Below, in pieces: positions 1 to 64,000 of a stretch of DNA of 64,000 nt. The translations under genes were made by a program, and so were the position numbers. Under the pieces are notes generated by a model. That model was not told the DNA's origin. It did not search any database and saw only the letters and a program-made list of their open reading frames with translations. Source of the DNA: Pararhodobacter zhoushanensis (lineage in GTDB: Bacteria; Pseudomonadota; Alphaproteobacteria; Rhodobacterales; Rhodobacteraceae); contig NZ_JAPDFL010000001.1 of assembly GCF_025949695.1 (NCBI RefSeq), positions 850,001-914,000 on the forward strand, read 5' to 3'. Within the stretch, counting starts at the first letter, position 1, and every line of letters begins with the position of its first letter.

Positions 1-1446
<1,446 letters not shown>

Positions 1447-1447
1447 T

Positions 1448-1472
1448 GATCCAGTAAAAGCAAGACTGGATC
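1448..1472 (+). other. Stem-loop after 23S rRNA, probable processing stem
   Basis: A perfect 8-bp inverted repeat (GATCCAGT at 1448-1455, ACTGGATC at 1465-1472) with a 9-nt loop lies directly after the 23S 3' end. A stem here fits a precursor rRNA processing or stabilising hairpin; the role is inferred from position only. Confidence 0.4.
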
Positions 1473-1532
1473 AAAAGCTAAATAGACAAAAGACAGTTGC
1501 GTAAGCAGCCGATGGTTCTGTTTCTTCTCTGG

Positions 1533-1649
1533 TTTGGTGGCAATAGCGATGGCTAAACACCCGATCCCATCCCGAACTCGGCAGTTAAGGGTCGTCACGC
1601 CGATGGTACTGCGTCTTAAGACGTGGGAGAGTAGGTCACCGCCAAACCT
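1533..1649 (+). rRNA. rrf: 5S ribosomal RNA
   Basis: About 117 nt with the expected 5S features. The ends TTTGGTGGC and GCCAAACC pair to form helix I. The internal conserved segments ACACCCGATCCCATCCCGAAC and GGGAGAGTAGGTCACCGCC are present. It lies about 90 bp after the 23S 3' end and before tRNA-fMet, as in a standard rrn operon. End positions may shift by one or two bases. Confidence 0.95.
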
Positions 1650-1714
1650 GAAAAGAAACAGAAAAACAAAACTCTCATCAACGATACAATAAAACCACGA
1701 ACAGACTTCCCCGG

Positions 1715-1791
<77 letters not shown>

Positions 1792-1817
1792 AAAACTTCC
1801 TTCAGTTACAGTTGGTT

Positions 1818-1842
1818 AAGCCCTGCGCTCTCGCGGGGCTTT
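1818..1842 (+). terminator. Probable rrn operon terminator
   Basis: The stem AAGCCCTGCG/CGCGGGGCTT (one G-U pair, 4-nt loop) is followed by a short T-rich stretch, 27 bp after tRNA-fMet. Shape and position fit an intrinsic terminator for the rRNA operon. Confidence 0.7.
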
Positions 1843-2242
1843 CGCATGCACAAATCCAGGGGAAGCAAGGGGTCATCAAAACCGAGCTGGAACCAAGCGG
1901 CGCGGCGCATGCGCAACCACCAGGCGAACAATCCCCGAGCTCAAACCCAGCCATCCCCGGTCATCCCGTCACGGATGTCGCTGCGCGTGGCCGGTGCTGG
2001 CTGCCGGAGGGATACGATCCGGTGGCCGCAAGGCATTCACGAAATGTAAAATGTATTGACCCAAGATCTATCGGATCAACGAGGGACCCATGGACCGTGG
2101 ACAGGCTCTTGAACACTCCGAACAGCTTTGTGCAGTCGGCTATGGATGGGGCGGCTTCGGGGTCCGTTGCGAACACCGAGGCTGGTGATATGCCGCCCGT
2201 GTTCCGGCATATCGTCGGGTGCGGCGACACCGGTGTTGCGTC
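1843..2242. other. About 400-bp stretch without a recognisable gene
   Basis: This gap lies between the rrn terminator and the histidine kinase. A 144-codon open frame crosses it, but it begins inside the terminator region, runs into the kinase start in another frame, and has no recognisable motif or convincing ribosome site. A TTGACC at about 2056 could be a -35 element, but no good -10 box follows at 16-18 bp. Nothing else was seen. Confidence 0.5.
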
Positions 2243-3610
2243 ATGACCGCCCGGCTGAAAATACGCGCGGCGGTGTTGATCTCTTTGGTCGTGGTCATGC
2301 TCGCCAGCCTGTATGTCCTGGAACTCAGGGGCAAAGTCGAAACCACGGAAACAGTCACCAGCGAAATCGCGGACGCCTTTCTGGGCCTTGAGCGTGCGAT
2401 TGGTTATTCAGGGCTGATCCATTACTTCAAGAACGCAGTTCTGCGGCCGAATGAGCCTGTTTACCTTGATCTGGGGGCGCAAGCCTATGCCACCGCTATC
2501 GCCGAAATGGCGCGGGTGCAGACGCTTCTTCTACAGGCTGAGCTTACCCTTGATGCATCGGAAATTCGCACGACCATCGACGCCTATGGACACGCGCTTG
2601 ATGCGATCCGTGCAGCGCATGCGGCCGGGACCGCGATCGCCGATGTTGATCGGCTGGTGCGCATCGATGACACGGGCGCGCAGTCAGCCCTGATCAGTCT
2701 GCACCGCGAGATCGACGGCCTTCTCCATCTGCGCCAACGCGCCGCCGCGCAGTTGCTGTCGATCGGACTGACTGCTCTCTTCCTGCTCATCTGTTCCCTG
2801 ATTACAGCGATCATCTATCTGGGCTGGCAACGGGAACGAAAGCTTCTGCTTACCTACGAACGCCAACGCGTCGAATTGGCGCAAGAAAAGGCGCATGCGG
2901 AAGCGATTGGGACACTCTTGACCCGGCTCGAAACGGCGAACAAAGAGCAGGCAGAATTCACCTATGCGATGTCGCATGACCTGAAATCGCCCTCCAATAC
3001 GATCAGAATGCTGATCGACGAGCTTGCCGAAATGGAAACCCTGACACCTGAGGGGCGGGAGATGCTGGCAGATATGCGGGCAACCAACCAGCGCATGTGC
3101 CGTCTGGTTGACGATGTCTTGAGATACTCGCAGATCGTGGATACGCCCATGACAGTGGAGACGGTCGATCTGACCGCCCTGATCAAAGAGGTCAAAGCCG
3201 ATCTGGCCAGCGAGATTGCCCAGTCACGGGCAACGGTTTCGACCAGTGCGTTGCCAACCCTGATGGGCAACCAGATGCAACTGAGGATGCTGTTTCAGAA
3301 CCTGATCTCCAACGCTGTCAAGTTTCGCGCGCCTGACCGACGACCGCTGATAGAGATCACATCAGAAAGGGCGCCAGACGGTCTGCAGATCGTCATCGCC
3401 GACAACGGTATCGGCATTCCCGAGACGTTTCGCGACCGGGTCTTCGGTCTGTTCCAGCGTCTGAATGCGCAGTCAGCCTATGACGGCACCGGTCTGGGTT
3501 TGACGATCTGCCAACGGGTTATGTCTAACCATCAGGGTCGGATCACCATTGGCCCGGGCATTGACGGTGGCACCGCCTTCGCCATGACCTTTCCGGAGAC
3601 TTTGCTATGA
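2243..3610 (+). CDS. Membrane sensor histidine kinase
   Basis: A 455-residue two-component sensor. It has an N-terminal membrane helix (about residues 8-27), a helical periplasmic region of about 140 residues, a second membrane helix (about 172-195), and then a cytoplasmic coiled linker. The HisKA domain carries MSHDLKSP with the phosphoacceptor His245. The HATPase domain has an N box (NLISNAVKFR), G1 box (DNGIGIP) and G2 box (GTGLGLTIC). The ATG at 2243 was chosen over an upstream GTG at 2219 because it places the first membrane helix at the N-terminus. It overlaps the response regulator by 4 bp (ATGA), so the two are probably one transcript. The signal sensed is unknown. Confidence 0.9.
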   Translation: MTARLKIRAAVLISLVVVMLASLYVLELRGKVETTETVTSEIADAFLGLERAIGYSGLIHYFKNAVLRPNEPVYLDLGAQAYATAIAEMARVQTLLLQAELTLDASEIRTTIDAYGHALDAIRAAHAAGTAIADVDRLVRIDDTGAQSALISLHREIDGLLHLRQRAAAQLLSIGLTALFLLICSLITAIIYLGWQRERKLLLTYERQRVELAQEKAHAEAIGTLLTRLETANKEQAEFTYAMSHDLKSPSNTIRMLIDELAEMETLTPEGREMLADMRATNQRMCRLVDDVLRYSQIVDTPMTVETVDLTALIKEVKADLASEIAQSRATVSTSALPTLMGNQMQLRMLFQNLISNAVKFRAPDRRPLIEITSERAPDGLQIVIADNGIGIPETFRDRVFGLFQRLNAQSAYDGTGLGLTICQRVMSNHQGRITIGPGIDGGTAFAMTFPETLL

Positions 3611-4011
3611 GCGTTGTGATCAAACTTGCCCTTCTTGTCGATGATGAGGAAATCGATCAGCGGCAGTACAAAAGGGTGCTCACCCGGTCAGGTCTGATCG
3701 GTGAGATCATCAGCTTCACCTATGCTGATGACGCTCTGGCCTTTCTGAAAGAGAACCCGGACCTTGAGGTCGATGTGATTTTTCTGGACATCAACATGCC
3801 CCGCATGAACGGGTTTGAATTCATCGAAGCAGCGGTCAGCGGGATTGGCGAAAGGTTTGTCAAAGGGATTGTGGTGATGCTGACGACATCTCTGAACCCG
3901 GCTGACCGTGAGCGCGCTGCGACCTATGGCATCGTGAAGGATTTCATCACCAAACCGCTCACGATTGAGCACGTGCAGCGGGTCGCGCGGTTGATTGCAG
4001 ACGGAAATTAG
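3607..4011 (+). CDS. Single-domain response regulator (CheY-like)
   Basis: A 134-residue receiver domain with no output domain. The acidic pair is Asp12/Asp13 (LLVDDEE), the phosphoacceptor is Asp61 in FLDINMPRMNG, the conserved Thr lies in MLTTS and the Lys in ITKP. It is translationally coupled to the kinase by a 4-bp overlap, so it is very likely that kinase's partner. With no DNA-binding module it must act by protein contact or by phosphotransfer, as is known for other stand-alone receivers of the bacteriophytochrome-partner type. No output gene follows on the same strand. Confidence 0.9.
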   Translation: MSVVIKLALLVDDEEIDQRQYKRVLTRSGLIGEIISFTYADDALAFLKENPDLEVDVIFLDINMPRMNGFEFIEAAVSGIGERFVKGIVVMLTTSLNPADRERAATYGIVKDFITKPLTIEHVQRVARLIADGN

Positions 4012-4213
4012 CGTTACCCGTCGGCTTATCCCCTGTGTGACTGTCCAAGGCGACGCGGATCTGAGGACCTGCCGCGGTGTTCCTGCCGCCACCCGGCTGG
4101 CGACGCTCGACCAGCACGGCGCGACGCCGAGGCGCATACGAAACGGCCCGACCTGGCTGGCATCAGTGGTGACCATGAGCGATCGCCCGTGGTCGCTGTC
4201 CCCGCCGCGATGG

Positions 4214-5008
4214 TTACGCCAGACGCAACCCTTGCAGGTCCATCGCGTCGGTCAGGTTGAACGCACCCATGCCGCCGTCGATGGCGATGTCGGCGCCTTT
4301 CAGCCAGTTGGCGGCAGGTGACAGCACAAAGGCGGCGATCTGGGCGATCTCTTCGGGCTTTCCGGCGCGGCCCGCGCGCTTGATGTTGCGATCCACCGCA
4401 GCGCCGAACGCACGCTGGAAATCGCCAAAGATGCCCGTCGCCGTGCCGCCCGGGCTGAGCGTGTTCATGCGCAGATCGCGTTGGATCATCGCTTCGGCCT
4501 CGGCCATCGTCCACAGGATGATCGCCTCTTTGGTCAGGTTGTAGCAGCGCGTCGCGTCGATCTGCTCGGCGGCGATGAAAGCAGCGAGCCCTTCGCACCC
4601 GCCCACCGCCGCAAGCCGTTTGACCTGCGCGACATTCTCGCGCCAGTGCGCGCCTGCTCGACTGGCCATGTTGACCACCGAACCACCGGCCCGCAACCGG
4701 GGTAGCAGGGCCTGCGTAAAGGCGCGGGTGCCGAGGAAATTCACCTGCAGGATCGTCTCTTCCAGCCCGGCGCGCGGGGGCAGACCGGCGTTGTTGCAAA
4801 GCCCGTCCAGCGGCTCGTCAACCTGCGCCGCAGCGGCGGTGATCGATGCCGCGTCATTCAGGTCCAGCGCGATGAAACGGTCCAGATTGGCCTGCGCTTC
4901 ATGGATGTCGAACCCGATCACGCGGTGACCCTGTTCTTTAAGGATGCGCGCCAGTTCCGCGCCGATCCCGCTTGCCACGCCGGTAACGGCATACGTTCGC
5001 TGTGTCAT
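4214..5008 (-). CDS. Short-chain dehydrogenase, coniferyl-alcohol dehydrogenase-like
   Basis: A 264-residue NAD(P)-dependent SDR oxidoreductase. The nucleotide motif TGVASGIG is at residues 9-16, NNAG at 72-75, and the catalytic set is Ser116 with YNLTK (Tyr156, Lys160). The sequence resembles the SDR branch containing coniferyl-alcohol and 3-alpha-hydroxysteroid dehydrogenases; the substrate is not settled by sequence. Start ATG at 5008 is preceded by GGGAGGAG at ideal spacing, ruling out the longer frame. It is divergent from a LysR gene that probably controls it. With the TRAP transporter and aldehyde dehydrogenase downstream it could form an alcohol to aldehyde to acid route. Confidence 0.85.
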   Translation of the reverse strand: MTQRTYAVTGVASGIGAELARILKEQGHRVIGFDIHEAQANLDRFIALDLNDAASITAAAAQVDEPLDGLCNNAGLPPRAGLEETILQVNFLGTRAFTQALLPRLRAGGSVVNMASRAGAHWRENVAQVKRLAAVGGCEGLAAFIAAEQIDATRCYNLTKEAIILWTMAEAEAMIQRDLRMNTLSPGGTATGIFGDFQRAFGAAVDRNIKRAGRAGKPEEIAQIAAFVLSPAANWLKGADIAIDGGMGAFNLTDAMDLQGLRLA

Positions 5009-5102
5009 GTCAACTCCTCCCGCAACAGGGGCGATCCATGGCGCAGGCTGGTGATCACGAACAGTCTTGAAAAAACGTGACGTATAAGTTCTGAGTATCA
5101 CC
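5009..5102. promoter_or_regulatory. Divergent promoter/operator region between SDR and LysR genes
   Basis: A 94-bp intergenic region shared by two divergent genes, the classic place for a LysR-type operator. It holds the perfect palindrome GTGATCAC at 5051-5058. No confident -35/-10 pair could be assigned. The regulatory role is inferred from gene arrangement. Confidence 0.4.
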
Positions 5103-5996
5103 ATGAAGGTTCAGCACATACAGGTTCTTGTGGCCATCGCCGAGCATGGCAGCCTGCGCGCGGCGGCCAAAGCGCTGGGAAAATCGCAACCCGGTCTGAC
5201 CCAGGCCCTGCGTCAGGCCGAGGATGAGCTGGGCCTGCCGATCTTCATGCGCACCTCGCGCGGGGTGGTGCTGACGCCGATTGGCGAGCGTGTGCTGCTG
5301 CGGGCGCGCACAATCACCTCGGAAATCAACCGGCTGGACGAAGAGGTCAGCCAGCTGCGCGGCGAGCTGACCGGCGCGGTGCATGTCTGCGTCTCGCCCT
5401 TCGCCGCCGCGCGGATCATGCCCCGCGCGCTGGCCGCGTTTCGCAAGACCCACCCGACTATCGACGTGCATCTGTCCAGCGGGCTGTTCCCCGGCGCGCT
5501 CAAACCCCTGCGCGAGGGCAGCACCGATATCGTCATCGGCCCCGCTCCGCCCGCCGATCTTGCGCGCGAGATCGCGGTGGAGTTCCTGATGGAGGGGCCG
5601 ATCCACATCATCACCGCGTCGGAGTCGCCGTTGCTCAAGGCGCGTTCGCTGGGCGAGCTGGAGCAGGCGCAATGGATCATGATCGGCGCACCCGGCGGTC
5701 CGGGGGACATTTTCAGCAAGCCGTTTCTGGACCACGGCTTTACGCCGCCGCATGCCACGACTACGTCGGAATCCTATTACGGCGCGCTGTCGCTGGTCGA
5801 GAGTCTGGGCGCGGTCTGCACCTTTCCCGCGCTGCTGCTCGACGACGTGCAGAAGACATGGCGCATCGCGCCGATCCCGATCCGTGAGACCATCGAGCCG
5901 CTGCGCATCTCGCTGATGACCCGCGCCGGTCACCCGCTGACCCCCGCCGCCGACGCGCTGGCGATGTGTATCCGGCGCCGCGTGACCTCGCTGTAA
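5103..5996 (+). CDS. LysR-family transcriptional regulator
   Basis: A 297-residue LTTR. The N-terminal winged helix-turn-helix spans about residues 1-62 (GSLRAAAKALGKSQPGLTQ), followed by a linker helix and a C-terminal periplasmic-binding-like effector domain. Length is typical for the family. It is divergent from the SDR gene and immediately upstream of the TRAP/aldehyde dehydrogenase genes, so it probably controls one or both sets. The effector is unknown; a small aromatic acid or alcohol would fit the context (inference). Confidence 0.92.
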   Translation: MKVQHIQVLVAIAEHGSLRAAAKALGKSQPGLTQALRQAEDELGLPIFMRTSRGVVLTPIGERVLLRARTITSEINRLDEEVSQLRGELTGAVHVCVSPFAAARIMPRALAAFRKTHPTIDVHLSSGLFPGALKPLREGSTDIVIGPAPPADLAREIAVEFLMEGPIHIITASESPLLKARSLGELEQAQWIMIGAPGGPGDIFSKPFLDHGFTPPHATTTSESYYGALSLVESLGAVCTFPALLLDDVQKTWRIAPIPIRETIEPLRISLMTRAGHPLTPAADALAMCIRRRVTSL

Positions 5997-6102
5997 GTGA
6001 TACATCCTGCCTATCGCGATTTATAAAATAGCGCTGCTCATTATCGCGGCGCGGCGCTAGGAACGGCTCAGTAGCTTGGCTACCGGCCCGTGGGAGGACC
6101 TG

Positions 6103-7134
6103 ATGACACTGAAAAAACCATTCGTGGCAACGCTGTTTGCCGCCGCCGCTTTTGCCTCGCCGGTGATCGCGGAAACCGATCTGACCTTTAACCTGTTCAT
6201 TCCGCAAAACCATTTCGCCTGGCCTGTGTTCGAGGCCTGGGCGGCGGACATTGCCGCCGCAACCGATGGTGAGGTCCGCATCACCTTTCCACCGCAATCC
6301 GTCGCCCCGCCGCCGGGCATCGTCGATGCCGTGCGCAATGGTGTGGCCGACGGCGGATTCATCTTTAACGGCTTTCTCGCCCAATCCGCGCCGGGCACCA
6401 TGCTGACGCAGATGCCCTTCATCGACCTTGGCAATTCCGAGGCGATGTCGGTGGCGTTCTGGGAGAGCTATCAGGAATTCTTCGCCGGGGTCGAACAGAT
6501 CCGGGGCGTCGAGCTGGTCTCGGGCTTCCATCTGGGGCCGACGTACCTGTGCTCGACCACCGACACGCCGATCACCACGCTTGAGGATCTGCGCAGCCGC
6601 CGCATCTGGGCGCTGCCCGGCACGATTGCCGATACCTTCGCCGCGATGGATCTGGCGATCACCGCCTCGCCTGCGGTCAATCTGCAAGAGCTGGTCTCGC
6701 GCAATACGGTCGATGCGCATTACGGGCAGACGATGGAAACCACGATTGCTTTCGGGATCGGGCCTTACACCAAATCCTGCGTCGAGATGTCGCCGCATAT
6801 GCTGTCGGCCAGTTTCTCGATCTTCTTCAACCAGCGCGTCTGGGACCGGCTGCCGGAAGACTACCGCGCAGTGATCACCGAGTACTCCGGCGCGGCGCTT
6901 GCCCGCCGTCTGGGCGCCGCGACTGACGTGGCCGATGACGAGGCCCGCGCGCAGCTTGAGGCGATGGGCGTGACCTTTGCGCCGGTCGATCCCGACCTGC
7001 TGGCCGCGATGCACGACGCCTCGGATGGGGTGGCCCAGCTTTGGGTCGACCAGATCGACGCGGCCTATGGTCTGGACGGCCGCGCGATCATCGACGCGAC
7101 CCGCGCCCGCGTGGCGGCAGCCTCGCAGCCGTGA
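6103..7134 (+). CDS. TRAP transporter substrate-binding protein (DctP family)
   Basis: A 343-residue periplasmic solute receptor of a tripartite ATP-independent transporter. It has a cleavable signal peptide (about residues 1-23, cut after PVIA). The body is DctP-like, with the ligand-loop region around LRSRRIWALPG, where the Arg that usually pairs with a carboxylate would lie. The start at 6103 follows GGGAGGA at 6092-6098. It is followed by the small and large permease genes. The family binds organic acids; the specific ligand cannot be read here. Confidence 0.92.
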   Translation: MTLKKPFVATLFAAAAFASPVIAETDLTFNLFIPQNHFAWPVFEAWAADIAAATDGEVRITFPPQSVAPPPGIVDAVRNGVADGGFIFNGFLAQSAPGTMLTQMPFIDLGNSEAMSVAFWESYQEFFAGVEQIRGVELVSGFHLGPTYLCSTTDTPITTLEDLRSRRIWALPGTIADTFAAMDLAITASPAVNLQELVSRNTVDAHYGQTMETTIAFGIGPYTKSCVEMSPHMLSASFSIFFNQRVWDRLPEDYRAVITEYSGAALARRLGAATDVADDEARAQLEAMGVTFAPVDPDLLAAMHDASDGVAQLWVDQIDAAYGLDGRAIIDATRARVAAASQP

Positions 7135-7190
7135 CAGCGGACAGGGGCGGCGCGATGGCGCGCCGCCTCGACTGCCACCGGGAGGGACGC

Positions 7191-7652
7191 ATGAGACCTA
7201 TCCAGAAACTGACGATCCTGCTGGGCGGGGTCTGTCTGACCGCCATGGCGCTGATCACCTGCGCCGAAGTCGTGATGCGCTATGCCTTCAGCCATCCGAT
7301 CTTTGGCTCGGCCGAGATGGTCCAGATGGTGCTGGGCATTCTGGTCTTTGCCGGGATGTTCACCGTGGCGCGCGAGCGGTCACATGTGACGGTTTCGTTG
7401 TTCGAGCCGTTCTTCCTGCGCCACATCCCGCGGCTTTATCGCTTCGTTTTCAACGCGATGAGCCTGCTCGGCGTCAGTGCGATTGCTGTCATTCTGGGCT
7501 GGCGCGTGTGGGATCTGCTGTCTTACCCCGAATCGACGGTCGTCCTGCGCCTGCCGATGCTGTGGATCGTCGGCGGCATGACGCTGCTGGCGGCCCTCGC
7601 GATCCTTGCCGCGCTGGCGGCGATGCGCGCGCCCCAAGAACCCCGGGAATAG
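7191..7652 (+). CDS. TRAP transporter small permease (DctQ family)
   Basis: A 153-residue protein with four predicted membrane helices, the normal DctQ architecture. The start ATG at 7191 has GGGAGGG just upstream; longer readings into the DctP gene lack a ribosome site. It ends 4 bp before the large permease start, so the two are translationally close. It partners the DctM-type subunit in the inner membrane. Confidence 0.9.
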   Translation: MRPIQKLTILLGGVCLTAMALITCAEVVMRYAFSHPIFGSAEMVQMVLGILVFAGMFTVARERSHVTVSLFEPFFLRHIPRLYRFVFNAMSLLGVSAIAVILGWRVWDLLSYPESTVVLRLPMLWIVGGMTLLAALAILAALAAMRAPQEPRE

Positions 7653-7656
7653 AGCC

Positions 7657-8952
7657 ATGACCCTGACCCTGATCGGTTTCGCGATCCTGCTGTTTCTGGC
7701 CTTTGTCGGCGTGCCGCTGGCCTTTGCCACGCTCGCCGTGGGGTTCTTTGGCCTGATGTATCTGCGCGGCTTCGACGCGGCCTTTGCCGCCTCGTCGCAG
7801 TGGATCGTGGACACCTCGACCAACTACAATTTCTCGATCATCCCGCTGTTTGTCTTCATGGGCGCGCTGATCCACCGATCCGGCATCAGCAACGACCTGT
7901 ATGCCGCCTCCTACGCGTGGCTCGGGCGTTTTCGCGGCGGGCTGGCGCTGGCGGGCGTGCTGTCGTGCGCCGGGTTCGCGGCGGTCTGTGGCTCGTCGCT
8001 GGCCACGGCGGCCACGATGACCCGCGTAGCCGTGCCGTCGATGCGCAAGTTCAAGTATAATGAGGGCTTCTCGGCCGGGACCATCGCCGCCGGGGGCACG
8101 TTGGGGATCATGATCCCGCCCTCGGTTCCCTTGGCGATCTATGGCATCGTGGCGGGTGAAGACATCGGCCAGTTGTTCATCGCGGGCATTTTGCCGGGGC
8201 TGATGCTGGTTGTCCTGTTCATGGCGGCTGTGCTGATCGTCACCGCCATCCGCCCCGACTTCGGCCCCAAGGGCCGCGCGATGGGCCTGATCGAGACGCT
8301 GCGCGCCTCGTATTCCACATGGCCGGTGATCATCCTTTTTGGCATCGTGCTGCTCGGCATCTACGCGGGCATCTTCACCCCGACCGAGGCCGCCGGTGTC
8401 GGCTGCGCCGGGGCCTTCATCATGGGCGTGATGCGCGGGCATTTCAGGGACCGCGCCAGCATCTTCGGCGTGATCGAGGAAACCGTGAGCACCACGGCGA
8501 TGATCTTCGCGATTGTCTTCGCCGCGCTGATCCTTGCGCAATTCGTCAACCTGACCGGCATGCCGTACGAGCTTCGCGCGCTGGTGCTGGACATGGGGTT
8601 GGGGCCGATCGGCCTGGTCCTGATGATCTGCGCGATCTGCGTGCTGCTGGGCACGGTGTTTGAATCCATCGGCATCCTGTTGCTGATCATCCCGGTCTTT
8701 CTGCCGTCGCTGGAATCGCTGGGCGTGAACCTGATCTGGTTCGGCATTCTGGTGATCATCGTGATCGAGCTGGGCCTGATCACGCCGCCCATCGGCATGA
8801 ACGTCTTCACCGTCAAATCCGTCGCCCCCGAGATCCCGCTAAGCGCGATCTTCCTGGGCGTGACCCCCTATATCGTCGCCATGGTTTTGGGCGGCGTGCT
8901 GATCCTTCTCATCCCGCAGATCGCCACGCTTCTGCCGGACGCGATGCGCTAA
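7657..8952 (+). CDS. TRAP transporter large permease (DctM family)
   Basis: A 431-residue, very hydrophobic protein with about 12 membrane helices. DctM hallmarks are present, such as GTLGIMIPPSVPLAIYG near residue 150 and LGLITPPIGMNVF near the C-terminus. It forms the ion-coupled channel of the TRAP system. The ATG at 7657 follows the DctQ stop by 4 bp. The aldehyde dehydrogenase gene begins 14 bp after this gene, so all four are probably one operon. Confidence 0.94.
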   Translation: MTLTLIGFAILLFLAFVGVPLAFATLAVGFFGLMYLRGFDAAFAASSQWIVDTSTNYNFSIIPLFVFMGALIHRSGISNDLYAASYAWLGRFRGGLALAGVLSCAGFAAVCGSSLATAATMTRVAVPSMRKFKYNEGFSAGTIAAGGTLGIMIPPSVPLAIYGIVAGEDIGQLFIAGILPGLMLVVLFMAAVLIVTAIRPDFGPKGRAMGLIETLRASYSTWPVIILFGIVLLGIYAGIFTPTEAAGVGCAGAFIMGVMRGHFRDRASIFGVIEETVSTTAMIFAIVFAALILAQFVNLTGMPYELRALVLDMGLGPIGLVLMICAICVLLGTVFESIGILLLIIPVFLPSLESLGVNLIWFGILVIIVIELGLITPPIGMNVFTVKSVAPEIPLSAIFLGVTPYIVAMVLGGVLILLIPQIATLLPDAMR

Positions 8953-8966
8953 GAAAGAGCCTGACC

Positions 8967-10442
8967 ATGACCGACTGCATCGAAACCCATCTCTACATTG
9001 ATGGGGCGGCTTGCCCTGCCTCGGATGGTGGCAGCTATGAGATCCATAACCCCGCGCGCCCCTCGGAACTGGTCGGTCGCGCCGCCGCTGGCACGGTTGC
9101 AGATGTCGACCGGGCAGTGCGTGCCGCGCATGCCGCCTTTCCGGCATGGGCCGCGCTGAGTTATGACGAGCGTGCCGTGATCCTGCGCAAGGTTGCCGCT
9201 GCGCTGACCGAAGACAGCGCCCTTGTCGATGCCCGCGCGCGTCTGTTCACCCGCGAGCACGGCAAGATCCTGCGCGAGACGCATCTGGAGATCAGCCGAC
9301 TGGGCGAGCGTTTCGTGCAATCGGCGGACTATGCCGAACGGCTGGCACGCGACGAGATCATCCGCGCACCGCGCAACGACACCATCGTCACGCGCCAGCC
9401 GCGCGGCGTGGCGGCCCTGGTGGTGCCGTGGAACTGGCCGCTGGCCATTCTGGGCGCGAAGCTGCCGCAGGCGCTGATGGCGGGCAATACCGTGGTGGTC
9501 AAACCCTCGGCCAACTCCGCGCTGGCCCCGACGATCAGCCTGCACCGCATCGCCGAACTGCTGCCGCCGGGTGTGGTGAATATCGTGACCGGCTCAGCCG
9601 GGCGGATCGGCGACGCGCTGATCGGGCACCCGCTGGTGCGCTACGTGAACTTCACCGGCTCGGTCGATGTGGGCCGTCATGTGATGAAGGTCGCCGCCGA
9701 GAATATCACCCCCGTCACACTGGAACTGGGCGGAAATGACGCCGGGCTGATCCTGAGCGACGCGGCGCTGTCACGCGACACGTTCGACAGCCTCTACCGC
9801 GCCGCGTTCATGTCGACGGGCCAGATCTGCTATGCGCTCAAGCGGCTCTACGTCCACCGCTCGCGCTTTGACGAGGTGGTCGACGGGCTGCGCGCCGTCG
9901 TCGATGCGCAGGTCGTCGGCGACGGGCTGTTGCCCGAAACGACCATGGGTCCGATGAACAACGCCAAGCAGCTCAAGACCGTCACCGACATGATCGGCGA
10001 AGCGCGCGCGCGGGGTGCCCGCGTGCTGGAGCTGGGCCAGGTCCCTGACGCTGAGCTTTACGCGCAGGGCTATTTCCAGCGCCCGACGCTGGTGGTAGGG
10101 GCCGATCCGACCCTGTCAGTGGTGCGCGAAGAGCAATTCGGCCCGGTGCTGCCGATCCTGACGTTTGACAGTGAAGACGAAGCCGTGGCGCTGGCCAATG
10201 ATGACCAGTTCGGGCTGGCCTCGTCTGTATGGTCCGCCGATACCGGGCGCGCCATTGCCATGGCCCGGCGGATCGAGGCTGGCTACACCTTCATCAACGC
10301 GCATGGCCCGTCGGCCAATGACGGCAACGCGCCCTTCGGCGGGTTCAAGAAATCCGGCATCGGGCGCAATTTCGGTTATGAGGGCGTCACCCAGTTTCAG
10401 GGCTTCCACTCGATTGCCGGAGCGTCGGGGTTGCTGGACTGA
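8967..10442 (+). CDS. NAD-dependent aldehyde dehydrogenase
   Basis: A 491-residue ALDH-superfamily enzyme oxidising an aldehyde to an acid with NAD(P). The catalytic Cys288 lies in GQICYALK and the general base Glu253 in LELGGND. The cofactor segments PWNWP (about 154-158) and NFTGSVDVG (about 228-236) are present. Length and spacing fit the family. It sits last in the TRAP operon, suggesting the imported or SDR-generated substrate is an aldehyde or its precursor. A vanillin- or benzaldehyde-type substrate is possible but not proven. Confidence 0.92.
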   Translation: MTDCIETHLYIDGAACPASDGGSYEIHNPARPSELVGRAAAGTVADVDRAVRAAHAAFPAWAALSYDERAVILRKVAAALTEDSALVDARARLFTREHGKILRETHLEISRLGERFVQSADYAERLARDEIIRAPRNDTIVTRQPRGVAALVVPWNWPLAILGAKLPQALMAGNTVVVKPSANSALAPTISLHRIAELLPPGVVNIVTGSAGRIGDALIGHPLVRYVNFTGSVDVGRHVMKVAAENITPVTLELGGNDAGLILSDAALSRDTFDSLYRAAFMSTGQICYALKRLYVHRSRFDEVVDGLRAVVDAQVVGDGLLPETTMGPMNNAKQLKTVTDMIGEARARGARVLELGQVPDAELYAQGYFQRPTLVVGADPTLSVVREEQFGPVLPILTFDSEDEAVALANDDQFGLASSVWSADTGRAIAMARRIEAGYTFINAHGPSANDGNAPFGGFKKSGIGRNFGYEGVTQFQGFHSIAGASGLLD

Positions 10443-10466
10443 TGCGCCGCCAAGACCACTGACACA

Positions 10467-10489
10467 GCGGCCCGGCGTGGTCGGGCCGC
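10467..10489. terminator. Hairpin between convergent genes
   Basis: A perfect 8-bp stem GCGGCCCG/CGGGCCGC with a 7-nt loop lies between the convergent ends of the aldehyde dehydrogenase and sulfotransferase genes. There is no clear T-tract on either side, so it is a probable but imperfect bidirectional terminator. Confidence 0.5.
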
Positions 10490-10496
10490 AAGCCGG

Positions 10497-11153
10497 TCAG
10501 GTCGGTTGCAGGATATCGCCAAAGGCCGCGTAATCGGCGGCGTAATAGGCGTTGAGGCGGTCGATCTGGGCCGGGGTCAGGTCTTTCTTGCGCAGCTTTG
10601 GTCCACCGGTCTGCAATCGCGGCAAGGGCACAGTGGTTTCGGTCAGCGCCTGCATATCGGCCTCAAGCTGCTTGAGTTCCGAAAAATCATAAACCCGGTT
10701 GAAGTAGCCCGGATCGGTTCCCAGAAACGTCACCATCGGCAGCGTGTGGTGGTCGATGACGGGCACCGTCCGCACGTAGTCTTCCAGCCGGTCAATGAAC
10801 AGGCCAAGATCAGGATCGGGCGCCAGATCGGCCTTGGCCAGTTTGCCGCCGCATTTTTCCTTAGACAGTTCGCGGTGGTGAACCACGCGGTTGGAATAGG
10901 CCGACAGGAAGCGGGTGATCGGATCCCGGATGATGGTGATCTTGTGCAGCGGCGCCAGCTCTTCATGCGGCAGCTCGTCAAAGTGGATCGAGCTGTAAAG
11001 GTTGTGCACGAAGACGGTCTTGCCGTTCGGCCGGGTCCACGGCTTGAAAGGCTCGCCGGTCTTCATTTCGTGCAGCATGTTCTTGATCGACGTGCAGGCG
11101 ACCTTGGGAACCGAGAAATAGGCCAGATTATTGCGGCGGATGATCAACGGCAT
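10497..11153 (-). CDS. Sulfotransferase-family protein (carbohydrate type)
   Basis: A 218-residue protein resembling the Sulfotransfer_2 / chondroitin-type sulfotransferases, which move sulfate from PAPS to a sugar hydroxyl. The 5'-phosphosulfate loop appears as VPKVACTSIKN (about residues 15-25) and the 3'-phosphate region as IIRDPITRFLSAYSNRV, with the expected Arg, Asp and Ser. No signal peptide is seen, so it is probably cytoplasmic. ATG at 11153 is preferred to an upstream TTG. This is the first of four sulfotransferase-like genes in the polysaccharide locus. The donor is inferred from the family. Confidence 0.8.
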   Translation of the reverse strand: MPLIIRRNNLAYFSVPKVACTSIKNMLHEMKTGEPFKPWTRPNGKTVFVHNLYSSIHFDELPHEELAPLHKITIIRDPITRFLSAYSNRVVHHRELSKEKCGGKLAKADLAPDPDLGLFIDRLEDYVRTVPVIDHHTLPMVTFLGTDPGYFNRVYDFSELKQLEADMQALTETTVPLPRLQTGGPKLRKKDLTPAQIDRLNAYYAADYAAFGDILQPT

Positions 11154-11235
11154 GGTCGTTTTCCTGCTTTGCAAAGACGGATCGCGCGGGCGATCTGCGT
11201 AACCGGACCGACCCGCATGGCAGTCCGGGCGGCGA

Positions 11236-11946
11236 TCATGCGTCGTCTTCTTTCAGATGCGTCAGTTCGCGGCTCATCACAGCGTCGACACGGTCAAGAT
11301 CAAACGGCTCGCCAAGGAAATCATACATCGGCTTCAGCTTGGTGTGATCGCTGACGTAGTCATTGTAATGGATGTGCAGGCACCGTTCGGGGTGGCGCGT
11401 CCGGTATTGTGCAAAGGCAGCTTCGGCCTTGGCCAGCCGGGCCTTGACCTTGTCCGGGTCCATCGTGGCCCACCACCCCGAGCGCGCCACCTCGTCATGG
11501 TCGCGTGTGTTGAAGATAAAGCGGCTGTTCTTAAGGAAGCCGGCCAGGAAGTTCAGCGAAATGGGCAGCGGCGTGCCTTCGTTGGCCCAGCGGATTTCCT
11601 TGAACCCGGCGACACGGGTGCCCGGCGGCGGCGACAGGATTTCACGCGAAAAAACCTGAGCCAGCGACCGGCCATAGCGCGTCGCATTGATCTTTTCGCC
11701 GCCATACCACGGATGCTCGGGCGAGGTTTCGACGCCGTTGCGCGCGAGGTTGTTGAGGATGGTGTTGCCCTGCACTTCGTGCCACGAGCGCGCCATCAGA
11801 CCCAGCGTGTTGTTGTTTTCGCCCCGGATGCAATAGCCGGGGATAGCGTTGAGCAGGTTCTGCACCAAGGTTGAGCCTGACCGGCCATAGGTGACAACAA
11901 AGACGTGCCCCTCGATCCCGGCCGGTTTCGGTTTGGACTCTGTCAC
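11236..11946 (-). CDS. Sulfotransferase-family protein
   Basis: A 236-residue P-loop sulfotransferase-like protein. The PAPS loop is TYGRSGSTLVQNLL near the N-terminus and the 3'-phosphate segment is FIFNTRDHDEVARSGWW. The GTG at 11946 is the likely start, with AAGG about 10 bp upstream. It is 82 bp upstream of the other sulfotransferase on the same strand, so the two are probably co-transcribed. Acceptor is unknown; glycan modification is inferred from the locus. Confidence 0.8.
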   Translation of the reverse strand: MTESKPKPAGIEGHVFVVTYGRSGSTLVQNLLNAIPGYCIRGENNNTLGLMARSWHEVQGNTILNNLARNGVETSPEHPWYGGEKINATRYGRSLAQVFSREILSPPPGTRVAGFKEIRWANEGTPLPISLNFLAGFLKNSRFIFNTRDHDEVARSGWWATMDPDKVKARLAKAEAAFAQYRTRHPERCLHIHYNDYVSDHTKLKPMYDFLGEPFDLDRVDAVMSRELTHLKEDDA

Positions 11947-12092
11947 GTCGTGGGAACCTTGATCTTTCTACACACTTCGTCACGAATAGCGTGCTACCCA
12001 GAAGGGGACAACCAATTCCTGCTCAGGCTCCGCTGTTGTGAAATGCCGCTGAGAGGGCTTTACAGTCGCGTCCGCGCGCGGGAACAAGATGC

Positions 12093-13883
12093 ATGAATGG
12101 CACCGCTACTCCTCTGATTTCGGTCATCGTGCCGGTGTTCGACGTCGCGGCGCAGATCGGCGCGGCCATGGCCAGTCTGCTGGGCCAGACGCTGACCGAT
12201 TTCGAAGTGATCGTGATTGACGACGGCTCGACCGACGGGTCGGGCGCGGTGGCCGAGGCCGCGGTGGCTGGCGATGCGCGGTTTCGCTTCATCCGTCAGG
12301 CCAATCGCGGGCTTTCCGGCGCGCGCAACGCCGGGCTGGCGCTGGCGCGTGGGGCGTTTGTCGCGTTTCTGGACGGTGACGACGCGTTTGAGCCGGGTTT
12401 TCTGGCCGACCTGCACGCCGCGATCGAGCGTGAGAGCACCGACTGGGCCGCCTGTGCCGTGTTGCTGACCTATCCCGACGAAAGCGAGAGCACGCATCCC
12501 GCGATCCACGCCAGCACCGGGCCGGAAGCGGCGCGGACCATCGCGCTGACCGATGCCCGAGAAGTTGCGCGGCAGTTTCCGTCGGCGTGGAACAAGCTCT
12601 ATCGCCGGGCGCTGTTCGACGGGCTGGCCTATCCCGAGGGCAGCTGGTTCGAAGATCACGAGGTGTTCTGGGCGCTTGCCGCGCGGGCCCCGGCGCTGGC
12701 CTATGTGCCCGAGCCGCTGTACCGCCACCGTCGCGAGCGGGCAGGTCAGATCACCGGCGCCGACAGCGACCGGGTGTTCGAGCAACTCAGGGTGCTGGAT
12801 CGCCTGTATCCGTTGATCATGGCCAGCGGCATGACCAACCCGCACGAGGGCTACGCAAGGCTGGCGACGCGGCTGGTGCATGAACGCGCGCTGGCGCTGC
12901 GCGACCGCCGGCGACGCGCGCAGTTTCTGACCGGCGTTGTGGCGTTGTTCGAGCGGCTGGGGGTGCTCTGGTCGCCAGACTGGGATCCTGAGATCAGCCG
13001 GGGTCTGGGATTGGCACTGGCCGGAGAGAGGCCGCTGTCGGTGGTCCTGTTGGGGGACGCGCAGGCCGCCCTGCCGGGCGTGCTGGCGCAGACAATGGCG
13101 GATTTCGAGCTTGTGGTGGTGGGTCGCACGCTGCCCGCCGGGCTGCCGCCGGACCTGCCGGTGCAGCATCTGCAAGCGCCGGTAACGCTGGCTGCGCTTG
13201 CCGACACGCTGCAAGGCCGTTGGGTGCTGCTGCTGGGCGCGGGCGAGACGCTGTTGCCGGACGGCGCGATGCGGCTGGTCAATCTTGGCGAGGCCAGCAA
13301 GGCTCGGCTGGCGATGGGCGGGTTTGAGCGCTCAACGCAGGGCTATCACGACGGCTGGACCGACAACACGCGGGCCGGGGCTGATCTGGATGCGCTGCCG
13401 GTACACGGCGGTCTGATCCCGATGGGCGCGCGCCCGGCGCTGTTCTTGTATCCGTTGCTGGCCAATCGCGTGATCCGGCGCGATCTTCTGGCCGGCATGC
13501 AACCGGATCTGAGTGTCCCGGCGGGCATTGCCGCCGTGCAGGCCGTGGTCCTGTCCAGCGCTCTGGCGGCGCACAAGGCGGGCTATACACGGCTGGCCGT
13601 CGCGGGTGCACCGGATCGCCCCGTCGCTGTGCCGGGCTTGCTGCGCGCCCGCCGCCAGATCGCCGCGTTCCCCGACGAGCCTGCGCTGCCGCGCGGCTGG
13701 CGGGCGGTGTTGTTTCTGCGGCTGGTGCGTTTGCGCCGGGGCTGGGGTGTCTTGCGCTGGCCGCTGGCGCTGGCCCTTGCCCTGTTCGCACGATGGCTAT
13801 CCGCTGAGCAGGATGCCCGCGCCGACCCTGAAACGCCCCGCTGGGTGCACGCAGCTCTGCGGCTCTTTCGGCGCGCCCGGTGA
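12093..13883 (+). CDS. Glycosyltransferase family 2 protein with a second, degenerate GT-A-like half
   Basis: A 596-residue protein. Residues 1-310 form a normal GT2 domain: ISVIVPVFD, then IDDGSTDGS, then the metal-binding DGDD at 94-97 (FLDGDDAFEP). From residue about 314 a second GT-A-like pattern starts (PLSVVLLGDAQAALPGVLA, then DFELVVVG). There the metal-binding position reads LLGAGETLLP (Gly382-Glu385), so the acidic motif is lost. I infer an internal duplication with a catalytically dead second copy. There is no signal peptide, and the C-terminal region is basic and Leu-rich. It is followed by the 1,382-residue glycosyltransferase on the same strand. Confidence 0.85.
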   Translation: MNGTATPLISVIVPVFDVAAQIGAAMASLLGQTLTDFEVIVIDDGSTDGSGAVAEAAVAGDARFRFIRQANRGLSGARNAGLALARGAFVAFLDGDDAFEPGFLADLHAAIERESTDWAACAVLLTYPDESESTHPAIHASTGPEAARTIALTDAREVARQFPSAWNKLYRRALFDGLAYPEGSWFEDHEVFWALAARAPALAYVPEPLYRHRRERAGQITGADSDRVFEQLRVLDRLYPLIMASGMTNPHEGYARLATRLVHERALALRDRRRRAQFLTGVVALFERLGVLWSPDWDPEISRGLGLALAGERPLSVVLLGDAQAALPGVLAQTMADFELVVVGRTLPAGLPPDLPVQHLQAPVTLAALADTLQGRWVLLLGAGETLLPDGAMRLVNLGEASKARLAMGGFERSTQGYHDGWTDNTRAGADLDALPVHGGLIPMGARPALFLYPLLANRVIRRDLLAGMQPDLSVPAGIAAVQAVVLSSALAAHKAGYTRLAVAGAPDRPVAVPGLLRARRQIAAFPDEPALPRGWRAVLFLRLVRLRRGWGVLRWPLALALALFARWLSAEQDARADPETPRWVHAALRLFRRAR

Positions 13884-13954
13884 CGTGCCGTTGCAACGCC
13901 GGGGGTGACAGGCGATAAGCAGGCTTTGTGACTCCGATTTGAGCAAGGACTGTT

Positions 13955-16900
13955 ATGTTCCCGTTCCGAACCGCTCAAGGTGCCCGGTTTCAGTGTTTCG
14001 CTGATTTTTCGATGGCCGCGGTCCTGAACCTCAACTTCTATGACGAACAGCGCCAGACGATTCCGTTTCACCTGTCGATCCGGGCCACGGAAAAGCTGAT
14101 CGTGGTCAACCGCCGCGATGCGGCGGGGTGGCGGCGTGAGGTGGCGCTGCCGTGGCGGTTTGCCCCGCGACCCCTGAGCGTGGATCTGCATTTTTCGGCC
14201 GGGCGTGTCGAGGTCAAGGTCGACCACACACTGGTGGGCATTTTTGATGCGCTGCCCCGGCCTGACCGGACGGGGCGGCTGTTTTTGCGTCGGGGCTTTC
14301 CCGCGCTGAAGCAGATCGCGTGGGTGGAAACCGCTGGTGCGCTGGCCCAGGACAGTGTGCGCCTTGTCGAGCTCAAGCGCAGCGGCGATGCGCAGCCGGG
14401 CGTGCATCTGAGCGAGGCGTTCGAGGTTCTTCTGCGCGGCCTGCCCGCTACCCATGCTGCCGCCGGAACCCTGCGCGTTTCCGGTTTCCCCGAGGATATT
14501 CCCGCCGTCTTGCGCAGACTGCCCTTTCCGATGCGCAGCGGTCAGCCGGAATACGCGCTGGCGGCTGTCCTGCCCGGCCGCGTCTGGGACGGCGGGGCCG
14601 AGGCGCTGGATCTGGTCTTGAGCGATGCCACCGGGCGCGCGCTGGGTACGCTTGCGCTGGACCGCGCGCAGGTCGCCGCCCGGATCGAGGCACTGGCGCA
14701 GTCAGGCGGCTTTGCTCTGGACGACCGGGCGGCGTTGCAGGCGATCGAACACGCGCGCCACGCAGGGGTGCTGGCGCAGCTCACGCCAAGTGCGCGCGCG
14801 GCGTTGGGCGCTGCTGCGGACCTGTTCGGGCTGAGCCGCTATCTGGCCGAGGGGCGCGCCGAGGGCGCGGCGGAGACGGTGCTGATCCCACCGTCCGAGG
14901 AACCGGATGATCCGACGCCCTTGATCGCCGATCGCTTCGGCGCGCAGATGCGTGGCGCGCCTGACAGTGACCCGCTTGCCCTGCTGCGCACCGAGCTTGC
15001 GGCCCTGCCACACGCGGGCCCGCTGCGCACTGCGCTGATTACGCGGGTGACCGAATGGTTCTGCCTGCAGGGCCGCGTTCGCGATTTGATGGCCCTGCGC
15101 CGTGAACTGGCCGTGCCGCTGCCTACCCGTGCTGCTGACGGGGATTTGTGGACCCTGTCGATTCAGCTGCCGCTCGATTACGCCGAAGGGCAGTTTGACC
15201 GGGTGTCTAAAGCGTTATGGCAACTTGCGCCGGTCAAGCCCGCGTGGATCTCGACCCCCGCGATTGGCTGGGTTCTGGAACAGGCGGCCGTCTCGGCGCC
15301 CGATCTGGACGGCAACCTGCCGCTGGACGAGGCGCGCGACTACATCATCAGTGCAGCGCTGGATCTGATTGACAGCCGCGCGAGCGACTATTGGGACCGG
15401 ACTGAGTGCCGGTGCCTGATGCGCGGCACGGTGGCGGTCTTGGTCGCCTTGGATAGCCTGCCCGACTGGCTGGCGGATCGGGCTGTTGCCGCCGCGGCGC
15501 GTGTCTATGGTCTTAGCCCGACGTTCTGGGCGCAGATTGCCGCTGCGCAGGCGCTGTCAGCCTGGGTGTTGCCGACCGAATTGCGCACGCTGCAGGACGC
15601 CTTCGCGCAGCTCAGTACCCTGATCGAGCAGGGGGCACAGACCAAACCCGAGGGTCGCCGCGCGCTGAGCCTCAGTCTCGCGCTGTTCCGGCAATTCGGC
15701 GCGCGCGATTTGGTGCGGTTTCGCCGGGACCTGTTCGGGCCGGGCGGCGTGTCCGGGGACGATCCGGCAGGTGTGCAGGCGGCGCTGGTCGAAGGATTGG
15801 ATCCTGCCGAGTCTGCGCTGCGGGCGCTGGCCTTTCCCGGCGCTGTCCCGCCCGAAGACCCGGCGGTGCTGATCCACGCCCGAAAGGGGTTGCTGGCGGC
15901 CAATCCCGAGCTGGTGCGCGCACCCTTCGGGGCACAGCGTGCCGCGCTGCGTGCGGCAGCACGCCGGTTGCTTGCCGGACCTGCGCAGCCCGTAGTTCTG
16001 GCGCAGATCACGACCGGGCTGAGCGCACTGGGCGGGGTGAAGGGCGATTTTCTGGGTCTGACTCTGGGCTTGTCGCTGGCGCGTGGTCTGCTGGCGCAAG
16101 AGCGCACAGCCGAGGCGCAGGCGCTGCTTGAGAGGGTCGAGGCGCTGGCGGAAACGCTGGCCAGGCACGAGGAACGGGCGGCTCTGGCGACGCAGGCCGC
16201 GCCGCGACAGGCGCTGCAAAGCCTGCTGCACGCGCAGGGTGCGCACCCGGCCGTGGCGCGGATCGCCGCCGTGCTTGACCCACTGCTGGGGCCGGACCTG
16301 TCGGTCCCGCGCGACGACCGCACCGCCGATCTTTGGGCGCAGGCGGATCCGGTGCAGGATACGCTTTTGTGCCTGTATACCTGCCAGCCCAACCTGAGCA
16401 CCCGCGTGCAGACAATCCGCGAAACGTGGTTGCCGCTGCTCGCCGGGATGGGCGTGCCGGCGCTGATCTTTGTCGGTGGCGGCGACGGGCGACGGGACGG
16501 GGACGTGGTCTTTCTGGATGCGCCCGACGATTACGAAGGCCTGCCGCAGAAGTCGCTGGCGATGGCGCGCTGGGTGCGTGACCACACGCGCTTTGCGCAT
16601 CTGGTCAAGGTCGATGACGATTGCTTTCTGGACCCGGCAGCATGGTTCGGGGATCTGGCGCATCGGGGGGTGGACTATTATGGCCGCCGTCTGACGCGTG
16701 TGCGCGGTCAGATGGACCGCAGCTGGCACATGCCCAAGTCGCGCAGCGCGCGCGGGCGGCTTGAACTGGACAAGTCACCCGAACCGTCGGTCTATGCCGA
16801 TGGCGGCTCGGGCTATGCCTTGTCACGGCGCGCCATGGATTGTCTGGTCTCCGCAGCGGCCAGCCCCGGGGGACAAGAGCTGATCCACCTGTCCTTTATG

Positions 16901-18103
16901 GAGGACAAGCTGGTCGGCGATCTGCTGGCCAAGAGCGATATCTGGGTCGATGGCACCGACTACCGGGTCAGCGTCTTGCGGCGAACGAAGCCGGGCGGGC
17001 CCTTGGTCGCGGCGTGGGAGAACGGCTTTCTGCCCTTCGCCGGCGGTGGGGTGAAGCTGGCGCATCTGGACGGGCACGAGCGCATGGCCGAGGTGCTGGC
17101 CGGGTTGTCCGACCCCTTGCCGCGACCGTCCAAGATCTGGCCCAGCTTTCAGCCGGTGCGGCTGGGCGGGCGGTCGAACACGCTGGATCTGATCTCGTCT
17201 GCTGCGCAGTTGCGCGCGGTGAACGCGGCCCCGGTCGCCGTTGTCGCCTGTCTGCGCAACGAGATGTTCATGTTGCCCCGGTTCTTCGACCACTACCGCG
17301 CGCTGGGTGTGCAAGGGTTCCTGATGGCCGACAACGGCTCGGATGACGGGACGTTTGAGTATCTGGCCGAGCAACCCGATGTGGCGCTGTTTTCGGTCGA
17401 TACCCCCTACAACCAGTCGCATTACGGCGTGGCGTGGCAACAGGCGCTGATGGCCAACTTCCGTTCAGGCCGTTGGTCGCTGATGGCAGATGCCGATGAG
17501 TTGTTGCTGTGGAACGCCGATCTGACCGGCAGCCTGCCGGATCTGGTTGAAAGCGAGGATTTCGCCGGGGCCGATGCGGCGCGGATCTTCATGCTGGACA
17601 TGTATCCCCAAGGCTCTCTGGCGCAGGCCGATTTCGTCAGCGACACGCCCTTTGCGCAGGCCGGTTTCGTGGACCGTGACCCGTTTCTGGCCGCGTCAGC
17701 CGCGCGCGGGCCATATTCGGATTCGCCGATCTGGACCAGTGCCCTGCGTCACCGGCTGATGCCCGGCTCTCGCGCCGAGCTGTTCGTTGCGCAAAAGATC
17801 GCGTTGCTGAAATACCGGCCGTGGATGCGGCTGTCGGCGGGGCTGCATTTTGTGGCGGACACAAAGCTGGCGCGGCGCGCGCTGATCTTTGCGCATTTCA
17901 AATACAACGCGGCGTTCCGCGCCAAGGCGCTGGCTGAAGTTGCCCGCCGCCAGCATTTCAACAACGCCGAGGAATACCGCAAGTATCTGGCGCTGGTGTC
18001 CGAAGGACGCGACGTGATCTATGATCCAGACGTCTCGGTGCCGTGGGATCAGGCCGAATTCGTGCGCCGCGTGTGTGCCGGGGGCGGGCTGTCGGGCGAT
18101 TGA
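13955..18103 (+). CDS. Multidomain glycosyltransferase with N-terminal galectin-like module
   Basis: A 1,382-residue protein. Residues about 15-125 look like a galectin-type carbohydrate-binding sandwich: His39-x-Ser41-x-Arg43, Val-x-Asn52, then Trp59-x-x-Glu62, with the Asn-to-Trp and Trp-to-Glu spacings of galectins. Residues about 130-800 are Ala/Leu-rich and probably helical; no family is recognised. Residues about 802-1010 resemble GT31/fringe-type galactosyltransferases (VKVDDDCFLD, Asp887-Asp889; GGSGYALSRRA). Residues about 1094-1350 resemble GT2/GT92-like enzymes (CLRNEMFMLPRFFDHY, DNGSDDGTFEYL, MADADELLLW). The start at 13955 follows AAGGA. It ends in a 55-bp convergent overlap with the next gene. 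Confidence 0.85.
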   Translation: MFPFRTAQGARFQCFADFSMAAVLNLNFYDEQRQTIPFHLSIRATEKLIVVNRRDAAGWRREVALPWRFAPRPLSVDLHFSAGRVEVKVDHTLVGIFDALPRPDRTGRLFLRRGFPALKQIAWVETAGALAQDSVRLVELKRSGDAQPGVHLSEAFEVLLRGLPATHAAAGTLRVSGFPEDIPAVLRRLPFPMRSGQPEYALAAVLPGRVWDGGAEALDLVLSDATGRALGTLALDRAQVAARIEALAQSGGFALDDRAALQAIEHARHAGVLAQLTPSARAALGAAADLFGLSRYLAEGRAEGAAETVLIPPSEEPDDPTPLIADRFGAQMRGAPDSDPLALLRTELAALPHAGPLRTALITRVTEWFCLQGRVRDLMALRRELAVPLPTRAADGDLWTLSIQLPLDYAEGQFDRVSKALWQLAPVKPAWISTPAIGWVLEQAAVSAPDLDGNLPLDEARDYIISAALDLIDSRASDYWDRTECRCLMRGTVAVLVALDSLPDWLADRAVAAAARVYGLSPTFWAQIAAAQALSAWVLPTELRTLQDAFAQLSTLIEQGAQTKPEGRRALSLSLALFRQFGARDLVRFRRDLFGPGGVSGDDPAGVQAALVEGLDPAESALRALAFPGAVPPEDPAVLIHARKGLLAANPELVRAPFGAQRAALRAAARRLLAGPAQPVVLAQITTGLSALGGVKGDFLGLTLGLSLARGLLAQERTAEAQALLERVEALAETLARHEERAALATQAAPRQALQSLLHAQGAHPAVARIAAVLDPLLGPDLSVPRDDRTADLWAQADPVQDTLLCLYTCQPNLSTRVQTIRETWLPLLAGMGVPALIFVGGGDGRRDGDVVFLDAPDDYEGLPQKSLAMARWVRDHTRFAHLVKVDDDCFLDPAAWFGDLAHRGVDYYGRRLTRVRGQMDRSWHMPKSRSARGRLELDKSPEPSVYADGGSGYALSRRAMDCLVSAAASPGGQELIHLSFMEDKLVGDLLAKSDIWVDGTDYRVSVLRRTKPGGPLVAAWENGFLPFAGGGVKLAHLDGHERMAEVLAGLSDPLPRPSKIWPSFQPVRLGGRSNTLDLISSAAQLRAVNAAPVAVVACLRNEMFMLPRFFDHYRALGVQGFLMADNGSDDGTFEYLAEQPDVALFSVDTPYNQSHYGVAWQQALMANFRSGRWSLMADADELLLWNADLTGSLPDLVESEDFAGADAARIFMLDMYPQGSLAQADFVSDTPFAQAGFVDRDPFLAASAARGPYSDSPIWTSALRHRLMPGSRAELFVAQKIALLKYRPWMRLSAGLHFVADTKLARRALIFAHFKYNAAFRAKALAEVARRQHFNNAEEYRKYLALVSEGRDVIYDPDVSVPWDQAEFVRRVCAGGGLSGD

Positions 18104-19035
18104 CGCGGTCCGAACAGCGTTGCCAGTTCGGGAAAGTAGCGCTGGCGCAGCAGCTCGTTGCTCTCGGCATTCCGGGCGCGGATGCGGGCGCGCTGGGCCT
18201 CGCTCAGGCGCACACGTGTGCCGGGCTGCGGCAGGCGACGGCGCATCAGGCGGACCAGCAGAAAGAACAGCGGGTTCGCCGCGCCGTTGCGCAGCATCAT
18301 CGGCACCCGGCGGTTCAGGTCGCGGTACAGCGCGATCTCTTCGACGCTCAGCGATTCATTCTTGCGCGGCGGGGTTTGAAGCGGCGCGCGGTTCACGCCG
18401 GTCTGGGCGCAGAAGTCATCAAGCAGGTCGCGGTTCGGCATCAGCGCCGGATCGAACAGACGCACCGTCAGGTTTTCGCGCCCGACAGCATCGCTCCACA
18501 TCTGCACCCGGCGGTTGAAGTTCATCTTGCCGATCATGTCGTCGATATGCTCATCGAGCGTCAGCATCTCACCGCGGCGGATGTTCTCGGAATAGGTCGA
18601 GAGCATGAAATCTTCCTGACTGCGGTAATAGACGACATAGCGGACGTCGCCGAAAATGCCGCGCAGAAACGTGTGCAGCGCCGTGATCCGCGCCGGGTTA
18701 TAGCACCACGCGTGGATCTGTTCGCTCGAGGCCAGAAAGGTATGCTCGGGCCATTCCGCAACGCCCGCACGCAGCCGCGCCTCAAGACGGTCGACAAAGG
18801 CAGTCTGACTTTCCCGGCCCCGCACCCCGATCGCGTAGCGCTTGCCCTTCACGTCCAATATGTCCCCGGCGCGCACGATGGCGGCAAGGCCCAGCTCCAT
18901 CTGCGCGATGTTGCGCGGCGTGAACGGCTCGAACCGGATCCCCTGCGAGGACAGGGCGGACCGGTTCAGGTTCAGAAAAGACTGGATCGTGGTCGTGCCG
19001 GTCTTCTGCGTGCCGATGTGGATAATGGCTTTCAT
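18049..19035 (-). CDS. Sulfotransferase-family protein
   Basis: A 328-residue sulfotransferase-like protein with a strong PAPS loop near the N-terminus (HIGTQKTGTTTIQSFL). It also has a YRSQEDFMLSTYSENI segment typical of bacterial exopolysaccharide sulfotransferases. It is the last gene of a tightly packed minus-strand operon and overlaps the preceding glycosyltransferase by 4 bp. Its last 55 bp overlap the opposite-strand end of the 1,382-residue glycosyltransferase gene. The acceptor is probably the polysaccharide made by this locus (inference). Confidence 0.82.
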   Translation of the reverse strand: MKAIIHIGTQKTGTTTIQSFLNLNRSALSSQGIRFEPFTPRNIAQMELGLAAIVRAGDILDVKGKRYAIGVRGRESQTAFVDRLEARLRAGVAEWPEHTFLASSEQIHAWCYNPARITALHTFLRGIFGDVRYVVYYRSQEDFMLSTYSENIRRGEMLTLDEHIDDMIGKMNFNRRVQMWSDAVGRENLTVRLFDPALMPNRDLLDDFCAQTGVNRAPLQTPPRKNESLSVEEIALYRDLNRRVPMMLRNGAANPLFFLLVRLMRRRLPQPGTRVRLSEAQRARIRARNAESNELLRQRYFPELATLFGPRQSPDSPPPAHTRRTNSA

Positions 19036-20609
19036 GGCGTCTCGCGGTAGATCTTGACCAGCGCCTCGATATGCTCGGGCAGGCTGACCGGTGCCATGGC
19101 ATTGGCCCAGTACTGCGCCGGCAATGTGCTGCCGTCCAGAATTCGCTCAAGGACGTGACGGAACGAGTCGCTGTCATCGGCGCGGAACACCAGATCATTG
19201 CAGCGCCCCAGCTCCTGCGCGCCGCCCCGATCCGAGGTGATCAGCGGGATATGGCGGGCGTGCATTTCGATGGCGACCTGCGGCAGGTTATCTTCCCACA
19301 CGGGTGGCACCACGCCCAGATCGACATCGGCCAGCAGCGTCGGCAGCGTGTCGTGGGTATAGCCGTTCTGATGGTGCACAGCGCCCAGATGACCGCGCAG
19401 GGCACTCAGCAGCGCCATGGCTTCGGCATCGCCGGATTTGGCGGCGACGGTCAGATGAACCCGCTTGGCCAGCGCCTCGGGCAGCGAGGCGAGCGCGCGC
19501 ATCAGGAAATGATAGCCCTTGTCGCGCCGCATATAGCCCAGATAGGCCAGCCGGATCGTGCCATCGGTGCGCAGAAAGGCCGGGCGCGGTTTGCTGTAGT
19601 GCCATTCGCCCGCCTCGGCCGAGCCGATGTAGAGCGTGCTCAGCCGCGAGGTATGCACGCCGTGCTTCAGGGCGATCTGGCGCACCCGGTCAGACACCGC
19701 CAGCACCGAGTCGCAATGCGCGTTGATCAACGCCACCATCCGCGCGCGGCGGCGGGCAAAGGCCGCGGCCAAGGGGGCGGCGGCCGCAGGCGGCTGCGGG
19801 CGCGGTTCTGCGGGGGCGTGATGTGTCCCGGCAGCGGCGATCGGGGGCACATTGGCAGAGGCGGGCGACAGGGCGGCGGGTTCGGCCATTGTGACCAGTG
19901 CCGTCTCAAGCGCGGCATTGCGGCGCATATGGCGCGCGCGCAACACGCGGCGCAGGCCACGCCATGCTGCGCCCATCACCGGGCGAAAGAAGCGTTCATA
20001 AAAACCGGTTCCCGGCCCCAGCCGCCAGCGCGACAAGGACCAGGCCATGGCATAGGCGGCCCGGATCGAGCGCGGTTCGGGCTGGGCGGGCAGGCATCGG
20101 GTGCAATTGGTCCCGCCGTGAAAATCGGTGCAGGTCTCCCGCTCGGCGAACCACAGGTTCACTTGCGGACAGAACGGATAATAGTTGTGCAGCGACAGCA
20201 CGAAGCGGGTGCCGGGCCAGCGCTTTTTCAGGCTGAGCACATTGGCGGGCAGCCCTTCGAGGTTGTTGAAATGGATCACATCCCACGGGCCGGTCCGCTC
20301 GACGAATTCGGCAAAGGCGGCCTCGGTTTCGGCATGGTCAAGCTGCGCCGCGCCCGCGAAATCGGCGTGCGAGGGCGCGACCAGACCCGAATTTACCAGC
20401 GCATAGCGCGGGCTTTCCCCGCGCGCCAGCGTGATGACATGCGGCTTTCGCCGCAGCAGCGTGTGCGCCAGACCCGATGACAGGAACGCGGTTTCCACGC
20501 CGTCGACCTTGGACAAGCCCTTGATGATGTTGCGCTGATAGACGCTGACGCCGCCGCCGCGCTGCTCTGGGTCGCGGTGATCGGCCCAGTTGTAAAAAAG
20601 AACTCTCAC
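19032..20609 (-). CDS. Glycosyltransferase family 4 (group 1)
   Basis: A 525-residue GT-B retaining glycosyltransferase. The N-terminal acceptor domain starts RVLFYNWADHRDP and contains the Gly-rich loop RGGGVSVYQRN. A Cys-rich segment (YPFCPQ, then CTDFHGGTNCTRC) is seen in several GT4 enzymes. A Pro/Ala-rich linker follows. The C-terminal donor domain carries IRLAYLGYMRRDKGYHFLM and the acidic site around PPVWEDNLPQVAIEMHA. GTG start at 20609 overlaps the preceding stop by 4 bp. Sugar specificity cannot be read. Confidence 0.88.
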   Translation of the reverse strand: MRVLFYNWADHRDPEQRGGGVSVYQRNIIKGLSKVDGVETAFLSSGLAHTLLRRKPHVITLARGESPRYALVNSGLVAPSHADFAGAAQLDHAETEAAFAEFVERTGPWDVIHFNNLEGLPANVLSLKKRWPGTRFVLSLHNYYPFCPQVNLWFAERETCTDFHGGTNCTRCLPAQPEPRSIRAAYAMAWSLSRWRLGPGTGFYERFFRPVMGAAWRGLRRVLRARHMRRNAALETALVTMAEPAALSPASANVPPIAAAGTHHAPAEPRPQPPAAAAPLAAAFARRRARMVALINAHCDSVLAVSDRVRQIALKHGVHTSRLSTLYIGSAEAGEWHYSKPRPAFLRTDGTIRLAYLGYMRRDKGYHFLMRALASLPEALAKRVHLTVAAKSGDAEAMALLSALRGHLGAVHHQNGYTHDTLPTLLADVDLGVVPPVWEDNLPQVAIEMHARHIPLITSDRGGAQELGRCNDLVFRADDSDSFRHVLERILDGSTLPAQYWANAMAPVSLPEHIEALVKIYRETP

Positions 20610-21718
20610 GCCTCGTCGTCCGGCTTCGCAGGGGCACCGGTGCCGGCGGCCTCTGCCTTGTCCAAGCGCTTTTCCAGCAGGTTGAGTCGCAACGCCTGCC
20701 GCAACTGGATTGTCCGCATCTGCGCCAGTTCGAAGCTCAGCACAGCGACCGTCTGTTCCAGCTGGCGTTCCGTTGCGTCCTGCGGTGCGGGCAGGGCGGC
20801 GCGCAGCGCCTGCGTATCCAACCCTTCCGCCCCCGGCAGGGCGGCCAGCGCATCAATAGCGGCCTCGGCGCGCTGGCGGATGCTGTCGAAACCGGGCGCA
20901 TCGGTCAGGGCGTCGGTCGCGGCCTCGGCGTCCAGACTGGCTTGGGCGCGGTCAATCACCTGCCGGGCCATGTCCGCCGACAGGCCGGAGCGGTTGAGCG
21001 CCCGGCGAATGCCCAGAAGGCGGTCATCCATGCGCGGATTGGGATCGCGAGAGCCAGTAACCGCCGCCAGCGGCAGGCCATGACCCAGACCGGCGAGGAA
21101 ATCCTCAAACAGCCCGTCGCCGACGCGCAGCGATGTCTCGAAGCTTCGCAGCACAATGGCCTCGGGGCCGAAGATCTCGATCCACGGTTTGAGCGCCAGT
21201 GCGTAATCCCAGTGCACCGCCTCCATCCGCGCGCGCACGGCGGCGTCAAAGCTGCCGACATCGACGCCCATCTTGACCAGTTGGTTGTACCAGCTTTTCA
21301 GGTGCTCTTGCGGGGGGCGAAGATAGACGACAACCCGAAAGCGCAGATCGCGCGCGGTGTCGATCTGTGCACGCAACAGCGCGGTAGCGGCCGGATGGGC
21401 GCCCAGACGGATGAATTCTTCCGAGGAGACCAGCATCGACGCGCCTTCGGGCAGGGCACGGGTGGCAGTGAACAGCTCTTGCCACAACTCCTGCGCCGAG
21501 TGCTTGTTGCGGAAGTCATGCATCAGCTCGGTAACGCCCGCCGCCCGCAGCAATGAAAACGCCAGCGCCGAATGCTTGGAAAACTTGACCGGCGCTTCGG
21601 CGTAGTTCAGCCCCTGCTGCGCCAGCAGCACACGGTTGCTTTCCAGAAAAATCTGCAGCGCCGTGGTCCCGGTCTTGTAGTGGCCGATATGCAGGATCAG
21701 TTCGCGTGCGGTGCTCAT
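20606..21718 (-). CDS. Sulfotransferase-like protein with C-terminal coiled coil
   Basis: A 370-residue protein with the N-terminal PAPS-loop pattern HIGHYKTGTTALQIFL and the mid-protein segment VVVYLRPPQEHLKSWYN. The C-terminal 60 residues are heptad-rich (about LEQTVAVLSFELAQM onwards) and likely form a coiled coil. ATG at 21718 places the motif near the N-terminus as in the neighbouring homologue; an ATG at 21748 overlapping the upstream stop is also possible. It lies between the exporter ATPase and the GT4 gene in one operon. Confidence 0.8.
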   Translation of the reverse strand: MSTARELILHIGHYKTGTTALQIFLESNRVLLAQQGLNYAEAPVKFSKHSALAFSLLRAAGVTELMHDFRNKHSAQELWQELFTATRALPEGASMLVSSEEFIRLGAHPAATALLRAQIDTARDLRFRVVVYLRPPQEHLKSWYNQLVKMGVDVGSFDAAVRARMEAVHWDYALALKPWIEIFGPEAIVLRSFETSLRVGDGLFEDFLAGLGHGLPLAAVTGSRDPNPRMDDRLLGIRRALNRSGLSADMARQVIDRAQASLDAEAATDALTDAPGFDSIRQRAEAAIDALAALPGAEGLDTQALRAALPAPQDATERQLEQTVAVLSFELAQMRTIQLRQALRLNLLEKRLDKAEAAGTGAPAKPDDEA

Positions 21719-21740
21719 CGGTCCCGTTGCTTTGCTCCGG

Positions 21741-22412
21741 TCAGGCATTGTTCAAGGGTGCGGCCATGTTCCGCTTGTGATGCTCTATCGCCTCGTCGAG
21801 GTCGGTAAAATAGGCAAGCGAGCCGTTCTCAAGCACGATGGCGGCATCGCAGAACGAGCGCAGCTCTTCGAGGTTGTGGTTCACCAATATAGCACTGGAT
21901 CGCTTCATCCGGTCGCGAAACAGCGCCTGACTTTTGCTGCGGAACCGTTGGTCGCCGACGGCGGTCACTTCGTCGACAAGATAGGTGTCGAACGGGATGC
22001 CCATCGAGATGCCAAAGGTCAGGCGCGATCGCATGCCCGAGGAATACGTGCGCAGCGGCATGTGAAAGTGTCGCCCGATTTCAGCGAAATCCTGCACAAA
22101 GTCCATCAGCTCGTCGGTGTCAACGCCATACACCCGGGCCAGAAACCGGGTGTTCTGTGCGCCGGTCAGGTCGCGGTGAAAGCTGCCGCCAAAGCCGACC
22201 GGCCACGAGATGCTGCCGTCGCTCCAGACATCGCCACGGTCGGGCTGCATGGTGCCGGCGATCAGCTCGAGCAAGGTGGACTTGCCCGCGCCGTTGCCGC
22301 CCAGCAGCGCCAGCGACTTGCCGGTCGGCAATGTCAGGTTGAGGTTTCGGATCACGGGCGAATACTCGCCGCGGACCCAAAATCCCTTTGTCAGGTGGTC
22401 GAACTGGATCAT
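21741..22412 (-). CDS. kpsT: Capsule polysaccharide export ABC ATPase (KpsT/Wzt-like)
   Basis: A 223-residue nucleotide-binding subunit of an ABC-2-type polysaccharide exporter. Walker A is GGNGAGKST, the signature segment is RTYSSGMRSRLTFG and Walker B ends in YLVDEVTAVGD, all in the form typical of KpsT/BexA. It is short, without the C-terminal carbohydrate-binding extension of O-antigen Wzt, which favours the capsule type. It follows the KpsE-like gene by 15 bp, and the matching permease is divergent at 23805. The gene symbol is by resemblance. Confidence 0.9.
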   Translation of the reverse strand: MIQFDHLTKGFWVRGEYSPVIRNLNLTLPTGKSLALLGGNGAGKSTLLELIAGTMQPDRGDVWSDGSISWPVGFGGSFHRDLTGAQNTRFLARVYGVDTDELMDFVQDFAEIGRHFHMPLRTYSSGMRSRLTFGISMGIPFDTYLVDEVTAVGDQRFRSKSQALFRDRMKRSSAILVNHNLEELRSFCDAAIVLENGSLAYFTDLDEAIEHHKRNMAAPLNNA

Positions 22413-22427
22413 CGGGACGCCGCCTCG

Positions 22428-23723
22428 TTAACCCCGGTCGCGAAGGCTGTAGTAGATCAGCGCCAGGGCCGACCAGATCAGCCCGGCAAAGATCAGGGTC
22501 AGCAACACCAGCAGCGACCGCTGCGGATACTCTGCCCGTTGCGCCAGCGTCGGTTGCACATAGGTTGCCAGATACAGGCTCTGGCGCTGGGCGGTCGACC
22601 GTGCGGCATCAAGCGCGGTCAGAGCGGCGGTATAGGTACGCTCGGCGAATTCCTGATTGACCGTCAGGCTTTCAAACTGGGCGATCAGACGCGGATAATC
22701 GGTATCAAAGACAGTCACGTCCTGTGTGGCAAAGTTGCGCCGTTCTTCGCCGATGCGCTGGCGGATCACTTCGATGCGGCGCTCGGCCTGACGCACGCGC
22801 GGGTCGCTTTCGGCGGTGGTCTGCAACAGCAGGTCATAGTCAACGAGCGCCGTCGCCAGCGACTCCTGCAGCCCGTTGATCACGCCCATCCGTCCAGCGA
22901 TATCGGCCTGCGGGTCGACAATCTGCGTGCGGGCGCGAAAACTGGCGATGTCTTCACGCGCGCTGCGCAGGCGCGCCAGCGCGGCCTCAAGATCGGCCTC
23001 GGCGTTGGACATCGCGTCCGAGCGCGCCTGTTCGTTCAGCGCGTTGATCATCTGTTCGCTCTCGCTGACGATGATCCGCGCGATACGCTGCGCCATTTCG
23101 GCGGTATGCGCTTTGACCTGAACATCCATCAGGCCCGAGTTCATGTCATACGAGATGACAACCATCCGTTGCCAGAACCACAGCAGATCCTCGATCGTGG
23201 CATCGGGCCACAGGGAAAACAGCGGGTCCGAGTCCCAGTTTTGCGAATAGAGCGACCGAATATCGACCTGTTCCTGCACGCGTTCGACCAGTTGCTGGCT
23301 CTGGATATAGGCGTACAGGACATGGGTATTCGACGACGAGCCGCCGCCGACGATCGCGCTCAATCCCCCCAGCATTTCCGTTGCCGACGCGGATTCGTCG
23401 CTGCGCACGGTAAAGCCGGTGGTCGAGGCGTATTGGTCCTGCGCCAGAACGTACAGATAGGCCGTTGCCAGCGTGACCGGCAGCACGACCATCATGACGA
23501 ACGACAAAAAGAGCCCCCGATGGCGCCGCCGGATCCGAGCGGGCGCGGCGACGGGGCGCACCCGTATTTCGCCGGTGGGCTCGCTCTGGTCCGTGTCATT
23601 GTCCCCCGACAGCGCCGAGGCAGCGCGGGCCTTGCGCGCCGCCTGTCGTTCCGCTTGTCGCGCCTGCTGGGGGGTGCCGGGGTTCAGTTGCCGCTTGCCC
23701 CTTGCGGGTGTGTCGTCGTTCAC
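22428..23723 (-). CDS. kpsE: Capsule polysaccharide export inner-membrane protein (KpsE/BexC-like)
   Basis: A 431-residue polysaccharide co-polymerase-type protein. A basic, Ala-rich cytoplasmic N-terminus precedes a membrane helix (about residues 75-96), then a long periplasmic region rich in coiled coil, then a second helix near the C-terminus. This is the KpsE/BexC/CtrB plan. The start is taken as GTG at 23723 because GGAGAG lies just upstream; a TTG at 23735 would overlap that ribosome site. It is the first gene of a five-gene minus-strand operon (kpsE-kpsT-sulfotransferase-GT4-sulfotransferase). Confidence 0.85.
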   Translation of the reverse strand: MNDDTPARGKRQLNPGTPQQARQAERQAARKARAASALSGDNDTDQSEPTGEIRVRPVAAPARIRRRHRGLFLSFVMMVVLPVTLATAYLYVLAQDQYASTTGFTVRSDESASATEMLGGLSAIVGGGSSSNTHVLYAYIQSQQLVERVQEQVDIRSLYSQNWDSDPLFSLWPDATIEDLLWFWQRMVVISYDMNSGLMDVQVKAHTAEMAQRIARIIVSESEQMINALNEQARSDAMSNAEADLEAALARLRSAREDIASFRARTQIVDPQADIAGRMGVINGLQESLATALVDYDLLLQTTAESDPRVRQAERRIEVIRQRIGEERRNFATQDVTVFDTDYPRLIAQFESLTVNQEFAERTYTAALTALDAARSTAQRQSLYLATYVQPTLAQRAEYPQRSLLVLLTLIFAGLIWSALALIYYSLRDRG

Positions 23724-23804
23724 GCGGCTCTCCAAAGGTTATTTGCCTTGTCGGCGTGATTTCTACATAGTCCCCGCGCCAAAGGCCAGAAAAAGGACGT
23801 ACAG
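23724..23804. promoter_or_regulatory. Divergent intergenic region of the export genes
   Basis: An 81-bp region separating kpsE (minus) from the permease (plus). Promoters for both transcripts should lie here or nearby. TTGCCT at 23743 and TACATA at 23764 are 15 bp apart, which is short; no confident promoter can be called. Confidence 0.3.
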
Positions 23805-24632
23805 GTGGCGAGCGACATTTCAGGGCCACGTCTGCCAACCGGGCGCATTCCGGACGTGGCGTTGTCACGCAATTTCCGGTCGGTGCGCACGATTACGGCG
23901 CTGGTCCTGCGCGAGATGACGACGCGCTTTGGTCGCACACCCGGTGGCTTTGCGTGGGCCATCATGCAGCCGCTGGCGACGATCATCATTCTGGGTATGG
24001 CGTTTTCCCTGATCGCCCGGTCGCCTTCCCTGGGGACCAGCTTCATCTTCTTCAAGGCGACGGGGATCATGCCCTTCACCATGTTCAGGAGCAACTCAGG
24101 CATGATCGCGAAGAGCCTGAGCTATTCCAAGGCCTTGCTCTCTTATCCCGGTGTGACGTGGATGGATGCCGTGCTGGCGCGCCTGATCCTGAACACGCTG
24201 GTTACCGTTGCGGTTACGGTTCTGATCCTGACCGGCATCATCCTCTATGAAGGCCTGACGCTGATCATTGACTGGCCGATGGCCATCCTGTCGATGGCGC
24301 TGTCAGCGCTGCTTGGGTTCGGCATCGGTGTGCTGAACTGCTACCTGTTCGAACGCGTCGTGATCTGGTCGAATATCTGGGGCATCATGTCAGCGCCCCT
24401 GATGATCATTTCGGGCGTCATTCTGCTGTACGAGGATCTGCCCAGCGAAGCGCAGACCTATATGTGGTACAATCCGCTCATTCACATCACCGGCATGATG
24501 CGCGAGGCGTTCTATTCCACGTATCAGCCCAACTACATTTCGGTCACCTATGTGGTGCTCTTTTCGCTGATTCCGCTGGTCGTGGGTCTGCTGCTGCTGC
24601 GCAAGCATCACCTCTATCTGCTCAACCGCTGA
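23805..24632 (+). CDS. kpsM: Capsule polysaccharide export ABC permease (KpsM-like)
   Basis: A 275-residue ABC-2-type membrane subunit with about six membrane helices after a short cytoplasmic N-terminus (LREMTTRFGRTPGGFAWAI is the conserved amphipathic entry). It pairs with the KpsT-like ATPase encoded divergently 1.4 kb away to move the lipid-linked glycan across the inner membrane. GTG start at 23805 has AAGGA about 9 bp upstream. The outer-membrane KpsD-type partner is not in the window. Confidence 0.9.
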   Translation: MASDISGPRLPTGRIPDVALSRNFRSVRTITALVLREMTTRFGRTPGGFAWAIMQPLATIIILGMAFSLIARSPSLGTSFIFFKATGIMPFTMFRSNSGMIAKSLSYSKALLSYPGVTWMDAVLARLILNTLVTVAVTVLILTGIILYEGLTLIIDWPMAILSMALSALLGFGIGVLNCYLFERVVIWSNIWGIMSAPLMIISGVILLYEDLPSEAQTYMWYNPLIHITGMMREAFYSTYQPNYISVTYVVLFSLIPLVVGLLLLRKHHLYLLNR

Positions 24633-24640
24633 CGCGGCTC

Positions 24641-25627
24641 TCAGCGCCGGCCCTCGGCGATCCGCAAGACCTCGGCCCGCGCGCGGTCGGTGCGGCGGCG
24701 CAGGCCGTCGATCAGTGCCAGCCCGAACAGCCGCAGGAAGCGCCCGCGTTCGCCCCGGTGGTGGCGCAGGCGCAGCAGCCAACGGGGCAGGTACAGGCAC
24801 AGCACCGGCACAAAGAAGAGGCCGGTGGCGATGCGGTACAGGATCAGCAGATTGCGGTGGTAGTAATACACCTTCCACAGCGGCTTGATCCGGGGGTCGG
24901 CGGCGGAATAGGTGCTGCTGTCATGCTCGAACCGCACCGAGGGGTCAAAGCCCAGCCGGTGCCCGGCCTTGGTCAGCCCCATCGTATAAATCGCGTCGTC
25001 GCCATATAAAAACAGCGCGGGGTCAGGATAGCCGCGCCTTTGCACGGCGGCTGCGCGCACGAAAAATCCCACAAAGGACGCGCCGTCGATCGCGCGCAGG
25101 CCGGGGGTGGCGAAATCCTCGGGCCCCAGATGGAACGCGCCACGCCCGCCGCCCAGCAGGGTGCGCAGCAAAATGCCTTTGTGCCAGAACGGGTTATAGG
25201 TCGGGCGGTTCATCTCACACAGCGCACCGTTCGGGTGCCGCACGGCGGCGGCGAAACCATCATAGCCGCTCAGATCGAGTGCCTGAAACGCGGCCATCGC
25301 GCCCGGTTCGGGCCGCGCGTCATCGTCCATCACCACGATCCAGTCGGGCGACAGATCGCGCATCGCGCGGCGCATGCCCGCGTCAAACCCACCCGCGCCG
25401 CCGCGGTTCTCATCGAGACGCAGCACGCTCAGGCGGGGATCGGATTGCGCTGCCAGCCACTCAGGCGTGCCGTCGTCCGACGCGTTATCGACCACCAGCA
25501 CGGCTGCCAGCGCCTGCGGGTCACTGGCCAGCAGGGCGGGCAGCGTGACGCGCAGCTGGGCCAGCCGCTGATGGGTCACAACCACCGCCACGACCCGCCC
25601 GTTTCCGGCCCCTGTTGAGTTGTGCAT
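24641..25627 (-). CDS. Glycosyltransferase family 2, galactofuranosyltransferase-like
   Basis: A 328-residue GT-A enzyme. The N-terminal VVVTHQRLAQL and VVDNASDDGT, the Gly-rich NRGGAGGFDAGMRRA and the metal site VMDDDARPEPGA are all hallmarks of the GlfT-type GT2 branch. That branch often transfers galactofuranose or rhamnose. ATG at 25627 follows GGGGAAC. The C-terminus is basic with hydrophobic segments that may contact the membrane. A UDP-galactopyranose mutase gene 5 kb away makes a galactofuranose role attractive (inference). Confidence 0.85.
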   Translation of the reverse strand: MHNSTGAGNGRVVAVVVTHQRLAQLRVTLPALLASDPQALAAVLVVDNASDDGTPEWLAAQSDPRLSVLRLDENRGGAGGFDAGMRRAMRDLSPDWIVVMDDDARPEPGAMAAFQALDLSGYDGFAAAVRHPNGALCEMNRPTYNPFWHKGILLRTLLGGGRGAFHLGPEDFATPGLRAIDGASFVGFFVRAAAVQRRGYPDPALFLYGDDAIYTMGLTKAGHRLGFDPSVRFEHDSSTYSAADPRIKPLWKVYYYHRNLLILYRIATGLFFVPVLCLYLPRWLLRLRHHRGERGRFLRLFGLALIDGLRRRTDRARAEVLRIAEGRR

Positions 25628-25818
25628 CCTGTTCCCCTTCGCCGCAGCCCAGCTAGGCCGCCGGGCTGATGCTGTCAAATCCTGCCGTACAGGCTGCGCA
25701 AAGTCCCGGCGCAAATCGAGTCGAATGCAAGGTGAACGCCATGATTTCGCCATAATCTCGGGCGCCGGGCGCCATGCGGTTGCGGCAGACTGGTCCCTGG
25801 TGGATTAAGGGTGTCATC

Positions 25819-27636
25819 ATGCGGCTACAGTTGCAGGGCGTGATCGGGTCAGGGACGGAAATGCTCGATGCGGGCATCACCGATCTCGAAGCGGTGCTCG
25901 TTGGCGGGCAGGTGCATCTGTATTCCAGCACAGGCCGCAACGGCGGACTGGTCGATTACGTCATCGGCAGCGACGGTCAGGCGCATCTGAATACGCAGGT
26001 GATCTTTCCCGACAATATCACCGGCACCGTCAACGACGAAATCATCCTTGCCGAAACCGGCGGCGGTTTCACGCTGTTGATTGGCACCCGCGCGCAGGGC
26101 TTGATCGGTTACGACCTGCGCGCCGATGGCAGCATCGGTGGACAGACAACGACCGGCTGGTGGCATGCGGATAATGCCGCCGAACACGGCAGCACGGGTC
26201 ATCTTGAAGCCCTGCTCACCATGACCAACGGCACCAGCGCACTGTTCCCGCAAAGCTTTGACGGGGCGCAGTTGGTGGACCTTGTCGGCGTCACGGTCGG
26301 GGGCCACAGCTATGTGCTGACGGCGCTGGGCGGGGATACGGACGGGGTTACGGCCTTCCGGGTCGATCAATCCAATGGCCGGATGACCGAAACCGGCACC
26401 ATCGGCGTCGAGCAGGGTCTTGGCATCGACGCACCGACCGCGATGGAGGTCGTGCAGATCGGCGGGATGACCTATGTCATCCTCGCCTGCGCCGGAACCT
26501 CGTCGCTGTCGGTGATGCAACTGACCGAAAGCGGCGCTCTGGTACCGGTCGACCATGTTGTCGACACCGGCAACACCCGGTTCGAGGGTGTGCAGGCGAT
26601 GGATGTGCTGCAGGTGGGCGACCATGTCTTTGTCGTCGCGGGCGGTGCGGATAACGGGGTGACGCTGTTCCAGATGCTGCCGGACGGCTCGCTGGTGGCG
26701 ATCCAGACCGTCGGCGACACCAGCGATACCTCGATGCACAAGGTCAGCGCGATCTCGATGGCGGTCGAAGGATCGACGCTGCACATCTTCGTCGGCGCGC
26801 AGAATGAAAGCGGCGTGACGCAGTTCACGTTGGACCTGTCGTCGCTGGGCACAGTGCAGGGCGGCACGGCCGCCGCCGAAAGGCTGACGGGCACCGGCGG
26901 CGACGATATTCTGATGGCGCTGGGCGGGAACGACACGCTGGTGGGCGGTGCGGGATCGGATATTCTGGTTAGCGGCGACAGCGGGACGAAGATGTCGGGC
27001 GGCGGCGGACAGGATGTGTTCGTGATCCGCAATGGCAGTGGCACGACCGAAATCACCGATTTTCAGCGCGGTATGGACCGGCTGGACCTGTCCGATCTGC
27101 CGATGCTGCGCGATCCGTCGCAACTGACGGTGACCACGACGTCGCATGGCATGATCCTGGAGTATCGCGGTCATTTCATCGTGCTGACGGCCGCGGACGG
27201 GCGGCCGCTGTCGCTTCGCGATCTGTTCCCCGAAGGCTTCGATTGGGGCGATCATTTCGCCTATGTCGAGCCTGAGGAACCCCAGGAAGTCCCACCGCCC
27301 AATGACGGTGTGCATCTGATCGGCGGCGATTTGCGCGATGTGCTGACGGGCACCGAGCGCGACGACACCATCGAGGGTGGCCATGGCAATGACAGTCTGT
27401 CGGGCGGCGACGGCAATGACCAGATCGACGGCGGGGGCGGCAAGGATTCGATCCAGGTCACCGGTGGTAATAATACGCTGACCGGCGGCGGCGGCAAAGA
27501 CACCATCCTTGGCGGCGTGGGCAATGACTGGATCGACGGCGGGGATGGCAAGGATCTCGATCGAGGTCAGCGATGGCGAGAACACGCTGATCGGCGGCGG
27601 CGGCAAAGACACCGTCCTTGGCGGCGTGGGCAATGA
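25819..27636 (+). CDS. RTX-type calcium-binding protein, N-terminal part (frameshifted)
   Basis: A 605-residue product truncated by a frameshift; the intact protein would continue to 28570. Residues about 1-350 hold repeated beta-rich segments (GGHSYVLTALGGDTDGV, GGMTYVILACAGTSSL, GDHVFVVAGGADNGVT) spaced like blades of a propeller. RTX nonapeptides follow (GGDDILMALGGNDTLVGG, then GGHGNDSLSGGDGNDQIDGG). ATG at 25819 has AAGGG upstream. One extra C at 27556 shifts the frame, after which about 26 unrelated Arg-rich residues precede a stop. No N-terminal signal peptide, as expected for a type I secretion substrate. Confidence 0.8.
   Translation: MRLQLQGVIGSGTEMLDAGITDLEAVLVGGQVHLYSSTGRNGGLVDYVIGSDGQAHLNTQVIFPDNITGTVNDEIILAETGGGFTLLIGTRAQGLIGYDLRADGSIGGQTTTGWWHADNAAEHGSTGHLEALLTMTNGTSALFPQSFDGAQLVDLVGVTVGGHSYVLTALGGDTDGVTAFRVDQSNGRMTETGTIGVEQGLGIDAPTAMEVVQIGGMTYVILACAGTSSLSVMQLTESGALVPVDHVVDTGNTRFEGVQAMDVLQVGDHVFVVAGGADNGVTLFQMLPDGSLVAIQTVGDTSDTSMHKVSAISMAVEGSTLHIFVGAQNESGVTQFTLDLSSLGTVQGGTAAAERLTGTGGDDILMALGGNDTLVGGAGSDILVSGDSGTKMSGGGGQDVFVIRNGSGTTEITDFQRGMDRLDLSDLPMLRDPSQLTVTTTSHGMILEYRGHFIVLTAADGRPLSLRDLFPEGFDWGDHFAYVEPEEPQEVPPPNDGVHLIGGDLRDVLTGTERDDTIEGGHGNDSLSGGDGNDQIDGGGGKDSIQVTGGNNTLTGGGGKDTILGGVGNDWIDGGDGKDLDRGQRWREHADRRRRQRHRPWRRGQ
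27418..27634 (+). repeat. Two tandem RTX repeat units, 108 bp and 109 bp
   Basis: Unit 1 is 27418-27525 (108 bp, 36 codons) and unit 2 is 27526-27634 (109 bp). They are closely similar; both end in a segment reading CTTGGCGGCGTGGGCAAT. Unit 1 has GGATTCGATC where unit 2 has GGATCTCGATC. The extra C at 27556 is the only length difference and accounts exactly for the frame change between the two halves of this gene. Confidence 0.9.
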
Positions 27637-28570
27637 CTGGATCGACGGCGGGGGTGGCAAGGATTTGCTCATGGCCGGGGCCGGGAATGACACCATCTTC
27701 GGGGGCGGCGGGGCCGATACCCTGGGGGGGGCCGATGGCGACGACTATCTTTCCGACACAGGCGGACGCAACTGGATGTTCGGCGGCAACGGCGATGACA
27801 CCGCGATGGGGGGCGTCGACACCGACCTTATCTTTGGCGGCTGGGGGAATGACCTGATTGATGCCGAGGACGGCGATGATGCCGCCGGCGGCGGCCGGGG
27901 CGACGACACCGTCCGCGGCGGGGGCGGCAATGACGTGCTTTTTGGCGCCGGTGGCAATGATGTTCTGGATGGCGGCACCGGTCGCGACACCCTCTGGGGC
28001 GGAGTTGGTGACGATACACTGCTGGGCGGCGACGGTGACGATCAGATCATGGCGGGCAAAGGCGACGATCTGGTCGCTGGCGACGACGGGAACGACCTGC
28101 TGTATGGCAAGGAAGGTAACGACAGTATTGATGCGGGCAGTGGCAATGATCGCGTCTGGGGGGATGAGGGTAACGACACGATCCAGGGCGGTGCGGGCGA
28201 TGACTGGCTTGTGGGTGGTGAGGGCGACGACGAGATCAGTGGCGGCGCCGGTAACGACACGGTGCGCGGTGGGTCGGGCTATGACGTGTTTTGGGGCGGG
28301 GCCGGGGCGGATGTGTTCGAGTTTTTCCGCGATCACGACACCGGCAGGCTGATGGACTTCAACCCCGATGAGGGCGATCTGATCCGTCTGGATGACTGGA
28401 TCTGGTTCCCGCTTGGCGATCTGACGGCAGAACAGGTCGTCGAGCGGTTCGGCTCGCTGGATGATCAGGGCAATGTGGTGCTCGATTTCAGCGATGTCGG
28501 GGGCAATGTGGTCATCCTGAACGGGTTCGCTGACCTGGACAACCTGCCCGACTACATCGAAATCATGTAA
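27557..28570 (+). CDS. RTX-type calcium-binding protein, C-terminal part (frameshifted)
   Basis: The remaining 337 codons of the RTX protein, in the frame restored after the extra base at 27556. It consists of about 16 GGxGxDxUx nonapeptides (such as GGAGNDTVRGG, GGVGDDTLLGGDGDDQIMAG) that fold as a calcium-bound parallel beta-roll. A C-terminal domain of about 85 residues follows, carrying the likely secretion signal. No ribosome site supports independent translation, so as sequenced this half is probably not made, unless the extra base is an error or is bypassed. Confidence 0.75.
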   Translation, partial: SIEVSDGENTLIGGGGKDTVLGGVGNDWIDGGGGKDLLMAGAGNDTIFGGGGADTLGGADGDDYLSDTGGRNWMFGGNGDDTAMGGVDTDLIFGGWGNDLIDAEDGDDAAGGGRGDDTVRGGGGNDVLFGAGGNDVLDGGTGRDTLWGGVGDDTLLGGDGDDQIMAGKGDDLVAGDDGNDLLYGKEGNDSIDAGSGNDRVWGDEGNDTIQGGAGDDWLVGGEGDDEISGGAGNDTVRGGSGYDVFWGGAGADVFEFFRDHDTGRLMDFNPDEGDLIRLDDWIWFPLGDLTAEQVVERFGSLDDQGNVVLDFSDVGGNVVILNGFADLDNLPDYIEIM

Positions 28571-28582
28571 GGATGGCCGCGG

Positions 28583-30472
28583 TCACAGGTCGCCGGTGGC
28601 AACGCCGGGGGCGGTGTTGGCGACCAGATCCCGCTTGACCCAACGCATCATTTCCTCGACCGCGGCATTCGCGTCGCCTTTGTCCACCGCGCTGCGCAGC
28701 CCTTGCAGGGCGCGCGCAATCTCGAATTCGGACAAGGCAACCTCGCGCGCACGCGACAGTTTCGGATGGGCTGTGGGGGCCAGTTTTTGATGAATCGACA
28801 GCTCTTCGTGCAGCTTTTCGCCGTCGCGCAGGCCCGTGGTGATGATTTCGATATCCCCGTCAGGGTTGCTTGCATTTCGAACGGAATAGCCCGAGCCTTC
28901 GATGACCTGACGCGCCAGTTCGACGATGCGGACCGGTTTGCCCATATCCAGCACAAAGATTTCACCGCTGCCCTGCGCCAGAGTTCCGGCCCACAGCACA
29001 AGGCGACAGGCTTCCTGGATGGTCATGAAATATCGCGTGACGTCGGGATCGGTGACGGTGACTGGCCCGCCCCGGCTGACCTGCTCGTAAAAGATCGGCA
29101 CGACCGAGCCAGAAGAACCCAGCACATTGCCAAACCGCACCATGGCAAAGATCGTCGTGCTGTTGCGCCGCGCCAGATCGCCGACGACGATTTCCGACAG
29201 ACGCTTGGTCGCGCCCATCACGCCAATCGGGCGCACGGCCTTGTCGGTCGAGACCAGAACGAAACGCTCGATCTCATTGTCGGCAGCCGCCTGCGCCATG
29301 GTCAGCGTGCCAAAGATGTTGTTGCTGATCCCGGCGATGGGATTGCGTTCGACCATCGGCACATGTTTATAGGCCGCTGCGTGCAGGATGACGTTGACGC
29401 CATGCGTGCGGATCGTCGCAGTCACCGCGCGGGCATCGCAGACCGAGGCCAGCACGGGGACAATCTGGCACAGGGTCTCTTCGGCCAGTGCGCGCAGTTC
29501 GCGCTCGATCGAGAACAGCGTGAATTCGGTGACTTCCAGCAAAACCAGCTTGGTGGGATTGCAGTGCAGGATCTGGCGGCACAGCTCGGACCCGATTGAG
29601 CCCCCAGCGCCTGAGATCATCACCACGCGCCCCTCATACGCCCCGCAGCCGCCGTCCAGCGCATCCGCGAAATGTTCGCGCCCCAGCACCGACTGCGGCA
29701 AGACCGGCGCCAGTTTGTCGACGATGGCTTCTTCACCGATCAGCTGCGCAAAGGACGGCAGGGTCTGCACTTCGACCTTCAGTCTGGACACGCGGCGGGC
29801 GATCTGCGCCAGACGCGGCTGACTGAGAGAGGGCATCGCCAGCAAGACCTTGTCGATCTTGTGCGCCTCAAGCAGCATTTCGATGCGCTGTGCGGGGTAA
29901 ACCGTCTGCCCGGCAACGGTCATCCCATGCAGGACCGTGTTGTCATCCAGAAAGCCCAGCAACCGCACATCCTGCGAGGATTTCAGCGCCATCGCCAGCT
30001 GAACCCCGGTCAGGCCCGCGCCATAGATCATCACGCGGGTTTCGGCCCCGGTCTGACGATAGACCGAGATCAGGATCTGCAGCAAAAACAGCCGCGACGC
30101 TGCGCTGAATACCGTGTAGATCAGCGCCAGAACCACGGGCGCGCCGACTTCGACAGCGGACAGCCCGGCCATCACCATGATGCCCAGAATCCCGGCCAGC
30201 ACAGCCGCCAATGCGGCCGAGCGCCCCAGTGCCGAAAGCTCATACGATTTCAGCTGAACGCGCGGCAGACCCAACGCGATCGACAAAAACGCCGAGGCCG
30301 TGGTGAGCAGGATCAGCGCAGGAACCTCTGCGGCGATGGCCGCCGCGCTCGGCAGATAGCCCGACAAGATCGCCATCGACACCAACAGCGACGCCGGAAC
30401 CAGGACAATATCCAGGATCAACAGAATCGTCTGTTTGGCCGACCGCGAAAGTGTGGTGAGGCGTTCGAGCAT
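28583..30472 (-). CDS. Membrane nucleoside-diphosphate-sugar dehydratase/epimerase (CapD/WbpM family)
   Basis: A 629-residue protein. Four N-terminal membrane helices (about residues 1-130) lead to a first Rossmann region (MIYGAGLTGVQLAMAL). The catalytic SDR domain follows, with VMISGAGGSIGSELCRQI and STDKAVRPIGVMGATKR, where Met replaces the usual Tyr as in the FlaA1/WbpM group. These enzymes make 4-keto-6-deoxy-HexNAc nucleotide sugars for surface glycans. ATG at 30472 was chosen to start at the first helix; no clear ribosome site exists, so the start is uncertain. Confidence 0.88.
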   Translation of the reverse strand: MLERLTTLSRSAKQTILLILDIVLVPASLLVSMAILSGYLPSAAAIAAEVPALILLTTASAFLSIALGLPRVQLKSYELSALGRSAALAAVLAGILGIMVMAGLSAVEVGAPVVLALIYTVFSAASRLFLLQILISVYRQTGAETRVMIYGAGLTGVQLAMALKSSQDVRLLGFLDDNTVLHGMTVAGQTVYPAQRIEMLLEAHKIDKVLLAMPSLSQPRLAQIARRVSRLKVEVQTLPSFAQLIGEEAIVDKLAPVLPQSVLGREHFADALDGGCGAYEGRVVMISGAGGSIGSELCRQILHCNPTKLVLLEVTEFTLFSIERELRALAEETLCQIVPVLASVCDARAVTATIRTHGVNVILHAAAYKHVPMVERNPIAGISNNIFGTLTMAQAAADNEIERFVLVSTDKAVRPIGVMGATKRLSEIVVGDLARRNSTTIFAMVRFGNVLGSSGSVVPIFYEQVSRGGPVTVTDPDVTRYFMTIQEACRLVLWAGTLAQGSGEIFVLDMGKPVRIVELARQVIEGSGYSVRNASNPDGDIEIITTGLRDGEKLHEELSIHQKLAPTAHPKLSRAREVALSEFEIARALQGLRSAVDKGDANAAVEEMMRWVKRDLVANTAPGVATGDL

Positions 30473-30653
30473 GCGTGTACCAATGCAACTGCAGTATTCA
30501 ATCAAGACGATCAAATGGAGCCGTGGGATTCAAATGAACATCCCCAAGCCCAGAATGGGCGATTTTCCGCCAAATAGCACCAAGATTTACCGCTAAAATC
30601 GTCTGAATGGCGGTTTGCTGCCAGTCTTTGCCCGTTCGAGTGGCAGCGCGTCC

Positions 30654-30680
30654 GGCGCTGCAGCTTTATGCTGCAGTGCC
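30654..30680 (-). terminator. Hairpin just 3' of glf
   Basis: An 11-bp stem GGCGCTGCAGC/GCTGCAGTGCC (one G-U pair) with a TTTAT loop, 6 bp beyond the glf stop. It has the right place for a transcription terminator, but no T-tract follows on the minus strand. Confidence 0.45.
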
Positions 30681-30685
30681 GCAAA

Positions 30686-31912
<1,227 letters not shown>

Positions 31913-32725
31913 TTATTCCATGCCCATCCGGTGCAGGTAGTCTTCGATCAACGGCACGTCCGAGGGGTTGTTCAGCTCCCAGAAGGATGCGCCCGGCGCG
32001 CTGACTTCGACGGCGGCGATCTTGTGGCCGTGCTCGATGAAACGCAGCTGCTCCAGCCCTTCGAGCTGTTCCAGCTCACCGGGCGTCAGGCTGGCATAGA
32101 GCCGCAGCGCTTGCGGCGTATAGGCGTAAAGGCCGACATGGTGGAACACCGGGATCGGACCGTCAGCCTTCAGCGTGCCGGTGAAGGGGATCACCTCTTT
32201 CGAGAAATAGATCGCGTTGCCCTGCAGGTCGCGCACCACCGTGGTGGCGCCGACGCGGTCGAGCCGCCGGTCGTTGCGGAAATTGTCCAGCGACTCGCGG
32301 TCGCAGCGCAGAACGGGCGTTGCGACCATGCGCGTCTCGTCCTCGCGCATGGCGTTGATCAGGGTCGAGACGAAATGCGGCGGGGTCAGCGGCGCATCGC
32401 CCTGCAGGTTGACGATGATCGGCTGGCCCAGTCCGGCGCGCTCGACGGCTTGTGCGACGCGCTCGGTGCCATTGGCGCAGGCGGGGTCGGTCATGATGAC
32501 ATCGGCACCCACGCGCTTGGCCTCGGCCGCGATGCGCTCGTCGTCAGTCGCGACGAACAGGCCGGTCACGCCGCGTGTGGACACGGCGGCGGCGCGGGCG
32601 GCCATCACCGAGCGTTCCAGCAACGTGCGCTCGATGCCCGAAACGCCTTTGAGCGTGGCCAGCGGTTTCGCGGGATAGCGGGTCGACGCATAGCGCGCCG
32701 GGATAACGATCACAGCATCACGCAT
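31913..32725 (-). CDS. kdsB: 3-deoxy-manno-octulosonate cytidylyltransferase
   Basis: A 270-residue enzyme activating Kdo to CMP-Kdo. The CTP-binding N-terminus [15 protein letters not shown] and the conserved VNLQGDAPL segment are present. The C-terminus carries the [12 protein letters not shown] stretch seen in this family. It overlaps kdsA by 8 bp, so the two are translationally coupled. CMP-Kdo is needed for lipopolysaccharide and for the Kdo linker of ABC-exported capsules. The position beside the capsule exporter suggests a dedicated supply, although it could be the housekeeping copy. Confidence 0.93.
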
Positions 32726-33551
32726 CGAAGTTCTCCTTGGTCAGCGCGTCATAGGCGCGCAACCGGCCGATCAGGGCCTCCATCTGGTCCAGCGGCACCA
32801 TGTTGGGGCCGTCCGAGGGGGCGTTGTCGGGGTCTTCATGCGTCTCGATGAACAGCGCCGAGATGCCCACGGCGCAGGCGGCACGGGCCAGCACCGGCAC
32901 GAATTCGCGCTGCCCGCCCGAAGTTGCGCCCTGTCCGCCGGGCTGCTGCACCGAATGGGTGGCGTCAAACACCACCGGATAGCCGGTCTGCGCCATGGTC
33001 GGCAGGCCCCGGAAATCCGTCACCAGCGTGTTGTACCCGAACGAGGTGCCCCGGTCGCACAGCATGATGTTGCGGTTGCCGGTGCTTTCGATCTTGGCGG
33101 CGACGTGGCGCATGTCCCAGGGGGCCAGAAACTGACCCTTCTTGACGTTGATCGCCTTGCCCGTCTCACCGGCGGCCAGCAACAGGTCGGTCTGACGGCA
33201 CAGGAAGGCGGGGATTTGCAGCACGTCGACGGCCTGCGCGGCTTTCTCGCACTGCCAGGGCTCATGCACGTCGGTGACAACCGGCACGCCGAATTCGTCG
33301 CGGATCTTGGCCAGAATTTCCAGCCCCGCGTCCATCCCCAGCCCGCGCTCGGTGCCGATGGACGAGCGGTTCGCCTTGTCGTAGCTGGCCTTGAAGATCA
33401 GCTTGGTGCCACTGGGGGCGCAGGCTTCAAGGATGCCCGCGCACATCGCCCGCGCGTGATCCAGACTTTGCAATTGGCAGGGTCCGGCGAGCAGCGCGAA
33501 AGGGTTCGATCCGCCGATGGCGATGTCGCCGATGGTGACGATATGGGACAT
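32718..33551 (-). CDS. kdsA: 2-dehydro-3-deoxyphosphooctonate aldolase (Kdo-8-phosphate synthase)
   Basis: A 277-residue enzyme condensing phosphoenolpyruvate with arabinose 5-phosphate. Family motifs are LAGPCQLQS near the N-terminus, [30 protein letters not shown] and [11 protein letters not shown]. The Cys in GPCQ is the metal-dependent variant feature, and [15 protein letters not shown] completes the active site. Ribosome site AGAGGAAA precedes ATG at 33551. It is the first gene of kdsA-kdsB-glf. Confidence 0.95.
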
Positions 33552-33692
33552 GGATTTCCTCTGTTCAGCGCAGGGTCAGACGGTGCCTTGATGCAGCGCG
33601 GACCTGCTGAGGGCCAATCGGTCAGAACCATGACAACGCAGGCAGCGGGTCGGCATGGTCGTATATGTGCGGTGCATAGGCTTTGGCGGGTC

Positions 33693-35369
33693 TCAGGTCA
33701 ACTCGGCGGCGAGGGGGGCAGGGCGGCCCAGTCTCTTGCGCGCCAGTGTGACACCCTCTTGTACGGTGCCCGCAATCTCGACCATGGGCGGCTGCAACCC
33801 GTGTGCGGCGAATTGTGTCAGGGTTTCCTGCGACGCCCCGGTCAGGATCACGGCGACGTTGCGGCGGCTGGCGGTGGTGACCAGCCCCTCGACCGTGTGC
33901 AGCGCGGTGGAATCCACCAGCGCCGCGTCGGCAAAGTCGATGATCATCACCCGGTGCGTATCGGCGATCCGCTCCAGCACCGCCCCGACCGAAGCCGCCG
34001 CGCCAAAGAAGAACGCGCCGCGGATGCGGTAGATCAGGATTTCATCGCTGCGGGTGACGTCGGGGGCTTCGTCGTCGGTGTCGTCGTCCGGCATCAGGGT
34101 CGAGACTTCGGCCGCCTTGGACATGCGGTGGATAAACAGCACCGCGCCCAGCGAAAAACCGACGACAATCGCTTCGGTCAGATCACGGAAGATGGTCAGC
34201 AGCAGCGTGACCAGCACCACCGCCGCATCCCCGCGCGACGAGCGGAACAGCGTGGCGATGGCGTGACGCTCGATCATGTTCCACGCAACGGTTGCCAGCA
34301 CCCCGGCCAGCGCGGCCAGCGGCACCATGCCGACCAAGGGGGCGGCAACCATCATGAAGAGCAGGATGAACGCCGCATGCAGCATCCCGGCCACCGGGCT
34401 ATGGGCATTCGCGCGCACGTTCGTGGCGGTGCGGGCGATGGTGCCCGTGGCGACCATCCCACCCATGATCGCCGAGGCGATATTGGCCACGCCCTGCGCC
34501 AGCAGTTCCATGTTGGAATTGTGCCGTTTGCCGCTCATCCCGTCGGCGACGACGGCGGACAGCAGCGCCTCGATCGAGCCAAGCAGCGTGAACCCGATGG
34601 CATTGGGCAGCACGGCCAGCGCCAGGGCGGTGTCGAAGGGCGGCAGGCTGGGCAGCGGCAGCATCGCGGGCACGGCACCGAAGGTCGATACAATGGTCGG
34701 CGTGTTCAGCCCCAGCGCCCAGACGGCAACCGTCGTTCCGGCGACGGCGATCAACAGGTTGGGCAGACGCGGCGCAAACCGCTTGAGCCCGACAATCAGC
34801 GCAATCGTCACCGCTGCCAGCGCAATCGTCTCAGGGTTGGCGCTGGGCAGGCTGTCCCAGATCACCGGCAGCTTTTCCAACAGCGGTCCGGGTTCTGGCC
34901 CGGTCAGGGTCAGGCCCAGCAGATCTTTGATCTGGCTGGAGAAAATGATCACAGCGATGCCGCTGGTGAAGCCCACGGTCACCGGATAGGGAATGAACCG
35001 GATGTACGAGCCAAGCCGGAACAACCCCAGCGCCCCCATCATCACACCCGCCATCATCGTGGCCAGCATCATGCCCGCGATGCCGTAATCATGCACCGTC
35101 GCGGCGACCAGCACGATGAACGCCCCCGCCGGGCCACCGATCTGGAACCGGCTGCCACCAAGGGCCGAGATGAAAAATCCGCCGACGATCGCCGTATAAA
35201 GCCCCATTGCGGGCGTCCCGCCCGAGGCAATGGCAATCGCCATTGACAAGGGAAGCGCGACAATCGCGACCGTCAGCCCAGCGAGGGCGTCGCGCTTGAG
35301 GTGATTGAACGTGTAGCCCTCACGCAGAACGCGCGCCAAGGCGGGAACCAGCCGGTCGGACGATGGCAT
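33693..35369 (-). CDS. SulP-family inorganic anion transporter with STAS domain
   Basis: A 558-residue membrane protein. It has 10-12 membrane helices in the first 400 residues, with the SulP entry segment DALAGLTVAIVALPLSMA. A cytoplasmic STAS domain follows (about 440-545; ADAALVDSTALHTVEG). SulP proteins carry sulfate, bicarbonate or other anions, and sequence alone does not decide. A beta-carbonic anhydrase is encoded 91 bp upstream on the same strand, a pairing that favours bicarbonate. Sulfate is also conceivable given the sulfotransferases in the preceding locus. Confidence 0.9.
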   Translation of the reverse strand: MPSSDRLVPALARVLREGYTFNHLKRDALAGLTVAIVALPLSMAIAIASGGTPAMGLYTAIVGGFFISALGGSRFQIGGPAGAFIVLVAATVHDYGIAGMMLATMMAGVMMGALGLFRLGSYIRFIPYPVTVGFTSGIAVIIFSSQIKDLLGLTLTGPEPGPLLEKLPVIWDSLPSANPETIALAAVTIALIVGLKRFAPRLPNLLIAVAGTTVAVWALGLNTPTIVSTFGAVPAMLPLPSLPPFDTALALAVLPNAIGFTLLGSIEALLSAVVADGMSGKRHNSNMELLAQGVANIASAIMGGMVATGTIARTATNVRANAHSPVAGMLHAAFILLFMMVAAPLVGMVPLAALAGVLATVAWNMIERHAIATLFRSSRGDAAVVLVTLLLTIFRDLTEAIVVGFSLGAVLFIHRMSKAAEVSTLMPDDDTDDEAPDVTRSDEILIYRIRGAFFFGAAASVGAVLERIADTHRVMIIDFADAALVDSTALHTVEGLVTTASRRNVAVILTGASQETLTQFAAHGLQPPMVEIAGTVQEGVTLARKRLGRPAPLAAELT

Positions 35370-35460
35370 GAAAGGACCCTGCTCACAGTGAATGGCGCGA
35401 CCCTAGCGCGCCATTCTTCACAGGTGCAACGCCTTTCGCCGGGCCCTTGTGTCGGCCGGG

Positions 35461-36114
35461 TCAGGCTACCGGTTCGAAACGGTCGGTATCCGAATCATAA
35501 ACCGACAATCCGCCTTCGCCAATATCGTGCCACAATCCGTGCAAAGTCAGGCGCTCGGCTTCGACCGCTTCCTTGATGAACGGGAAGGTCATCAGGTTCG
35601 AAAGCGAGATGCGCACGGCTTCCAGCTCCATCGCTTTGATGCGGGCTTCCGCGTCGGCAATGTCGGCGGTGCGTTCATAGCCGGGGCGCAGGATTTCCAT
35701 CCAGTTGCCAACAAAGCTGGAGCCCGAGCTGAGTTCGGGCGCCTTGCCCGCACACATGTCGTGACAGCCCCGGACACCCCCGCAGTTGGAATGCCCGACC
35801 ACCAGCAAATGCGCGACTTTCAACGCGGTTACGGCGTATTCCACCGCTGCCGAGGTGCCGTGATGGTCGCCATCGGGTGTGTAGGGCGGCACCAGATTGG
35901 CGATGTTGCGGTGAATGAAGAACTCACCCTGATCGGCGTTGAAGATCGCCGTCACATGGACGCGAGAGTCACAACAGGCGATCAGCATCGACCGCGGATG
36001 CTGTCCTTCCTGTGCCAGATGGCGGAACCAGCTCTTGTTTTCGGTGTAGTGCGTGGCGCGCCAGCCACGAAATCGATTTATCAGGTAGCCTGGAAGCTTT
36101 CGTGCGTAGGTCAT
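35461..36114 (-). CDS. Beta-class carbonic anhydrase
   Basis: A 217-residue zinc enzyme interconverting carbon dioxide and bicarbonate. The zinc ligands and dyad are all present: Cys48-Asp49-Ser-Arg51 (ACCDSRVH) and His108-x-x-Cys111 (GHSNCGG). Length and the segment FFIHRNIANLVPP are normal for the class. It is upstream of, and probably co-transcribed with, the SulP transporter. No signal peptide, so cytoplasmic. Confidence 0.95.
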   Translation of the reverse strand: MTYARKLPGYLINRFRGWRATHYTENKSWFRHLAQEGQHPRSMLIACCDSRVHVTAIFNADQGEFFIHRNIANLVPPYTPDGDHHGTSAAVEYAVTALKVAHLLVVGHSNCGGVRGCHDMCAGKAPELSSGSSFVGNWMEILRPGYERTADIADAEARIKAMELEAVRISLSNLMTFPFIKEAVEAERLTLHGLWHDIGEGGLSVYDSDTDRFEPVA

Positions 36115-36272
36115 CGCTAATTTGCCTTAATTCGGACCAAACTCAGTGCTAGTCTGAATTTATCGAAAAATCGAGCGTGAACCCGCGCCCGGGGCAACAC
36201 TTTGTTAGCCCGGATCCAACATCCTGATGACGGGTGCAAGGGTTTCCATGTGAGGCAGAAAAGGGTGCTGGT

Positions 36273-36653
36273 ATGTCACGGGTTCTTGAGATCAGACCCA
36301 GTGAGCGGATCGTTATCGATACCGCAACACTGGATGCGCTGTTTCAGCGTTTAGGGTATCGCGGGGCTGAGGCCCATGTGATGCAAACAGTCGAAGCGAT
36401 TTCCGATTGTCTCGTTGAAGTGGACGCGCGCGTTCGCAAGGGACAGATGACCGGCGTCGCACCCCATCTGCAACGCGTGTCGCGGCTGAGTGCCGAAATC
36501 GGGCTGTCATCGCTCGCTCGGGTCTCACGCGATATGGGTGTCACCGCGCAACGCAAGGACGTGGTCGCCTATCGCGCGGTCTGGGAACGTCTGGTCCGCA
36601 TTGGCGACCGCTCGTTGGCGCAGGTCTGGGAAGTGCCTGAGCTGTCACTCTGA
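36273..36653 (+). CDS. Small helical protein of unknown function
   Basis: A 126-residue protein I do not recognise. It starts MSRVLEIRPSERIVID and is mostly amphipathic helix, with no signal peptide, membrane segment or Cys. The size and helix pattern recall a four-helix histidine-phosphotransfer fold, but the single His near residue 34 is not in an HxxKG motif, so I do not assign it. ATG at 36273 follows AAAAGGG. It stands alone between the carbonic anhydrase and aminopeptidase genes. Confidence 0.65.
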   Translation: MSRVLEIRPSERIVIDTATLDALFQRLGYRGAEAHVMQTVEAISDCLVEVDARVRKGQMTGVAPHLQRVSRLSAEIGLSSLARVSRDMGVTAQRKDVVAYRAVWERLVRIGDRSLAQVWEVPELSL

Positions 36654-36771
36654 CTTCAGGGCGGCGGTGTCCGGCGCGCAAACAGTGCGTTGAGCGGTAA
36701 ACAGCGGCAACCCCCTTCCGTTTTCGGCGCGATGCGCTTTAGGGTGGGGCGACCCAGCCGTGAGATTGACC

Positions 36772-38193
36772 ATGCGCCAAAGCCATGCCGCCTTCGCCGC
36801 GCCCGACAGCGCCTCGATACCCCTTCATGTCGTCGGCAGTGAGGGGCTGACAGCCTGGCTCGATACCCAACCCGAACGGGTGCGCACCTGGCTGGAAGCC
36901 GTCGGCTTTGCCGCCAAAACCGGACAGACGGTCTGCGTGCCTGACGCGGCGGGCGGCCTGGCGCTGGCGGTCTTTGGTCTGGGCGATGCGCAGGCGCGCG
37001 TCCGTGGGCGGATGGCGTTGGGTGCCGCGCGCGGCAAACTGCCACGCGGGATCTACCATCTGGCCTCGGGGTTCGAGGATGACGAACTGCCCGAACAGTT
37101 GCTTGGCTGGCTGCTGGCTGGGTATCGCTTTGACCGCTTCCGCCACCGCACCGGCGGTGATGCCGATATCCCGGCGCTCAAGGCCCCACCCCGGGCCGAG
37201 GCGCGCCGCATCGAGGTGCTTGCCGCCGCCGAATGGCTGACCCGCGACCTGATCAACACCCCAGCCTCGCAGATGGGGCCGGAAGAGCTGGAAACCAGCG
37301 TGCTGGCGCTGGCCGATGAATTCGACGCGCAGGTCTCGGTCACCTATGGCGACGATCTGCTGCATGAAAACCTGCCCCTGATCCACGCGGTTGGCCGCGC
37401 CTCGGACCGGATCCCGCGCCTGCTGGATCTGCGCTGGGGCCACGAAGGCCCGCGCATCACGCTGGTCGGCAAGGGCGTGTGTTTTGACACCGGCGGGCTG
37501 AACATCAAGCCCGGCGCGTCGATGGGCCTGATGAAAAAGGACATGGGCGGCGCGGCCACGGTGATCGGGCTGGCGATGATGATCATGGCGCTGGACTGGA
37601 AGGTCCGGCTGCGCGTGCTGATCCCGGCGGTTGAGAATTCGATTTCCGGCAGCGCCATGCGCCCCGGCGACATCCTGACCGCGCGCAACGGGTTGACGGT
37701 CGAGGTGAACAACACCGACGCCGAGGGGCGTCTGGTTCTGGCCGACGCGCTGGCTCTGGCGGATGAGGAAAACCCGGACGCGCTGATCTGCATGGCCACG
37801 TTGACGGGGGCGGCGCGCGTCGCGCTGGGCCCCGATCTGCCGCCGTTCTACACCGACGACGAAGACCTTGCGCTGGCCCTGTCTGATGGCGCCATGGTCG
37901 AGGCTGACCCGCTCTGGCGTCTGCCCTTCCACGCGCCCTATGAGCCGCTGATCGAGCCGGGTATCGCCGATCTGGACAACGCGCCATCAGGCGGGATGGC
38001 CGGGTCTATCACCGCCGCCTTGTTCCTGCGCCGGTTCGTGCAGAAAACCCGCCGCTTCGCGCATTTCGACATCTATGGCTGGCAGCCGAGCGCCATGCCC
38101 GGCCGCCCCAAGGGCGGGCAGGGGCAGGGCGCGCGCGCCGTGCTCTGGGCGCTGCCCGAAGTGCTGGGGCCCGACATCGAGAATCGCGAATGA
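36772..38193 (+). CDS. Leucyl aminopeptidase family protein (M17)
   Basis: A 473-residue M17 metallopeptidase removing N-terminal residues from peptides. The metal and active-site segments are GKGVCFDTGGLNIKPG and the signature NTDAEGRLVLADAL. The N-terminal domain (about 1-160) is the variable cap. ATG at 36772 is preferred to a GTG at 36760. The gene overlaps the NlpC/P60 gene by 4 bp, so they share a transcript. Together they could degrade peptides from cell-wall turnover (inference). Confidence 0.93.
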   Translation: MRQSHAAFAAPDSASIPLHVVGSEGLTAWLDTQPERVRTWLEAVGFAAKTGQTVCVPDAAGGLALAVFGLGDAQARVRGRMALGAARGKLPRGIYHLASGFEDDELPEQLLGWLLAGYRFDRFRHRTGGDADIPALKAPPRAEARRIEVLAAAEWLTRDLINTPASQMGPEELETSVLALADEFDAQVSVTYGDDLLHENLPLIHAVGRASDRIPRLLDLRWGHEGPRITLVGKGVCFDTGGLNIKPGASMGLMKKDMGGAATVIGLAMMIMALDWKVRLRVLIPAVENSISGSAMRPGDILTARNGLTVEVNNTDAEGRLVLADALALADEENPDALICMATLTGAARVALGPDLPPFYTDDEDLALALSDGAMVEADPLWRLPFHAPYEPLIEPGIADLDNAPSGGMAGSITAALFLRRFVQKTRRFAHFDIYGWQPSAMPGRPKGGQGQGARAVLWALPEVLGPDIENRE

Positions 38194-39005
38194 CCGACCG
38201 CCGCTATCTGCGCGCCGCCGGGGGCGTGGCGCATGAAAGCCTGCGCGGCGCGCTGGACGGGGTGCTGTTTGTGCCCGGCCGCTGGTACCGCGTGACGGAT
38301 GCGCTGGCGGATCTTTGCGCCACGCCGGGCGGCGCGCGCGACCGGCAGATGCTGATGGGCACGCGGTTCTCTGTGATCACCGAATGCGATGGCTACGCCT
38401 TTGGCTTCGACGAGGATGAGGGGTATTGCGGCTGGATCCTTGAGAGTGCGCTGGGCGACGATACCGCCGTCACCCATTGGGTGACAGCACCGGCCACGCA
38501 TCTCTACGCCGCACCCGACATCAAGCAACGCGAGCGCGCCGCGCTGTCGATGGGCGCGCGACTGTGCGTCACGGGCGAGGTCGGGCGCTTCGCCGTGACA
38601 CCTGCAGGCTATATTCCGGCCCGTCACATGCGCCTGTTGGGCGACTGGAGCGCCGATCCGGTCAGCGTCGCCCGCAGCTATCTGGGCACGCCCTATCTGT
38701 GGGGCGGCAACTCCAGAGCAGGGATCGACTGTTCGGGGCTGGTGCAGGCGGTGTTGCGCGCGCAGGGCCGCGACTGCCCGGGCGACAGCGATCTGCAAAG
38801 CACGATGGCCGGGGTCGAGGTGGTGCCGGGCAACGAGGCTGCCGGCGATCTGATTTTCTGGGGCGGGCATGTGGGGCTGATCACTGGGCCGGGCCGTCTG
38901 ATTCACGCCAATGCGCATCATATGGCGGTGACCGAAGAAGATCTGGCCATTGTGGAAGCGCGCGCGGCGGAGCCGGTGATCCGGCGGCTGCGTCCGGCAA
39001 GCTGA
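38190..39005 (+). CDS. NlpC/P60 family cell-wall peptidase
   Basis: A 271-residue papain-like endopeptidase of the gamma-D-glutamyl-diamino acid type. Two SH3-like regions (about residues 25-150) precede the catalytic domain. The triad is Cys181 (GIDCSGLVQ), His227 (WGGHVGL) and His239 (LIHANAH). There is no signal peptide, which suits recycling of murein peptides in the cytoplasm. It is coupled by overlap to the aminopeptidase. Confidence 0.92.
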   Translation: MTDRRYLRAAGGVAHESLRGALDGVLFVPGRWYRVTDALADLCATPGGARDRQMLMGTRFSVITECDGYAFGFDEDEGYCGWILESALGDDTAVTHWVTAPATHLYAAPDIKQRERAALSMGARLCVTGEVGRFAVTPAGYIPARHMRLLGDWSADPVSVARSYLGTPYLWGGNSRAGIDCSGLVQAVLRAQGRDCPGDSDLQSTMAGVEVVPGNEAAGDLIFWGGHVGLITGPGRLIHANAHHMAVTEEDLAIVEARAAEPVIRRLRPAS

Positions 39006-39014
39006 CGGCGGGTG

Positions 39015-39117
39015 GCGAGGGGCTGCGCGCCCCTCGCGCTCCCTCGCCCAAGGGGGAAGCACGCTCCCCCTTGGGGAACCCCCGTGGATACTTTCAGACA
39101 GAAAATGAAACAGGGTT
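39015..39117 (+). repeat. Tandem hairpins plus dispersed intergenic element, copy 2
   Basis: Two perfect hairpins in tandem: GCGAGGGGC/GCCCCTCGC (39015-39037) and CCCAAGGGGGA/TCCCCCTTGGG (39047-39075). They are followed by GGATACTTTCAGACAGAAAATGA, shared in pattern with the copies at 31853-31907 and 39128-39200. It lies 3' of the NlpC gene and may serve as its terminator. Confidence 0.65.
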
Positions 39118-39127
39118 AACGAAACCT

Positions 39128-39200
39128 TATCATCTGTCCTTAAATATCCTGGGGGGTGAATTGGCCGTCAGGCCAAGAGGGGGCAAGGCCCCCCTGGCTT
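39128..39200 (-). repeat. Dispersed intergenic element, copy 3 (opposite orientation)
   Basis: On the minus strand it reads GGGGGCCTTGCCCCCTC, then TTGGCC and its partner, then AGGATATTTAAGGACAGATG. It has the same order of parts as copy 1. It faces copy 2 across the NlpC/PCu(A)C convergent gap. Confidence 0.6.
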
Positions 39201-39211
39201 GCGTCCCGAGC

Positions 39212-39706
39212 TCAGTTCGACGCGCCGTGCGACATGGCGTGGCCGCCCGTCTGCATCTGGCCCTGCATCGGCGTCCGTTCGTTGTCGGCCACCACGGTGA
39301 CCGGCAGTTCCGAGCCATCCGCGAAGATCAGCGTAACCTCGACGTTGTCGCCTTGCTCGGGCACATGGGTGAGCCCCATGAACATCACATGATCCGCGCC
39401 GCGCTCGAGCGCGTGGCTGCTGTGGGCCGGGATGAGAAAGCCCTCTTCGACTTCGCGCATCTGCATGATGCCATCACCGATCTGGATATGCGTGTGCAGT
39501 TCCAGCCGTGACGAGAGGTCCGAGCGCGCCCCGACCAGCTGGCAGTCGCTGTCGCCGGCATTGTTGAGCACCATAAAGGCAGCGCCGCTGCGGGCCATGG
39601 CGCCCGAGGTGCGGAAGTATGCGTCGGAAACGGTGACCCCCTCGCAGGCGAGGGCGGGCATGGCGAAGAGTGCTGCGGCGGCAGCAAGAGAGAGAGTGCG
39701 GAACAT
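39212..39706 (-). CDS. Periplasmic copper chaperone PCu(A)C-domain protein
   Basis: A 164-residue secreted protein with a signal peptide (cut after MPALA near residue 20). The copper-binding pattern is present: His in LELHTHI, Met in MQMREVEE, then His/Met in HVMFMGL, followed by a His/Met-rich tail (MQGQMQTGGHAMSHG). Such proteins deliver Cu(I) to cytochrome oxidase assembly. A small conserved-Cys protein is encoded just upstream on the same strand and may be a partner. Confidence 0.9.
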   Translation of the reverse strand: MFRTLSLAAAAALFAMPALACEGVTVSDAYFRTSGAMARSGAAFMVLNNAGDSDCQLVGARSDLSSRLELHTHIQIGDGIMQMREVEEGFLIPAHSSHALERGADHVMFMGLTHVPEQGDNVEVTLIFADGSELPVTVVADNERTPMQGQMQTGGHAMSHGASN

Positions 39707-39747
39707 AGGGTATCCTGTCTGTGAAAGGTCTGAAAAATGATTGGCTT

Positions 39748-40098
39748 TCAGGCCGTGACAGGGGGCGCCCGTGACCAGCTGTGCACGGGGGCCGGGGGCG
39801 GCGGGGCCGCGATCTCACGCGATGCAAAGCGGATCGGGTTCAGCGTTCCGGCGCGCTCGGCGATGGGCAAAGCAGGGTCAGTCAGCGCGGCAAAGGCCGG
39901 GACGCAATCGGGGCACAGGATGCGTGGACCGGTCGGGTTGCCCTCTGCATCGACACTGATCGAGGTCAGGCCGTAGCCCGAGCAGATCACCACCTCACCC
40001 ACCGTGCGCAGCTGGTGGCGCGCCGTGGCCATCGCCACCGAGCCGGTGACAAGCACCAGCACCAGTCCGAACAGGGTCAGGGCGCGCGAGAGGTTCAT
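39748..40098 (-). CDS. Small secreted or membrane protein with CSGxG and CPDC motifs
   Basis: A 116-residue protein with an N-terminal hydrophobic segment (about residues 5-27), then ICSGYGLTSI and LCPDC. The Cys pattern resembles DUF2946-type proteins found beside copper-handling genes; that assignment is tentative. The tail is Pro-rich. It lies 41 bp upstream of the PCu(A)C gene on the same strand, which suggests a shared copper role. ATG at 40098 was used; a TTG three codons earlier is possible. Confidence 0.65.
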   Translation of the reverse strand: MNLSRALTLFGLVLVLVTGSVAMATARHQLRTVGEVVICSGYGLTSISVDAEGNPTGPRILCPDCVPAFAALTDPALPIAERAGTLNPIRFASREIAAPPPPAPVHSWSRAPPVTA

Positions 40099-40131
40099 GA
40101 CGGTCAATCTAGGGCCTGGCCGCGTCGGGCG

Positions 40132-40758
40132 CTAGTGCGACCAATCGCGCGGGATGAGCGCCTTGATCCGTCCCGCATGCCCGGCAGGTGCCGCGCAAGC
40201 ATCTGCGGTCAGGGTGCGGGCGTCTTCGAGCAGGGTCTCGGGAGCGGACAGGCGGTCGATCAGGCCCCAGTTCAGCGCCTCGGTCGCCTCGATCTTGGCC
40301 CCGCCCATCAGGATCATCCGGGCGCGTCCGGGTCCGATCAGCGCCGCCATCCGGGCCGAGTCCGAGGGTTGCGGCAGAAAGCCCAGCTTCATCACCGGGT
40401 AGAAGAACTTGGCCCCCGGCACCCCCAGCCGGATGTCGCAGGCCAATGCCATTCCGAACGCGCCACCCGCCAGCGTGCCGTTGAGCGCGGCAATCGTCAG
40501 GCAGGGCAGCGCGGCGAGGGTGCCGCTCAATTCTTCCCAGATGCCATCGGTGGCGAGGCCCGCGCGGGCCTCGTCCAGATCCGCGCCCGCCGAGAACACC
40601 GTGCCCGCGCCCGTCAGGATCACCGCCTGCTGCCGCGTGCCTGCGTCCTTCAGTTCGGCCACCAGCTGCCCCATCATCGCACGGGTGAGCGCGTTGGCCT
40701 TGTCCGGGCGGTCCAGCGTCAGAAGGGTCAGCGGGCCGACATCCTCACGGCGGATCAT
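40132..40758 (-). CDS. Enoyl-CoA hydratase/isomerase family protein
   Basis: A 208-residue crotonase-fold protein. The oxyanion-hole segments are present (TGAGTVFSAGADLDEA and ALNGTLAGGAFGMALACD). It is about 50 residues shorter than typical enoyl-CoA hydratases and lacks most of the C-terminal helical region. The usual catalytic Glu positions are not clear, so activity could differ. It starts inside the stop of the upstream SDR gene (ATGA overlap), so they are co-translated. Confidence 0.82.
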   Translation of the reverse strand: MIRREDVGPLTLLTLDRPDKANALTRAMMGQLVAELKDAGTRQQAVILTGAGTVFSAGADLDEARAGLATDGIWEELSGTLAALPCLTIAALNGTLAGGAFGMALACDIRLGVPGAKFFYPVMKLGFLPQPSDSARMAALIGPGRARMILMGGAKIEATEALNWGLIDRLSAPETLLEDARTLTADACAAPAGHAGRIKALIPRDWSH

Positions 40759-41522
40759 GCGATCAGGCCCAGCCGTCTGCGGATACCCTCGTCGCGCAGC
40801 GATACCTCGGCCCCGCGATAGGTGTCGGAATCGCTGGTGCACATCCACAGCAGCGCCTCGGCGGGCCATTCGGCCGGGATATGCGCCTCCCAGTCCAACT
40901 GGCTGACAGCATTGACGCCCGAGGTCTTGATCGCGCGCTGCATGTCGGTGGCCACGGTGCCGGGCGACAGCGACAGCACGCGCACCTTCGCCCCCGCCTC
41001 CAGATGCGCCGCCTTGGTCAGCATGATCGCCCCGGCCTTGGACGCGCAATAGCCGCTCCAGCCTTCCAGCGCGTTATAGGCAGCCCCCGACCCGACAGTC
41101 AGGATCGTCCCGCCGCCCTGCTTTTGCATCACCGGCAGGGCGGCGTGCAGGCCATAGAACACGCCCTTGAGGTTCACGTCGATCTGGCGGCCCCAGGCGT
41201 CGGGGTCGGCTTGGGCAATAAGCGCGATCGGGTCGATCAGGCCGGCGTTGTTGATCAGCACATCCAGACGACCGTGCGCCGTGACCATCGCCTGAACGGC
41301 AGAGGAAACCTGCGCGGCGTCGGCGACATCGCAGGGAATCAGCGTAGCACCCGTTTCATCCGCGACCGCCTGCAACTCGGCCGACGGGCGTCCGGCCAGA
41401 CCCAGTTTGGCCCCGGCGGCGGCGAAGCGGCGGGCGGTGGCGGCGCCGATGCCGCGGCTGGCACCGGTGATGAGCACGGATTTGCCACGCACGGCGGCAT
41501 CGCGGTCGGTTTTGCTGGTCAT
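40755..41522 (-). CDS. Short-chain dehydrogenase/reductase
   Basis: A 255-residue NAD(P)-dependent SDR. The nucleotide motif is TGASRGIG, NNAG is intact, and the active site is Ser (GSGAAYN) with YCASK. ATG at 41522 follows AGGAGA. It heads a two-gene operon with the enoyl-CoA hydratase-like gene. The pairing suggests reduction or oxidation of a hydroxyacyl intermediate, but the substrate is unknown. Confidence 0.9.
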   Translation of the reverse strand: MTSKTDRDAAVRGKSVLITGASRGIGAATARRFAAAGAKLGLAGRPSAELQAVADETGATLIPCDVADAAQVSSAVQAMVTAHGRLDVLINNAGLIDPIALIAQADPDAWGRQIDVNLKGVFYGLHAALPVMQKQGGGTILTVGSGAAYNALEGWSGYCASKAGAIMLTKAAHLEAGAKVRVLSLSPGTVATDMQRAIKTSGVNAVSQLDWEAHIPAEWPAEALLWMCTSDSDTYRGAEVSLRDEGIRRRLGLIA

Positions 41523-41785
41523 GCGGATCTCCTGATTTTGCCACTTTGGTAGCGCGCTGATTTCCGCGTGACCATCCCTGAATCGGGCCCTGAATCGAGA
41601 GCTGGATCGGGCCCTGAATCGGACGGCGTGTCTGTGACCCGGCGTGCGCCCCGGCCATGTTACACCCGGGTAACGCGCTGTTTTACGCAAGAGCCCGCCG
41701 AGCCACGGCTTTTCACTTGACGGTTGCGGGCACACCGCCAGAATCCAGCCCTGTTTTGCCGCGAGGCTCAAAGGGAGTTTTCATC

Positions 41786-43306
41786 ATGCTCGATTACACT
41801 GGCCGCCCCCGGGTCGCCGCAACCGCCATTCTGCTGGCGCTGACCGTAACCGCCCCGGCTGGCGCCCAGACCATGTCCGCAGCCGAGGCCTGGGCCGGGT
41901 TGAACTCGCTGGCGTTGGGGGCCGGGCTGTCGATTACCTCGGGCTCGGTCGCCAACAACGGCAACGCTGTGACCGCATCGGGTGTGCGGATTTTCCCGAC
42001 CAATGACCCCAACGGTGTGGTCGTCAGCATGGACACGCTGACGTTGCAGCCGCGTGGCGAACTGATGGCGCTGATCCCCTCGCCGATGTTTCAGGTGACC
42101 ACCCAGACCGGTCGTAACCAGACCCGCACCGTCGAGATCACGCATGACGGCGAGATTCTGGGCATGCTGACCGAGCAGAACGCCGCGCTGGATCTGAACT
42201 TTCCCACGTTGACGGCGCATCTGGTGCCGTCGGCAGCGCCGCCGGCGACCATCAAGGGCACGCCGCAGGCCTCGGCCGACCCCATGCGGGTTGATGTGAC
42301 GATCAACGCGCTGGACGCGTCGCTGCGTGCCGCGCGCGAGGGTACGGCAGAGCTGACGATTGATGCGGCAAGCGTGAGCTATGATCTGGTCTACCCCGAT
42401 CCGGCCAACGAGACCGGCGGCATGATCACGCAATCGGGCGTGCAGACCGCGCCGCATCTGGCCTTCAGCGGGACCGAGCTGGATATGCTGTCGGGCGATG
42501 ACGGCATGCTGCGCGCGGCCTTTGACGCGGGCATGGCGATGTCGCTGAACTTTACCGTGCAGGCGTCGCGGCAAACGTCGAGCCAGTCGATGGGGACCAC
42601 CCCGCTGGCGATGAACACCGAAGGCGGCGCCAGCGACTTCACCATCACCGTGGCCGACGGACGCGCGGACATCACCGGCTCGGCGGGTGCGTTTGCGCTG
42701 TCGGGCAACTTTGGCCCGATGCAGGGCGCGGCGCAGCTGGCCGGGATGACCATGGCCTTTGGCGCGCCGCTGGTGGTGACCTCCGACGACCAGCTGTTCC
42801 GTTACATGGTTTCGCTGGACGGCTTGCAACCCTCGCCTGAGCTGCTGGCGATGGTGGGTGCAAGCCAGTTTGCCGGGGATGCGGTGACGATGACGGTGGA
42901 TGTCACCGCAGACGGCCATCTGACCCGCGAAATCGGCCCCGATTTCGGCGAGGGTGACACGCCGCCGCTGGATATCTCGCGCGTGCGTCTGGACGATCTG
43001 CGGCTTGCTGTCGGGGATTCCGAATTCACCGGCGGCGGTGCGGTGACGCTGCTGGGCGGGTTGATGGGTCAGATCGGTCGCGACCGCCCCAATGCCGAGG
43101 GTGATTTCACCTTCGATCTGGTTGGTGGCGAGCGCCTGCTGAACCGCTTGCAGTCGATGGGTCTGGTGCCCGCCGATCAGCTGTTCTTTGTTCGGATGAT
43201 GATCAACGGTCTGGGCCGCTCGATCGGCGAGGATCACCTGCAATCCGAAGTGGCGATCCGTCCGGGCGGCGCGATCACCGTGAACGGCGCACCGCTGCCG
43301 TTCTGA
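41786..43306 (+). CDS. DUF2125-type secreted protein
   Basis: A 506-residue protein with an N-terminal signal peptide (cut near PAGAQ, about residue 28). The rest is beta-rich with many Ala/Gly/Thr and no catalytic motif I can name. Its make-up and length match the DUF2125 family common in Rhodobacteraceae, of unknown function, probably periplasmic or outer-membrane associated. ATG at 41786 follows AAAGGGA. It stands alone between convergent neighbours. Confidence 0.75.
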   Translation: MLDYTGRPRVAATAILLALTVTAPAGAQTMSAAEAWAGLNSLALGAGLSITSGSVANNGNAVTASGVRIFPTNDPNGVVVSMDTLTLQPRGELMALIPSPMFQVTTQTGRNQTRTVEITHDGEILGMLTEQNAALDLNFPTLTAHLVPSAAPPATIKGTPQASADPMRVDVTINALDASLRAAREGTAELTIDAASVSYDLVYPDPANETGGMITQSGVQTAPHLAFSGTELDMLSGDDGMLRAAFDAGMAMSLNFTVQASRQTSSQSMGTTPLAMNTEGGASDFTITVADGRADITGSAGAFALSGNFGPMQGAAQLAGMTMAFGAPLVVTSDDQLFRYMVSLDGLQPSPELLAMVGASQFAGDAVTMTVDVTADGHLTREIGPDFGEGDTPPLDISRVRLDDLRLAVGDSEFTGGGAVTLLGGLMGQIGRDRPNAEGDFTFDLVGGERLLNRLQSMGLVPADQLFFVRMMINGLGRSIGEDHLQSEVAIRPGGAITVNGAPLPF

Positions 43307-43348
43307 GCGAAAACAGGGCCATGGCGGGGCACCCCGCCGTGGCCGCGC

Positions 43349-44428
43349 TTATTCTGGCTGATCCCAGCCTTCGATGGCGGCGCGCATCGTCGGTGAAATT
43401 TCATCGACGATGTCGCTGGCTAATAGCTCTGCCCGCTGAAGCTGGTACATCGGCTGCCGATCCTTTTTCAACATCGGTGCGTGCAGTTTGCCCAGCAAGA
43501 CCAGCGGATGCGCAATGAGGAAGTACTTCCCCATTTTTTCCTGATCAATCAGTCCCAGGATTGTGTCACGCCAGCCCGGAGCATCAGGGTCGGCGTCGCG
43601 ATAGCGACCGAGCCGGGCGCTGTTCTTGGTATCGACCTGCATCTGATAGGCCACTACCTGCTTCAGTTCAGCGTTCGATAGGGATTTCAGCGCAGTCTTG
43701 AGGTCGGCGATGTCATGGCAATAGCCGATGCTGTGGCCCTTGGCCTGAAATGCTGCGGTCAGGCGCATCTCACCGCGCCGGATCACCAGGTTCTTGTTGC
43801 TGGTGACAAAGAGTTTCCGCCAATACTCGGCAAAATCCGTGTGGCTCACGAGCCGTGGTCCGAAGCAATAGAAGTAACTTTGCAGATGGGCGCGCTGATC
43901 AACCTCCGATTGCTTGTTGTAGTAATAGCCAAAGAGATCCTTGTCGGCAGCCCGTGCGTGGTCCAGGAGCGTGCAGTCATTGCTCAACGGGAACCAGATG
44001 CTGTCGTTGATCACCACCAGAAACCGCATCGGGATCTTTTGCTCGAGCAGATGCAGGATCGCATCGCGGTAGCCGCCAAAATCGTAGCCATAATTCGGGC
44101 GCTGCATGACCAGGTACGCGTGATCCTTGAGCCGGTTCAGGTCCTGAGACGTGATCGGCGCATTCGACACGACCAGTGGCGCAAATCCCTTGGCATAGAG
44201 ATGGTCCAGCATGTGCAGCGTCGACTCTTGCAGCCCGCGCGGCTGGAAGATGAGGACCACCGCGACATCTTTCTGCAAGGCGCGCATCCCTTGCGTCAGC
44301 GTGAGGGTCTTGTGCTTTCGCGCGTCATGAGCGCTGCGCAGGGGGGCTGCGACGAAGAACCAGGGGAATTGGATAGCTTGCATCCAGAGGCGCCGGAGCT
44401 CTCGTTTGATTTTCCATAGGGGAAGCAT
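43349..44428 (-). CDS. Rhamnan synthesis F-like protein
   Basis: A 359-residue protein with the RgpF family hallmarks PNYGYDFGGYRDAI and VINDSIWFPL, then a CFGPRLVSH segment. RgpF proteins take part in rhamnose-glucose polysaccharide assembly and are probably glycosyltransferases. It lies 10 kb from the main polysaccharide locus, as a single gene convergent with the DUF2125-type gene. The terminator of pnp lies upstream of it. It may belong to the same surface-glycan programme (inference). Confidence 0.85.
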   Translation of the reverse strand: MLPLWKIKRELRRLWMQAIQFPWFFVAAPLRSAHDARKHKTLTLTQGMRALQKDVAVVLIFQPRGLQESTLHMLDHLYAKGFAPLVVSNAPITSQDLNRLKDHAYLVMQRPNYGYDFGGYRDAILHLLEQKIPMRFLVVINDSIWFPLSNDCTLLDHARAADKDLFGYYYNKQSEVDQRAHLQSYFYCFGPRLVSHTDFAEYWRKLFVTSNKNLVIRRGEMRLTAAFQAKGHSIGYCHDIADLKTALKSLSNAELKQVVAYQMQVDTKNSARLGRYRDADPDAPGWRDTILGLIDQEKMGKYFLIAHPLVLLGKLHAPMLKKDRQPMYQLQRAELLASDIVDEISPTMRAAIEGWDQPE

Positions 44429-44541
44429 GAGGACTAAGGGCTCTTGGTAATGGGCGGAAAAAATGCACGTGAGACGACGTGCATGCGTAGGTCATCAGGG
44501 CGATTCACTCAACCCAGAGGTTTGTCGTGAGTCGTAAAGCA

Positions 44542-44570
44542 GAGGCCCCGGAAACTGCTGCCGGGGCCTC
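44542..44570 (-). terminator. Intrinsic terminator of pnp
   Basis: A perfect 10-bp stem GAGGCCCCGG/CCGGGGCCTC with a 9-nt loop, followed on the minus strand by a T-rich stretch. It lies 22 bp beyond the pnp stop codon. Confidence 0.8.
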
Positions 44571-44592
44571 GTGTCCGATCAGACGTAACCAA

Positions 44593-46731
44593 TCACTCGG
44601 CGCTGTCGCCTTTGGTCTCGGCGACTTCTTCGCCGGTTTCCTGGTCGATCATCTTCATCGCCAGACGGACCTTGCCGCGATCGTCGAAGCCCAAGAGCTT
44701 GACCTTCACTTCCTGGCCTTCCTTGAGCAGGTCGGACGGGTGGTTCAGGCGCTTGTTGGCGATCTGCGACACGTGGACGAGGCCGTCACGCTTGCCGAAG
44801 AAGTTCACGAAGGCGCCGAAATCAACGATCTTCACCACGGTGCCGGTGTAGATCTTGCCGATTTCCGGCTCTGCCACGATCGAATAGATCATGTCGTAAG
44901 CCTTCTTGATCGCATCCGCGTCCGAGGACGCGATCTTGATCACGCCGTCGTCGTTGATGTCGACCTTGGCACCCGAGACTTCGACGATCTCGCGGATGAC
45001 CTTGCCGCCCGAGCCGATCACTTCACGGATCTTGTCGGTGGGGATGGTCATGGTTTCGATCTTCGGCGCGTACTGGCTGAAGCCCTGCGGCGCGGTCAGC
45101 GCCTTGGACATTTCACCCAGGATGTGCAGGCGGCCGTCCTTGGCTTGCGCCAGGGCTTTCTCCATGATTTCGAAGGTGATCCCCGAAATCTTGATGTCCA
45201 TCTGCAGCGAGGTGATGCCGTTCTCGGTACCCGCGACCTTGAAGTCCATGTCGCCGAGGTGATCCTCGTCGCCCAGAATGTCGGTCAGAACGGCGAATTT
45301 GCCGCCCTCTTCCAGGATCAGGCCCATGGCCACACCGGCGACCGGTGCTTTCAGCGGAACGCCCGCATCCATCATCGACAGCGAGCTGCCGCAGACGGTG
45401 GCCATCGAGGACGAGCCGTTCGACTCGGTGATCTCGGACACGATGCGGATGGTGTAGGGGAAGTCGGTCGCGGCGGGCAAAACGGCCTGCAGGGCGCGCC
45501 ATGCCAGTTTGCCATGACCGATTTCGCGACGACCCGGCGAACCCATACGGCCCACTTCACCGACCGAATACGGCGGGAAGTTGTAGTGCAGCATGAAGTT
45601 GGCTTTGTAGGTGCCGGTCAGCGCGTCGACGAACTGCTCGTCATCGCCGGTGCCCAGGGTTGCCACGCAGAGCGACTGCGTTTCACCACGGGTGAACAGC
45701 GCCGAACCGTGGGTCCGCGGCAGCACCGAGGTCTCGGTGAAGATCGGGCGCACGGTGGTGGTGTCACGGCCATCGATGCGCGGGGCACCGTTGATCACGT
45801 CGCCACGCAGGATCGAGGCTTCGAGCTTTTTCATCGCCGAATCCAGCGTCGGATCGGCCAGCTCGGCTTCGTTCAGCTGCGCTTTGATACCAGCGCGGGC
45901 TTCCGAGATCGCGTTGACGCGGGTCTGTTTGTCCTTGATGGCAAACGCGGCGCGCATCTGGGTCTCGCCCAGTTCCTTGATCCGGGCCAGAATCGGGCCG
46001 TAGTTCGGAGCGGCGAAATCGAACGGCTCTTTGGCGCATTCTTCGGCGAAGTCGATGATCAGGTCGATGACCGGCTGATAGCTTTCGTGGGCGAATTTCA
46101 CCGCACCCAGCATCTCGGCCTCGGTCAGCTCATAGGCTTCCGATTCGACCATCATCACGGCGTCGGCGGTGCCGGCCACGACCAGATCGAGGCGCTGCTC
46201 GGCGTTGTCGCGCAGCTTGACCATATCGTCGCATTCGGGGTTCAGAACGTAGTCACCGTTCACAAAGCCCACACGCGCGGCGGCGATCGGACCCATGAAG
46301 GGCACGCCCGAGATGGTCAGCGCAGCCGAAGCGGCGATCATCGCGACGACGTCGGGCTCGTTCACCAGATCATGCGACAGCACGGTGGTGACAACCAGCA
46401 CTTCGTGCTTGAAGCCTTCGACGAACAGCGGGCGGATCGGACGGTCGATCAGGCGCGAGGTCAGCGTTTCTTTTTCGCTGGGACGACCTTCGCGTTTGAA
46501 GAAGCCACCGGGGATCTTGCCTGCGGAATAGGTGCGTTCCTGATAGTGGACGGTCAGCGGGAAGAAATCCTGACCCGGCTTGGGCGACTTGGCGAACGTC
46601 ACGTTGGCCATGACCGAGGTCTCGCCCAGCGTGGCGATGACCGAGCCGTCAGCCTGACGGGCCACTCGGCCCGATTCCAGCGTGAGGGTTTCCTGGCCCC
46701 ACTGGATCGACTTCTTAGAAATATTGAACAT
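44593..46731 (-). CDS. pnp: Polyribonucleotide nucleotidyltransferase (PNPase)
   Basis: A 712-residue 3'-5' phosphorolytic exoribonuclease of the RNA degradosome. The order is as usual: two RNase PH-like domains ([12 protein letters not shown] in the first, [12 protein letters not shown] in the second), a KH domain ([13 protein letters not shown]) and a C-terminal S1 domain ([15 protein letters not shown]). Start ATG at 46731 has GAGG upstream. rpsO, its usual neighbour, is separated from it here by the kinase and potassium-uptake genes. Confidence 0.97.
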
Positions 46732-46913
46732 TCAGTTTCCTCAAGGGAGCACTCCCGGCCCTCCGGGTCTCCCGTTCTATGGCGGCCCCATTGCCGCCGA
46801 CCCCTATCCTTCGCATCACGCCGGGGTCGAAGCGTCACGTCTCAGATGGCCGGGCCATACAGGAAAATCAGGCTTGTGGGAAGGGGGCGTATCAAAGGCC
46901 CCTTGCCGCGTGC

Positions 46914-48056
46914 TCAGCGTTGCAGCGTAGCCAGCGGGATCTGGATCGTGCGCGCCAGCGTGCCCTCGGTCCAGACGGTGTTCAGCTTGCCACCCAGTTG
47001 CCCTTCGACGGTCAGCCCCAGCAGGCGCGACCCAAAGCCGCTGCCGGTCTCGCCCTCTGAGCTGTGGTGCAGGCCGCTTTCTTCCCACTGGATCGTCAGG
47101 CGTTCGCCATCATCCACCCAGCCGATGGTCAGACGCGCATCGGCATCGGCCAGCGCGCCGTATTTGGCGGCGTTGGTGACCATCTCATACAGCGCCAGCG
47201 TCAGCGGCGTGGCGGCGGTCGGTCCCACCTGCTGCTCGGGGCCGCGCAGGGTTGCGCGCGCTTGCGTCGCCACATGCGGCAAGAGCAGCGTTTCGATCAG
47301 CGTTTGCAGATCGGTGCCCAGTTCCTTCGGTCGATTGGCGTGGATTGCGGGCGCGATCAGGGCATGCGCGCTCGACAGCGCCTTGAGGCGATTTTGCAGC
47401 GTTGCGGGGGTTTCCCCGGCTGACTGACTCATCCGTACGATGCCGCTGACCACGGTGAACAGGTTCTTGACCCGGTGGTGCAGCTCTTCGACCAGTAGCT
47501 GCCCGTCGGCCAGCGCCTGACGCAGTGCCAGCTCGGTCTCGACCCCGGCGGCAAGATCGCGCAGGTCGCTGAGCTGCTCGGCGGTCCAGTCGTGCGGCTT
47601 CCCGTCAATCGCGCAGAACGAGCCCAGCACGGCCCCATCGTTCCCGCGCACCGGCACGCCCAGATACGCGATCACGTCAAGATCGTGCACCGCGCCATTG
47701 TCGCGCAGCAGCGGATGCTCGCGCGCATCCGGCACCGCCAGCGGGGTTTCAGCGGTGACGACATACTGGCAAAAGCTGTGGGTGAGTGGGGTCTGGTTCA
47801 GCCCCTCCGCCAGCCCGGTCGCCGCCTTGAAATACTGGCGGTTGTCGTCGACCAGCGAAAACAGCACCACCGGCACGCCCAGAATACGGCTGCCCAGCCG
47901 GGCGGCGCGGTCGAACACGGCCTCGGGCATGCTGTCCATCAGCTCGCTGCGGGCCAGGGCGGTCAGGCGCGACAACGCGTTCAGCCGTTCGCGATGCCCC
48001 TCAGGAGTCGCGGACGGGAAGGACAGGTCGGACGAAGGCGTATCATTGTGTGGCAT
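46914..48056 (-). CDS. GAF-domain sensor histidine kinase (HWE/HisKA_2 type)
   Basis: A 380-residue cytoplasmic sensor without membrane helices. A GAF-like domain (about residues 45-180, VPVVLFSLVDDNRQYFK) is followed by the phosphoacceptor helix EELHHRVKNLFTVVSGIVRM, characteristic of HisKA_2/HWE kinases. An ATPase domain follows (ALYEMVTNAAKYGAL, then GSGFGSRLL). Such kinases often act in general-stress or light signalling with a separate regulator; none is adjacent here. Confidence 0.9.
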   Translation of the reverse strand: MPHNDTPSSDLSFPSATPEGHRERLNALSRLTALARSELMDSMPEAVFDRAARLGSRILGVPVVLFSLVDDNRQYFKAATGLAEGLNQTPLTHSFCQYVVTAETPLAVPDAREHPLLRDNGAVHDLDVIAYLGVPVRGNDGAVLGSFCAIDGKPHDWTAEQLSDLRDLAAGVETELALRQALADGQLLVEELHHRVKNLFTVVSGIVRMSQSAGETPATLQNRLKALSSAHALIAPAIHANRPKELGTDLQTLIETLLLPHVATQARATLRGPEQQVGPTAATPLTLALYEMVTNAAKYGALADADARLTIGWVDDGERLTIQWEESGLHHSSEGETGSGFGSRLLGLTVEGQLGGKLNTVWTEGTLARTIQIPLATLQR

Positions 48057-48135
48057 TTTATCGAGTCGCTACCATGAGAGCCGCAGCGCCAGAAGTCCTA
48101 ATCAGCGTTCAAGCGATGCTTGCGCAGCAGCATGC

Positions 48136-49509
48136 CTAACCCAGATGCACCTGCGACTCGGGATAGCGAACCCGAGGCAGCGTGCGCGTGGCCAGAAAGA
48201 AACCCAGCGTCAGCGGTCCGACCCGGCCAAGGAACATGATCACCACGATCACCGCCCGGCCGAACTCGTTCAGCTCACCGGTAAAGCCGCGCGACAGGCC
48301 CACCGTGCCAAAGGCCGAGGCCACCTCGAACGCGATGTCGACGAAATGCCCGTCATGCGAGACCGTCATCAGGAACACGCCGCAGAACACCACGATCACA
48401 CTGATCGCGGTCAGCGCCATGACCTTGAGCACCTGATCCAGCCCGATTGACCGGCCAAAGGCATGCAGCTGTGTCTGGCGGCGAAAGAAGGCGACCGTGG
48501 CGAGGATCATCACCACAAACGTGGTCACCTTGATCCCCCCGGCGGTCGAGGCCGGGCCACCACCGATCAGCATCAGCGAAATGAACAACAGCGTCGTGCT
48601 GTCATGGATCGCGGCGATATCGGTGGTGTTGAACCCGGCGGTGCGGGTGGTCACGCCCTGAAACCAGCTGACCACCAGCCGCGCCGGGATGCTGTCGTAT
48701 TGGCCCAGAGTGCCGGGGTTGTTCCATTCCAGCGCGGCAAAAGCCCCCATCGACCACGGGATCAGGATCGCCGTGCCCAGCAGCATGATCTTGGTGTGCA
48801 GCGACCACGCGCGCGGGGATTTGCCGCTTAGCACGTCGTGCAGCACCACATAGCCAATACCGCCGATGATAAAGAGCGCGGGGATCACCGTATTGACCAG
48901 CGGGTCGATGGCATAGCCGATCAGCCCGTCAGGAAAGGTGGAAAACCCGGCGTTGTTGAAGGCCGAGACCGAGTGAAACGCCGCCGTCCACAGCCCGTCC
49001 AGCAACCCCAGTCGCGGCACGAAGGTCAGCGACAGCAGCAGCGCGCCGGCGACCTCGCAGATCAGCACGGCTTTCAGGATCGTGGTGACCAGCTTCATCA
49101 GCTGATCCATCGAATTGTGGTTCAGATCTTCGCGCAGATAGACCTGTCCGGTCAGCCCCATCGGCATGCCCAGCGCAGCCAGTACCAGCACGGCAAAGGT
49201 CATCAGCCCCAACCCGCCCAGCTGGATCAGGAAGGCCACGACGAATTCACCAAACCACGTCAGCGTGGTGCCGATGTCGAACACCACCAGCCCGGTCACC
49301 GTGACAGCCGAGGTGGCGGTAAAGATCGCATCGCTCCAGCTGATCGGCACGTGGTGCGAGATCGGCAGTTTCAGCGCCAGCGCGCCCAGCGAAATCAGCG
49401 TGGCATAAAGCGCCGCCAGAATCAGCGGCGGCGGCACACGCGAAATACGCCGCGACAGACGACGCAGCGGTCCTGAAAAGGGCCCGCGCCGCGGTTTGCG
49501 GGGTTTCAC
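48136..49509 (-). CDS. Potassium uptake protein, TrkH/KtrB family
   Basis: A 457-residue channel-like potassium transporter with repeated M1-P-M2 units. Selectivity-filter segments of the family are recognisable (SAVTVTGLVV, AFNNAGFSTFP, TRTAGFNTTD, FGTVGLSRGFT). Size fits the KtrB-type rather than the longer TrkH. It is coupled to the TrkA/KtrA-like gene by a 4-bp overlap. Together they form a complete potassium uptake system in the inner membrane. Confidence 0.93.
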   Translation of the reverse strand: MKPRKPRRGPFSGPLRRLSRRISRVPPPLILAALYATLISLGALALKLPISHHVPISWSDAIFTATSAVTVTGLVVFDIGTTLTWFGEFVVAFLIQLGGLGLMTFAVLVLAALGMPMGLTGQVYLREDLNHNSMDQLMKLVTTILKAVLICEVAGALLLSLTFVPRLGLLDGLWTAAFHSVSAFNNAGFSTFPDGLIGYAIDPLVNTVIPALFIIGGIGYVVLHDVLSGKSPRAWSLHTKIMLLGTAILIPWSMGAFAALEWNNPGTLGQYDSIPARLVVSWFQGVTTRTAGFNTTDIAAIHDSTTLLFISLMLIGGGPASTAGGIKVTTFVVMILATVAFFRRQTQLHAFGRSIGLDQVLKVMALTAISVIVVFCGVFLMTVSHDGHFVDIAFEVASAFGTVGLSRGFTGELNEFGRAVIVVIMFLGRVGPLTLGFFLATRTLPRVRYPESQVHLG

Positions 49510-50165
49510 AGGCTGTCCCCGAACAGGCGCAGCTCGGCGCGTTTGCCTAGCAGGATCAGCTTGTCCTCAGGCGCGAGCCGCATGTCGTCGGTGGGATGTC
49601 GGAACTCGCTGCCGCGCATCAGGCCCAGCAGGCGCAGATCATGCGTGGTGCCGATGCCCAGCGATGCCAGCTCGCGCCCGTCCATGCGCTGTGGGATCAC
49701 CACGTTCACCACGCTGAACCCGTTGCCCAGGCTCACATAATCCTGCAAGACTGGATTGTTGAGCATCTGCGCGATATGGCGGCCCATCTCCTGTTCCGGC
49801 AGGATCACCCGGTCGACGCCCAGCTTGACCAGAATGCGGTGATGCGTCTTGTTCGACGCCTTGGCCCAGAGCGTTTCCATGCCCAACAGCTTGAGGTTCA
49901 TCACCGTCAGGATGCTGGCCTGAATGTCGCGCCCAACGGCGACCAGCGCCACGTCATAGCGGTCGATTCCGGCCTCGCGCAAAGCGCCTTCGTCGGTGGT
50001 GTCCACGATCAGCGCGCTCGACAGCGTGTTGGACATCTGCGCCACGCGCTTTTCGTCCAGATCGAGGCCGATCACCCGGTTGCCGAACCGCGCCAGCTCG
50101 GCAGCAACGGTGCTGCCAAACGCCCCCAGGCCGACAACGGCAAAACTACGCGAACTCTTGGTCAT
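49506..50165 (-). CDS. Potassium uptake regulatory protein, TrkA/KtrA family
   Basis: A 219-residue cytoplasmic gating subunit. The RCK N-domain starts FAVVGLGAFGSTVAAEL, with the acidic second strand (VIGLDLDEKR) that binds nucleotide. The TrkA-C domain follows from about residue 140. The single RCK/TrkA-C arrangement is the KtrA plan. It is first of a two-gene operon with the KtrB-like channel. Confidence 0.93.
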   Translation of the reverse strand: MTKSSRSFAVVGLGAFGSTVAAELARFGNRVIGLDLDEKRVAQMSNTLSSALIVDTTDEGALREAGIDRYDVALVAVGRDIQASILTVMNLKLLGMETLWAKASNKTHHRILVKLGVDRVILPEQEMGRHIAQMLNNPVLQDYVSLGNGFSVVNVVIPQRMDGRELASLGIGTTHDLRLLGLMRGSEFRHPTDDMRLAPEDKLILLGKRAELRLFGDSL

Positions 50166-50243
50166 GAGGTTTCTCCCCCGTTTTCGGCGTGACGCTGCGC
50201 TGCGGCGCTGCGTTAGTCAAGAGCCGGAAAGGGGTACGCAAAA

Positions 50244-50265
50244 CGCCCGCTGTTGCCAGCGGGCG
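50244..50265 (-). terminator. Intrinsic terminator of rpsO
   Basis: A perfect 9-bp stem CGCCCGCTG/CAGCGGGCG with a TTGC loop; on the minus strand it is followed by TTTT. It lies 26 bp past the rpsO stop and separates rpsO from the trkA/trkH operon. Confidence 0.85.
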
Positions 50266-50290
50266 CTCTCGGACGCAGGGTCGGATCAAG

Positions 50291-50560
50291 TCAGCGGCGG
50301 ATGCCGAGACGCTGGATCAGCGACTGATAGCGCGCCTCGTCCTTGCCCTTCACGTAGTCCAGCAGCTTGCGGCGCTGGGCCACCATCATCAGAAGGCCAC
50401 GACGGCTGTGGTTGTCCTTCTTGTGCATTTTGAAGTGCTCGGTCAGGGTGGTGATACGCGAGGTCAGGATCGCAACCTGGACTTCGGGCGAACCGGTGTC
50501 GCCTTCTTTGGTCGCGAATTCTTTCAGCAGGCGTTGTTTTTCTTCGACGGTGATCGACAT
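50291..50560 (-). CDS. rpsO: 30S ribosomal protein S15
   Basis: An 89-residue S15 of normal length, with the diagnostic [17 protein letters not shown] and [19 protein letters not shown]. It binds 16S rRNA early in small-subunit assembly. ATG at 50560 follows AGGAGA. It has its own terminator. In many bacteria it autoregulates through its leader; no leader structure was verified here. Confidence 0.97.
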
Positions 50561-50832
50561 CGGGATCTCCTGTGTAAAAGGGTTAAGGCGCAGGCCGGGA
50601 TGTCGTCCAGCACAAGCCCATGGAGGCTCCTTGCCCAGAACGGCCAAGGATGCGCGCGTATAGGCGATCCCATGCGCCAGAGCAAATGGATTCAAAGCCC
50701 GCGGTTCCTGCGGTGTTAACCACAGTTGCAGAATCTGGCTTTCCCAAAGGCAATGGTCGCTGTTTGTTCAGGATATCCGGGTTCAATGGGGCCCGGATAG
50801 GGGAACGGCCGCCGGTGCGGCAGGGGGTCTCG

Positions 50833-51105
50833 ATGTGGCTGCTCTTGGGGTTGATCGGCGTCGCTGTCGCGGCGGGCGCAACCGATCTGTATACGCAGGC
50901 TGATGACGACACTGGCCCGCCCGACGATCTGCCGCAAGAGGGGGCGGATGACACCGCTCAGGCGCAACATGGCAACCTGCTGGATGATGCCCCGGAGGAT
51001 GCCGCGCCTGTGGCTGACAGTGACCTTGGTCCTGCCGCTGATGACACCCCCGCTGAGGACGTCGCCGTCGATACTGACCCCATGCAGATCTCGCGAGGGA
51101 TATGA
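50833..51105 (+). CDS. RTX-type calcium-binding protein, N-terminal part (frameshifted)
   Basis: A 90-residue product. A single N-terminal membrane or signal-like helix (MWLLLGLIGVAVAAGA) is followed by a very acidic Asp/Pro-rich stretch. ATG at 50833 follows GGGGG. It stops at 51103-51105 just where a second frame, also acidic and then RTX-rich, takes over. An extra base near 51090 (in GATCTCG) would explain the break. The helix sets this protein apart from the other RTX protein and suggests membrane anchoring. Confidence 0.65.
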   Translation: MWLLLGLIGVAVAAGATDLYTQADDDTGPPDDLPQEGADDTAQAQHGNLLDDAPEDAAPVADSDLGPAADDTPAEDVAVDTDPMQISRGI

Positions 51106-51958
51106 AGGCGTTGACGCCGATGACCGCGAGTATATCAGCACTGATACCCCGCCTGTGCCCCCCAAGGACATGGTGATCGACGGCGGCGGGGGTGTGCCTG
51201 TAGAAGGCGGTGCTGGCGATGACACGCTGAACGGGGACTGGCGCGACGACTGGCTGGAAGGGTTCGCGGGCGCTGACCAGCTTGATGGCGCAGGGGGCGA
51301 CGACACGCTCCTCGGCGGTGCGGGCGACGATATGCTGTTGGGCGATGACGGCGATGATCACCTGATCGCGGGCTCGGGCGATGACATTCTTGACGGCGGT
51401 TCGGGCCGCGACTCGCTCACTGCAGGCGACGGCGCGGATCGTCTCAATGGTGGTGAGGGTGACGATACGCTCGAAGGCGGCGCGGGCGGTGACCATCTCG
51501 ACGGCGGCGAGGGTGGCGATCTGCTGATGGGCGGCGACGGCGACGATACGCTCACCGGCGGCAATGACCACGGTGAAACGGATTTTCTGAACGGCGGCGA
51601 CGGCGACGATGTGCTGAGTCTGGGCGCGGGCGATATCGCCAGCGGGGGTGCCGGGGCGGACAGGTTTGTTCTGGGCGAATGGATGGATGCGGCTGCGCCC
51701 GCGATCATCAGCGATTTCGACACCGGTGCGGATCATCTCGCCGTAGCCTATGACGCCGACGGCCCCGCCCCGGTGATCGACACCGCGTATGACGCTCAGG
51801 CGGGAGGGTTGCGTGTGTTCATCGACGGCGCACCGGTCGCGCTGCTGCAAGGCATCGAAACCCTCGACCCCGCACAGATCGTTGTCGTCCCGGCCGGTGC
51901 CGCTGATCCGACGGTATCCACCGAGCCTGGCCCGGCTCACGACGGAACACCATACTGA
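51092..51958 (+). CDS. RTX-type calcium-binding protein, C-terminal part (frameshifted)
   Basis: About 288 codons in the frame restored after the suspected extra base. Acidic linker, then about 14 RTX nonapeptides (GGAGDDTLNG, GGAGDDMLLGDDGDDHLIAG, GGDGDDTLTGG). The C-terminal domain of about 100 residues (RFVLGEWMDAAAPAIISDF onwards) resembles the end domains of other alphaproteobacterial RTX proteins. If translated alone, an ATG at 51170 with AAGGA close upstream could serve. It ends 2 bp before tRNA-Arg on the opposite strand. Confidence 0.65.
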   Translation, partial: REGYEGVDADDREYISTDTPPVPPKDMVIDGGGGVPVEGGAGDDTLNGDWRDDWLEGFAGADQLDGAGGDDTLLGGAGDDMLLGDDGDDHLIAGSGDDILDGGSGRDSLTAGDGADRLNGGEGDDTLEGGAGGDHLDGGEGGDLLMGGDGDDTLTGGNDHGETDFLNGGDGDDVLSLGAGDIASGGAGADRFVLGEWMDAAAPAIISDFDTGADHLAVAYDADGPAPVIDTAYDAQAGGLRVFIDGAPVALLQGIETLDPAQIVVVPAGAADPTVSTEPGPAHDGTPY

Positions 51959-51959
51959 T

Positions 51960-52036
51960 TGGTGACCCCGGCAGGATTCGAACCTGCAACCTGCCCCTTA
52001 GGAGGGGGCTGCTCTATCCAGTTGAGCCACGGGACC
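51960..52036 (-). tRNA. tRNA-Arg (CCT)
   Basis: A 77-nt cloverleaf on the minus strand with encoded CCA. The acceptor GGTCCCG pairs with CGGGGTC (two wobble pairs). The D stem is GCTC/GAGC. The anticodon stem GCCCC/GGGGC closes the loop CTCCTAA, giving anticodon CCU for AGG codons. The T-loop TTCGAAT is standard. Confidence 0.96.
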
Positions 52037-52225
52037 ACCGTATCTTCTCTTTGGCGACTTGCGCCGGGCATGGCAAGCCTTGGCGCGAGCAAAGGGATAT
52101 GTTCGCGATATCAGGGAAACTTTGACACTTGCACAAGCGGCGCTTTAGAAGTGAAGCATTCGTCATCTGTTAGTGCCGCCGCGGGCCCTCTCGCCACGCG
52201 CCCCGGGGAGGGAGGCCCCCGATTT

Positions 52226-53260
52226 ATGATCCCACCGCGCAATGCCGACCATCGGCGCCCCCTGACGCTGCGAGACGTCTCAGAAGCGTGCGGCGTCAGT
52301 GAGATGACCGTCAGCCGCGTGCTGCGCAACCGCGAAGATGTCTCACCGGCGACGCGCGAAAAGGTGCTCGCCTCGGCCCGGGCGCTTGGCTACGTGCCCA
52401 ACAAGATCGCGGGCGGGCTGGCCTCGCAGCAGGTCAATCTGGTGGCGGTGATCGTGCCCTCGCTGTCGAACATGGTGTTCCCCGAAGTTCTGGGCGGTAT
52501 CTCGGCCGCGCTTGAGGACAGCGGGCTGCAGCCGGTGTTCGGCGTGACGCAATACTCGGTCGAGAAAGAGGAGAACGTCCTTTACGAGATGCTCTCGTGG
52601 CGGCCCACGGGCGTGATCCTTGCCGGGCTGGAACACACCGACGCGGCGCGCGCCATGCTGGAGAACGCCGGAATCCCGATCATCGAGATCATGGACAGCG
52701 ACGGCGAGCCGATCGACTCGGTGGTTGGCATCTCGCATCGCGGGGCCGGGCGGCAGATGGCCGAGGCGATCGTCAAGGCGGGTTATCGCAAGATCGGTTT
52801 TCTGGGCACCAAGATGACCGACGATCACCGCGCCCGCAAACGGCTGGAGGGGCTGACCGAAGGTCTGGCCGAGCATGGCATCGAGCTGGTGGATACCGAG
52901 TTCTATTCGGGCGGTTCGGCGCTGAAAAAGGGCCGTGAGCTGACCGAAGCGATCCTGACGCGCAACCCGGATCTGGATTTCCTTTATTACTCGAACGACA
53001 TGATCGGCGCAGGCGGGCTGCTCTATTGCCTTGAGAAAGGCTATGACATCCCCGGCAAGCTGGGTCTGGCAGGCTTTAACGGCACCGATTTCCTCGACGG
53101 GCTGCCGATGAAGCTGGCGACCATCGACGCCTGCCGCCGCGAGATTGGCGAGAAGGCGGCGAATATCATCGCGGGCAAGGGCTATGATGACGGGGTGATC
53201 GGCGGTCACCGGATCGAGCTGACGCCGCGGCTTGATCCGGGCGACACGATCCGCCGCTGA
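52226..53260 (+). CDS. LacI-family transcriptional regulator (GntR-like)
   Basis: A 344-residue repressor. The N-terminal helix-turn-helix and hinge (about residues 13-65, LTLRDVSEACGVSEMTVSRVL) lead into a periplasmic-binding-protein-like sugar domain (LVAVIVPSLSNMVFPEVL). It resembles the gluconate repressor branch. ATG at 52226 has GGGAGG upstream; longer readings run through the tRNA region and are rejected. No sugar-uptake or catabolic operon is adjacent, so its target is not evident. Confidence 0.92.
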   Translation: MIPPRNADHRRPLTLRDVSEACGVSEMTVSRVLRNREDVSPATREKVLASARALGYVPNKIAGGLASQQVNLVAVIVPSLSNMVFPEVLGGISAALEDSGLQPVFGVTQYSVEKEENVLYEMLSWRPTGVILAGLEHTDAARAMLENAGIPIIEIMDSDGEPIDSVVGISHRGAGRQMAEAIVKAGYRKIGFLGTKMTDDHRARKRLEGLTEGLAEHGIELVDTEFYSGGSALKKGRELTEAILTRNPDLDFLYYSNDMIGAGGLLYCLEKGYDIPGKLGLAGFNGTDFLDGLPMKLATIDACRREIGEKAANIIAGKGYDDGVIGGHRIELTPRLDPGDTIRR

Positions 53261-53283
53261 TCGCCAGCCGCCAGGACAGGAAC

Positions 53284-53310
53284 AACGCGCCCCGCAACGG
53301 GCGCGTTTTT
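53284..53310 (+). terminator. Intrinsic terminator of the LacI-family gene
   Basis: A 9-bp stem AACGCGCCC/GGGCGCGTT with a 6-nt loop and a run of five T at 53306-53310, placed 24 bp after the stop. Classic intrinsic form. Confidence 0.85.
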
Positions 53311-53332
53311 GCATGAGCGCAGAAGGTCAACG

Positions 53333-53361
53333 AAAAACCCCGGGCGCTGGGCCCGGGGTTT
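53333..53361 (-). terminator. Intrinsic terminator of the glnK-amt operon
   Basis: An 11-bp stem AAACCCCGGGC/GCCCGGGGTTT with a 5-nt loop; on the minus strand it ends in a T run (53333-53337). It lies 24 bp beyond the amt stop, back to back with the LacI terminator. Confidence 0.85.
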
Positions 53362-53385
53362 CACCGTCATGCGGATGAGGAGAGA

Positions 53386-54723
53386 TCAGCCGCGGTAGAA
53401 CTCAGGATAGGCTTCCATGCCCAGTTCGGCTTTGTCGAGACCGAGGATCTCGTCTTCTTCCGAGACACGCAGGCCCATGGTCAGCTTCAGGATGTACCAG
53501 ACAACCGCAGCCACCACGAAGGTGAAGACACCCACGATGATGATCGGAACGACCTGACCGGTGACGGTCGCATCGGGGTTGGTGATCAGCACAGCCAGCG
53601 TACCCCAGATGCCGCAGACCAGGTGAACCGGGATCGCGCCGACGACGTCGTCGATCTTCAGTTTGTCGAGCAGCGGCACCGCCAGAACGACCAGGATACC
53701 ACCGAAGGCACCGATCAGCGTTGCAGCGCCCAGACCGGGGGTCAGCGGCTCGGCGGTGATCGACACCAGACCAGCCAGCGCGCCGTTCAGCACCATGGTG
53801 AGGTCAGGCTTCTTGTACATCAGCTGGGTCATGATCAGCGCGGCCAGCGCGCCACCGGCAGCAGCCGTGTTGGTGTTCGCAAAGATGCGCGAGATGTCAG
53901 CAACGTTGCCGGCGGTGTCCATGTACAGCTGCGAGCCGCCGTTGAAACCGAACCAGCCGAGCCACAGGATGAACGTACCCAAGGTGGCGAGCGTCAGGTT
54001 CGAACCGGGCATCGGGTTGACGCGGCCGTCCTTGTATTTGCCCAGACGCGGCCCGAGGATCAGCGCACCGGCCAGAGCCGACCAGCCACCGACCGAGTGA
54101 ACGACGGTCGAGCCGGCGAAGTCGAGGAAGCCGTAATCCGCATCCAGGAAGCCACCGCCCCATTTCCACGACGCCTGGATCGGGTAGATGAAGCCGGTCA
54201 GCACGACCGTGAAGATCAGGAACGGCCACAGTTTGATGCGCTCGGCCAGGGTGCCCGACACGATCGAGGCGGTCGTGGCGCAGAACATCAGCTGGAAGAA
54301 GAAGTCCGAGCCAACCGACGCATAGGTCAGGTCGGTATCGGCGCTGCCGCCGACGGGTTCCATCACGGCCATCGAGAAGGCGCCGAGCATGTTGGGGATG
54401 GTCCAGCCGTCGCCCGGGTACATCAGGTTATAGCCGACGAGGTAGTACATGATCGCGGCAATCGCGAAGAGCGCGACGTTCTTGAGCGACTGCATGGTGA
54501 CGTTCTTGGAACGCACCAGACCCGCTTCCAGCATCGAGAAGCCAGCGGCCATCCACATGACCAGAAAGCCGGTCACAAGGAACATGAAGGTGGTGAAAAT
54601 ATAGCCGATTTCTTCGTTCGGCGGAGTCACGTCGACTTCGGCAACCGCAGCGTCCTGGGCATACAGCGCCAGCGGCACAACCGCCACCAGAGCCGCCAGG
54701 GGAAGGATTTTCTTCAGGTTCAT
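53386..54723 (-). CDS. amt: Ammonium transporter
   Basis: A 445-residue Amt/MEP/Rh-family channel with a signal peptide-like N-terminus (cut near ALYAQ) and 11 membrane helices. Conserved family segments include the twin-His pore region (STVVHSVGGWSALAGA and IPVHLVCGIWGTLA). It is 29 bp downstream of glnK; GlnK blocks the Amt pore under nitrogen excess, which is known for this pair. Confidence 0.96.
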   Translation of the reverse strand: MNLKKILPLAALVAVVPLALYAQDAAVAEVDVTPPNEEIGYIFTTFMFLVTGFLVMWMAAGFSMLEAGLVRSKNVTMQSLKNVALFAIAAIMYYLVGYNLMYPGDGWTIPNMLGAFSMAVMEPVGGSADTDLTYASVGSDFFFQLMFCATTASIVSGTLAERIKLWPFLIFTVVLTGFIYPIQASWKWGGGFLDADYGFLDFAGSTVVHSVGGWSALAGALILGPRLGKYKDGRVNPMPGSNLTLATLGTFILWLGWFGFNGGSQLYMDTAGNVADISRIFANTNTAAAGGALAALIMTQLMYKKPDLTMVLNGALAGLVSITAEPLTPGLGAATLIGAFGGILVVLAVPLLDKLKIDDVVGAIPVHLVCGIWGTLAVLITNPDATVTGQVVPIIIVGVFTFVVAAVVWYILKLTMGLRVSEEDEILGLDKAELGMEAYPEFYRG

Positions 54724-54752
54724 CTCAGGTTGTTCCCTATTTCCCTAGCCAC

Positions 54753-55091
54753 TCAGAGCGCGTCGTCGCCGGCTTCGCCGGTACGCACACGAGTTGCTTG
54801 TTCCAGATCCAGCACGAAGACCTTGCCGTCACCGATCTTGCCGGTGCGCGCGGTCCGCGAGAGCGTCTCGACGACTTGCTCGGCCAGGCTGTCAGGCACG
54901 GCGATTTCGAGCTTAACTTTCGGAACAAAATTCACGGCGTATTCAGCGCCGCGATAGATTTCCGTGTGACCCGACTGAGTGCCGAAGCCTTTGATCTCGG
55001 TAACCATCAACCCGCGAACGCCGATGGCGGTGAGCGCCTCGCGCACCTCCTCCAGCTTGAACGGCTTGATTGCTGCAATGATGTACTTCAC
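54753..55091 (-). CDS. glnK: PII nitrogen regulatory protein (GlnK/GlnB)
   Basis: A 112-residue PII signal protein of exact family length. The T-loop with the uridylylated Tyr51 is GAEYAVNFVPK, and the C-terminal signature TGKIGDGKVFVLDLE is intact. GTG start at 55091 with AAGGGGG just upstream gives the correct N-terminus KYIIAAIKPFK; longer frames do not match PII. First gene of glnK-amt. Expression is expected to be nitrogen-controlled, but no perfectly spaced sigma-54 site was found. Confidence 0.95.
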   Translation of the reverse strand: MKYIIAAIKPFKLEEVREALTAIGVRGLMVTEIKGFGTQSGHTEIYRGAEYAVNFVPKVKLEIAVPDSLAEQVVETLSRTARTGKIGDGKVFVLDLEQATRVRTGEAGDDAL

Positions 55092-55367
55092 GTGTGCCCC
55101 CTTATAACGGTCCCAGGGGCGCCCCGATGAGGGCGCGTCCTGCGCCCATACGGGGTTCTGCGGGTTCAAATCGCAATGTTGCGGTGGGCAAGGACTCACC
55201 ATGAAACCGAGACTTCTGCTGAAAAATTCACCAAATAGGCATGTCTGGTTAAAAAATAAGCGCATCACGAAGGCGAATCGGCTGTCTTCTGACCCTCCAC
55301 AACGGCCAGCGCTGACTGTATGTTAACCCACCAACCAGAAACGATACGGCAGCAGGCAGATCCAGGC

Positions 55368-57557
55368 ATGGCAGGCAACGGCACTCGACGTCCCCCTCTG
55401 GTGGCGGATCAGCGGACCCCGGCACCCCGGGCGCAAAGCGGCGGTCAACGTCGCTCGGGCGGGGGTGGTGGCGGTGGCGGAAAACGCCGCCCGCCGCGCC
55501 GGGCGCCTAAACGCGGGGGCAACTGGTTCACACGGGTGTTCGGCGGTTTGCTGCGTCTGATCTGGCGCGTCCTTTGGGGGTTCACCTGGCGTGTTACCGC
55601 GCTGGGCGTGCTGGTGATGGCCGCCGCGACCTTCTATTTCTACACCACCATGCCGAATGATGTCGTCGCGATGATGGACGGTCGCGCGCGCGGATCGGTG
55701 ACGATGCTGGATGCCGACGGTCAAGTCTTTGCGTGGCGCGGTGAAAATTTCGGCGGCTTTACCCCGTCGACCGAGGTGTCACCGAACCTGCGCAATGCCA
55801 TCGTTGCAACCGAGGACCGGCGCTTCTGGTGGCACTTCGGCGTCAGCCCGCGCGGGATCGCCGGGGCCATCGCCGGCAACATCGCCGCCGGGCGCGGGCC
55901 GTTTCAGGGGGCCGGTGGGTCGACCATCACGCAGCAGGTCGCCAAGCTGCTGTGTCTGGGCCGCGCCTATGACCCCGACATCTGGCCGACCGAGGCTGAA
56001 TACGAATCCGACTGCCGCGAAGGTACGGTCTGGCGCAAGATTCAGGAGCTGCCCTACGCCTTTGCGCTGGAGCTGCGCTATACCAAGGACGAAATCCTCT
56101 CGATCTATATCAACCGCGCCTTCCTTGGCGCCGGGTCGCGCGGGTTCGAAGCGGCTTCCGAGCGGTACTTTGGCCATTCCGCCAGCGAAATGCGCCCGGC
56201 TGAGGGGGCGATGCTTGCCGGTCTGCTGGTCGCACCCAGCTATTACGCGCCGACGCGCAACCTTGAGCGTGCGCAGGCCCGCGCCGGTATCGTGCTGGGG
56301 CTGATGCATGAACAAGGCTACATCACCGACGCGCAACTTGCCGACGCCCGTGCCAATCCGGCGACCCTGCACGATGCGGCGGAAAGCCCGACGGGCGGGT
56401 TCTTTGCCGATTGGGTGATGCAATCCGGTCCCGCCTGGCTGACCCGCGACACGACCGAGGATGTGACGATCCAGACGACGCTGGACCAGCGCATTCAGCA
56501 AGCCGCCGAAGAGGCGGTCAGGCAGGTCTTCGCCGACCGCGTGCGCGACGGGTCCGAGGCCGAGGCGGCCGTGCTCGTCATGTCCGCCGATGGCGCCGTA
56601 CGCGGCATGGTGGGCGGGCGCAGCTATATCACCGGGGGCTTCAACCGCGCCACGCAAGCGCAGCGTCAGACCGGCTCGGCGTTCAAACCCTTTGTCTATG
56701 CGCTGGCGATGGATGACGGCTATCAGCCCTATGACATGGTTGAGGATGCGCCGCTGACGATCACCGTGCCCGGGTCCGGTCCGTGGTCACCGCGCAACTA
56801 TTCCAACCAGTTTCTGGGAATGATGACGCTGGCCGAGGCGCTGGCGCGGTCCGAGAACATCCCCGCCGTGCGGATTTCCGAAGCGATGGGCCGCGAGCGG
56901 GTGCGACAGGCAGCGAACGCCTTTGGCCTGCACTCGGATCTGGCCGAAGGCCCGGCGCTGGCACTGGGTGCCAGTGAAGCGACGCTGCTCGACATGACCT
57001 CGGCCTTTGCCGGTATTCTGAACGGGGGCAGTTCGGTCAGGCCGTATGGCTTCACCTCGCTCACACTGGCCGGAGAGCGTGCGCCGCTGATGACGATCGG
57101 CTCGGGCATCGGTGAGCGGGTGATCAGCGAAGACGCGGCACACCGTCTGGTCTGGATGATGACGCAGGTGCTGGAAGGGCCCTATGGCACCGGTCGTCGT
57201 GCGCGGCTGCCCGATGGGCGGCAGGCGGCGGGCAAGACCGGCACCACCAACTCGGCGCGCGATGCGTGGTTCGTCGGCTTTACCGCTGACTACGTCGCCG
57301 GCGTCTGGATGGGCAATGACGACAACACGCCCCTTGCAGGCGTGACCGGCGGCGGGTTGCCCGCCGAGATCTGGCGCGAGACCATGGTGCGCATCAACGA
57401 TGGCATGCCGCTGCATCCGCTGCCCATGGTCGTGCCGCAACCGCCCGCACTGGAGCCGCCGACAACCCGGGGCGCGCCCGGTGCCACGCAAGGCGGCAAC
57501 GGCAATCTGGGCGATGCGGTCCTGGGGATCCTGAATGGCATTCTGGGCGGGAACTGA
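55368..57557 (+). CDS. Class A penicillin-binding protein (PBP1A/1C type)
   Basis: A 729-residue bifunctional peptidoglycan synthase. A basic Gly/Arg-rich cytoplasmic tail leads to a membrane helix (about residues 75-100). The glycosyltransferase domain (GT51) has catalytic Glu149 in ATEDRRFWWHFG and the GGSTITQQVAK motif. The transpeptidase domain has SxxK (Ser437, TGSAFKP), SEN and KTGTT. ATG at 55368 (MAGNGTRRPPLVADQ) is preferred, as related proteins start there; an ATG at 55320 would add 16 residues. Free-standing gene. Confidence 0.92.
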   Translation: MAGNGTRRPPLVADQRTPAPRAQSGGQRRSGGGGGGGGKRRPPRRAPKRGGNWFTRVFGGLLRLIWRVLWGFTWRVTALGVLVMAAATFYFYTTMPNDVVAMMDGRARGSVTMLDADGQVFAWRGENFGGFTPSTEVSPNLRNAIVATEDRRFWWHFGVSPRGIAGAIAGNIAAGRGPFQGAGGSTITQQVAKLLCLGRAYDPDIWPTEAEYESDCREGTVWRKIQELPYAFALELRYTKDEILSIYINRAFLGAGSRGFEAASERYFGHSASEMRPAEGAMLAGLLVAPSYYAPTRNLERAQARAGIVLGLMHEQGYITDAQLADARANPATLHDAAESPTGGFFADWVMQSGPAWLTRDTTEDVTIQTTLDQRIQQAAEEAVRQVFADRVRDGSEAEAAVLVMSADGAVRGMVGGRSYITGGFNRATQAQRQTGSAFKPFVYALAMDDGYQPYDMVEDAPLTITVPGSGPWSPRNYSNQFLGMMTLAEALARSENIPAVRISEAMGRERVRQAANAFGLHSDLAEGPALALGASEATLLDMTSAFAGILNGGSSVRPYGFTSLTLAGERAPLMTIGSGIGERVISEDAAHRLVWMMTQVLEGPYGTGRRARLPDGRQAAGKTGTTNSARDAWFVGFTADYVAGVWMGNDDNTPLAGVTGGGLPAEIWRETMVRINDGMPLHPLPMVVPQPPALEPPTTRGAPGATQGGNGNLGDAVLGILNGILGGN

Positions 57558-57561
57558 CACG

Positions 57562-57595
57562 AAAACGCCGGGGTCTGCGTGACCCCGGCGTTTTT
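57562..57595. terminator. Bidirectional intrinsic terminator
   Basis: A long stem AAAACGCCGGGGTC/GACCCCGGCGTTTT with a 5-nt loop, bounded by A runs on one side and T runs on the other. It serves the convergent penicillin-binding protein and mlaC genes. Confidence 0.9.
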
Positions 57596-57612
57596 CATTT
57601 CCGACTGTGGCC

Positions 57613-58221
57613 TCAGCCTGCCTGACGCAGATCCGCGATCATCTGGTCGATATTGCCGCCGCGCCGTTCCAGCATGGTGCCGATCTCTTGGCGTTCGGCC
57701 GCCAGCAGGTTCACGCCCTCGATGATCAGGTTGAAGAACAGGTCGCGCCCGCTGCGGTCTGACACCTGCCAGCGCACCTCGAACGGGGCATCGCCGCGCA
57801 TGGTCATCGTGGTGATGACCTCATAGAAGCTCTGCACCTCGCGCGCACCCGTCACCTCGACCGAGGCGCCGACGAACCGGCGGAACTGGCGGCCATATTT
57901 GCGCGACAGGTAGTCGCGGAAGGCCGTGGTGAACGCCGCCATCTGCGCGGCACTGGCGCTGCGCGCGGGCGGCCCCAGAACCGAGCGCGCAATCACCGGC
58001 ACATCGCCATAGCGGTCGAACAGATCGGCAAACTGCCCGATCATCCGTGCTTCCGACGCGCCCGAGTTGATGATCCCGTGAACGTCGCGCATCACGCTGG
58101 TAATCAGCTCGCTCGCCTGTCCCTGGGTCATCGCCACAGCAGTGCGGGGCAGCAAGGGCAGCGCGGTGGCTGCGGCCATGGTGGCCAGCAGCGAGCGGCG
58201 GGTTGGCTTAAAAGTCGGCAT
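57613..58221 (-). CDS. mlaC: MlaC-family phospholipid-binding periplasmic protein
   Basis: A 202-residue protein of the MlaC/Ttg2D family that shuttles phospholipids between the outer and inner membranes. Its N-terminus (TRRSLLATMAAATALPLLP) has a twin-arginine-like signal ending near AVA. The body contains the family segments FRDYLSRKYGRQF and DLFFNLIIEGVNL. It overlaps the mlaA gene by 14 bp, so it is coupled to it. The inner-membrane MlaFED subunits are not in this window. Confidence 0.9.
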   Translation of the reverse strand: MPTFKPTRRSLLATMAAATALPLLPRTAVAMTQGQASELITSVMRDVHGIINSGASEARMIGQFADLFDRYGDVPVIARSVLGPPARSASAAQMAAFTTAFRDYLSRKYGRQFRRFVGASVEVTGAREVQSFYEVITTMTMRGDAPFEVRWQVSDRSGRDLFFNLIIEGVNLLAAERQEIGTMLERRGGNIDQMIADLRQAG

Positions 58222-58987
58222 AGGGGTCAATGATCTCGTCCTCAGCTTCAATCCCAAGATGATACCGCCGCGTCTGCAAGTAGAGAAGCCGCGCCTGGGC
58301 ATAGGGGTCGGCGGTATTGATCACATTCGCGTCGAGTATGTCCGAATACTCGGCCGCATCGGCCAGTCTGCCGCCAATGCGCGCGATCGAGGTCAGGCTC
58401 GATTCGGGCTGAGGCAGGACAAACCGCAGCGGGTTGATGAAGGCGTCGACGACCAGCCCGGCGGTGTCGCGCTCGGTCGAGGGGCCAAAGACCGGCAGCA
58501 CCATGTACGCCCCTTCTCCGGCACCCCAGCGATGCAGCGTTTCGCCGAAATCGGTGCTGCGACCATGGATGCCCATATGCCCGGCAGGGTCGAACAGCCC
58601 GCCCAGACCAACGGTGGTGTTGATCACAAAGCGGAGGGTGTTTTCGACGGCCCGGTCCGGGCGCACTTGCAGCAGATCGTTCAGGATCACCGAGGGTTGG
58701 CCCAGATTCCCGCCGAAATTGCCAACGATGCGGCGAAACCGGCTCGAGCGGTGCGGCGCCGGGGCGACCACGGTGGTCGCGTCCGTGACAGGAGCGACGG
58801 CCGGTGCCGGTTCGTCACCGCCGGTCAGGGCGCCGCTCAGCGCCATGTTGTGCTCGAACCATGCGCGGTTCGTGCTCTCGAACGGGTCGTTGAAGCCGGG
58901 CGCGACCGTTGGGCTGGCGCAGCCGGCAACCAGCCCGACCAGCACCAGAGCCATCAGCCCCCCATGTTCGCGTGTCGCAATCGCCAT
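58208..58987 (-). CDS. mlaA: MlaA/VacJ-family outer-membrane lipoprotein
   Basis: A 259-residue lipoprotein with a lipobox at LVAGCASP. The family segments NDPFESTNRAWFEHN, then FVINTTVGLGGLFDPA and VLPVFGPSTERD are present. MlaA removes mislocalised phospholipids from the outer leaflet. ATG at 58987 follows AGGAG. An acidic/Ala-Pro stretch of about 40 residues (about 60-95) is inserted after the first conserved block. The order mlaA-mlaC on one transcript is common in alphaproteobacteria. Confidence 0.92.
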   Translation of the reverse strand: MAIATREHGGLMALVLVGLVAGCASPTVAPGFNDPFESTNRAWFEHNMALSGALTGGDEPAPAVAPVTDATTVVAPAPHRSSRFRRIVGNFGGNLGQPSVILNDLLQVRPDRAVENTLRFVINTTVGLGGLFDPAGHMGIHGRSTDFGETLHRWGAGEGAYMVLPVFGPSTERDTAGLVVDAFINPLRFVLPQPESSLTSIARIGGRLADAAEYSDILDANVINTADPYAQARLLYLQTRRYHLGIEAEDEIIDPYADF

Positions 58988-59096
58988 CGCGTTCTCCTGC
59001 CGGTGTTTACCGAATACTAGCACTTCATGCGCAACGTTGGTGTAAAAGGGGACAACGGCAAGGGCAACCTCGCATCCCCGTCAGCTGGGGTGCGTC

Positions 59097-60788
59097 ATGC
59101 CGAACCGGATCACAGCCGGTAACTGGACAGCAGAATTGCGCGGGCTCTGGCTGGCGGTTTTGGTTTTCGGCGCGGTGTCAAATCTGCTCATCCTGACCGG
59201 TCCGATCTTCATGCTGCAGGTCTATGACCGTGTGCTGACCGGGCGCTCGACGGCCACCTTGATCGTGCTCTTTGCACTGGTTGCCTTTGTCTATGCGATG
59301 ATGGCCGGGATCGACACGGCGCGTGCGCAGGTGATGGTCCGCATCGGCGCGCGCACCCGGCATGCGCTGGAACAGCGCGTGTTCGAAGCCAGCTTGCGCG
59401 CCCGCCTGCGCGACCCGCCCGATCCCCGCGCCGCTATGGCGATGCAGGATCTGGATACGGTGCAGCGCGTCCTGGGCTCGACCGTGGCGCAGGCGGCGTT
59501 TGATCTGCCATGGACGCTGGTGTTTCTGGCCATCCTTTATGCTGTGCATCCGGCCTTGGGTTGGCTGGCGGTGGGCGGCAGTGTCGTGCTGGCCGTTCAG
59601 GCCTTTGCCGGGCATCTGGCCCAGCGCCGACTGCTTGGCGACGCCCGGCATGAGGGGGCCGCCGCCGACCAGCTGCAAGCCGCGATTGAGAATGAGGGCA
59701 GCGATCGCGTTGCCGGCCTGACCCCCGATGTCATCGCCCGCTGGCTTGGGCACCGTGATCACGCGCTGGCGGCGCTTTTGCGCACGGCGGATGGCTCGGT
59801 GCGCTCTTCGGCTTTGGCGCGGACGTTCCGGCTGTTCCTGCAATCGGCGACGCTGGCGCTGGGGGCCTGGCTGGTCCTGCAGGAGCAGCTTTCACCGGGC
59901 CTGATGGTCGGCGCGTCGATCCTGCTTGGGCGGGCGCTGGCCCCGGTCGAGCAACTGGCGGCGCATTGGAGCACGCTGCACGCCGCGCTGACCGGATGGC
60001 GCCGCCTGGACGCGTTCTTGCGCGCCACGGGTCGCCCGGTCGAGCCGGTGCTCGGGTCTTTTGACGGCGCGCTCAGCGTGCGCGGTCTGGTCGTGGTGCC
60101 GCAAGGCCGGCGCGAAGCCGTGCTGCGCCTCCACGGGTTCGAAGTATCGCCGGGCCGCGCGCTGGGTGTGATTGGACCGGGCGGCTCGGGCAAGAGCCTG
60201 TTCGCCCGCGTGCTGGCCGGATCGGTTCCGCCTTCCGCCGGCGTGCTGCGGCAGGGGCAGGTGCCACTGTCCAAAGTGCCCGTTAACCGCATCGGCTTTC
60301 TGCCTCAGCGCTTCGGGCTCTTGCCGGGCACCATCGCCGAGACGATCTCGCGTCACGCGCCCGGTGCGGATCCGGCCCGGATCGAAGCCGCGGCCCGGTT
60401 GGCTGGTGCGCATCCGGGCATCGCCGCCCTGTTCGCGGGCTATGAGACCCCGACCGCGCCTGACGCCGCGCACCTGCCGGGTGGCTTGCTGCAGCGCATC
60501 GGGCTGGCGCGCGCCTATTACGGCGACCCGGCGCTGGTGGTGCTGGATGAACCCAATGCCCATCTCGATGCCGATGCACAGGCCGCCTTCAACACCGCAA
60601 TTCGTGAGCTCAAGGCACGCGGCGCGGTGATCGTCATCACCGCGCTACGCCCCGCCTCGATCTCGGAATGTGATGACCTTCTGGTGCTCGATGGTGGTGT
60701 GCAGACCGGCTTTGGTCCTCGCGACATCATTCTACGTCAAATGGTCCGCAATCACGTCGCTGTCGTGCCAGCAGGACGAGAGCCATGA
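59097..60788 (+). CDS. Type I secretion ABC transporter (PrtD-like) with degenerate ATPase motifs
   Basis: A 563-residue fused membrane/ATPase protein without a C39 peptidase domain, as in PrtD/AprD exporters. Membrane domain about residues 1-310 (FMLQVYDRVLTGRSTATL is the PrtD-type hallmark). The ATPase has Walker A GPGGSGKS, Q-loop FLPQRFG and Walker B LVVLDEPNAHLD. The signature reads LPGGLLQRIGLARA instead of LSGGQ. The H-loop reads ITALRP, lacking the His of the usual ITHRP. It is coupled by a 4-bp overlap to the HlyD-type gene. No TolC gene nearby. Confidence 0.9.
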   Translation: MPNRITAGNWTAELRGLWLAVLVFGAVSNLLILTGPIFMLQVYDRVLTGRSTATLIVLFALVAFVYAMMAGIDTARAQVMVRIGARTRHALEQRVFEASLRARLRDPPDPRAAMAMQDLDTVQRVLGSTVAQAAFDLPWTLVFLAILYAVHPALGWLAVGGSVVLAVQAFAGHLAQRRLLGDARHEGAAADQLQAAIENEGSDRVAGLTPDVIARWLGHRDHALAALLRTADGSVRSSALARTFRLFLQSATLALGAWLVLQEQLSPGLMVGASILLGRALAPVEQLAAHWSTLHAALTGWRRLDAFLRATGRPVEPVLGSFDGALSVRGLVVVPQGRREAVLRLHGFEVSPGRALGVIGPGGSGKSLFARVLAGSVPPSAGVLRQGQVPLSKVPVNRIGFLPQRFGLLPGTIAETISRHAPGADPARIEAAARLAGAHPGIAALFAGYETPTAPDAAHLPGGLLQRIGLARAYYGDPALVVLDEPNAHLDADAQAAFNTAIRELKARGAVIVITALRPASISECDDLLVLDGGVQTGFGPRDIILRQMVRNHVAVVPAGREP

Positions 60789-62077
60789 GCGCCGCGGTTC
60801 CAGAACTGGGGGCAGGGCGGGCGATTGCCTTGGGGGGCATGGCCTGTCTGATCCTGCTGGTCGGAATTTTCGGCTGGGCAGCGCGGGCGTCCATTTCTTC
60901 GGCCGTCGTTGCCACTGGTGAGGTGGATTCAACCCCGGCCCGCCACCCGGTTCAGCACCCCGATGGCGGTGTGGTGGCGCAACTGATGGTCCGTGAAGGG
61001 GACGCTGTCATCGCCGGGCAGCTGCTGATCCGGCTGAACGGCGAACAGGTGAGCAATGAACTGCGCTTCATCGACACGCAGGTGCGCGAGCTCGAAGCGC
61101 GCCTGATGCGCCTGCGCGCCGAGCGCGATACCGGCAGCTTTCCGCAGGTTCCGCCCGACCGAATGCAAGACCGCGCGTTTATTGCGGCACTGGCAGCGCA
61201 GCGGCGGTTGTTCGACGCACGCCGCGACACGCTTGAGCGGCAGCAGGCCCAGTTGGTCCAACGCCGCCGCCAGACCGAGGCTGAGCTGGCCGGTCTGACC
61301 GAGAGCCGCGTGCAGATGGATACCGAGCAAGCCTTGCTGAACGAAGAGCTGCAGACGCTGCGCACCCTGCGCGCCAGCGGTCTGGCGCGGGCCGAACAGG
61401 TCAGCGCCCTTGCCCGTTCGGCGGCGCGACTGGCGGGGTCGCGGGCCGCCATGGTCGCGCGCGATGCCGAACTGCGCGGGCAGATCTCGGAGATTGCGCT
61501 GCAAACGGGTTCCCTGGCCGCCGCCCGGCGCGAAGAGGCGGAGCAGGCCTTCGCCGATACCGGCATGCAGCTTATCGAACTTCAGGCACGCCGGTCTGCG
61601 TTGCGCGCCCGGCTAGAGGGTCTGGACCTGCGCGCTCCGACCGCAGGGGTGGTGCATGATCTCACCGTCCCGGCAGTTGAGGCGGTCGTTCGTCCCGCCG
61701 AGGTGGTCATGCAGATCTTCGCCGATTCCGCGCCGCCCAGCCTGATGGTGCGCGTCAGCCCCGATGAAATCGACCATGTGGTGATAGGCCAGACCGCCAC
61801 CCTGCGCTTTCCCGGGCTTGCTGAGCGCAACCTGCCCGATCTGCCTGCCGTCGTGACCAATGTTTCCGCCGCCACGTTCGTCGACGAGCGTACGGGTGTC
61901 CGCCATTTCCGCGTCTCCCTCTGGCCGACGCCGGAATCGATGGCGATCCTTGCGGACCGTGATCTGGTGCCGGGCATGTCCGTTCAGGCGTTCCTCACCA
62001 CCGGCGAACGGACGCCGCTGGCCTATCTGATATCCCCCCTTCGCGAGCATTTCGCCCGGGCCTTGCGCGAACCTTGA
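60785..62077 (+). CDS. Type I secretion membrane-fusion protein (HlyD family)
   Basis: A 430-residue periplasmic adaptor. One N-terminal membrane helix (about residues 18-38) precedes a lipoyl half-motif (HPVQHPDGGVVAQLMVREGD). A long alpha-hairpin with heptads follows (about 90-290), then the second lipoyl half (LDLRAPTAGVVHDLTV) and a beta-barrel domain. The layout is PrtE/HlyD-like. It bridges the ABC exporter to an outer-membrane channel encoded elsewhere. The two RTX proteins of this window are plausible cargo. Confidence 0.92.
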   Translation: MSAAVPELGAGRAIALGGMACLILLVGIFGWAARASISSAVVATGEVDSTPARHPVQHPDGGVVAQLMVREGDAVIAGQLLIRLNGEQVSNELRFIDTQVRELEARLMRLRAERDTGSFPQVPPDRMQDRAFIAALAAQRRLFDARRDTLERQQAQLVQRRRQTEAELAGLTESRVQMDTEQALLNEELQTLRTLRASGLARAEQVSALARSAARLAGSRAAMVARDAELRGQISEIALQTGSLAAARREEAEQAFADTGMQLIELQARRSALRARLEGLDLRAPTAGVVHDLTVPAVEAVVRPAEVVMQIFADSAPPSLMVRVSPDEIDHVVIGQTATLRFPGLAERNLPDLPAVVTNVSAATFVDERTGVRHFRVSLWPTPESMAILADRDLVPGMSVQAFLTTGERTPLAYLISPLREHFARALREP

Positions 62078-62133
62078 AACGAGAACATCGGGGCCTGTAC
62101 GGCGTTGGCACTCTTGCGGTGACGGGGTTTCCC

Positions 62134-62153
62134 AAGGGGGCCTAGGCCCCTTT
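62134..62153. other. Perfect palindrome in the 226-bp gap after the HlyD gene
   Basis: GGGGCCTAGGCCCC (62137-62150) is a perfect 14-bp palindrome extended by AAG/TTT. As RNA it would form a tight hairpin and could act as the terminator of the secretion operon; it has only a short T run. Confidence 0.4.
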
Positions 62154-62303
62154 GAGCGGTGTGCGGTGCTGGCCCCGCGCGCACCGCCCGCCCCTCGATG
62201 GGGGAGGCGCGCGATCCCGGTCATGGTGGCCATGCGCCGTCCGGGGCTTTCCGTTGCGCGATAAACGTGCTTTTGTCCGCGCATCCCATCAGGAGACCGT
62301 GCC

Positions 62304-62768
62304 ATGCCCCATGCCATCGAAGCTCGCCTTGCCGAATTGGGTCTCGAGTTGAAATCCGCGCCCGCCCCCGCCGCAAATTACGTGCCGTGGGTCATCAGTG
62401 GTAACCAGATTTTCGTCTCGGGGCAGATCAGCCAGACCGAAGCCGGCCTGATCACCGGTAAACTGGGCGCCGATCTGAGCACCGAACAGGGTGCACAGGC
62501 CGCGCGCGCCTGTGCGCTGTCCCTGCTGGCGCAGGCGAAATCCGCGCTGGGCGGCGACTGGTCGCGGTTGCGCCGACTGGTCAAGCTGACCGGTTTCGTC
62601 AATTGCACCGCCGATTTCACCGACCAGCCCAAGGTGATCAACGGGGCATCGGACCTGATGGTCGCGGTGCTGGGAGAGGCGGGTCGCCACGCCCGCGCCG
62701 CCGTCGGCGCACCCTCGCTACCGATGGGGGTCGCGGTCGAGATCGAGGCGATTTTCGAGATCGCCTGA
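62304..62768 (+). CDS. RidA/YjgF-family enamine/imine deaminase
   Basis: A 154-residue member of the RidA superfamily, of the slightly longer kind. Family segments are NQIFVSGQISQTEAG, LVKLTGFVNCTADFTDQP and the C-terminal VGAPSLPMGVAVEIEAIFE, where the conserved Arg of the RidA clade appears replaced (GAPSLP lacks it). ATG at 62304 follows AGGAG. Role: removal of reactive 2-aminoacrylate-type intermediates is known for RidA; for this subgroup it is uncertain. Shares its stop with the next start (TGATG). Confidence 0.88.
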   Translation: MPHAIEARLAELGLELKSAPAPAANYVPWVISGNQIFVSGQISQTEAGLITGKLGADLSTEQGAQAARACALSLLAQAKSALGGDWSRLRRLVKLTGFVNCTADFTDQPKVINGASDLMVAVLGEAGRHARAAVGAPSLPMGVAVEIEAIFEIA

Positions 62769-63547
62769 TGCGCCCCAGCTTGCACCCAGACTTCCTGCGC
62801 CTGCCGATCGCGCACCGCGCCTTCCATGACGCGGGATCGCGCCGCCCCGAAAACTCGCTGCCCGCGATCCGGGCGGCGATCCGCGAAGGCTACGGCATCG
62901 AGATCGACCTGCAACCCAGCGCCGACGGTCAGGCGATGGTGTTTCACGACGATGATCTGGACCGGCTGACCTATGACACCGGTGCGGTTGCCGGCCGGTC
63001 AATGGCCGAGCTTCAGCGCATCCGCGTGCGCTCGTCGCCCGAGCCGATCCCGACCCTGCGTCAGGTGCTGGCCGAGGTTGCCGGTCGCGTGCCGCTGCTG
63101 ATCGAGATCAAGGATCAGTCCGGCGTCATGGGGCCGACCAATGGCGTGCTCGAAGCCGCTGCCGCCAGTGCGCTGCAGGGCTACGACGGGCCGGTTGCGC
63201 TGATGTCGTTCAATCCCTCGTCCGTGGCCCATATGGCGCGGCTTGCGCCCGAAATCCCGCGCGGGCTGACCACCTTTGCCTTCCCGGCATCTGAGTTCCC
63301 GGCCGACATGGGGCCTGAGCTGAACGCACATCGCGAAGCGCTGGCGGCGATTGCCGATTTCGATGCGGTCGAGGCCAGCTTCATCTCGCACCATTGGCGC
63401 GATCTGGATCGCCCGCGGGTGGCCGAGCTGAAAGCCCAAGGCGCTGCGGTGCTGTGCTGGACCATCCGCTCGACCGAGGAAGAGGCGGCGGCGCGGCGCA
63501 TTGCCCAGAACATCACCTTTGAGGGATACCCCGCCGCGCAGTCCTGA
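62768..63547 (+). CDS. Glycerophosphodiester phosphodiesterase family protein
   Basis: A 259-residue GDPD TIM-barrel enzyme. The catalytic/metal residues are present: AHRAFHD near the N-terminus, ENSLPAIRAAI, EIDLQPSADGQAMVFHDDDL and LLIEIKD. It hydrolyses glycerophosphodiesters to glycerol 3-phosphate and an alcohol. No signal peptide, so cytoplasmic. It starts at the RidA stop (TGATG), so it is translationally coupled. Confidence 0.92.
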   Translation: MRPSLHPDFLRLPIAHRAFHDAGSRRPENSLPAIRAAIREGYGIEIDLQPSADGQAMVFHDDDLDRLTYDTGAVAGRSMAELQRIRVRSSPEPIPTLRQVLAEVAGRVPLLIEIKDQSGVMGPTNGVLEAAAASALQGYDGPVALMSFNPSSVAHMARLAPEIPRGLTTFAFPASEFPADMGPELNAHREALAAIADFDAVEASFISHHWRDLDRPRVAELKAQGAAVLCWTIRSTEEEAAARRIAQNITFEGYPAAQS

Positions 63548-63616
63548 ATGCGACCGGGGCCGGACTTGACTCCGGCCCTCCCTCGCCCAGCTTTGGCCAA
63601 AGGCCAAGGAGACGCC

Positions 63617-64000
63617 GTGGATATCGCGATTATCGACGCCATCAGCCAAGTCGCAGCAAAAGACTGGGACGGGCTGTGCGCACAAGACGGCGCCCGCCCG
63701 CTTGACCCGTTTACCACGCATCGCTTTCTGGCGGCGCTGGAGGACTCGCGCTCGGTCGGGGGCCGCAGTGGCTGGGAGGCAAAACACCTGACGATCCGGC
63801 AGGAGGGCCGCTTGCTGGCCGCGATGCCGCTTTATGCCAAGGGCCACAGTCAGGGCGAATACATCTTCGATCATGCCTTCGCCGATGCCTGGCAACGCGC
63901 GGGCGGCAGCTATTATCCCAAGCTGCAATCGGCGGTCCCCTTCACCCCCGCCACCGGCGCGCGGCTCCTGGGGGACGAGGCGCTGCGCCCGATCCTGCTG
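63617..64000 (+). CDS. DUF482/GNAT-like protein, 5' part (continues beyond window)
   Basis: 128 codons, open to the window end. GTG at 63617 follows AAGGAG. The start (about 20 residues of lead) and then DPFTTHRFLAALEDSRSVGG, LLAAMPLYAKGHSQGEYIFD and WQRAGGSYYPKLQSAVPFTP match the start of the DUF482 family, large GNAT/FemAB-fold proteins of unknown substrate. The final domain lies outside the window. It follows the glycerophosphodiesterase by 69 bp and may be in the same operon. Confidence 0.85.
   Translation, partial: MDIAIIDAISQVAAKDWDGLCAQDGARPLDPFTTHRFLAALEDSRSVGGRSGWEAKHLTIRQEGRLLAAMPLYAKGHSQGEYIFDHAFADAWQRAGGSYYPKLQSAVPFTPATGARLLGDEALRPILL

Follow-up and report, generated by a model that had tools for sequence, protein, structure and literature searches.

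A bacterial galectin-fold domain in one chain with GT31 and GT2-type modules at a probable capsule locus of Pararhodobacter zhoushanensis

The window analysed here, a stretch of 64,000 nucleotides from Pararhodobacter zhoushanensis, carries at 13955-18103 (+) a single intact open reading frame (GC by codon position 0.73/0.50/0.79). Its translation, 1,382 aa long, joins a galectin-fold domain, a second beta-sandwich, an alpha-solenoid, a GT31 module and a GT2-type module (PF13704). This protein is probably a cytoplasmic subunit of a capsule or exopolysaccharide synthase in which the galectin domain binds the nascent chain. Galectins are usually regarded as eukaryotic lectins. A homologue search returned 386 proteins at E <= 0.001, the best 120 of which, the window's own included, were listed. 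The named loci (n = 80) were collected with patterns from the PF13704 module itself.

The galectin domain and its ligand site

The galectin-fold domain comprises residues 1-142 (13955..14380, +). With the whole protein as query, Pfam matched Gal-bind_lectin at residues 22-97 (E 4.5e-4) with 20.1 bits, slightly below the curated 22.1, and the isolated domain scored 25.2 bits against PF00337, above that cut-off. This family was matched at E <= 0.01 by 52 of the 63 family domains scanned (window's included). In the predicted model a galectin beta-sandwich spans the entire N-terminal domain. The best-matching solved galectin, that of Toxascaris leonina (4hl0; profile E 1.7e-19), shares with it the fold, the HxSxR motif and the N-7-W-3-E spacing, although it is a free-standing lectin, unlike the fused window domain, and structural alignments give 12-14% identity. 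The galectin-like N-terminus proposed in the first-pass annotation is borne out by the PF00337 match, the beta-sandwich model and the alignment to solved galectins.

The putative ligand-site stretch, H39-x-S41-x-R43 ... N52 ... W59-x-x-E62, lies at 14069..14140 (+). In the translation, these six residues and D887-D889 occupy the positions at which they had been reported, and the Asn-Trp and Trp-Glu spacings of 7 and 3, described as those of animal galectins, agree with N70, W77 and E80 of the Toxascaris protein when counted in the alignment. Homologues keep the His, Asn, Trp and Glu: each of the six residues is conserved in 118-119 of 121 rows, with 2 gaps, and all six occur together in 65 of the 69 named loci whose domain is uncut, the other 4 having lost at least one. 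Seven positions were considered as contact sites after the model of galectin-1, and six of them are among the 8 most conserved of the 142 domain positions (hypergeometric P 2e-8, a value that treats positions as independent in an alignment of related rows). The seventh, Arg73 in galectin-1, does not count as a defining position; it is A64 in the window protein and is occupied by mixed residues in relatives.

Mean pairwise identity is 0.31 in the galectin domain vs 0.54 in GT31 and 0.62 in GT2. A nearly fixed site within so variable a domain is as expected if sugar binding is under selection. It could also be that the domain has lost sugar binding and serves purely for structure or dimerisation. 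Lactose is not bound by every protein with a galectin fold, and S41 and A64 differ from the galectin-1 residues. This seems very unlikely, since no other of the 142 positions in the 63-row domain alignment is as conserved as the six ligand positions and the best-matching solved galectin shares HxSxR and has W77 at the place of W59. Regarding the history of the domain, its distances correlate with those of GT31 (Mantel r 0.71, 0 of 999 permutations as high, 70 sequences); the remaining region pairs tested also correlate (0.64-0.82), so this shows only that the parts travelled together.

The transferase modules and the region between

The galectin domain is followed by a second small beta-sandwich (residues about 147-237; 14393..14665, +), whose strands appear in two models from different cuts. 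No family was assigned to these residues; P207 and W211 are invariant in an 86-row alignment. The alpha-solenoid scaffold then extends over residues about 238-795 (14666..16339, +), where the model of residues 130-805 is mostly helical (mean pLDDT 91.7) and ARM/HEAT/TPR-like matches are weak. The lectin had been described as standing beside two transferases. It does share a chain with them, but it is not adjacent in sequence, as the second beta-sandwich and the solenoid of ~560 residues intervene.

The GT31 (Galactosyl_T) module covers residues about 795-1066 (16337..17152, +) according to Pfam and to profile comparison with the PDB. Pfam placed PF01762 at 847-996 (E 1.6e-7, 31.8 bits against a curated cut-off of 23). 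The DDD motif (D887-D889; 16613-16621, +) is present in 78 of the 80 named loci, L115 having EAQ and L116 being cut, and the ED of ED(K) at residues 983-985 is invariant in a 41-row alignment (40 of the 78 loci available, together with the window; L115 was left out). The profile matched B3GALT6 (E 7.2e-10) and B3GALT5 (E 2.5e-7), which are single-domain Golgi enzymes, over only about 100 residues of the N-terminal part with the Asp motif, and it also gave weak unrelated matches (NPPase, E 0.0055). At the C-terminus, the GT2-type module (residues about 1085-1382; 17207..18100, +) matched Glyco_tranf_2_4 (PF13704) at 1101-1194 with E 5e-22 and 78.7 bits (cut-off 27.5). Its DADE (17489-17500, +) provides D1179, D1181 and E1182, a D-x-D-E pattern found in all 80 named loci, which were themselves found through this module.

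Of the double labels given earlier to these modules, GT31/fringe-like and GT2/GT92-like, the GT31 and GT2-type halves hold, whereas neither Fringe nor GT92 was matched anywhere in the protein by Pfam at E <= 1. PF13704 was the only match in the C-terminal module, and a GT92 identity is not supported there.

No strongly hydrophobic segment was seen across the 1,382 residues, the highest 19-residue Kyte-Doolittle mean being 1.59, at residue 825. The galectin domain starts at residue 1, which leaves no single N-terminal anchor of type II, and the protein is apparently soluble, without an evident membrane anchor.

Just upstream, a 596-aa GT2 protein is encoded at 12093..13883 (+; PF00535, E 3.9e-33), and its second half resembles a degenerate GT2. 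In 18 of the best 120 of the 386 homologues, as counted by comparing the 23 of these that are longer than 1,430 aa, this partner and the galectin protein form one chain, with the partner at the N-terminus. Of the 69 galectin loci, 35 have it as a separate upstream gene and 17 as a fusion, on the same strand in all 52.

The capsule locus and the proposed role

Several surrounding genes suit an exported, modified polysaccharide. Two sulfotransferases lie at 10497..11174 (-; Sulfotransfer_2, E 1.4e-15) and 11236..11946 (-; Sulfotransfer_3, E 5.1e-13). On the other side are a GT4/GT1-type glycosyltransferase (19032..20609, -; Pfam), with a relative in 42 of the 69 galectin loci, and a probable further sulfotransferase (20606..21748, -). 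The latter has no match of its own in Pfam, NCBIfam or PDB and is named after a Tropicibacter protein with a sulfotransferase annotation, to which it is 42.5% identical over 362 columns. The Tropicibacter protein likewise sits between a GT gene and an ABC ATPase. Sulfotransferase-like relatives occur in 40 of the 69 loci; of the 49 loci whose flanks are long, 29 have one.

The exporter genes are a KpsT-like ABC ATPase (21741..22412, -; PF00005, relative in 31 of 69 loci), a KpsE/BexC/CtrB-like export protein (22428..23735, -; TIGR01010, E 1.1e-67, below the curated cut-off) and a KpsM-like ABC-2 permease (23805..24632, +; PF01061; NF050053, E 1.3e-25, below cut-off). The top NCBIfam matches of the ATPase are teichoic acid and galactan exporters, under their cut-offs. 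KdsB-like and KdsA-like genes (CMP-KDO, KDO-8-P) follow at 31913..33551 (-; NF003950 295.3 bits, NF003543 418.2 bits, above cut-offs). The locus thus has the exporter of KpsM/KpsT/KpsE type and the nearby KDO genes of an ABC-transporter-dependent capsule, with the KpsM and KpsE models matched well below strict cut-offs and the ATPase only generically. These components are common to the KpsMTE, Bex and Ctr loci; the textbook examples are not known to include a galectin-GT31-GT2 enzyme or sulfotransferases.

Kps-type relatives were found in 32 of the 69 galectin loci and in 28 of the 49 with long flanks; their lack in the other 21 weakens a general capsule claim and may reflect divergence or a cluster elsewhere. 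KdsB-like and KdsA-like relatives are near only 4 and 3 of the 69. UDP-galactopyranose mutase (30686..31858, -; TIGR00031, 315.9 bits, above cut-off), with a relative in 27 of 69, points to galactofuranose, a sugar for which ordinary galectins have no known preference.

The fold, the conservation of the site, the intact catalytic motifs, the upstream GT2 fusion and the content of the locus were computed directly. In the synthase role, the galectin domain would bind a part of the nascent chain that contains galactose, or else the acceptor end, and the solenoid would space and position the domain. GT31 could add a galactose or related sugar, probably beta-1,3-linked, the C-terminal module a second sugar, and the neighbouring GT2 protein would contribute another transferase. 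The lectin may raise processivity or select the acceptor. The KpsMTE-like transporter would export the chain, and the neighbouring sulfotransferases would sulfate it at some stage. Capsule chains that depend on an ABC transporter are synthesised in the cytoplasm and then exported, so a cytoplasmic lectin, as we place it, could meet such a chain. A lectin holding the growing glycan, as the first-pass annotation suggests, fits a capsule locus, and the synthesis may, as also suggested there, be processive or alternating.

The same lectin could, on the other hand, recognise a finished or modified (e.g. sulfated) end and stop elongation or hand the chain over to the exporter, a role that the sugar-binding domain at the C-terminus of Wzt plays for some O-antigens. 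The adjoining ATPase is short (223 aa) and matches only P-loop ATPase models in Pfam, sulfotransferase-like relatives are frequent neighbours, and the galectin is distant from the transferases along the sequence. We regard this as unlikely. In 69 of the 70 uncut loci that carry a galectin, the lectin shares its reading frame with the transferases instead of the transporter; in L103 it stands in a separate frame upstream.

A protein substrate is quite unlikely. The long solenoid could bind it, as the TPR repeats of O-GlcNAc transferase do, and the galectin could steer to partly glycosylated sites; plant GALT2-6 are reported to act on proteins. An RTX protein near the window gene could be the substrate, but RTX-type relatives are near a minority of the galectin loci (23 of 69) and the export, KDO and sulfation genes suit a polysaccharide.

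Known systems and other architectures

Lectin and transferase also share a chain in polypeptide GalNAc-transferases, where a ricin-type lectin domain guides acceptor choice; lectin fold and transferase family differ from those of the window protein. A further parallel is provided by plant enzymes, which were overlooked in the first-pass annotation when it described galectin folds and fringe-like enzymes as mainly known from animals. Both PF00337 and PF01762 occur within a single chain in six Arabidopsis GALTs (PMC4687291, PMC4431829). In GALT1-GALT6, e.g. GALT2/GALT5, the galectin is N-terminal to GT31, as in the window protein (PMC4687291, PMC4431829). These plant enzymes are predicted to be type II membrane proteins of the Golgi, and the domains of GALT5 (672 aa; 194-392 and 465-672) are ~70 residues apart vs about 650 here, where a GT2 module is added and a membrane anchor is not evident. 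The window protein may work like a plant GALT, and it is not classed as one because the type II anchor is absent. We tentatively propose, as a possible reading, a cytoplasmic acceptor clamp that is part of a modular capsule synthase for a sulfated galactan (GT2 + galectin + solenoid + GT31 + GT2) and a bacterial counterpart of the plant galectin-GALTs. An apparently soluble protein with a conserved galectin and two transferases, in culturable bacteria, offers a system to study what a galectin does for GT31. The gene also points to a probable sulfated capsule with galactose among roseobacters and their relatives, in three cases on plasmids with rhamnose genes.

Other architectures exist. L111, L114 and L115 keep the GT2 module, and no galectin was found in them by profile; GT31 is intact in the first two, which belong to the betaproteobacteria, and lacks the Asp triad in L115. 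On this comparison, the galectin is dispensable for the core chemistry. Two genomes of another genus have a weak galectin with GT31 360-385 residues on, neither domain being named by Pfam in the 600-aa piece scanned.

The galectin domain and its putative binding site

The main gene (13955-18103, forward strand) is a single intact frame of 1,382 codons with the same codon-position GC pattern as neighbouring genes, in a window of 64.3% GC that starts with a 23S-5S-tRNA-Met cluster. The genome, of 4.65 Mb in two contigs, has one copy of it, two further matches there being confined to the last module, and the closest named relative among the matches listed is a Pararhodobacter zhoushanensis protein (88% identity).

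The H/S/R/N/W/E galectin pattern described by the first-pass annotation is kept in homologues. When the query was aligned with the best 120 of 386 matches, H39, S41, W59 and E62 were each retained in 119 of the 121 proteins (query included) and R43 and N52 in 118, two rows being gaps at the site columns. Among the 80 named genome loci examined, seven are truncated by a contig edge that falls before or inside the galectin domain, and this domain was not seen in three (L111 Sulfurisoma, L114 Ideonella and L115 Pseudooceanicola). All six residues were retained in 65 of the 69 remaining loci with an uncut, in-frame domain; L067, L084, L105 and L110 deviate at one or more of them. The six putative ligand positions rank as the top six in conservation among the 142 of the domain, whose mean pairwise identity is 0.31; the solenoid is the sole compared region that is more variable (0.27). 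Beside this ranking, a purely structural role of the galectin domain seems unlikely.

In Falsigemmobacter intermedius (L103) the galectin lies in a separate 209-aa frame (9998-10624) with the rest downstream (10833-13946), which is either a true split or a sequencing fault.

Transferase modules and the upstream partner

The predicted model shows a second beta-sandwich at about residues 147-237, followed by an alpha-solenoid over residues 238-795 (pLDDT 91.7); this region gave no clear match to known structures or families. The GT31 module matches Pfam (E 1.6e-7), and its profile found B3GALT6 in the PDB (E 7.2e-10; 1e-4 in a single-sequence search). Its Asp triad (887-889) is present in 78 of the 80 loci. 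The last module had been called GT2/GT92-like: it is GT2-type (PF13704, Pfam E 5e-22), with D-x-D-E in all 80 loci, and GT92 was not supported. Its profile gave one weak PDB match, GmaR (E 0.0049). In the Pseudooceanicola locus (9341-13234), EAQ replaces the GT31 triad and the GT2 module is intact, so this GT31 is possibly decayed.

Directly upstream, a 596-aa GT2 partner is encoded (12093-13883, forward strand). It is joined to the galectin N-terminus in 18 of the 120 homologues listed, a count from the comparison of the 23 that exceed 1,430 aa, and all fusions have about 2,000 aa. Of the 69 galectin loci, 35 have it as a separate upstream gene and 17 as a fusion, on the same strand in 52 of 52 (L051 and L109 look similar and come from one MAG). 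Since the partner is fused or upstream on the same strand in relatives, the two proteins probably act together, this pairing being the strongest sign of it. By eye, the partner's second half resembles a degenerate-looking GT2 fold, in which no DxD was seen.

Capsule-type locus and proposed role

Near the main gene are encoded two sulfotransferases and a probable third, a GT4-type transferase and a further GT2, KpsM-, KpsT- and KpsE-like exporter proteins and a sulfate permease. A sugar-nucleotide enzyme of family PF02719, UDP-galactopyranose mutase and two KDO enzymes, KDO-8-P synthase and CMP-KDO synthetase, are also encoded there. In this setting, a protein glycosylation enzyme is a quite unlikely reading of the main protein. 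A 328-aa protein (18049-19035, reverse strand), without match in Pfam, NCBIfam or PDB, is distantly similar (23%, E 6e-10) to an annotated sulfotransferase of Tropicibacter. Close to the KpsM-like gene, two overlapping frames (25774-28570, forward strand) carry many RTX calcium-binding repeats; the first has a relative near 23 of the 69 loci.

Neighbours were counted with the window's proteins as tblastn queries (E < 1e-10), at the 69 galectin loci and at the 49 with long flanks (6 kb or more ahead of the frame and 8 kb or more behind it). Relatives were found for GT4 at 42 (33 of 49), sulfotransferases, the probable third counted, at 40 (29 of 49), Kps proteins at 32 (28 of 49) and UDP-galactopyranose mutase at 27 (22 of 49). 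KdsB and KdsA relatives lie near only 4 and 3 of the 69.

The lectin may clamp a galactose-containing acceptor for the GT31 module, the GT2 module and the GT2 partner. Because hydropathy revealed no evident membrane segment in the main protein and the locus is of the ABC-exporter type, the lectin would most likely meet the nascent chain in the cytoplasm. Sensing of the chain end by the galectin domain is unlikely.

The galectin-GT31 pairing is not new, since each of the plant enzymes GALT1-6 has PF00337 and PF01762 on a single chain, and galactosyltransferase roles are reported for them (PMC4687291, PMC4431829). What is new is its occurrence in bacteria, the solenoid that spaces the two domains, the additional GT2 module and the capsule context; no description of a bacterial galectin-GT31-GT2 protein was found among open-licence full texts.

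Distribution and a second architecture

The long protein occurs at E < 1e-200 in seven of 198 sampled Rhodobacteraceae genomes, the window's own included, and two others (G047 and G100) match the last module only (59-64% identity). The galectin profile was found in eight of these 198 and in two of 398 phylum genomes. A second architecture, a weak galectin followed about 360-385 residues later by GT31, occurs in two genomes from a different genus of Rhodobacteraceae, in frames of 797 aa (L129, 1-4208) and 717 aa (L127, 1-3867). Within a small set of frames searched, the galectin profile gave E 4e-9 and 9e-6 (7.3e-7 against the whole first genome), and the GT31 profile 3e-18 and 4e-31. H, R, N, W and E are retained, with Ser changed to Ala or Asp. 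Against this architecture, Pfam at E <= 1 named neither galectin nor GT31 on a 600-aa piece.

At least 80% of the main protein is carried by five of 72,556 plasmid records. Rhamnose genes rfbABCD are close by in three (Thalassococcus S3, Tropicibacter oceani and Sulfitobacter W027) and were not seen in the stretches read for the Sulfitobacter D7 and Palleronia plasmids. Sulfitobacter plasmids with rfbABCD and glycosyltransferases are biofilm-related according to a 2026 paper (PMC13386836). Outside Rhodobacteraceae, a full-length relative with an intact site was found in Methylobacterium sp. Leaf118 (L099, 9263-13420).
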